Both the position numbers and the translations under genes were made by a program. The notes under the pieces were generated by a model. It was not told the origin of the DNA. It ran no database searches and worked only from the letters and a program-made list of their open reading frames with translations. A stretch of 29,561 bases of DNA. Origin: a virus. This document shows positions 1 to 29,561 of this stretch, in pieces (position 1 is the stretch's first letter; every line of letters begins with the position of its first letter). The stretch covers positions 1 through 29,561 of the IMG/VR virus record IMGVR_UViG_3300042446_000903; one strand, given 5' to 3'.

Positions 1-73
1 TATGGATACAACAGGCGTCGAACAGTCCTCTGGGTTGGCCAAAATTTCAGTAGCTTTTGAAATAGCGGATTAA
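1..73 (+). CDS. C-terminal end of an upstream virion gene (partial)
   Basis: An open frame enters from the left edge and stops with TAA at 71-73. The visible residues end in VEQSSGLAKISVAFEIAD. The stop lies 10 bases before the start of the baseplate J-like gene, so the two are probably co-transcribed. In contractile-tail phages the gene just before J is often a gp25/GPW-like baseplate wedge protein, and a short beta-strand-rich C-terminus would fit. Too little is present to assign a family. The ATG at position 2 is probably an internal methionine. Confidence 0.6.
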   Translation, partial: MDTTGVEQSSGLAKISVAFEIAD

Positions 74-83
74 AGGACAGAAC

Positions 84-1559
84 ATGCCAGCAGATTTTAG
101 TGAATACGTAGACCTATCAATATTTGACAAGGAACCTGGAGATATCTATAGAGACTCCATAGAGCTTGCTCGTCTTTCCTTGCCTGACTTCAATCTACGT
201 CCGGGAACTCCTGAAGACGCGATGTTTCAGGCTGCTGCATACGTCAGTGCGCTAAACATAAACGCAATCAACAGACTACCAGACAGGCTCATGGCGGGCA
301 TTGTTCAAATTCTCGGCTACCAGCGTCAAGAAGCCATTCCCGCAGAAGTAGACGTTGAGGTAACCATAGGTTCTTACGAAGGTGGAAACATTCCTGCTGG
401 AACCGTATTTGTTTACGATTCTACGTTTGAAGACGAATCTGAACAGTACGCATTTCAGACAATATCTGCCACAACGGTTCCTGCAGTTGCAGAGGGCGTA
501 ACCACCTATCCGTCGGCAGTAGTAACGGTCCGTTCACTAGAACCCGGAATTATTCCTCCATTAGTGGCAGGAATAGAATTAAGCATAATATCTTCTGGAA
601 CAAACATTATTGCAGCCGAGATTGCAACTACAGCAAACTTTGCAAATGGTTTAAATGACGACACCGATGCAGACTATCTATCAAAAGCTTCTACGTATCT
701 TCGTTCACTCAGTTCAGTCCTGGTAACCCCTTCTCAAGTTGACGCCTACCTACTAACAAACTACCCAGCTATTGTATCTAGGGCAAAAACACTGGACTTA
801 ACCTACGGGGATGACAGCACCGATGCAGACAAAAATCAAAACCTGACGGTATATCGTCCGGCTGGAGTAATTAAAACTTTTGCAGATGGAACTCTTGCAA
901 CGATAGAAACAGAAGCACCTCATCTTTACGTAGTTGGCGATGTTGTCGACTTAGATGTGTTTAACTCATCAGTAAGTGCAACTTTTAATGGCGAATACAC
1001 AATTACTGGTAGAAGCGACACGACTTTTAGTTTTGCAAAAATAGCAAACTCGGCAAGCACTGTAGTTACAGGTTCAGCATATGCTGGTCAAGATGTGACT
1101 GGTTACGTAGCCGTTGTTGCATACGGAAACGGTAGTGAACTAAGCGATATTGAAAAAGGAAACTTAGCTACCGCTCTAAGGGAAAGGTCTATAGGTGGAT
1201 TGGTTTTAGACGTTATTGACCCAGCATTCGCAACACTAGAAATTACTGGCTCGATAAAACTTAACGAAGAATACGAGCAAGCAGCCCTCATAGAAACGAT
1301 AGAGGACATTATTGTAGACTATTTAAGTCCACAGTCTTTTTCTTTAAGTTCAGATAGAATAAGACAAACTCAAGTAATTGCCTTGATTAGCAATATTCCT
1401 GGCGTTGTTTACGTTGAGTCCTTAACCCTGACCCCGACTGGCACTCAGTGGCTTCCAAAGTATGGAACGGACCTTTTGTTTAGATACAAAAACGCTCTTC
1501 CTCTTTTGTCTCTTGATGATATTGATATTACATATGCGTCAATCAACGTTGGAACGTAG
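84..1559 (+). CDS. Baseplate J-like protein
   Basis: A 491-aa baseplate wedge component of the P2 J / T4 gp6 type. The N-terminal third carries the typical acidic/hydrophobic helix region, with GTPEDAMFQAAAYVSALN at about residues 41-58 and then INRLPDRLMAGIVQILGY. This is followed by a beta-rich core containing an IPAGTVF turn, as in the Baseplate_J family. Residues of about 258-330 look like an inserted small beta domain (HLYVVGDVVDLD then FNGEYTITG and TTFSFAKI), a type often seen in phage tail proteins and extra relative to a minimal J. The C-terminal part (DIIVDYLSPQSFSLSS, IPGVVYVESL) matches the usual J ending. AGGA lies upstream of the ATG at 84. The next gene starts 2 bases after its stop. 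The assignment is by motif recognition only. Confidence 0.85.
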   Translation: MPADFSEYVDLSIFDKEPGDIYRDSIELARLSLPDFNLRPGTPEDAMFQAAAYVSALNINAINRLPDRLMAGIVQILGYQRQEAIPAEVDVEVTIGSYEGGNIPAGTVFVYDSTFEDESEQYAFQTISATTVPAVAEGVTTYPSAVVTVRSLEPGIIPPLVAGIELSIISSGTNIIAAEIATTANFANGLNDDTDADYLSKASTYLRSLSSVLVTPSQVDAYLLTNYPAIVSRAKTLDLTYGDDSTDADKNQNLTVYRPAGVIKTFADGTLATIETEAPHLYVVGDVVDLDVFNSSVSATFNGEYTITGRSDTTFSFAKIANSASTVVTGSAYAGQDVTGYVAVVAYGNGSELSDIEKGNLATALRERSIGGLVLDVIDPAFATLEITGSIKLNEEYEQAALIETIEDIIVDYLSPQSFSLSSDRIRQTQVIALISNIPGVVYVESLTLTPTGTQWLPKYGTDLLFRYKNALPLLSLDDIDITYASINVGT

Positions 1560-1561
1560 CA

Positions 1562-2773
1562 ATGGCCAGCACTTTTAATCTTTTACCAGACAACAACGCA
1601 CTATTGGTATTCTCCTCACAGCAGGGTGAGTACGTAGGTATATCTTCTCTTTCTTACGACTGGACCGCGTCAAACGCAACTCTTTTTATAACAAGCTCAG
1701 AAGCGGTTGTCAATACTAGATACGTTATGCAGTTGGCACCGAGTACTTCGAACGACGTTGTTTTAACTTTAAATAACATTCCTCTTACTCTTTCAGACAA
1801 TGGACGAGCCATCTCGGCAAATATAAAAATGAAGGCCAACTCCCCGATTAGTATCTCTTCTCTTCTTTATATAGATTCTGCTTCTGCTTCATACGACCCT
1901 AACGTTCAGTCCATAAATAGTGGTAAATATTCAGCAATTCATACAAATCAGGCTTCTGTTCCTGACGACGGAAATGCGCACACTGCAACAATGAAGTTTA
2001 CGATTTCAGGCCAGGGTAGCGCAAACATTTATGCAACACTTCCTCACCTCATACATGAGTTAGGTTTTTATAAAAATCGTTTTGTTGGCCGAGCAAGAAC
2101 GTTCTTGCCGGATTTTTACTTTGAAGTTGACTCTTCTCAGTTATATCCATCTTTTCCTTTTTTCAGACTTTTAGACATCCTTACCTCGGCAGCTGGGGAA
2201 ACGTTAGATGAGCACGACAGGATGTACGGGGTTGAACAACAACAACTTCAATCTCCTTCACAGGTAGCTGAATATTGGGCGTCTAGTTCGCTTGTCTCGA
2301 CTCGCTCTGTGCGCACCGACTACATACCGTGGCTGTCTCAGTTTAATGGTTCGTTAATAAAACAAAATATTTCAAAAACTGACGGAACACTGTTTTTTGA
2401 CAATCCCAGAATCAAAAGAGATTTTCTTGAATGGCAATTAAGTACTTCGCATTACGGAGCGGCTGCAGGAAGCAGGAATGCCATTCTAGAAGCAGCGCGA
2501 CAGGTTCTGATAAAGACAAAAGACGGAAACCCTAGCACTTTGTCGGTAGCAGTATTGCCGAGATATCTAGGCGACCCCTTTGCAATCCGAGTTGCAACCC
2601 TTGCCAACGAGACGCCGGACGCCGAAGAAGGAGAAGTCAGCTCGCTGGTGACCCAATCGGTTAACTGGGCAAAACCAATGGGCTATTCAATAACTGTGCA
2701 AACGTTTGACGAATTTTTCTTTTCGTTTGACGACCCAACGTTGGGTGCACTAGACAATTTCAGGTTTGGTTAA
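1562..2773 (+). CDS. Baseplate/tail protein, tail-protein-I-like C-terminal half
   Basis: A 403-aa protein with two parts. Residues 1 to about 155 are beta-rich with many Ser/Thr and look like a jelly-roll or carbohydrate-binding-like domain. From about 160 onward the sequence changes to a helical, aromatic-rich region (LPHLIHELGFYKNRFVG, FFRLLDILTSAAGETLDEHD, DYIPWLSQFNG, RIKRDFLEWQL, AILEAARQVLI). This resembles the tail protein I / gp7-like baseplate proteins that follow J in P2-like phages. Position directly after J, with only 2 bases between them, supports this role. The N-terminal beta domain is an addition compared with a short P2 I protein. The family call is moderate and the structural role is more secure. 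Confidence 0.65.
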   Translation: MASTFNLLPDNNALLVFSSQQGEYVGISSLSYDWTASNATLFITSSEAVVNTRYVMQLAPSTSNDVVLTLNNIPLTLSDNGRAISANIKMKANSPISISSLLYIDSASASYDPNVQSINSGKYSAIHTNQASVPDDGNAHTATMKFTISGQGSANIYATLPHLIHELGFYKNRFVGRARTFLPDFYFEVDSSQLYPSFPFFRLLDILTSAAGETLDEHDRMYGVEQQQLQSPSQVAEYWASSSLVSTRSVRTDYIPWLSQFNGSLIKQNISKTDGTLFFDNPRIKRDFLEWQLSTSHYGAAAGSRNAILEAARQVLIKTKDGNPSTLSVAVLPRYLGDPFAIRVATLANETPDAEEGEVSSLVTQSVNWAKPMGYSITVQTFDEFFFSFDDPTLGALDNFRFG

Positions 2774-2812
2774 AATGATACACTCATCTATGAGCAATTT
2801 AGGAGAAAAATA

Positions 2813-3844
2813 ATGGCTGGCGCAGGAGTAAAACTTTTTTTATCTGGCGAAATAGCTTATGCGGCAGATATAAATCAATATTTAATGGACCAGTCCGTTT
2901 CTCTTTTTCTCAACGAAGCAGCACGAAATAGTGCATTCGGAAACGGAATACCGATAACCCAGGCGGGCGGTGATGGAAAGCCCCTGCTGACTGCTGGAAG
3001 AATTTGCTTCCTACTGGAAGCTGCAGGTAGCACGGTCGGAAACCCTATTCGAACTATTCAATATTACGACGGTTCAACGTGGGTCGACTCGGGACAGTTC
3101 ACTGTCCCTGATGGTGCAGTAACGTCGGCCAAACTAAACGCTGGAGTAGCCGGAAGCGGCCTGTCAGGTGGTGCCGGAACTGCACTTGCAGTCAATGTTG
3201 ATGATTCAACGATTGAAATCAACTCAGACACACTGAGACTTAAAGATGCAGGAATAACATCAGCAAAACTTGCTTCGGCAGTAGCCGGAAGCGGCTTGTC
3301 TGGTGGTGCTGGAACTGCGCTTGCGGTCAACGTTGATGGCTCAACTATTGAAATCAACTCAGACACACTGAGAGTTAAAGACTTAGGAATTACGTCAGGA
3401 AAACTTGATAACAATCTTACTCTTGCAGGAAATGTTACTGGAAACCCTGCCGCTGGAACAGTCTCAACTGGCACTAGCGGTTTTGGCTATATGGGGCTAC
3501 CACAAAACGCCACCACGACAGGTGCTTATCGTCTAGTTGCGGCCGATGCTGGAAAACACATCTACTCAACAGCAACTCGCACAATAACCATTCCTGGAAA
3601 TGCTACTGGTAATACACCTCAAGTTGCTTTTCCAGTTGGGACAACAATCGTTTTTGTTGCTGGTTCTGGCGCAACATTAACTTTATCAATGGATGGAACA
3701 ACAACAGACACATGTTTACTTGCAGGTCCTGGAACAAGCATGACTGGTGGTACAGGCTCAAGAACTCTTGCGGCATTTGGCATGGCAACTCTATTAAAGA
3801 TAACCGCAACATCGTGGATAATCAGCGGTAACGGACTTACATAA
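2813..3844 (+). CDS. Tail fibre protein with internal tandem repeat
   Basis: A 343-aa fibre preceded by a good Shine-Dalgarno (AGGAG, 2802-2806) upstream of ATG 2813. Residues 1 to about 100 are a globular attachment part ending in IQYYDGSTWVDSGQF, a motif common near the base of phage fibres. Residues of about 100-200 contain two nearly identical 45-residue units (AGSGLSGGAGTALAVNVD, STIEINSDTLRLKD, ITSAKL) and the start of a third. This repeat type forms beta-structured shafts in many phage fibres. The C-terminal 120 residues (GYMGLPQNATTTGAYRLVAA, AGKHIYSTATRTITIP) form a common phage fibre head fold. Its stop overlaps the next ATG (TAATG), so expression is coupled to the FnIII adhesin. 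The receptor is unknown. Confidence 0.75.
   Translation: MAGAGVKLFLSGEIAYAADINQYLMDQSVSLFLNEAARNSAFGNGIPITQAGGDGKPLLTAGRICFLLEAAGSTVGNPIRTIQYYDGSTWVDSGQFTVPDGAVTSAKLNAGVAGSGLSGGAGTALAVNVDDSTIEINSDTLRLKDAGITSAKLASAVAGSGLSGGAGTALAVNVDGSTIEINSDTLRVKDLGITSGKLDNNLTLAGNVTGNPAAGTVSTGTSGFGYMGLPQNATTTGAYRLVAADAGKHIYSTATRTITIPGNATGNTPQVAFPVGTTIVFVAGSGATLTLSMDGTTTDTCLLAGPGTSMTGGTGSRTLAAFGMATLLKITATSWIISGNGLT
3146..3408 (+). repeat. 135-bp tandem repeat inside fibre gene
   Basis: The segment starting GTAGCCGGAAGCGGC at 3146 recurs at 3281, a period of exactly 135 bp (45 codons). The second copy ends near 3408. Differences are mostly synonymous. This is an in-frame duplication of one fibre-shaft unit. 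Confidence 0.8.
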
Positions 3845-5265
3845 TGACTGGTGTAATTGGAGGAATGATTGGGGGCATGGTTACTGTCCCAAGTGAACCG
3901 ACTGGTCTTAGTGCAACTTCAAATGTAAGCACACAATCTGTTCTTACATGGACTGTTCCAGCCAGAAATGGTGGTTCCCCAATTAAAGATTATGTTGTTC
4001 AGTATTCAACTTCGGCAACATTCGCTTCTGCCGTTACTACATTTACTGACGGTGTTAATGCCTCAACAGGGGCAACCGTAACTGGTTTAACTAACGGAAC
4101 CACTTATTACTTCCGAGTGGCGGCAGTCAATAGTGTTGGAACTGGTTTATACTCGGGAACTGCTAATGCCACACCTTCCACTGTTCCAGGTACGCCGACC
4201 AATGTTCAAGGAACACCAAATGGAGTTACATCATCAACTGTTACATGGACTGCTCCGGCCGCTGCAAACACTGGACCAAACTTTACTGACATAACTGGTT
4301 ATAAGGTTGAGTACGCTCTATCGCCTTATTCAAGTTATACAGAGTTCACTGCGGACACAGGAAATGCCAATACCTCAATATCTGTAACTGGATTAACTAA
4401 CGGAGAGTCTTATAGGTTTAAAGTTACGGCAAGGAACATACCAAATGGTTTAGGCACTACATCAGCACCATCTGCAGTTGTAGTTACGAACATCGTTCCT
4501 GCCGCACCAACGATAGGAACCATGACCCGTGGTACGGCTGCTAGCACTACGGATACGTTGGCTTGGACCGCGCCCACCGCAAATGGTGGAAGTGCGATTA
4601 CTGGGTACGTCTATCAGACAACAACTAACGATGGTTCCACTTTTGCAACTGCAGTAGCAACAACCAACGGCCTTACTACTTCTCAACCTTTCAACCCCGG
4701 CTACACGACAACCGTAACAAAAGTAAGAGTAGCAGCAGTTAACAGTCTTAACATTCCTGGTCCATACAGCGAAATCTCCGCGGTTGGGTATGGTGGTTGG
4801 GCGTTGGGTGCAGCATCCGACAACACTGCCTCGTGTCCTTCGGTTTCATGTTCTTGTGCGGCATGTGATTGCGGCTCAAGTACTGGTACAAATAGCACTC
4901 AAACAAAAACCAGAGACTGCTATACCTGGACAAGAAGTGGTAATGATGCGTCAACTATTTACGACTCAAATGGAACAACCGCCTGCACCTCTGCTTATTC
5001 TGCATGTTCTGGCGGAAGTTGCGTAAGTTGCTCCAGTTGTGCGTCTTACACAAGCGCAGCCAAGACCGGCGACTTCAGTCAGGGCGGAATTGACTACACC
5101 TATGTAGGTCCTCCCGGTACCTACTATGCGTTCCCTAACCCGAACTGTTCAAGTGGTTGCGACTTCGGCACTGCCTACTATTCTGTTACGGTCTGCAACG
5201 GTACAAATACCATTACGCTTACCGATGCTGGTCTTTGTTACAATGCATGGGGCGACCCGTGTTAA
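3844..5265 (+). CDS. Fibronectin type III adhesin with cysteine-rich C-terminus (copy 1)
   Basis: A 473-aa probable virion adhesin. A glycine/methionine leader (MTGVIGGMIGGM) is followed by three fibronectin type III domains at roughly residues 16-110, 111-218 and 219-315. They are recognised by repeated P-x-x-PT, LTWT/VTWT, VTGLTNGTTYYFRVAAVN and VPGTPT signatures. The last 145 residues form a cysteine-rich domain with 16 Cys, opening with CPSVSCSCAACDCG and ending in GGIDYTY, YYAFPNPNC and DPC. FnIII domains on virions are thought to bind weakly to host or surface carbohydrates. The Cys-rich head is unusual for proteins assembled in a reducing cytoplasm and could bind metal or become disulphide-linked after release. 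It is paralogous to the next large gene, with the same architecture and the same C-terminal motifs. Confidence 0.8.
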   Translation: MTGVIGGMIGGMVTVPSEPTGLSATSNVSTQSVLTWTVPARNGGSPIKDYVVQYSTSATFASAVTTFTDGVNASTGATVTGLTNGTTYYFRVAAVNSVGTGLYSGTANATPSTVPGTPTNVQGTPNGVTSSTVTWTAPAAANTGPNFTDITGYKVEYALSPYSSYTEFTADTGNANTSISVTGLTNGESYRFKVTARNIPNGLGTTSAPSAVVVTNIVPAAPTIGTMTRGTAASTTDTLAWTAPTANGGSAITGYVYQTTTNDGSTFATAVATTNGLTTSQPFNPGYTTTVTKVRVAAVNSLNIPGPYSEISAVGYGGWALGAASDNTASCPSVSCSCAACDCGSSTGTNSTQTKTRDCYTWTRSGNDASTIYDSNGTTACTSAYSACSGGSCVSCSSCASYTSAAKTGDFSQGGIDYTYVGPPGTYYAFPNPNCSSGCDFGTAYYSVTVCNGTNTITLTDAGLCYNAWGDPC

Positions 5266-5283
5266 TTTCTGTAAGGAGAATTT

Positions 5284-5487
5284 ATGTCTGATGTAGCAAT
5301 AAAATTTTTAGTTGTTGAAGTTGACGGTGAAGCCGTGCTTAAATACCCATTCCCTGTTTTTCAGGGTGGCGACAATCTTCAGATGATGGAAGCAGTTCTT
5401 GCATCCAATCCAGTTCTTCGTCTTGTTGACTCTGTTGAAATTGGGGATATCTGGGATGGACAGAACTTCGTACCTCCTGTAGAGTAA
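5284..5487 (+). CDS. Small fibre-associated protein, 67 aa (copy 1)
   Basis: An unrecognised small acidic protein with a strong AAGGAG ribosome site ahead of ATG 5284. It contains KFLVVEVDGEAVLKYPFP, a methionine-rich middle (MMEAVLASNP) and ends IGDIWDGQNFVPPVE. A C-terminal 'G-x-x-W-(D/N)G-x-x-F-x-x-P' ending is seen in many small phage proteins encoded after tail fibres and in fibre-assembly chaperones. A chaperone or cap for the preceding adhesin is therefore a reasonable inference. Its paralogue at 7108-7311 follows the second adhesin in exactly the same position, so adhesin and small protein appear to function as a pair. No catalytic motif is visible. Confidence 0.7.
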   Translation: MSDVAIKFLVVEVDGEAVLKYPFPVFQGGDNLQMMEAVLASNPVLRLVDSVEIGDIWDGQNFVPPVE

Positions 5488-5491
5488 TCAC

Positions 5492-5536
5492 ATGGAAACT
5501 CCTACCGTATTCGCTAGTCAGTCGAAGTTTGCATAA
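5492..5536 (+). pseudogene. Vestigial 14-codon start of the zinc-ribbon gene, left by duplication
   Basis: After the first 67-aa gene, TAA-4 nt-ATGGAAAC occurs exactly as it does before the real gene at 7316. Here the frame gives only METPTVFASQSKFA before a stop, and that stop overlaps the ATG of the second adhesin (TAATG). The METP start and the spacing match the intact gene, but the rest does not. It is best read as a duplication scar that may still serve to couple translation of the second adhesin. Confidence 0.55.
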
Positions 5537-7089
5537 TGCCATTTCTTGGTGGAAGAGGTCAGGCTTCTAGGGGCTATTTTGGTGCAGCAACAACACCTGG
5601 CGCACCAACTTCTGTTGTCTCCACAAAAGGTAACGGAGAGATATCTGTAGCGTTTACTGCTCCCAGTTTTGATGGTGGACTTCCAATCACTACTTATCAG
5701 TACGCTCTTTCCACAGACTCGTACGCCACGTTTACAACTCGTTCAGCTGGAACAACTGCTTCACCCCTAGTCATAACAGGTTTGACAAATGGAACTTCTT
5801 ACGGAATAAAAATAAGAGCAGTCAACTCATTGGGTGGTGGAGCTGCATCAGACGCTGCAACGGCAGTAATCCCTTCCACTGTTCCAAATGCGCCGACTAT
5901 TACAAGTTCTCCATCGCATGTTAATGGACAAGTAACTGTTACGTGGAATGCTCTAACAGGTACTGATACCGGAGGCGCAGCAATACTTAGTTACACGCTC
6001 CAGCATTCGTCTTCTTCAACGTTTGCAAACAATGTTGTGACAGTAACTGGCATAGCATCAAATAGCCATACTGTGAGTGGTCTAACAAACGGTGATATTC
6101 GTTACTTTAAAGTACTGGGAGTAAACTCAAACGGGGATGGTGCATACTCAGCAACCGCTAATGCTACACCTTCCACTGTTCCTAGTGCGCCTGCGACCCC
6201 AACCGTCAATGCACTAGACGCCGGAGACACTATTACGTGGAGCGCTTTAACCGGTGCTGCTACCGGTGGTCGTGCGATTACGGGGTATTACTACAAGGTA
6301 AGCACCAACAACGGAGCATACAGTGGTGAAACGTTTGTTGCTGCCGGCTCAACGCTTTCTTACGCTACATCAAACCAATACAGTGCAGGTACTAAAAAAA
6401 TTCAAGTACGAGCAGAGAACGCAAACGGAACCAGCGGTTTCAGTACCGTTTCAGCCAACACGGTGGCGTGGGCTCAAACTAGCCAGGTTCAGCAGAACCC
6501 TACCGCGTGTCCTGCTCCAACCTGTGCGGCTTGTCCTGCTCCAACCTGTGCGGCTTGTAATAATGCTCCAGCCTCTTGCGAGGCGTGCTCTTGTGACTGC
6601 GGCACCGCTTCAAGAACAGCCTCGTCGGGAACAAGAGGAGCATCCACTATTGGAACAAGAGGAGCACCAACTCTTGGAACAAGTACTAGAACTTGCTACA
6701 GGTGGGAAAGACCTGCAGCCGGAAGCACTGCATCTGGTTATGTCTATGCTGAAAACAGCACTTCTGCTTGTGGTGACTACTCCGTATGTACCGCTTCAAC
6801 CTGTGGCAATTGTTCGGCTGGAACATGTGGTGACTGTTCGGCTGGGTCTTGCTCGGCTTGCTCGACTTGCAGCGGCACAAGAACAAACAAGACCGGCGAC
6901 TTCAGCGAAGGCGGAATAGATTACACCTACACTGGCACCCCTGGTTCGTACTATGCGTTCCCTAACCCAACCTGTGGCGCTTGCGGTTTCAGCAATGCTT
7001 TCTACTCTGTTACGGTGTGTCTTGGAACAAACTCAATCGCACTTACTTCCAGTGAGCCTTGTGCTGATGTATTTGGAAACCCTTGTTAA
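5536..7089 (+). CDS. Fibronectin type III adhesin with cysteine-rich C-terminus (copy 2)
   Basis: A 517-aa paralogue of the preceding adhesin. Three FnIII-like domains occupy roughly residues 15-310, with VTGLTNGTSYGIKIRAVN and TVPNAPTIT-type linkers. A longer cysteine-rich region follows, with 24 Cys against 16 in copy 1. It includes a duplicated CPAPTCAA unit, a CEACSCDCG cluster, two GTRGA repeats and a run of C-x-x-C pairs (CGNCSAGTCGDC). The C-terminus again has TGDFSEGGIDYTY, YYAFPNP and a final NPC. The conserved ends and divergent centre suggest that anchoring and fold are kept while the exposed face varies. Its start overlaps the vestigial mini-frame stop. Function in surface binding is inferred. 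Confidence 0.8.
   Translation: MPFLGGRGQASRGYFGAATTPGAPTSVVSTKGNGEISVAFTAPSFDGGLPITTYQYALSTDSYATFTTRSAGTTASPLVITGLTNGTSYGIKIRAVNSLGGGAASDAATAVIPSTVPNAPTITSSPSHVNGQVTVTWNALTGTDTGGAAILSYTLQHSSSSTFANNVVTVTGIASNSHTVSGLTNGDIRYFKVLGVNSNGDGAYSATANATPSTVPSAPATPTVNALDAGDTITWSALTGAATGGRAITGYYYKVSTNNGAYSGETFVAAGSTLSYATSNQYSAGTKKIQVRAENANGTSGFSTVSANTVAWAQTSQVQQNPTACPAPTCAACPAPTCAACNNAPASCEACSCDCGTASRTASSGTRGASTIGTRGAPTLGTSTRTCYRWERPAAGSTASGYVYAENSTSACGDYSVCTASTCGNCSAGTCGDCSAGSCSACSTCSGTRTNKTGDFSEGGIDYTYTGTPGSYYAFPNPTCGACGFSNAFYSVTVCLGTNSIALTSSEPCADVFGNPC
6508..6558 (+). repeat. 24-bp perfect tandem repeat, two copies plus 3 bases
   Basis: A 24-bp unit starting TGTCCTGCTCCAACC at 6508 is repeated exactly at 6532. 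It encodes CPAPTCAA twice. The perfect identity indicates recent slippage or unequal recombination in the Cys-rich region of the second adhesin. Confidence 0.9.
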
Positions 7090-7107
7090 TTTCTTTAAGG
7101 AGAATTT

Positions 7108-7311
7108 ATGGATAATGTAATACTAAAATTTTTAGTTGTTGAAGTGGACGGTGAAGCCGTGCTTAAATACCCATTTCCCATTTTTGCAGATGGCGAAAAT
7201 CTTGAAATGATGGAAGCAATTCTTTCATCTAACCCAGTTCTCCATATTGTTGAATCTGTTGAAATTGGGGATACTTGGGATGGGCAGAACTTCATATCTC
7301 CTGTAGAGTAA
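7108..7311 (+). CDS. Small fibre-associated protein, 67 aa (copy 2)
   Basis: A 67-aa paralogue of the 5284-5487 product, with the same length. It shares KFLVVEVDGEAVLKYPFP near the N-terminus and ends IGDTWDGQNFISPVE. The ribosome site (TTTAAGGAGAATTT before ATG) is also nearly identical to copy 1, so the duplication included the 5' untranslated region. It lies 18 bases after the second adhesin and 4 bases before the zinc-ribbon gene. A fibre-assembly role is inferred from position and the W-D-G-x-x-F ending. The family is not identified. Confidence 0.7.
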   Translation: MDNVILKFLVVEVDGEAVLKYPFPIFADGENLEMMEAILSSNPVLHIVESVEIGDTWDGQNFISPVE

Positions 7312-7315
7312 CCAC

Positions 7316-7564
7316 ATGGAAACACCTTGGCAAAAATGGAAGCGCGAAAACGCTGAAAGACAACAATCTGGCAAAGTATCCCCTTTGGACTTTGCTAACC
7401 CCAATACGGAATACGCAGCAGAAGACGTAGCGGATGCGCGCTATGAGATATGCAAAGAATGCCCTCATTTTTTAGCAATAACAAAACAGTGTGTTAAGTG
7501 TGGATGCTTCATGCACTTAAAGACAAAACTGGCTCACGCTGAGTGCCCTGTAAATAAGTGGTAA
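7316..7564 (+). CDS. Small zinc-ribbon-like phage protein, 82 aa
   Basis: The N-terminal 40 residues are hydrophilic. The second half holds six cysteines: C46-x2-C49, C59-x2-C62-x-C64 and C77, within ICKECPHF, CVKCGCFM and ECPVNKW. This pattern is typical of a widespread family of short phage proteins with a four-cysteine zinc-binding site and a CP-x-x-KW ending. Their function is unknown. The gene is the last on the + strand before the convergent - strand block and follows the fibre-associated gene by 4 bases. Metal binding is a prediction from the Cys spacing. Confidence 0.7.
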   Translation: METPWQKWKRENAERQQSGKVSPLDFANPNTEYAAEDVADARYEICKECPHFLAITKQCVKCGCFMHLKTKLAHAECPVNKW

Positions 7565-7572
7565 TTTAAAGA

Positions 7573-7588
7573 CTACGAAAGTTCGTAG
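7573..7588. terminator. Possible bidirectional hairpin between convergent genes
   Basis: CTACGA, loop AAGT, TCGTAG makes a perfect 6-bp stem exactly where the + and - strand genes converge, overlapping the stop codon of the - strand gene. Only a weak T-rich tail follows on the - strand and none on the + strand, so a Rho-independent terminator is only possible. Confidence 0.3.
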
Positions 7589-8643
7589 AAGCCTTTACCC
7601 CAAAGCGTCAGCAAACGGTTGAAGTATTTTTCATACAGAAGAGCGTTGGTATCTAGACCAAAACGGTTAACTGCGTATTCCCTGATGGCTTTACGGTCAA
7701 GTTTTGGGGCTTCTTGCGCGGCGTCAATAAACTGCTGCAAGGTACGACATCTAAAACCGTTAACCCCCTGAATCACATTTTCAGGGAAAGCGCCCCAATC
7801 TGTAGTGATTACCGGCGTCCCACATGCCATGGCTTCAGCTACGACTAATCCAAATGGCTCGGTGTAAATAGTTGGGACAAATGATGCAATTGCGCCCCCC
7901 ATTAGCTTGGCTCGTTCCTCTGTGCCAACAACCCCTACGTACTCGCCGTAATCGGGCACAGTTCCCTGTCCAGCGACCACCAGACGCTTTCCTAGGTGTC
8001 TACAGACGTCTACGGCCACCTGATAGCCCTTTCGGTCAATAAGGCGTCCTATGAAGAGGTAATAGTCATCAGGCGTCTCCCTGAATGGGAAGTCCCTTAT
8101 GTCAACATGGCCAGGGATTACATCGTCATAAAACTGACCGTCTACGTCATTGGGGTTGCCGGCCGCAGCTCCGTAGCAAACATGCATCCAGGCATAGGAC
8201 TCAAATACCTTGTACTTCGCGAAAGTTCCTCCGTACCCAACTTCAAACTCCACGGTCATGTTTTGAGGGAAAGCATCAGCAATCACTTTGTGCGCCCGTC
8301 CACCGATTACACAAATGAAGTCTTTGGGCTGGATTCGCTTAGCCATCTCCTCGATAGCCGTGTTGTTGAACTTCACCCAGTGAGGCAGGGCGTAGTCAAA
8401 AGACGCAAGGGAATAATGCTTGCCCTCTAGGGAGTCAAGGCGCTCCTGCTCGGAAATGCACATGATGTTCTCATCACAGGGTGCGTCAGTAAATTCCCCG
8501 CCATAGAGGTAAACCTCATGGTTGAGGGATTTCATCATTATTGCAAATTTACGAACATTCTCAGTAAAAGCGCAAGCCGTGAAATCTAAGGTCGTATTAG
8601 CGTGTGGTAAACCAACTACGTGGAAGCGCAAGTTTTTCCCCAT
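7573..8643 (-). CDS. GT4-family (GT-B fold) glycosyltransferase
   Basis: A 356-aa retaining glycosyltransferase of the group-1 type. The C-terminal nucleotide-sugar-binding half is clear: FIGRLIDRKGYQVAVDVC at about 197-214, LVVAGQG at 221-227, then the signature E262-P-F-G-L-V-V-A-E270 (E-x7-E) and AMACGTPVITTDWGAFPENV. The N-terminal half is a plausible acceptor domain. It is probably soluble or peripheral, with no membrane segment. It is the last gene of the long - strand cluster, directly after collagen-like fibres, so Ser/Thr residues of those fibres or host surface sugars are candidate acceptors. The start ATG at 8643 has only a weak AAGAGA ribosome site and lies inside the remnant HNH frame. 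Donor and acceptor cannot be told from sequence. Confidence 0.88.
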   Translation of the reverse strand: MGKNLRFHVVGLPHANTTLDFTACAFTENVRKFAIMMKSLNHEVYLYGGEFTDAPCDENIMCISEQERLDSLEGKHYSLASFDYALPHWVKFNNTAIEEMAKRIQPKDFICVIGGRAHKVIADAFPQNMTVEFEVGYGGTFAKYKVFESYAWMHVCYGAAAGNPNDVDGQFYDDVIPGHVDIRDFPFRETPDDYYLFIGRLIDRKGYQVAVDVCRHLGKRLVVAGQGTVPDYGEYVGVVGTEERAKLMGGAIASFVPTIYTEPFGLVVAEAMACGTPVITTDWGAFPENVIQGVNGFRCRTLQQFIDAAQEAPKLDRKAIREYAVNRFGLDTNALLYEKYFNRLLTLWGKGFYELS

Positions 8644-8789
8644 TCTCTTGTTTTTGTTTTGGCATTGTCATCATACTTTATTTCTTGCATAACGCTCACG
8701 CCCCAACCGACAGATGCTTTCCAAACCCAGCACTCCTCACGAGAGCCGATATCTACTTTGTCCCAAAATCTATCAGCAGTTTTTGTCAT
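8616..8789 (-). pseudogene. Remnant of an HNH-type endonuclease (N-terminal fragment)
   Basis: A 57-aa frame lies between the fibre at 8812 and the glycosyltransferase, overlapping the start of the latter by 28 bases. It begins MTKTADRFWDKVDIGSREEC and continues CWVWKASVGWG. The pattern RFW-x-KVD ... (E/D)CW-x-W is the hallmark N-terminus of free-standing phage HNH endonucleases. After about 30 residues the resemblance is lost. The His-Asn-His catalytic core is missing, and the frame runs out inside the glycosyltransferase gene. No good ribosome site is seen. It is most likely the leftover of a homing endonuclease gene deleted from this spot. Confidence 0.6.
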
Positions 8790-8811
8790 GCCGAAAATAC
8801 TAGCAGTAGTG

Positions 8812-9573
8812 TTATTTAAACTGCGTCAACGACTCTATAACCGTAAATGCTGCTGAGCCGGTTTTGATTAAAGTGACCGTATATAAATCAATACTTGAGG
8901 CGTTTCCTGCTGAAGGAACTATGCCGAATTGCCATTTTGGCGTTACCGCATTGCCGTCAATCGTAAAACCAGTTTGACGATACGGCGTCACTCCTGTCGT
9001 GGCCATGAACACGATGGTCATTGATTGACCCGTACTCATGACGGTATTCAAGGAAGTTGAGTTGTCGCCCCTGATGTTTAAAGTCCAGTTCGCCGTAGCG
9101 GCATCCGAGTAGTACAACAACGCCTGTGTCTTGACATCAAAATGAACCGTCCCTGTTGCTGCCGTAGCCGTGTTGGTTATCACTTCAAGAGGGGAAGTTA
9201 AAACAATATTTGTAGTGGTTGCAGGTCCGCTTACGCCCGAAACACCGCTTACGCCCGAAACACCGCTCACTCCCGAAACGCCCGATACTCCACTTACGCC
9301 CGAAACCCCCGACACGCCGCTTACGCCACTGACCCCAGAAGGTCCACTTACGCCACTAACTCCCGATACGCCAGAAGCGCCTTGTGGGCCAGAAACTGTG
9401 GAGGCGATACCACTTACGCCCGAAACACCTTGAGGTCCTGTCGGTCCCGTTGGTCCAACGACACCCAAAGAGTCGACATTGAGCGCCCATTTACCGTCCG
9501 TGTATGTCCACGTTTTTCCGTTTACGGTGTGGTTAGCACCGGGCGAGGGTGAGTTGGGAAAATCAATAGCCAT
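8812..9573 (-). CDS. Collagen-like tail fibre with Gly-Val-Ser repeats (253 aa)
   Basis: The N-terminal anchor ([20 protein letters not shown] then DGKW, residues 4-30) is a short module shared with fibres at 10416, 19492 and 22040. Residues of about 38-120 are collagen-type G-x-y triplets, starting [10 protein letters not shown] and continuing mainly as Gly-Val-Ser. The C-terminal 130 residues are a beta-rich head (TTTNIVLTSPLEV, TANWTLNIRG, MSTGQSMTIVFMATTG, YTVTLIKTGSAAFTVIES), of a kind common in aquatic phage fibres. There is no clear Shine-Dalgarno, but a TATAAT lies 8 bases before the ATG. This gene is probably one of several receptor-binding fibres. Confidence 0.8.
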   Translation of the reverse strand: MAIDFPNSPSPGANHTVNGKTWTYTDGKWALNVDSLGVVGPTGPTGPQGVSGVSGIASTVSGPQGASGVSGVSGVSGPSGVSGVSGVSGVSGVSGVSGVSGVSGVSGVSGVSGVSGPATTTNIVLTSPLEVITNTATAATGTVHFDVKTQALLYYSDAATANWTLNIRGDNSTSLNTVMSTGQSMTIVFMATTGVTPYRQTGFTIDGNAVTPKWQFGIVPSAGNASSIDLYTVTLIKTGSAAFTVIESLTQFK

Positions 9574-9580
9574 GCTTGCA

Positions 9581-9586
9581 ATTATA
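9581..9586 (-). promoter_or_regulatory. Candidate -10 box before the 253-aa fibre gene
   Basis: Perfect TATAAT on the - strand, ending 7 bases before ATG 9573. No convincing -35 is found at 16-18 bp, and no ribosome site lies between the box and the ATG. Transcription would start almost at the ATG, giving a nearly leaderless message. The match could be chance. Confidence 0.3.
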
Positions 9587-9626
9587 CCCTGAACCAGTTA
9601 AGGGGAATCACATGAAATACAATGAG

Positions 9627-9645
9627 AAAACGCCGGAATTGCCGT
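9627..9645 (-). terminator. Weak hairpin plus T-run after the 51-aa gene
   Basis: On the - strand an imperfect inverted repeat (ACGGCAATTCCGGCGT) is followed by TTTTCTC, 13 bases past the stop of the 51-aa gene and upstream of the TATAAT. It could separate transcription units, but the stem is short and mismatched. Confidence 0.22.
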
Positions 9646-9657
9646 TCTTGTTTAGGA

Positions 9658-9813
9658 TTATTCCTCTGATGGTTTTTCTTCGTTAACAATATCTGGCATA
9701 TTACCCTGGTCCAGCCATTCTCTATATTCCGCATCAAGCCAACCCACCTCTGAACCACCTTCTTTTGTTACCTTTTGAATTCCACCACTAGTTATTATTT
9801 TAAACAAACTCAT
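9658..9813 (-). CDS. Small fibre-linked protein, 51 aa
   Basis: A short gene whose ATG (9813-9811) overlaps the TAA of the upstream fibre gene (TAATG), indicating translational coupling. The product begins MSLFKIITSGGIQKVTKEGG and has an acidic C-terminal half with EYREWLDQGNMPDIVNEEKP. The 'Y-x-x-W-x-x-x-GN-x-P' motif recurs in the 50-aa gene at 22270-22422, which is also coupled to fibre genes. Similar short proteins are frequent beside phage tail fibres, and an assembly or tail-fibre-accessory role is inferred. About 80 bases without any supported gene follow it, up to the 253-aa fibre. Confidence 0.6.
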   Translation of the reverse strand: MSLFKIITSGGIQKVTKEGGSEVGWLDAEYREWLDQGNMPDIVNEEKPSEE

Positions 9814-10403
9814 TATGCCAACCAGTAGAAAGTTACATAGGTTACTTCGGTGTGGACGCCGTTGCCGAGATACCCTGTGAGTCCTATTTGATAAGGGGTC
9901 TGGACTCCACTCCAGTCTCCATAACGCACTTCTGTAATTGTTACGGTGTTATTAACGCCAGTAGTGGGGTGAACATTTATGAGGTTGTAGACACTGCACC
10001 CTGAAGGCATGTTTACTAGATGTAATTGGTTTGAGGTGTTAAAGGGAACAGTAACAGCAGCAGAACGAACAATGTTTCCCGCGTTTCCTCCTTGCGAATA
10101 ATTGGTAGAAGAAATAGAAGTAGAGGAAAGAGTCGGAGCGACTACGGTTCCGGTAAAAGTTGGGTTATTCATGTTTACAGTGCCAGTTGGTCCAGTTGCT
10201 CCGGTTGGTCCAGTTGTACCACTAACACCACTAACTCCACTTACGCCACTAACTCCAGAAACTCCACTAACCCCAGATACTCCACTTACACCACTAACAC
10301 CGGAGACTCCAGAAACGCCCGAAACACCCGAGACGCCAGAGACACCAGTTACAATCGGAACCCACTGTGAACTACCGCTATCGTATTGTTTTAAAACTGT
10401 CAT
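9813..10403 (-). CDS. Collagen-like tail fibre with long Gly-Val-Ser tract (196 aa)
   Basis: A very short N-terminal anchor (LKQYDSGSSQWVPIVT) of a type common at fibre bases is followed directly by about 13 uninterrupted Gly-Val-Ser triplets, then [13 protein letters not shown]. The C-terminal 130 residues form a beta-rich head (NNPTFTGTVVAPTLSS, NQLHLVNMPSGCSVYNLINV, HTEVTYVTFYWLA). An NPTFTGT segment after a collagen-like stalk is typical of phage fibre shafts. AGAAAG serves as ribosome site 8 bases before ATG 10403. It is coupled to the 51-aa gene downstream. It is probably a trimeric receptor-binding fibre, with target unknown. Confidence 0.78.
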   Translation of the reverse strand: MTVLKQYDSGSSQWVPIVTGVSGVSGVSGVSGVSGVSGVSGVSGVSGVSGVSGVSGVSGVSGTTGPTGATGPTGTVNMNNPTFTGTVVAPTLSSTSISSTNYSQGGNAGNIVRSAAVTVPFNTSNQLHLVNMPSGCSVYNLINVHPTTGVNNTVTITEVRYGDWSGVQTPYQIGLTGYLGNGVHTEVTYVTFYWLA

Positions 10404-10415
10404 TTACAATTCTTT

Positions 10416-11786
10416 CTAAGACTTTATAATGTAGTTAAGAACCATTGTAGGCTGCATGTTGTTATGAGCCGATGAAGCATTTGCGGCGGTATTATCAACA
10501 TTTGTGATACCAACAGTCCCTGTCGCGTTGGGGCCACCCGTATCGCCGTACACAGGCGTGTAGTGGTTAAAGTTTCCCGTACCGGTCAATAGACCACCGG
10601 CCTCAATTGAGTATGTTGCTGTCCCTGGACCAGTTACTGTTCCTGCAATATAGCCGATTCTGTTTGGGTTGTTATTAGTAGCACCAATAGCAGCGGTCAG
10701 ACTACCCGCACCGTGAGCGTGTCCGCTAGAAGCAAAAGTTGTCGTACCCGTCAATGTGTTGGCATGAGAGTGAGTAGGAACTCCTGATTGTGCAGAAGTC
10801 AAAGTAACTGTTTCAGCACCAGTCGTTGTTCCTGGTGTATTTGCAATACTCAAAAGGTTGGCATCCACGCCGCCCATGTTGTCAATACCAGCAACCGTAC
10901 GACCACGAAGGTCAGGGAGACAGAAATCCGTTCCTGCTACGACACCAGTATTGTAGGTAGTTGAAAGAACAGCGAACAATGCAGCATAAGTTGTTCTAGA
11001 TACCGCTTGTCCGTAGCAAAGCAACCAACCTGTTGGTGCCGTAGAACCTGCGTATGGATTTATTACTCCCGTAGGTATCGCTTGAGTTACAAACGCTGTG
11101 GTTGCAACGGCAGTTGTGTTGTTCCCGGCGCTCTGAGTTGTGGCAACGGTTCCAGTTGGAAGAGTTACGGTTCCTGTAAAAGTAGTGGGACCTGCAAGGT
11201 TGGCTTTTAGTGCTAAATCAGAAGAAGTGACCGGCGTAGCCCATGCCGTGTCGTAACTAACAGACGAAGACTTCGCCAGCATTTGACCCGTTGTTCCACC
11301 GGCAGGAACTACAGCCACTCCAGCAACTGAAGTATCCGCCCAAAGAACGTCGAAAACCGTAGGAGCTGTTCCCTGAATGACAACACCCGCAACCCCTGTT
11401 GCTCCAGTCGGGCCAGACGGGCCAGTCGGCCCACCAGCTGGGCCCGTAGCGCCCGTTAGTCCAGTTGCGCCGCTTGGACCAGTCGCACCAATTACACCAG
11501 AAACACCAGAAACACCACTAACCCCCGAAACCCCACTTACCCCCGAAACTCCGCTTGGCCCGCTTGGACCGCTTGCGCCAATACCGGTTGGTCCAGTTGG
11601 CCCGGTTGCTCCGGTTGGACCGCCCGCAGGTCCGGTTGCCCCAGTTAATCCGGTTGGCCCAGTTGGACCAACCACGCCGACCGTGCTGACGTTAAGAACC
11701 CATTTGCCTCCAGTGAATGTCCACGTCTTGGAGTTGGCCGTAAACAATGCTCCTGGTGAGGGGGAGTTTGGAAAATCAATAGCCAT
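10416..11786 (-). CDS. Collagen-like fibre with phage tail-collar domain (456 aa)
   Basis: The N-terminus ([20 protein letters not shown]) is almost the same as in the 253-aa fibre. Residues of about 38-135 are mixed collagen-type triplets ([17 protein letters not shown], then Gly-Val-Ser, then [10 protein letters not shown]). A spacer carries [12 protein letters not shown] and [11 protein letters not shown]. From about residue 235 the phage tail-collar / microcystin-dependent-protein domain is clear: [52 protein letters not shown]. The end is His/Gly-rich ([34 protein letters not shown]), resembling the metal-binding C-termini of T4 gp12-like short tail fibres. AGGGG precedes ATG 11786. It is the best-supported adhesin of the - strand cluster. 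Confidence 0.88.
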
Positions 11787-11810
11787 ATGCCCCTATTTTA
11801 CACTACGTTT

Positions 11811-12560
11811 CTATTGGGTTCTGGCCCACTGAATGACTTTTCGGCTTGTGTGCTGTGCGATGCAGTTGTCCCCAATTGAGGTGATGTCGTAGCCAAGAGA
11901 CTCAACATAGGAAATAATCTCCTTGCGTCGTTCTTGATACCAGTCCATAATGCTCCACGTCTCAAAGATGATAGGTGGGTAGTTGTTTGCCTTGAGGGTT
12001 TCTAGGCCGCCCTTGATGACTGCAAACTCAAGACCCTCAACGTCTATCTTGATGAGTCTGATGTTCTGAAATTCGTAATTATCCAGTCGGTCAATCTGTA
12101 TCTTTTCCATCTTGCCCTGACTGGCGCACTGATTGTTGTTCTCGTGAACGCCAGCATCCAGACTGAAAGCGCCAATATTTACTTCAACGGAATAATCAGG
12201 AGTTGACATCTCTATTTCGAACGCGGCATCTCCGAGTCCTTTATTGATGGGGTAAACGTTCTCTAATCCATTCAGGACAAGGTTGGCGCACAACTGATAG
12301 AAAACTATCCTCTGTGGTTCAAAACCGTAGAACTCAATACCGGGGAATTGTTTAGCCAAAGGAACAACATAAGTTCCGACATTGCTGCCGATATCTAGGA
12401 TTACTCCGTCCTTGTTGTCTCCAACCAGGATTGTTGAATAATATTCCAGCCATGCGTCATGACCAGCACCTGACCGAAGTCCGTCACTGATTACGTCGGG
12501 CTTATCAAAGATAAGAAACTGATTTCCCCTGCATTGAACTACGAGCATATTAGGCAGCAT
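11811..12560 (-). CDS. FkbM-family SAM-dependent methyltransferase
   Basis: A 249-aa class-I methyltransferase. The SAM-binding motif DIGSNVGTY is at 56-64, the motif-II acidic loop FYGFEPQ at 77-83, and the family hallmark IKIDVEGLEFAVIKG at 170-184, typical of FkbM (Methyltransf_21) enzymes that O-methylate sugars or small molecules. No membrane segment is seen. It lies between two small genes and the collar fibre in the enzyme island. Methylation of a fibre- or host-attached sugar is the likely kind of role, but the acceptor is unknown. A second methionine at position 5 is an alternative start. Neither start has a strong ribosome site. Confidence 0.88.
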   Translation of the reverse strand: MLPNMLVVQCRGNQFLIFDKPDVISDGLRSGAGHDAWLEYYSTILVGDNKDGVILDIGSNVGTYVVPLAKQFPGIEFYGFEPQRIVFYQLCANLVLNGLENVYPINKGLGDAAFEIEMSTPDYSVEVNIGAFSLDAGVHENNNQCASQGKMEKIQIDRLDNYEFQNIRLIKIDVEGLEFAVIKGGLETLKANNYPPIIFETWSIMDWYQERRKEIISYVESLGYDITSIGDNCIAQHTSRKVIQWARTQ

Positions 12561-12571
12561 AAAAATTTATT

Positions 12572-12856
12572 CTAAACCCACCAGAAGTGCTTAATGATTG
12601 AAAGACTCGCCAGGATAACCCAAGCCACATTGAAGAGAATAATTGTTGGAAGCGTCTTTTCGGTAGATGACCAAATGAGGGCGATGCTTGAAGCGATGGC
12701 GAAGATGTAAACCCACCACCACTGGTAGCCAAGAAGCAGGCCAGGGAAGATGATGGCAATTTTGGTAGAAAACCCCCAAGCCTCTACGATGTTTGGTTTA
12801 GTCCAATACCCCTTGTGAGACATCGTCTTCGTTGCTTGTATTACTTTGTTTAGCAT
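12572..12856 (-). CDS. Small integral membrane protein, 94 aa
   Basis: An unrecognised protein with a short basic N-terminus (MLNKVIQATKTMSHKGYW) followed by two or three hydrophobic stretches, around residues 28-48, 49-66 and 70-90 (IAIIFPGLLLGYQWWWVYIF, ASSIALIW, TIILFNVAWVILASLSII). It is tryptophan-rich. The arrangement is loosely like the small helical-pair units of PnuC-type transporters but far too short to assign. The gene starts inside the preceding 69-aa frame (59-bp overlap) and ends 11 bases before FkbM. A role in the host inner membrane is inferred from hydrophobicity only. No lysis motif is seen. Confidence 0.6.
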   Translation of the reverse strand: MLNKVIQATKTMSHKGYWTKPNIVEAWGFSTKIAIIFPGLLLGYQWWWVYIFAIASSIALIWSSTEKTLPTIILFNVAWVILASLSIIKHFWWV

Positions 12857-13007
12857 TTTTTTTGTATTGTTTCTCTAAATTAATTAAATGTATTAAAATT
12901 ATAAATTGGTCGTGACCGCCAAACCAATGCAACCACCAACAGAACTTGTCGTTTCCTTCTTTAGTGTTTGGAAGGTAGTGGTTATCTACTCGCCTGCTGT
13001 GACTCAT
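12798..13007 (-). CDS. Small hypothetical protein, 69 aa
   Basis: ATG 13007 lies 2 bases after the stop of the upstream oxygenase gene, suggesting coupling. The product starts MSHSRRVDNHYLPNTKEGND, has an aromatic and histidine-rich middle (KFCWWLHWFGGHDQFIILIH) and a charged tail. The middle looks like genuine protein, but the last 19 residues are read from DNA that also encodes the start of the 94-aa membrane protein in another frame. No family is recognised. It is kept as probable because it fills an otherwise empty interval in a gapless operon. Confidence 0.45.
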   Translation of the reverse strand: MSHSRRVDNHYLPNTKEGNDKFCWWLHWFGGHDQFIILIHLINLEKQYKKNAKQSNTSNEDDVSQGVLD

Positions 13008-13009
13008 CT

Positions 13010-13588
13010 TTAATACCCTAAAAGATTTAAATGAGAGTTTTCCTTTTTGTCGTACGCATGGCTAGTCCAGGGACCATTGGCGTCTACGTAATGATAGAAA
13101 CCTTGAATATGGTAGGAATCTTGGGGGACGTTGAATACGGGTCGGAAGTGGTTGACGTCCATCCCCCTGTAGATAGCGCCGTCACCCGGTTTCATTACGA
13201 CTGGAGTATCTCCCATGACGAGAGGCCATTCATAATCCTTGCGGCGATAGTTGTATTCGTAGCAGACACTTACAGAGATTTCGCAAGCAGGTCTGTCTAT
13301 ATGTGGGGCCAGTTCCTGACCACGCCTGTAGACCCTGTAAAAAGAGTATGTAGGGATTAGTGACAACCCCGTGACTTCTTCCACTTTTTCTTTGTAATCA
13401 AGAAGCAGAGACTCCATTAGGAAGTCCGCATAAACGGCATGGGCGTTAATTACCTGTGCTGTGTCCGGGCTAAAAGAATACGCTTCTTTTAAGAGTGCAT
13501 ATTTTGACACAAGAGAGACAACCGAGGCGTCTACAAAATCAGGTACGTGAACATAGTTGTCTAAAAGAAAATCTCTTGTCTTACTCAT
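13010..13588 (-). CDS. 2OG-Fe(II) oxygenase-like protein (second of a pair)
   Basis: A 192-aa protein with a probable double-stranded beta-helix iron site: H96-x-D98 in LAPHIDRPACEISVSVCY, then WPLVMGDTPVVMKPGDGAIY, and a distal His in GMDVNHFRPVF (H147) followed by SYHIQGFYHYVD. The order H-x-D, beta strands, GDG turn, distal H and a terminal aromatic strand matches small 2-oxoglutarate dioxygenases. The 2OG-binding Arg is less certain, with R149 close by. Such enzymes hydroxylate protein side chains or small molecules. The first 8 bases overlap the end of the other oxygenase gene. Sequence similarity between the two is low, so they probably have different substrates. Confidence 0.65.
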   Translation of the reverse strand: MSKTRDFLLDNYVHVPDFVDASVVSLVSKYALLKEAYSFSPDTAQVINAHAVYADFLMESLLLDYKEKVEEVTGLSLIPTYSFYRVYRRGQELAPHIDRPACEISVSVCYEYNYRRKDYEWPLVMGDTPVVMKPGDGAIYRGMDVNHFRPVFNVPQDSYHIQGFYHYVDANGPWTSHAYDKKENSHLNLLGY

Positions 13589-14162
13589 AAGAGAGCCATG
13601 TCACAAGAGAGTACCTAACACCTTCACTTACGGGGTGGACGATATGCGGGAATGAATAACAAGAAGGGAAAAAAACAACATCGCCAGCAGATGGCTCGTA
13701 TGTTATTCCCAAAGTTGGGAACTCTAGTTTTCCTCCTTCAAAATCGTCATTTAAAAAAGCAATCATAGATAGCACTCTGTTTTTATGAGCACCACCGCAA
13801 TCAAAGTGCTGCTTATATTCTGTTCCCTTTTCGTATTTTAAAACAAAATACCCTTCATCAAACAAACCGCCTAAATTATGATGGTCGGCATATTCTGAAG
13901 TAGCCCCAGTTACTGCGTTAAAAATATATTCATCAAGTTTTTGTATGTCGTCACGGACCATAATAGTGCTTGCCAATGGCAGGCTCTTGTTGCTTCGGTA
14001 AAGGTTTTGAATGCTCGGTTCGTTTCTGTCTTCATACGTACTGGCATATTCCCAATTTAAAGAAACGTCATCGTCTATTGCTTTTTCTATAGAGTCAATA
14101 ATGATTTGAGGTTCTTTCAACAATTTGTCATAAACCCATAATGAAGGGTGGAGTACTTGCAT
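13581..14162 (-). CDS. 2OG-Fe(II) oxygenase, prolyl-4-hydroxylase-like
   Basis: A 193-aa dioxygenase of the 2OG-FeII_Oxy_3 / P4H type. Metal ligands are visible as H119-x-D121 (EYKQHFDCGGAH) and H173 (FPHIVHPVSEGVRYSLVTWL), with R183 ten residues on for 2-oxoglutarate. Between them are LSMIAFLNDDFEGGKLEFP and PSAGDVVFFPS, standard strands of this family. Phage members are common but their substrates are mostly unknown. Proline or other side chains of the collagen-like fibres encoded on both sides would be natural candidates. Its start overlaps the stop of the 247-aa unknown gene by one base. Confidence 0.88.
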   Translation of the reverse strand: MQVLHPSLWVYDKLLKEPQIIIDSIEKAIDDDVSLNWEYASTYEDRNEPSIQNLYRSNKSLPLASTIMVRDDIQKLDEYIFNAVTGATSEYADHHNLGGLFDEGYFVLKYEKGTEYKQHFDCGGAHKNRVLSMIAFLNDDFEGGKLEFPTLGITYEPSAGDVVFFPSCYSFPHIVHPVSEGVRYSLVTWLSYE

Positions 14163-14905
14163 TATTTTTCTTTTTTGGCTAGTTCAATATCAACTTTATG
14201 CTTGTGGCGTCTATACGGTCCTGCGGTGCCTAGTGACGGCATGATGTATCCGGAACCAAAGCCACTACTCGCAACATACTTAAAATAAGATTCGTCTTCA
14301 AACTCAATGGATGAAAGATTAGTGCTTCGTTTAAACGGAACTACCTGCATCATTGGTGTTCCGTATGGAATCATAAAGTCCGTGTTGGCTTTTATGTTTA
14401 AAACAATATTGGTTACATGATAAAAATCAGTATGAACAATTGCCGGCAAAACATCATAGTTCTGACTTGGCTCCCACGAAATGGGAAGTATCAAAGAAGA
14501 CCACCCAGGTGCAGTCTCAAAACGCCACGGAGTTACAATTTTTGGATATTGCATATTTTCAAGTTTGCGAACTCCGACAACAGGGCATCCAGGCGTGTCT
14601 TGAACAGAGAAACCCTGTACCCCAATATTTTCAAGTGGTGGGCTCATATTTTCAATGCGTGATTCCCAGAATCCATTTTCTGGGTTTGGCCTGAAATACA
14701 GATTGCTCCAAAGAGGAACAGTCATTCCCGCTGCTAGGTAGTCATTAACGCCTGCACACTTTTTCAAACCAGCACCACTAGGCATTGTCTTGTACCATTT
14801 AGGCATTGATAATTGCGAGTTTAAATATGGAGGCATCTCCATTAAGCGGTTATCTTCTGGCGTTACTCTGATATGTCCTGGTTTGACCGACTTTTTCTTT
14901 TTCAC
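14162..14905 (-). CDS. Conserved-looking phage protein of unknown function, 247 aa
   Basis: Not assigned to a characterised family. The sequence has a basic start (MKKKKSVKPG), then MPKWYKTMPSGAG, LKKCAGVNDYLAAGMTVPLW, VTPWRFETAPGWSSLILPIS, DFMIPYGTPMMQVVPFKRS and a basic C-terminal tail. The combination 'K-K-C-x-G-x-x-D-x-x-x-x-G-x-x-x-P-x-W' with later 'P-W-x-F-x-T-x-P-G-W-S' is one I associate with uncharacterised phage and bacterial proteins found near oxygenase genes. No known catalytic motif is visible. Its ATG overlaps the stop of the halogenase (ATGA), so the two are translationally coupled. A linked job, for example carrier, substrate or partner, is inferred. Confidence 0.6.
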   Translation of the reverse strand: MKKKKSVKPGHIRVTPEDNRLMEMPPYLNSQLSMPKWYKTMPSGAGLKKCAGVNDYLAAGMTVPLWSNLYFRPNPENGFWESRIENMSPPLENIGVQGFSVQDTPGCPVVGVRKLENMQYPKIVTPWRFETAPGWSSLILPISWEPSQNYDVLPAIVHTDFYHVTNIVLNIKANTDFMIPYGTPMMQVVPFKRSTNLSSIEFEDESYFKYVASSGFGSGYIMPSLGTAGPYRRHKHKVDIELAKKEK

Positions 14906-16398
14906 TGCTCGTATTCCTCGTCTAAGTTTTGAATTTCTAACAATCCATCTTTATGGTCAACCAACTCGTGATTGTGCCTGGAGTTCCTAAAGTTGTCCAT
15001 TTCCAAATTGACTTTTTGTCGCAGGTTTAGTCTATCAAGGGCAAGCGAAGATGGTTCTTTTGGTAAAAGCCCTTGGCCTTGCATAACGTGAACTAAATGA
15101 GGTACATGAAACATTAGGTTTATCTCTTGGTAATGGTCATACCTGGATGGAACTTTTTCAGACCATAAATCAATTAGTTCTTGAAGTTCATCATTAAGAG
15201 GCATCTCAGATTGGTCAATCCAAAATTGTGAGTCTCGCCTATCGGAAACGTAATGCAACCTAATCATTGTCAGTATATTACGCATTGTTTCAGTAATCGT
15301 TTTATTGTACGCAATCTGCATTTTTGATGATTTTTTAGTATATGAAGCGACGTTCTGAATAAGCATTTTTAATTGAATTAAAGTACTGCCGATACTGGTG
15401 GCTTCCAGGGGTTCAACAAACGAGGAAGCAAGGCCTACAGAGACACAGTTTTTCACCCACTGGTTTTTTAAGAAACCTGCATCGTATTTAAAAGTTTTAG
15501 GATTTTCTGGGACCTTATATCCAGTCATCGCTTGCGCTTCTTCAATAGCCTTATCTACAGATATGTGAGAAGAAGAGAAGATGTAACCGTTACCACGACG
15601 TTCTTGCGTTGGTATTTCAAACATCCACCCAGAAGATGCTGCCCTGGCTCGGGTGTATGGGCGAATCTGTCCATTAGGGTCAGACTCTGTTGGGAAAGCA
15701 ATTGCTGAATCACAAAGAAGATACGGGGAAAAAGACTCCCATTCAGTGTTTCCTAGTTTTGTCATAAGAACTCTGGAAAAACCACTGGCATCAATCCAAA
15801 AATCAGCAGAAACAACTGCTTGCTGTTCTGTTGTTACTGAAGATATTTCTCCAGTTTCTGAATCAAGTTCTATTGAGTTAACTTCTGCATCAATGAATTT
15901 AATCATTCTCGCAAAACATAGTCCTGTTAAATAGTCGTTTAGTTTATTTGTATCAAAATGAAACTGATTTGTTGTCTTGTGGATGTTTCGTCTACCAATT
16001 TTGTTCTGCACAAGACCCGCACTCCCCGTCTGAGAAGTAATTAGTTTATTGGAGTCAACAAACCCAGCATAGGTAGCAAACAAACCATGCGCAAATATTT
16101 CGTCCACTCCACCAATGCTGTGAAAATAGTCAGGGGTATGAGTTGTCCAGTTTTCAAAACGGAGACCATACTTATGGGTTGCGCTCGTGTTCTCAATAAG
16201 TTCACCAGTTGGAATGTCGCAGTCGTTCATGAACTCACGCCAGTGTTCTGTAGAGCCTTCACCAACGCCAATAATTCCTATTTTGGAAGAAGAGATTATT
16301 GTAATTTCAGAATTAACAAATGCTCTCCGAAGCAATAAGGCAGAAACCAATCCGGCAGTTCCTGAACCGACAATGCAGAATGATAAATTGTTATTCAT
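14902..16398 (-). CDS. Flavin-dependent (tryptophan-type) halogenase
   Basis: A 498-aa enzyme of the tryptophan halogenase family, which uses FADH2, O2 and halide to make hypohalous acid. Visible features are the FAD-binding GSGTAG at 11-16, GVGEGST at 44-50, the catalytic lysine candidate K76 in SATHKYGLRFENW, and EPLEATS at 329-335 containing the conserved glutamate (E332). The diagnostic W-x-W-x-I-P motif is altered to GWMFEIP at 257-263, and the Ser usually after the Glu is Ala. Cyanophage VirX1, a characterised viral halogenase, belongs to the same broad group and prefers iodide. A free-substrate or protein-bound aromatic acceptor is possible here. No flavin reductase gene is seen nearby, so reduced flavin would come from the host. 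Confidence 0.9.
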   Translation of the reverse strand: MNNNLSFCIVGSGTAGLVSALLLRRAFVNSEITIISSSKIGIIGVGEGSTEHWREFMNDCDIPTGELIENTSATHKYGLRFENWTTHTPDYFHSIGGVDEIFAHGLFATYAGFVDSNKLITSQTGSAGLVQNKIGRRNIHKTTNQFHFDTNKLNDYLTGLCFARMIKFIDAEVNSIELDSETGEISSVTTEQQAVVSADFWIDASGFSRVLMTKLGNTEWESFSPYLLCDSAIAFPTESDPNGQIRPYTRARAASSGWMFEIPTQERRGNGYIFSSSHISVDKAIEEAQAMTGYKVPENPKTFKYDAGFLKNQWVKNCVSVGLASSFVEPLEATSIGSTLIQLKMLIQNVASYTKKSSKMQIAYNKTITETMRNILTMIRLHYVSDRRDSQFWIDQSEMPLNDELQELIDLWSEKVPSRYDHYQEINLMFHVPHLVHVMQGQGLLPKEPSSLALDRLNLRQKVNLEMDNFRNSRHNHELVDHKDGLLEIQNLDEEYEQ

Positions 16399-16404
16399 TT
16401 TTAC

Positions 16405-17484
16405 CTAAGAATATGCTATGTAAGACTTGATGTAGTTAACTTCAAGAATCCACTGACTTAGCGTCAAGTCAGTGAAGGGCGGAATTTGCTCCAATATTTC
16501 TAGTGGAGACAAAGACGACTCTATACCATACTTAATGCATATTTCGTATATTTTTGATTCAATGTGTTGTCGTTCCGAGGAAAGTATTTCTTCTGGCACA
16601 ACGGGCGGAGAAGGATGGTTGTGCACCAAAGCATTTAGTGTTCTGTATCGGTGAGTACTCTTTACCCAGTTCAAAAATAAGGGGCCGACGCTGGCCTGCT
16701 CCGTAAAACCATGTCGCGTATTTTCTTGATTTTGAAAGTATCTGTAAACAGGCATATCTTCCTGATATTCAGATATCTCGTTTAGCACGTTTTCTGGTAT
16801 CTGAAGAGTTTCAATATAATTTTTACATGCTAAAGAAACTTCATTATCGCTATCAAATGGACTCTCTGTTAGGGATGCCCATTCAATAATGAGTTTCATT
16901 AGACCCATAGGGGTTTTTGTAACAGCAGTTACAGCAGGCCAATCCCTAAAGGAATCATTAACACCGGGTATGAAACCATATACAACATGAGCAACACCGG
17001 CAGCACCAAGCATTACTGTTACTTTACTAATGTGTTGAAACAAAACAGTGTCTGTCACTGTAGGGCGCACCCCATCTTCTAAGGGAAACTGAACGGGTCC
17101 ATATTTTCCTGCGTCACAACGGTCCATAAAATCTACGGCGTCTTTACTGGCCGTAGCAGGTGTCATTACCTTGGAAGACATCACGCAATACATGTCTTCT
17201 TCTTTGATGGAGTCTTTAACAAAGTGCTCTAAGATGTCGTCATAGCAAATAGCGTCAATGATTGACTCTTGGTTATTACGGACAAGAACATAGTTAAAAT
17301 CACCAGAGTAAGGGTCTAGTTCTTTAAAGGCAATAATCGTCTTTCCATCCGAAGTAAACGTGTCATATTCCGTATATTCAATGTTTCCACTAGGCGTTGG
17401 GGTGTACAACTTGAAATCAGCCGTGCCGTCAATGCCGTAATAGCACTTATAGTTTGCTATTTCTATCAGCGAAATGTCGCTCAT
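16405..17484 (-). CDS. Hypothetical protein upstream of the halogenase, 359 aa
   Basis: No family recognised. The protein is acidic and globular with no membrane segments. It starts MSDISLIEIANYKCYYGIDG and has a beta-rich first third (NIEYTEYDTF, TIIAFKELDPYSGDFNYVLV), a middle with KVTVMLGAAGVAHVVYGFIPG, and a helical last third rich in aromatic residues (FLNWVKSTHRYRTLNALVHN, LTLSQWILEVNYIKSYIAY). AAGG precedes the ATG by 6 bases. The stop lies 6 bases before the halogenase start, so it is in the same unit and may be its partner or substrate-handling protein. It could also be a virion protein closing the fibre section. Confidence 0.6.
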   Translation of the reverse strand: MSDISLIEIANYKCYYGIDGTADFKLYTPTPSGNIEYTEYDTFTSDGKTIIAFKELDPYSGDFNYVLVRNNQESIIDAICYDDILEHFVKDSIKEEDMYCVMSSKVMTPATASKDAVDFMDRCDAGKYGPVQFPLEDGVRPTVTDTVLFQHISKVTVMLGAAGVAHVVYGFIPGVNDSFRDWPAVTAVTKTPMGLMKLIIEWASLTESPFDSDNEVSLACKNYIETLQIPENVLNEISEYQEDMPVYRYFQNQENTRHGFTEQASVGPLFLNWVKSTHRYRTLNALVHNHPSPPVVPEEILSSERQHIESKIYEICIKYGIESSLSPLEILEQIPPFTDLTLSQWILEVNYIKSYIAYS

Positions 17485-17494
17485 TTTTTACCTT

Positions 17495-17722
17495 TTAAGA
17501 CAGTGCAGCAATTTTTGCATCTGCACGTGCGATGTTTGTCAACAATGACGTTACTCGTGCTTCATTGCCTGTTGGTGGTTCTGCGGGAACCCATGTCGTT
17601 GCGTCAAATTCGTCAGGGTCAATCCCTAGTCCTACAAGGAGTCCATACACCTCGTTCAGCATATGCTTCTTGGTGTCGCCCAGTGATTTGATTTTTTGCT
17701 CTGTAGTTAAGTTGAATTCCAT
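17495..17722 (-). CDS. Small helical hypothetical protein, 75 aa
   Basis: Has a good GGAG ribosome site 5 bases before ATG 17722. It begins MEFNLTTEQKIKSLGDTKKH, carries a DPDEFDATTWVPAEPPTGNE loop and ends with a heptad-like helix (SLLTNIARADAKIAALS), suggesting a small coiled-coil protein. It lies directly after the His-rich fibre gene and 10 bases before the 359-aa gene. The function is unknown. A fibre accessory or assembly factor is possible from position. Confidence 0.6.
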   Translation of the reverse strand: MEFNLTTEQKIKSLGDTKKHMLNEVYGLLVGLGIDPDEFDATTWVPAEPPTGNEARVTSLLTNIARADAKIAALS

Positions 17723-17737
17723 GATTTCTCCGTTTTG

Positions 17738-19489
17738 TTAAGCGTTAAGAAGGATATAAGTGGTTCCAGAAGAAGCCGTATGAGTGTCGGATGCTGCTGT
17801 GGTGCCAGAGCGCACATCGTAGGACAATCCAGACGGTGTAGTTTCTGTCAAGATAAGAATAGCACCACCACCACCTGCTCCGCCTCTTACTCCGCTTGCG
17901 CCTGTAGTTCCAGCGCCTCCTGCACCGCCTGTGCCTCCAGCGCCTCCAGCGCCTCCTGCGCCCCCTGCCCCTCCTGCGCCCCCAGCACCTCCAGCACCTC
18001 CAGCCCCTCCAGCCCCTCCAACATAATGAACAGTTGCATTGGCGACATGGGTTGCATGAGAAGGGGAATGAGGGTTTACGTGCTGCTGGTGATGAGGATT
18101 TGTGTGCACATTTGTATGTGGATGTGTTGTGTGGTGTGGGTGTACGTGGTGACCCGTATGACCACCGGCAGTATGGTGATGCCCCACATGGTGGTGTCCA
18201 CCATTAACCGTGTGACCTGCATAATAACCATTCTTAGGGTCGTGCGAGTCGCAGCAATGGTGGTGTGGGTTTACTGTATGCGTATGGTTTACGTGGTGAT
18301 GAGTCGTATGGTGAACCGTATGGTGTCCACCAGGGGTGTGATGGTGACCATTGGGAACATGGTGACCACTTGCAACATGGCCATTGTTCGTATGATACGG
18401 AGTCCCATGGTGGCCATTGTTTATATGAGTTGGAGTAGCCGAATGGGGAGTAACCGTGTAGTCGGGGGCTTTTGTTCCGGCAGCACCAGTAACTCCGGTT
18501 GCACCCGTGGTTCCCGTGGCTCCCGTGGTTCCTGTTGCGCCCGTGGTTCCAGAAGCGCCTGAAGCACCCGAAGCGCCCGCAACGCCAGTAGCACCAACAG
18601 CACCAATCATGGCAAGAGACATAACTGTTCCGGTTCCCGAAATATTCTTGGCAATAATAGCGACTACCGGTCCACCCATTCCGCCAACTCCACCAACACC
18701 GCCTGCACCAAGGACGCCAGATGCTCCCTGTGCTCCGCTTGCTCCTCGTGCTCCAGAAGCGCCGCTTGCGCCAGATGCTCCCCGTGCTCCAGAAGCGCCG
18801 CTTGCGCCAGATGCTCCTCTGCCACCAGCCGCGCCTACCGTTAATCCGTCACTAGGATGTCCGCCTGCGGTTCCTGCAACCCCTGTTGCTCCTACTGCTC
18901 CTGCGATTCCTGTGGCTCCTGTAAGTCCTGTGGCTCCAGCAATTCCTGTTGCCCCTGTTGCTCCGGTTGCTCCTGAAGAACCCGCAACACCCGAAGCACC
19001 TGTAGTTCCACTAGAACCTCCTGCTAACGCAATAGGTGTAGGGCCGTAAACAGCGTCAATAATTGCGCCACCAAGCATTGAAGTGACGCTTTTAAGAAGG
19101 TACGTAGGAAGAGCACTGACGTTTGGGTTGGTGTTTCCTCCGCCTTGTCCACCCAGTCGGTAGGTAATAGCACCAGAAGTATGACCAGAAAGCGTTCCTG
19201 TTAAAACAGCAGAGGCAGTACTGGCGATTGTTCCATTGCTGGAGCCAGCAGTATTGCCAGTGACGTCACCAATACCGACAACACCGTTGATGATTGCAGC
19301 GCCTTTGACGAACACTTTAAAACCCGAAGTAAGAAGAATGTTTCCTAAAGGAACGGTCAGTGTGTTGTAGTACATGTCCCTAGTAAGGGTTACGGTTCCG
19401 CTGATGGTCACATCGCCATCGGTGCCTGTTCCGTAAACAGCGTCATTTCCTGAACGAACAACAATGTTCTCAATTCTTGAAATTGCCAT
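17738..19489 (-). CDS. Glycine-repeat fibre with a 140-residue histidine-rich segment (583 aa)
   Basis: Domains in order: an N-terminal beta domain (residues 1 to about 75; AVYGTGTDGDVTISGTVTLT, RDMYYNTLTV, GFKVFVKGAAI) shared with the 254-aa fibre; a spacer; a long collagen/poly-Gly-type tract from about residue 160 to 345 (GATGATGIAGATG, GASGASGARGAS, GGVGGVGGMGG); a segment at 349-488 with 47 His in 140 residues (many H-x-H and HHH clusters and one HHHCCDSH); a (GGA)n tract at about 491-530; and a C-terminal GGGGAILILTE cap. Glycine-rich triplet tracts can form polyglycine-II bundles, as in phage S16 gp38. H-x-H sites in T4 fibres bind iron. This density of His would allow a large metal-loaded stalk, but that is inferred. 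Confidence 0.82.
   Translation of the reverse strand: MAISRIENIVVRSGNDAVYGTGTDGDVTISGTVTLTRDMYYNTLTVPLGNILLTSGFKVFVKGAAIINGVVGIGDVTGNTAGSSNGTIASTASAVLTGTLSGHTSGAITYRLGGQGGGNTNPNVSALPTYLLKSVTSMLGGAIIDAVYGPTPIALAGGSSGTTGASGVAGSSGATGATGATGIAGATGLTGATGIAGAVGATGVAGTAGGHPSDGLTVGAAGGRGASGASGASGARGASGASGASGARGASGAQGASGVLGAGGVGGVGGMGGPVVAIIAKNISGTGTVMSLAMIGAVGATGVAGASGASGASGTTGATGTTGATGTTGATGVTGAAGTKAPDYTVTPHSATPTHINNGHHGTPYHTNNGHVASGHHVPNGHHHTPGGHHTVHHTTHHHVNHTHTVNPHHHCCDSHDPKNGYYAGHTVNGGHHHVGHHHTAGGHTGHHVHPHHTTHPHTNVHTNPHHQQHVNPHSPSHATHVANATVHYVGGAGGAGGAGGAGGAGGAGGAGGAGGAGGTGGAGGAGTTGASGVRGGAGGGGAILILTETTPSGLSYDVRSGTTAASDTHTASSGTTYILLNA
18026..18445 (-). other. Histidine-rich segment of the 583-aa fibre
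   Basis: Codons for residues 349-488. By direct count 47 of 140 residues are His, interspersed with Gly, Thr, Asn, Val and Pro in units such as NGHHHTPGGHH, TVHHTTHHHVNHTH and HPHHTTHPHT. It is bounded sharply by AGTKAPDY on one side and by YVGGAGGAGG on the other. Both His codons, CAT and CAC, are used, and there is no long perfect DNA repeat. Selection on the protein rather than simple triplet expansion is therefore likely. Confidence 0.9.
18747..18817 (-). repeat. 36-bp-period tandem repeat in the fibre gene
   Basis: A 35-bp stretch beginning CGTGCTCCAGAAGCGCCGCT at 18747 is repeated exactly from 18783. It encodes GASGASGASGAR twice and indicates recent duplication within the glycine-triplet stalk. 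Confidence 0.85.
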
Positions 19490-19491
19490 AG

Positions 19492-20256
19492 TTAGACCTG
19501 CTGAATGTAATTTACAGTTCCAGCGTTTGCTCCGGTTACATCTGTTGAGATAGTACCAGGGAGTGCGCTTGCGGAAGAGACTATGAGTATGACGCCACCA
19601 CCAGCGGGTGCAGTTGCTGGTGCTTGAATATATCCAGTTCCAGATGATGGACCGCTGATGTAACGAGCAGCAAGGATGACAACTCCGCCACCTGCCTGTC
19701 CAGTACTACCAGCGCCTCCACGAAGGAACATAGGTCCTCCTGTTGCCGTTATGGTGTATCCAGTGATTGCCTGCATTGGTTGTTTGAAGTAACCAAGTCC
19801 ACCCATTGTTGCATGAGGCGCAGTGGCTGTATAGGTTGCAGTTGCGTTACCGCCAAGACTGTGTGTCACTGACGTAGTTGCTGCTCCACCTTGCATGATT
19901 GAACCCAAAGATGCGTATCCAGTCGTAAAGCCAACAATAGAACTTGTACCAAAACGTAAGGTTCCCTTAACAAAGATTCTGTAACCGTTAGGGGCCAGAC
20001 GAACGCTGTTGCCCAATGTCAAATCGTTAAAATACATATCTCGCGTCATGGAGTAAACGCTCGCAGATGGAACCATGCTTAAGACTGTTGTTGTTCCGTC
20101 TAAGGTGGCATCACCGTCAGCACCTGTTCCGTAGATGGAGTCAACGCTTTCGTTGAAGTAAGCGTTCCATACATAACCGTCCCATTGCCAACTCTTAGGG
20201 CCAATAGTAAAAATCTGATATTGATACGGAGAAGCAGGAAAAGTAATCGCTGACAT
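19492..20256 (-). CDS. Glycine-rich fibre/adhesin, 254 aa
   Basis: Has the FPASPYQYQIFTIGPKSWQW anchor (residues 5-24), then a beta domain (SIYGTGADGDATLDGTTTVL, TRDMYFNDLTLGNSVRL, GYRIFVKGTLRFG) that is paralogous to the N-terminus of the His-rich fibre directly downstream. The C-terminal part contains small glycine clusters (GGAGSTGQAGGGVVILAA, APAGGGVILIVSS), the kind of end cap that closes polyglycine-type phage adhesins. No long collagen tract is present. Its start overlaps the stop of the 594-aa fibre (TAATG), and the His-rich gene begins 2 bases after its own stop. It could be a short form of, or partner to, the His-rich fibre. Confidence 0.72.
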   Translation of the reverse strand: MSAITFPASPYQYQIFTIGPKSWQWDGYVWNAYFNESVDSIYGTGADGDATLDGTTTVLSMVPSASVYSMTRDMYFNDLTLGNSVRLAPNGYRIFVKGTLRFGTSSIVGFTTGYASLGSIMQGGAATTSVTHSLGGNATATYTATAPHATMGGLGYFKQPMQAITGYTITATGGPMFLRGGAGSTGQAGGGVVILAARYISGPSSGTGYIQAPATAPAGGGVILIVSSASALPGTISTDVTGANAGTVNYIQQV

Positions 20257-22040
20257 TAAACACCACCAATATCTTCAACCAGTAAATACGCAGGTTCTGT
20301 TGCTGACGCTTTCCATGTTGTGTTTGTGGCTGCATTGGACACCACACGAGCAAATACAGTTTGCGTACCTGCTGCAAAAGTTGTAACACAACTACAAACG
20401 CTGCCCTGTTGAAGGCTTGCGGAAGGGTAATAAATTAATGTATTTGCAATAATTGTTCCGCTAGTAGTAGCGGTTCTTAGGTAATGGTTGTTTACTGACG
20501 CATTTACGCCGTTATCTACTTTTCCCTCTACCCATGTTATTTTGTAGTAACGATTTGCAACCGCAGTCCATGTGACGCTAGCCCGTGTTACTTCAGTACT
20601 GCCATTACTTGTTATGTTGCTTGTAATGTTGGCTAAAGCCACAACACCTCGTGGTGCCTTGGTTAGCGCAGAAACAACCTCAACCCACGCTGAGCCACTG
20701 TATAAATAGAGAAGGTCTGTGTCAGTCTCATAAATCGTCTGACCTTCCCACGGTGCAGATGGACGAGTAGACGAAGTAACTGGTAGTGGCGACATTGCAC
20801 CGCCACCTAGTTCAACCCAAGCAGAGTTGTAGTAGATGTACGAAGAACCGGTAGTTGTGTCAAACCAAACTTGACCAGCAGTTGGTGATACTGGTGCAGT
20901 TGCAGAACTTGTAATTCCTATAGGTCCTGTTGGTCCTGTTACGCCCGTTGGTCCTGTTGGTCCTGTTGGACCAGTCGCACCTGTCGTGCCACTCACGCCC
21001 GAAACACCGCTAACACCAGATACTCCAGAGACTCCTGAGACTCCTGAAATTCCGCTAACACCGCTTACGCCCGATACGCCTTGAGGACCTGTCGGACCCA
21101 CTGGTCCGATACCGCCGGTTTCTGCGAACTCAATTAGGTCTGTGCCGATTTTAATAGCACCGCCAGCAGCAGTTCCGTAATTCGTTTGAATGAACGTTTG
21201 ACCTGCATGGTCACCTTGAGCAACAAGAGTAAAGTCTCCGTTTTCAACTTCGCCAGCAATACTGTTATCAAAGTCAGTTGCGCGAGTGAACTTAAATTTA
21301 GAACCCGCCGAACCGAGACTGGTTACGGTGTAAATACCGTTTTCAACTTTATTTGTTCTTCCCGAAAAAAGAACACGGTCACCAACAATGATTGTTGCTC
21401 CGCCGACTGTAGAAATAGCACCATTAGCATTTGCTTCAATGTAGGCACCAATACCAAAGCCTTCACTTGCATCTGCAGTTCCAGCAAAGTAAGTACTTGC
21501 GTCTTGCGTGTCTTGAACTGTTACGACAGATGCGTGAGCGTTTTGTGCTCCAGGAACACCAGAAACTCCGCTTACGCCCGATACGCCACTAACTCCAGAG
21601 ACACCAGAAACACCCGACACCCCTGAAACTCCAGAAACGCCCGTTGCTCCGATTACTCCACTGACACCCGATACTCCAGAAACGCCCGAAACACCAGATA
21701 CTCCGGAAACTCCAGAAACGCCTTGAATTCCCGTAGGACCAGTCGCTCCCGTTGCACCTATGACACCACTTACACCACTGACTCCGCTTACACCTTGTGG
21801 ACCAGTAGCACCAATAACACCGCTGACGCCAGAAACTCCAGAAACTCCACTGACTCCGGAAACACCACTGACACCTTGAGGTCCAGAACTGTAGGCAAGA
21901 GAAGTCCAAGCAGTTGTACCGGTACCTACCTTGAATTTACCTGTATCGGTTTCTGCGCCGAGTTCACCTACAGCAAGCGTTGGGTTTGCAGCCGTCCACT
22001 CTGCGGCGGTGCCACGTCTAAATTGAATCTGAATAGCCAT
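20256..22040 (-). CDS. Collagen-like fibre with Mtd-type N-terminal domain (594 aa)
   Basis: ATG at 22040 is chosen over the TTG three bases upstream because AGGAGGTG (22052-22045) is then correctly spaced and the ATG overlaps the previous stop (TGATG). Residues 1-50 ([35 protein letters not shown]) match the N-terminal domain of the Bordetella phage major tropism determinant, a common fibre anchor. Two Gly-Val-Ser/GATG tracts flank a folded domain with [26 protein letters not shown] and TRATDFDNS, also found in the 437-aa fibre. After the second tract come two repeated 'P-G-Q-x-W/I-x-x-x-T-x-x-Y-x-Y-x-x-x-AWVE' units ([39 protein letters not shown]) and a beta-rich head. It is a probable receptor-binding fibre. 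Confidence 0.85.
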
Positions 22041-22270
22041 CAAACACCTCCTGAATCAAGCGAAGTAATGCCACCGTAATTGGTGGACGGGAAGCCCCCA
22101 TCAATATTAGCAATAGAAACCCCTGTTGGACCTATAGGACCAGACGGACCTACCGCGGTTTGGGCTTGCAGGTTCCATGCACCAACCGTTGTTGAATAAA
22201 CCCATGTTTTATCGCCATTGGTGAATACTTGCCCGTTCGTCGGGGATGTAGGAAAGTCTATTGTAGGCAT
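22040..22270 (-). CDS. Mini-fibre protein with anchor and three collagen triplets, 76 aa
   Basis: Begins IDFPTSPTNGQVFTNGDKTW, the same N-terminal anchor as the larger fibres, then GPSGPIGPTG, and ends abruptly with NIDGGFPSTNYGGITSLDSG. It may be a remnant of a longer fibre or a real short tail protein. The latter is favoured because phages often encode small proteins with this D-G-G ending next to fibres, and both its start and stop overlap neighbouring genes (TAATG upstream, TGATG downstream), showing it is maintained in frame. Function unknown. Confidence 0.65.
   Translation of the reverse strand: MPTIDFPTSPTNGQVFTNGDKTWVYSTTVGAWNLQAQTAVGPSGPIGPTGVSIANIDGGFPSTNYGGITSLDSGGV
22045..22052 (-). 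promoter_or_regulatory. Strong ribosome binding site deciding the 594-aa fibre start
   Basis: AGGAGGTG on the - strand lies 6 bases from AGGAGG to ATG 22040 and only 3 bases from the alternative TTG 22043. It is embedded in the end of the 76-aa gene. This favours the ATG. Confidence 0.75.
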
Positions 22271-22422
22271 TATTCAGGGTTCCATTCTTCAGTGGTGTTA
22301 CCTTCAGCAACCCACGCAAGATACGCCTCGTGTAGAGGGTTTCCATCGGGGATAACAATTCCTGAGTCATAGTAAACAACTCCGTTGTCATCTATCTGAA
22401 AATTATAATGACTTAGTTCCAT
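22270..22422 (-). CDS. Small fibre-linked protein, 50 aa
   Basis: ATG 22422 overlaps the TGA of the 1083-aa fibre (TGATG), and its TAA overlaps the ATG of the 76-aa gene (TAATG), so it is coupled on both sides. The product begins [20 protein letters not shown], with a middle of GIVIPDGNPLHEA and an end of YLAWVAEGNTTEEWNPE. The 'Y-x-x-W-x-x-x-GN' motif matches the 51-aa protein at 9658-9813. Short proteins of this type are frequent beside phage tail fibres. A fibre accessory or chaperone role is inferred from position only. Confidence 0.65.
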   Translation of the reverse strand: MELSHYNFQIDDNGVVYYDSGIVIPDGNPLHEAYLAWVAEGNTTEEWNPE

Positions 22423-25400
22423 CACAACTCCGCACTTACCCATACTGCTGTATTCAAAATACCCATTGTGTAACCCACTGGCAACTGATTACCAGTATTG
22501 TTATCAGACGAGTATGCCAATGTTTTAAAACCTACAGTGGTAGTTGACTGTCCTGATTGGTAAACCAGCACTCTGGAAATATTAGAACCTGCACTGTATT
22601 GATAGAAATCAAACGAGTGACTACCGCTTCCTGCTGAAGTATAAGCAGTTGGGTCTACTCTCATTGTTACTGGAAAAGAATGACTTATCAGAAGATTCCC
22701 ACCACTTAAACCGACATTCCAATATTGATTAACTGCTTTTATGTTTCCTGCTGGGATTACATGAAAATACCGTTGGCATAGGGCTAGTTCTACACCGTAT
22801 GGTCGTTGTTCAAATGGGGTTGGCTGTGTGTTTGCTTCTAGCTGTACACCAGTCAAATAAAAAGTTGCACCGTTGGTACTAATCCAGTTAACACCGCCAG
22901 AAGTTTTAGGCGTAAAAGAAGTTTTCCAAGAATTAACAGCACCGACAGCATCTGCCCCTGAGCCTAAATCAAACCAAAGACTTAAACTTTCAGTGTTGTT
23001 GGTGCTCCATGAACCACTTGTTTCTCCAGGGATTGTTATAATTTCTTTTTCCCAAGTGTTGGCAGTCGTAATAGTGTAAGTAGCGGTATACATTCTTGAA
23101 GAGGCAGGGTTCTTGATGGATACTGTATATGTCCCAGCAATACTTGAGCGAACCCAGAAAGAAAGAGTTACCGTTTTTGCACTAGCAGTCCCCCATCCCA
23201 AATAAGCGGTGTTTAAACCTTCCATAAAGTGACGTAAACCGTAGTAGGCATCACTGCTAGGGGTGGTTGCTGCTAAAGATGTTAGTAAAGTTGAATATGC
23301 AAATTCACCTGGTGCAACTGTTGATTGAATCATGCTTAATTTAGCATTAAGTGAACTGTATGTTGCCCAACGGTCCAATCCAAACACGTTATTAGCAAAA
23401 CCACTGTTGACGGCAGTGGTGCCTCGTTGAGAAATGCGCATATCGCCGTTAATGATTAAGTTGCGGAAACCAGACACTTGACTTGTTGGTTCAAAAGTAT
23501 CTGTCGCATCGTTGTAGGCAAGAACTTGACCAGCGGTTGCACCAAATGGTCTTATACTTACGCTTTCATTGGTAACGTAATTAGCCCACTCTACTCCATC
23601 GTAGTTTAATTCAAAAAAGTTATCAGCATCTAGGCTGTTGACATAGCCATAGGTTAGTTCCGCGTTTGAACCAGCCCCATTGTTTACCCCAACACCATTT
23701 GTGTCAAATGAACCAAAGCGCCCATCCGTTGGATGAAAAATCAGAGAACTAGGACTCAAGTCCACATAGTCACTAACACCTGCTTCACCTAAGCGAAGGT
23801 ACTGGTTAAATGGTCCAGACTGCCAGTTGGTGCCATCCCAAATGAGTGGTTGATTTTGCACTGGAGTAGCAGCAGATACATCACTAAGGTCGTCTATCGG
23901 ACCGTTGGGTCCAGTAGCACCAGTTGTGCCACTAACGCCAGAAACTCCACTGACGCCAGAGACGCCAGAAACACCAGAAACGCCTTGTGGGCCAGTTGGG
24001 CCAGTATCTCCAATTGCACCACTCACACCCGAAACACCGCTTACCCCTGAGACGCCAGACGGTCCTGTGGCACCGCTAACCCCAGAAACACCACTAGCAC
24101 CTTGTGGACCAGAAGGACCAACAACACCGCTGACTCCAGAAACACCCGATACTCCGCTTGGTCCAGTAGCACCAGTATCGCCAGAGACTCCGCTTACTCC
24201 TGAAACCCCACTAACACCAGAGACACCACTGACGCCCGAAGGTCCGGTTGCGCCAGTATCTCCCTTGTCGCCAGTGCGAACAAAAGTGATGATTACATCT
24301 TGTCCAGATGTCCACGAAGGGGATGAGCCAGTTAGGTAAGAAACAGGAACTTTGTAGTAAGTAGACGCAAATGTGTGAGAACCTGTAATTGCGTAGTAAA
24401 CAAACTGTGCAGAATCGCCAATTGCCTCAACTCTAAAATGACCTTTAACTGCAGATGTTGAATCGTCAATTGTTTCAAGGTACGCGGACACATCGTTAGA
24501 CGTAAAGTCAACTGGGTCTATATATAAAAATGTTGCAGTTGCTAAAGCCGAGTCAAACTTTAAGTTTGCAGCACCCGGGTCGGTGTCGGCAGTGTTGGTT
24601 AGATAGTTATAAGAGAATGTTGCTCCACCAAATGAACCAGTAAGACCAGTTGCACCAGCAACGCCACTTACACCAGAAACTCCTGAGACGCCCGAGACTC
24701 CGCTTACTCCAGATACGCCCGAGACTCCGCTTACCCCAGATACACCACTAGCACCTTGCGGACCAGAAGGACCACTAACACCGCTGACTCCGCTTACGCC
24801 AGAGACCCCCGAAGGTCCTGTAGGACCAGAAACTGTTGAGTCGGCACCGCTTACACCGCTTGCACCGCTTACTCCCTGAGGTCCGCTTGGACCGCTTGGT
24901 CCGGTAGCACCAGTTGGTCCAATATTTGCGTTACCAAACTCAACCCATTGAGAAGTATTGCCATCATTATAGTAAATATAGGTTCTGCCGTTGTCAGAGT
25001 TAAACCAAACATCGTTTACTGACGGTGAAACTGGAGCAGTTGCGGAAACAATATAGGAACCAGAAGCGCCTATAGGACCAGAAGGTCCAGATGGACCAGA
25101 CGGACCAGTGGGTCCAATCTGTCCTAGAGGCTGTGCTCCAATTTCAATCCACTGGGAATCGTAATAAACAAAAGTTTTACCAGAGTCGGACTCAAACCAA
25201 ATCTGGCCAGCAAACGGGGTGCCTGGGGCACTATCAGAGACCGTTGCGCCACCTGCAGCATTGGAGTTAACCCACGCAGTTCCGTTGTATTGCAGAACTT
25301 GGTTGGTAGCAATGCTTGTTATGGTTACGTCTGTTAGGTCGTCAATAGAAGCAACAGTTGATGCAACCCCTGGAACAAACTTTGTTCCGTTGAATTTAAG

Positions 25401-25673
25401 TACTTGGTCGCCAGTTGCGCCAGTTGTGTCTACTTCAATCCCGTCAATAAAGAGAGTAGGAACCTTGAAGGTGTCGTCTGTTTTTAGGACGTTTGCTTCG
25501 TCACGGTAGAGGTTTACATCTCCACCGCCAGTTCCGTCACCCCATACAAGACGACCGCCACCTTGAATCTGGAGTCTTGCAAAAGTTTCTTGGTCTACAA
25601 AAATTGTCAACCCGTCAGAGCCAGCAGACGACAGCTGCTTAATAGCAATAGGGGTTATAAATTTTTGAGCCAT
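22422..25673 (-). CDS. Large collagen-like tail fibre, 1083 aa
   Basis: The largest fibre here. The N-terminus [14 protein letters not shown] and the following module ([49 protein letters not shown]) form the base. Two '[20 protein letters not shown] / [16 protein letters not shown]' units follow. Two collagen-type tracts ([13 protein letters not shown] and long Gly-Val-Ser runs, about 185-345 and 475-615) flank a folded domain ([38 protein letters not shown]). The head, about residues 734-1083, opens [18 protein letters not shown] and contains a jelly-roll-like region ([40 protein letters not shown]), a widespread phage C-terminal carbohydrate-binding-like module. It is probably the main long tail fibre. 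The start has GAGG upstream. Confidence 0.85.
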
Positions 25674-25716
25674 GACCTCAGTCGTTTCTCTTGTTAATAC
25701 CCCTCAGGGCTAAGCA

Positions 25717-25905
25717 TTAAGCTTTTTTGCCGAATGCTGTATCTTTTGGATTCAGGTAACGCATGATAACAGGGAGACCGGCTGCCCAGAGAGCATTTGC
25801 TGCCATCTTGATGTCTCCTGTTGATGCGTAAACCGCTACTGCTGCACCAAGGACGCTTCTTGCGTATGATGCTGCCATTGCTTTTTGTTCTGCTGTAATT
25901 TTCAT
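25717..25905 (-). CDS. Holin-like small membrane protein, 62 aa
   Basis: Has AGGATAGG ahead of ATG 25905. The product begins MKITAEQKAMAASYARSVLG, has a hydrophobic Ala-rich segment (VLGAAVAVYASTG) and a second (ANALWAAGLPVIMRYL), and ends NPKDTAFGKKA. The pattern of two short Ala-rich helices, 'P-V-x-x-R-Y-L-N-P-x-D-x-A-F-G' and a charged tail resembles the r1t-type and actinophage-type small holins, which form the membrane hole for lysis. No endolysin gene lies next to it, so lysis genes would be scattered. A minor virion or membrane protein is the alternative. Confidence 0.6.
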   Translation of the reverse strand: MKITAEQKAMAASYARSVLGAAVAVYASTGDIKMAANALWAAGLPVIMRYLNPKDTAFGKKA

Positions 25906-25911
25906 GTTTGC

Positions 25912-27225
25912 CTATCCTGTAACTACAATTTTGTAGTCGCCTGCCGTGATTGTTCCGAGAAGAGTAACTGTTACCGTGTCGGCATTTGTGCGGACAATGT
26001 CGCCTACCACTGTTGCACCACTTGATACTTCATAAATCTGAACAATAACGTCAGCCGAGTTAAACATGTGGTTAACTGCAGTTGTAGAAGTCCCTGCAGC
26101 GCTTGCATCGCAGCCTTTGCTCGTAATGCGGGAAAGGGTCGGAGTGGAAGTGTTTGGAGTTCCTCCAGACGTTCTAGTACCAAGGTTTTCACGAGCCTGT
26201 GCGGCTGTTGAGGCGTTGGTACCACCATGTTCTATAGCAACATCTGTGGCTGCCCATGTTCCTGTCGCGATTGTTCCAAGGGTTGTGATGGTGTTTTGAC
26301 CAATATAACCAGAATCAATATCGATAGCGTCTGAAGAAACAGAGATACGACCTGCTGTTCCAACAGCATCAATTGTATTTCCGCTCTTTGTAAGACCGTT
26401 ACCGGCAGTAATTTGACCAGCGCCAGAGAACTGAACCCAAGCGATTGCGTCAGTACCTACAGTAATGGCTCCGTTGCTTGTAACAACCCAACCAGAGTCT
26501 GCGTTTACGGTACCTTCTTCAACGAATGTAAAGGCCCCACCAGACACTTCACCAGTTCCGTCAAAGTCTGTTGCACGAACTGCAGCGCCAGATGCTTGAA
26601 CAACGTAGATTCCGTTTTCAGAAGACGTACCCTGATTCTTAACAAGAACACGGTCGCCGGTAGCAAGGGTTACCCCGTCAATTGCATCGCCGTTTTCTAA
26701 GCCGGAAGCAAGAAGCACTGCCGCAATAGTTGCAGCACGGACTGACTGCTTAACGTCAAGACCCGAACGGGCTGCATCTACATAGGCTTTAGTGGCAGCA
26801 TGATTATCGTCTGTTGGTGTACCAAACTTTGCCTGGCCGCTTCCATCCCGAATTACCAGTTTACCTGCAGTTGATTCAGATGTCGCATCACCTAATTTTG
26901 TGAAATCTGCTGCGGTCATTAGTCCAGCGCTTGCAGAAGTTGCAAGGTTTGGAGTAATGGTGATTTGACCATTGGATTCAACGATGGTCAGCGAGTAAGC
27001 TTGCGCTCCTCCTGCGATTACGCCAGCCTGATTGCCAATCCCGGCAACAACCTTTCGCCACGCGGCAGCGGTTGAATCGTAGATTTTAATAACGCCATCG
27101 GCGCTATTGAAGTACATTCGACCATCAAAAAGGTCGGTTGATGGGTCGGTTCCGAGAACCTCAAAACTGGCATTAACGAGCTGATTGCGATTAAGGTCAA
27201 TATTTGTTAAAAATTTTTGTGCCAT
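25912..27225 (-). CDS. Tail fibre protein without collagen tract, 437 aa
   Basis: Starts MAQKFLTNIDLNRNQLVNAS, related to the N-terminus of the 1083-aa fibre. The base has DGRMYFNSADGVIKIYDSTA then AAWRKVV. A helical GLDVKQSVRAATIAAV segment precedes a domain with ATGDRVLVKNQGTSSENGIY and RATDFDGTGEVSGGAFTFVE, paralogous to one in the 594-aa fibre. The shaft continues with AGQITAGNGLTKSGNTIDAV and IEHGGTNASTAAQARENLGT, common phage fibre repeats. The last 70 residues (TAVNHMFNSADVIVQIYEVS, TVTVTLLGTITAGDYKIVVT) match a C-terminal beta domain also seen in the 102-aa protein upstream. AGAGGA is the ribosome site. It is probably a proximal or short tail fibre. Confidence 0.82.
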   Translation of the reverse strand: MAQKFLTNIDLNRNQLVNASFEVLGTDPSTDLFDGRMYFNSADGVIKIYDSTAAAWRKVVAGIGNQAGVIAGGAQAYSLTIVESNGQITITPNLATSASAGLMTAADFTKLGDATSESTAGKLVIRDGSGQAKFGTPTDDNHAATKAYVDAARSGLDVKQSVRAATIAAVLLASGLENGDAIDGVTLATGDRVLVKNQGTSSENGIYVVQASGAAVRATDFDGTGEVSGGAFTFVEEGTVNADSGWVVTSNGAITVGTDAIAWVQFSGAGQITAGNGLTKSGNTIDAVGTAGRISVSSDAIDIDSGYIGQNTITTLGTIATGTWAATDVAIEHGGTNASTAAQARENLGTRTSGGTPNTSTPTLSRITSKGCDASAAGTSTTAVNHMFNSADVIVQIYEVSSGATVVGDIVRTNADTVTVTLLGTITAGDYKIVVTG

Positions 27226-27237
27226 TTTTCCTCTACC

Positions 27238-27546
27238 CTATGTGAGATATGCTTTTCCAGAGAATGCCACAGAGAACGTCACCGTAACCTGAGTATTACT
27301 ATTGTATTGTACCTCACCAAATACATGCGTATCTGCAGAGTCCACGATGGTTACCGAAGGTTTGCCTCCAAGCGTGTGAGTTATGACCCAAGTCGCCGAT
27401 GCTACTTGCTGAACAAATTCGTATCTTCTCGTATTTCCGGCACTTGCTGAGAGCCTGACTACGACTTGATTTGGAGCGTCCTGGTTAACAACAACCTTAT
27501 TTGCCGTGTCCTCATTTACTATGACATTGTTGGGGACGTTGCTCAC
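27238..27546 (-). CDS. Small virion protein with fibre-type C-terminal domain, 102 aa
   Basis: The N-terminal 35 residues contain short repeated phrases (NVIVNEDTANKVVVNQDAPN, QVVVRLS), a beta-hairpin-like repeat seen in baseplate-attached phage proteins. The rest (YEFVQQVASATWVITHTLGG, KPSVTIVDSADTHVFGEVQY, VTVTFSVAFSGKAYL) is a small beta-sandwich domain common in fibre and baseplate proteins. It starts inside the end of the 127-aa gene (4-base overlap) and precedes the 437-aa fibre, so it may connect fibre and baseplate. Confidence 0.7.
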   Translation of the reverse strand: MSNVPNNVIVNEDTANKVVVNQDAPNQVVVRLSASAGNTRRYEFVQQVASATWVITHTLGGKPSVTIVDSADTHVFGEVQYNSNTQVTVTFSVAFSGKAYLT

Positions 27547-27926
27547 CTAGTTACCTCAGGGCTCAAGTTGAACGTCCCCTGAAGGACTCGGGAGACAATA
27601 TTGTCTGTTGATATTATTTCAAGGTCATAAACGCCGCTCGTGGTTACAGACGCCGTTGTAGCGGCTGAAACATTAATTGAAATTTTATTTATATCTCCGG
27701 GAACCGGATTTATCACTAGCGCACCATTCTGGGTTGTGAGATTAAGCAGGAATGTCGTGGAGTCAATAGTTCTTCTAACTTGCATTCTTGCCGAATACCC
27801 CGTCAACGAAAAGGGCTCAAACGTGTTTCCAGTAGGGTCGGCCTCAATATCTGGCTGTTCAATTTCGATAAGGCGCGTAAAAGTTGAGCCCTGTTGACAA
27901 GTCATATTGTAATTACCAGCCAACAT
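27543..27926 (-). CDS. Baseplate-associated virion protein, 127 aa
   Basis: First gene of the long - strand cluster, with GGAGG (27941-27937) 10 bases before ATG 27926. The sequence YNMTCQQGSTFTRLIEIEQP, FSLTGYSARMQVRRTID, SGVYDLEIIS, VLQGTFNLSPEVTR matches a common small phage structural protein pattern: '..QG-x-T-F....L-T-G-Y-x-A-R-x-Q-V-R....Y-D-L-E...G-x-x-x-x-S-P-E-V-T-R'. Such proteins are found in baseplate/neck regions. The exact location in the virion is unknown. Confidence 0.75.
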   Translation of the reverse strand: MLAGNYNMTCQQGSTFTRLIEIEQPDIEADPTGNTFEPFSLTGYSARMQVRRTIDSTTFLLNLTTQNGALVINPVPGDINKISINVSAATTASVTTSGVYDLEIISTDNIVSRVLQGTFNLSPEVTR

Positions 27927-28076
27927 TTGTAACAGTCCTCCAAAAATAAACGCGCTTACTAATTGATTGTATGTTATTATCCCTCATTTTGACCCCAAGT
28001 ATTGCGCGCCTCGGTGGTATTTTTATTTAAAGAATTGCCAAAAAGGCTTAATGTTTGTAATAAGGTTTCTTTCGTC
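27927..28076. promoter_or_regulatory. Divergent intergenic region, likely promoters for both strands
   Basis: This AT-rich gap of 150 bp separates the - strand fibre cluster from the + strand glycosyltransferases, so both transcripts should start here. On the - strand TAATAA and GGAGG are seen. On the + strand TATTTTTATTT and AAGG lie before ATG 28077. I could not find a consensus -35/-10 pair with 16-18 bp spacing on either strand. It may use a phage-specific promoter. Confidence 0.45.
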
Positions 28077-29168
28077 ATGAAAAAACCACAAAAGCCCACA
28101 ATTGCGTTTCTGACTCACGACTGGGCGTGGGGGACCGACCCCCTGGAACCGAACGGATGTGCTTGGTACAGATGCAAGCTCCCTTCAGACGAGCTCAATA
28201 AGCGTGGATGGTTCTCGGCAGTAGGTTTTCCAGGATTTAACAATACTCAGGGGTTTGGAATGCTTGTCGAAGGAGACAGGGCTGTCCATGGCTGGGACAT
28301 CATAGTTCTTAAGCTTTTAATGCAAAAAGAAGTTCTTGAGTCGATTCCGAAAGCGCAGGCTTTAGGGCAGAAAATTATCGTAGACGTGGATGACTGGTTT
28401 GACGGCTTGTCAGAAGCGAACCGCGCCTTCAAAGCAACTGACCCAAAAGAAAATCCTGACTCAAACAGAGAGCTTTATGCTCAAATTATCTTGGCTGCTG
28501 ATGCTGTAATTACATCAACTCCATTTTTGTTTGAGTATTACGGAAAAATCAGAGACAACGTTTTCTTGGTTCGTAATGGTATAGACATAGACAGATGGAC
28601 GAGAAAACAGCCCAATACGACAAGAAAAACGAAAATTGGTTGGGTTGGGGCAACCCACTGGCGTTCCAACGACCTAGAGCAACTGAATAATTTTTTTGGA
28701 AAGTATTTAGAAACCAGGGATGTTTTGTTTCATCATTCGGGCCACAGCGATACGGCTCCGCTGGCTCACGAGTTGCTTAAGGTAGATGAAAAAAGAGCAA
28801 GCAAAACGTACATGGCATCAATCATGTCATATCCAGAAATTCTTAAACCTATTGATGTTGGCATAATACCTCTAAATAATATTGAATTTAATCATGCTAA
28901 ATCTTTTATAAAAGGATTGGAATATGCTGCTGCAGGTATTCCTTTTGTTTCTTCATACTCTCCGGAGTATCAATATCTGGCTGATGCTGGGGTTGGAAGA
29001 ATTGCCAAAAACGCAAAAGAGTGGACGTATCACCTTGACGAGTTGCTCGATTTTCACAAATGGCGAGATGAAGTACAAGAGAACTACATCAACCTAAAAC
29101 CTTTTTCAATGGATGCCCGCGGCGACGACTGGGATGCCACGATGAAATTCATTAAGGAAAACCTTTAG
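28077..29168 (+). CDS. GT-B fold glycosyltransferase, 363 aa
   Basis: The frame is open from a TTG at 28002, but the ATG at 28077 is preferred. It gives MKKPQKPTIAFLTHDWAWGT, a normal Rossmann start, whereas the 25 upstream residues do not look like a domain. N-terminal half: AWYRCKLPSDEL, KIIVDVDDWFDGL at 99-111 and AADAVITSTPFL at 140-151. C-terminal half: VRNGIDIDRW, KIGWVGATHWRSNDLEQL at 186-203, VGIIPLNNIEFNHAKSFIKG at 261-280 and LEYAAAGIPFVSS at 281-293, the nucleotide-sugar-binding end of GT4-type enzymes. A glycosylation role on virion or host glycans is inferred. The next gene follows 2 bases after its stop. Confidence 0.85.
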   Translation: MKKPQKPTIAFLTHDWAWGTDPLEPNGCAWYRCKLPSDELNKRGWFSAVGFPGFNNTQGFGMLVEGDRAVHGWDIIVLKLLMQKEVLESIPKAQALGQKIIVDVDDWFDGLSEANRAFKATDPKENPDSNRELYAQIILAADAVITSTPFLFEYYGKIRDNVFLVRNGIDIDRWTRKQPNTTRKTKIGWVGATHWRSNDLEQLNNFFGKYLETRDVLFHHSGHSDTAPLAHELLKVDEKRASKTYMASIMSYPEILKPIDVGIIPLNNIEFNHAKSFIKGLEYAAAGIPFVSSYSPEYQYLADAGVGRIAKNAKEWTYHLDELLDFHKWRDEVQENYINLKPFSMDARGDDWDATMKFIKENL

Positions 29169-29170
29169 TC

Positions 29171-29561
29171 ATGAGTGACATTCAGTGGACTTTCGGAATA
29201 GTCACAGGATTTGAAGACCATCAAAGACTTGCTGAGATAATTGATTCAATAAAAAATTTGTCTATTCCCGAATATGAAATTCTACTCATTGGTGGAGCCG
29301 ATACCAAATTTATTAATTCTAACGAAAACGTAAAGATTGTTGATTTTGACGAATCACAAAAACCTAGATGGATAACCAGAAAAAAGAACATTCTTGCTAA
29401 CGAAGCAAAGTACGACAATATTGTTTTAATGCATGACTATCACGTTTTTGATAAAGACTGGTATATAAATTTTAAATCTTTTGGTTTGGATTGGGAAATA
29501 TGTTCATGTCCTCAGTATTTGATTACTGGAGCCAGAAACCCAATGGATTGGTCACTTTGGG
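29171..29561 (+). CDS. GT2-like (GT-A) glycosyltransferase, N-terminal part, runs off the window
   Basis: ATG 29171 follows the previous stop by 2 bases, and the frame is open for 130 codons to the edge. The product starts MSDIQWTFGIVTGFEDHQRL and continues with AEIIDSIKNLSIPEYEILLI, GGADTKFI, KPRWITRKKNILANEAKYDN and IVLMHDYHVFDKDWY. The order 'beta strand - ...EIL(L)I-G-G - ...RKKNILA..A - I-V-L-M-H-D-Y' resembles GT-A enzymes, in which the HDY acidic residue stands where the D-x-D would be. It may be a two-gene glycosylation unit with the preceding GT-B enzyme. The C-terminus is outside the window. Confidence 0.7.
   Translation, partial: MSDIQWTFGIVTGFEDHQRLAEIIDSIKNLSIPEYEILLIGGADTKFINSNENVKIVDFDESQKPRWITRKKNILANEAKYDNIVLMHDYHVFDKDWYINFKSFGLDWEICSCPQYLITGARNPMDWSLW

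Follow-up and report, generated by a model that had tools for sequence, protein, structure and literature searches.

A virus-encoded gene of the flavin-dependent halogenase family is linked to tail-adhesin genes and may act on the phage's own tail

A viral gene for a protein of the flavin-dependent halogenase (FDH) family, here called HAL, is a fixed companion of the tail-adhesin gene pair g23-g22 and of g18, a gene whose product is predicted to have the dUTPase fold. This genetic statement is the strongest that is supported. The analysis further suggests that such viral halogenases may chemically alter the tail of the virus itself rather than produce a metabolite. If the tail linkage reflects function, the substrate would be a virion protein, and a viral adhesin would be halogenated enzymatically, which to our knowledge is known nowhere else. 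The sequence analyzed, a virus record of 29,561 bases in IMG/VR, is referred to as the window. HAL and the genes around it are as follows.

19492..20256, minus strand: g23, tail protein paired with g22, a conserved marker of the cassette
17738..19489, minus strand: g22, collagen/Gly-rich, tail adhesin-like protein of 583 aa (Pfam Collagen, tail-fibre PHROGs)
17495..17722, minus strand: g21, small conserved protein between g22 and HAL
16405..17484, minus strand: g20, lineage-specific, outside the core cassette
14902..16398, minus strand: HAL, FDH-family protein of 498 aa, ATG start
14162..14905, minus strand: g18, phrog_7084 family, predicted dUTPase fold
13581..14162, minus strand: 2OG-Fe(II) oxygenase a (Pfam PF13640, 1e-15; phrog_61, 6.5e-31)
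13010..13588, minus strand: 2OG-Fe(II) oxygenase-like protein b (phrog_2954, 3.8e-42; no Pfam match)
12572..12856, minus strand: g14, small, conserved, Trp-rich, apparently membrane-spanning; downstream marker
11811..12560, minus strand: FkbM-type methyltransferase (TIGR01444, 3.8e-22)

The product of 13010-13588 is a putative 2OG enzyme on the basis of matches shared with oxygenase a. The label ‘ferrochelatase’ carried by phrog_2954 is probably a misannotation.

HAL, whose minus-strand location goes unmentioned in the initial annotation, is confirmed as a genuine open reading frame and a virus-encoded member of the FDH family. Residues 8-452 match Pfam Trp_halogenase PF04820 with 341.8 bits and E=8.5e-102 (cut-off 21), and PHROG 2928, ‘tryptophan halogenase’, matches at 2e-97. 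The AlphaFold model (pLDDT 90.2, pTM 0.90) retrieves Xcc4156, PrnA, PyrH, Thal and BrvH in a Foldseek search, with E about 1e-39 and TM 0.83-0.89. The initial annotation had read this gene as a viral FDH, which the PF04820 match and the PrnA/PyrH/BrvH fold bear out, and the structural comparison that it had proposed agrees for its PrnA part. The top PDB sequence match is BrvH with 197 bits; VirX1, a characterised cyanophage halogenase from another lineage, gives 127 bits, and HAL is related to it in fold and in chemistry class. The dN/dS of HAL against five relatives is 0.035-0.048. Thus the gene is under strong purifying selection and the protein is maintained.

Genes that are 100% identical to those of the window's stretch are present in a second record, IMGVR_UViG_3300043436_003224 (L001). 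To judge from relatives among lake and marine phages, the source phage would be aquatic. One relative (L120) was binned with an Actinomycetota MAG, which is weak evidence on the host.

Four sites of HAL bear on catalysis.

16351..16368, minus strand: FAD-binding GSGTAG, G11-G16, located from the sequence
16171..16173, minus strand: catalytic Lys K76, equivalent to K79 of PrnA/Thal, located by alignment to solved FDHs
15610..15630, minus strand: GWMFEIP, residues 257-263, with W-to-F at position 260 of the GWxWxIP motif
15394..15420, minus strand: FVEPLEATS, a variant of Fx.Px.Sx.G, with catalytic E332 and A333

The presence of K76, E332 and the FAD motif, already pointed out in the initial annotation, extends to the relatives. 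G11, G13 and G16 of the GxGxxG motif are invariant. K76, which aligns with the Lys of BrvH, AbeH and Xcc4156, is kept in 90/90 distinct relatives, and E332, the counterpart of PrnA E346, in 88/88 of those having a residue there. The first Trp of the WxWxIP motif does not vary either (89/89).

At position 260, 77 of the 90 distinct relatives have W, 11 have F and one has L, and GWMWEIP is present in relatives 74% identical to HAL. On a maximum-likelihood tree of 58 FDHs, built by a quick search and having long branches, F260 has at least four origins, i.e., in the clade of the window and, separately, in L028, L094 and L099. GWMFEIP is best read from these alignments as a recurrent, conservative W-to-F change of minor weight inside a family with a GWxWEIP norm. 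Variants and absences of WxWxIP are known in true FDHs (PMC8407142). The altered motif singled out in the initial annotation is real but weak, and its importance is not supported: because F recurs sporadically and VirX1 has a normal GWVWNIP, the W-to-F change is not the interesting feature. The sporadic recurrence among relatives also led to its rejection as a functional switch.

The difference between EPLE-A and EPLE-S, missed in the initial annotation, is by sequence comparison the more informative active-site change. A333 is found in 88/88 relatives, and Ser is at that site in BrvH, AbeH and Xcc4156. In Thal, PrnA and PyrH a Ser occupies the same position, with Lys79 and the Glu (PMC7948982). 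The Fx.Px.Sx.G motif reported for active FDHs (PMC8407142) is not matched by HAL, with Ser replaced by Ala and Gly by Ser in FVEPLEATS; the alternative FX[DE]PX[EFL] of the same review is matched (F-V-E-P-L-E). EPLE-A is common to the HAL clade, P-SSM2, S-H38, HTVC008M and many bacterial FDHs and is therefore an old subfamily trait, and one change from EPLE-S to EPLE-A suffices on the 58-FDH tree. The loss of Ser beside E332 could reduce the halogenating activity of HAL.

Free-Trp halogenases have the substrate motifs Trp1 (ATIPSL/ATFST) and Trp4 (PMC8269204). HAL has GSTEHW in place of Trp1, and no Trp4 motif is found around residues 417-452. Therefore the family name ‘tryptophan halogenase’ should not be read as the substrate of HAL.

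A search with HAL as query recovered 32 viral loci. Close, well-covered relatives (roughly 47-100% identity) display the gene order g23, g22, g21, (2OG or g20), HAL, g18, usually with further 2OG genes. The cassette is absent from two loci (L030, L031) whose halogenases have about 30% identity to HAL. Against circularity, markers other than HAL were then used as queries, namely g23, the g22 N-terminus and g14, and the best 80 loci were taken from 114, 420 and 175 relatives, respectively, with contigs that overlap between the sets. With g23, HAL is present in 63/63 loci that have at least 3.3 kb downstream; with the g22 N-terminus profile, in 59/59 loci that have at least 3 kb downstream. With g14, HAL, g18 and the g22/g23 pair are all present in 63/63 loci that have at least 7 kb upstream. 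No halogenase-negative relative was found among the best 80 loci of any of the three markers. In all loci with enough flank from the g23 and g14 searches, g18 adjoins HAL. It should be noted that the relatives are mostly uncultivated contigs, probably of one related phage group, of which all cassette genes may simply be core genes.

Two closely similar contigs, L271 (positions 2797-18688) and L273, carry two complete cassettes each. The two copies have identities of 58% for g23, 46% for g22, 48% for HAL and 37% for g18. Thus each adhesin copy retains its own halogenase and g18. Among the 80 loci listed for bacterial homologues, the same module is seen just in L120 and L121, which are phage-like MAG contigs; in the remaining 78 the FDH is about 29-35% identical and g18 is absent.

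The genes on both sides of HAL had been described as coupled to it and as suggesting a defined pathway. The coupling stands for 14162-14905 (g18), an obligate partner, but not for 16405-17484 (g20), which is not core, and the context suggests a module for a tail adhesin more than a pathway for small molecules. No family match and no structure match were found for g20. It is missing at that place in L006 and L013 and is located elsewhere in L014 and L019. With no matches and a position outside the core, g20 was rejected as a pathway partner.

The partner g18 is predicted from profiles and modeling to be a dUTPase-fold protein. Six of 30 homologues match Pfam dUTPase PF00692 (best 5.1e-10) and two of 30 match DUF6065, weakly. 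The g18 profile finds almost only dUTPases in the PDB (top E=0.005), and dUTPases are also the best Foldseek matches of the AlphaFold model (pLDDT 81.9), with E=1e-4, probability 1.00 and TM 0.78 on the target. The motif-3 Asp of dUTPases is catalytic. The g18 of the window has His there; in the g18 clade His is the replacement in 24/30 and Asn in 6/30, and dUTP hydrolysis is therefore unlikely in the g18 clade of the window. The Asp is kept, as judged by eye, in the g18 homologues of Syn10, S-RIM44 and P-TIM40. Relatives of g18 without an adjoining FDH occur in Sf-CH8, S-RIM4 and the haloarchaeal virus HF2, the last with no halogenase annotated beside it.

The adhesin-like protein g22 has collagen repeats (PF01391, 8.1e-12) and also matches tail-fibre PHROGs. 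Between the collagen-like and GGA repeats lies a block of distinct composition.

18023..18448, minus strand: block of g22 rich in His (47 of its 142 aa, with 4 Tyr), ending Tyr489-V-GGAGG

The block is without Trp and Phe, and there is no Trp in all 583 aa of the window's g22. If g22 is the substrate, the target must therefore be Tyr or His. In 62 distinct homologous blocks, His averages 27.3%, versus 1.0% in the remaining protein. Tyr is present in all 62, and most end in [YW]-x-GG-x-GG. Trp as the universal target within g22 is rejected, given that 21/62 blocks have none and that the window's g22 lacks it altogether. The block as a strict partner of HAL is also ruled out, since L029, L121 and the second L271 cassette have little or none of it. 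Dozens of related phages have homologous His-rich blocks, about 60-240 aa long, that may be metal-binding.

Several tail proteins of the window, in 9813-11786 and 20256-25673, display long Ser-Gly-Val collagen-like repeats (SGVSGVSGV), whose length may differ among relatives. A pair of paralogues (3844-5265, 5536-7089), fibronectin-type-III-like and with Cys-rich repeats at their C-termini, look like further host-contact proteins, and each is followed by one of two near-identical 67-aa genes (5284-5487, 7108-7311).

The reading that is favored, tentatively, is that HAL is an active FDH-type enzyme whose target is the tail adhesin of the phage itself. The adhesin is proposed as substrate through guilt by association from the gene linkage. 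The missing Trp1 and Trp4 motifs and the sub-threshold NCBIfam matches to LodB, QhpG and GoxB count in favour of this reading. The window has no recognisable flavin reductase gene, and FADH2 would be supplied by a host flavin reductase in the infected cell. HAL would form the C4a-hydroperoxide and then HOX from halide and O2, and K76/E332 would pass HOX to aromatic side chains of the co-encoded g22 (Tyr, possibly His). The g18 protein would be an obligate accessory factor, perhaps an adaptor for the substrate or a scaffold, with further modifications contributed by the 2OG oxygenases. The modified adhesin might have its receptor binding, metal binding or stability tuned.

An alternative that is unlikely, though slightly ahead of the other rivals, keeps the tail protein as substrate and changes the reaction: HAL would be a QhpG-like flavin monooxygenase that hydroxylates or oxidises aromatic residues. 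The Ser-to-Ala change next to E332 is clade-wide, W-to-F is tolerated in a motif said to block monooxygenation (PMC8407142), and the 2OG oxygenases encoded nearby come from a superfamily of hydroxylases. In NCBIfam, HAL has weak matches to LodB (1.1e-7), QhpG and GoxB, far under their cut-offs. However HAL is much nearer to true halogenases than to LodB and QhpG, and its K76, E332 and the first Trp of the motif are invariant. Given the Ala in place of Ser and the weak matches to LodB and QhpG, hydroxylation is a possible reaction besides halogenation.

Reports of halogenases in cyanophage genomes go back well over a decade, and VirX1 has been a subject of biocatalysis research. No native substrate of VirX1 or other cyanophage halogenases was found in the literature consulted. 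In the portions of PMC10452541, PMC2984593 and PMC7824862 that deal with phage halogenases, the readings offered are auxiliary metabolism, antibiotic protection and secondary metabolites; the reading in PMC7824862 concerns the S-SSM6a cluster. A link between halogenase and tail is absent from the halogenase passages of PMC2984593 and PMC7824862. For HAL, this view would mean an auxiliary metabolic gene for small-molecule halogenation, whether of an antibiotic, a signalling compound or a sugar/capsule decoration, and it is judged improbable here. Glycosyltransferases and the FkbM methyltransferase lie near HAL, and VirX1 takes many small arenes in vitro (PMC8407142). On the other hand the core cassette has no recognisable scaffold-building enzyme. 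Modification of the tail is placed above the published readings for this clade because the fixed partners of HAL are tail proteins, along with the dUTPase-fold protein, and because adhesin and halogenase are duplicated together, two tail-adhesin copies accompanying two halogenase copies.

Far less probable is the suggestion that HAL is a VirX1-like halogenase with a halide or substrate range altered by the W-x-W-x-I-P change. It draws on VirX1, an enzyme with a preference for iodide and an open site (PMC8407142, PMC7948982). However, VirX1 itself has the standard GWVWNIP, and its unusual range is therefore not due to that motif; moreover F is sporadic in close relatives of HAL and VirX1 belongs to another FDH clade. 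Least probable of all is that HAL no longer halogenates and serves the adhesin as an assembly factor or chaperone that binds flavin, which would fit the obligate tail linkage but not the conserved catalytic residues and the strong purifying selection.

The surroundings of HAL can be compared with those of VirX1. Syn10 CPUG_00131 (L034, 13502-15094), annotated ‘hypothetical protein’, is VirX1, as it matches PDB 6QGM over its full length. The annotation ‘tryptophan halogenase’ is carried by the adjoining CPUG_00132, so that Syn10 has two tandem FDHs. The VirX1 gene comes directly after this other FDH gene and shares an overlap with a homologue of g18 (HMM 2.8e-15); upstream lie Gly-rich adhesin-like genes, and the genes downstream are 2OG-like. 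This order recurs in S-RIM44, P-TIM40 and Sf-CH3, the last with one FDH, not two, and two downstream genes of S-RIM44 are 2OG oxygenases by Pfam. VirX1 and HAL thus have in common a viral FDH, an adjoining g18, adhesin-like genes and 2OG genes. They differ in that VirX1 has EPLE-S, the standard GWVWNIP and a distant sequence, and in that the VirX1-type cyanophage FDHs form a supported clade separate from that of HAL, set among bacterial FDHs. A wider phage system is possible, and is put forward more guardedly than the role of HAL itself, in which an FDH, a dUTPase-fold partner and 2OG oxygenases accompany an adhesin gene and halogenate or flavin-oxidise the phage's own adhesins, built with different FDH lineages in the group of the window and in cyanophages. 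In that case VirX1, too, would have a tail protein as its native substrate.

Other phage FDHs vary in their surroundings. The nearest relatives from isolated phages, those of P-SSM2, S-H38 and S-SCSM2R (PHROG 2928; 34-37% identity), have EPLEA and form a sister clade, but unlike HAL they lie outside a tail cassette, and no g18 is near the genes of P-SSM2 or S-H38. FDHs outside tail modules are found in P-SSM2, P-SSM5, Syn1, S-MbCM6, S-B64 and S-SCSM2R. In S-SRM01 the FDH is flanked on one side by tail-fibre genes and on the other by a gene with the annotation ‘gp37-gp38 adhesin tip complex’. DSL-LC01, recorded as an actinomycete phage from lake water, has two collagen genes a single gene upstream of its FDH. 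On the tree, each of these two FDHs has a long branch of its own. The DSL-LC01 gene between the collagen genes and the FDH (L349, 8542-9912) encodes a Tyr-rich protein, in which 40 of 456 residues are Tyr. It has a YHYH domain (PF14240), and its end matches cupredoxin-like proteins weakly. It is a candidate substrate that deserves comparison with g22.

BrvH (PDB 6FRL), the best PDB sequence match to HAL, also lacks the Trp4 motif (PMC8269204). It differs from HAL in being bacterial and in having EPLE-S, and related bacterial FDHs are found without g18 or tail context. For g18 the closest known group is the dUTPase superfamily (PF00692) with DUF6065, judged by the predicted dUTPase fold, and g18 differs from it at the motif-3 Asp. 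By eye, g22 resembles the glycine-rich gp38-type tail-fibre adhesins of T-even phages, since it is Gly-rich and has a variable aromatic/His insert between glycine repeats; no homology was detected, and the collagen repeats and His-rich block set g22 apart. LodB and GoxB are FDH-like flavoproteins that act on a co-encoded protein. Like these, and distant from HAL as they are, QhpG is a protein-acting FDH-like enzyme, a monooxygenase of quinone-cofactor biogenesis that dihydroxylates peptidyl Trp (PMC7876137). Thus there is a precedent for this enzyme class working on proteins.
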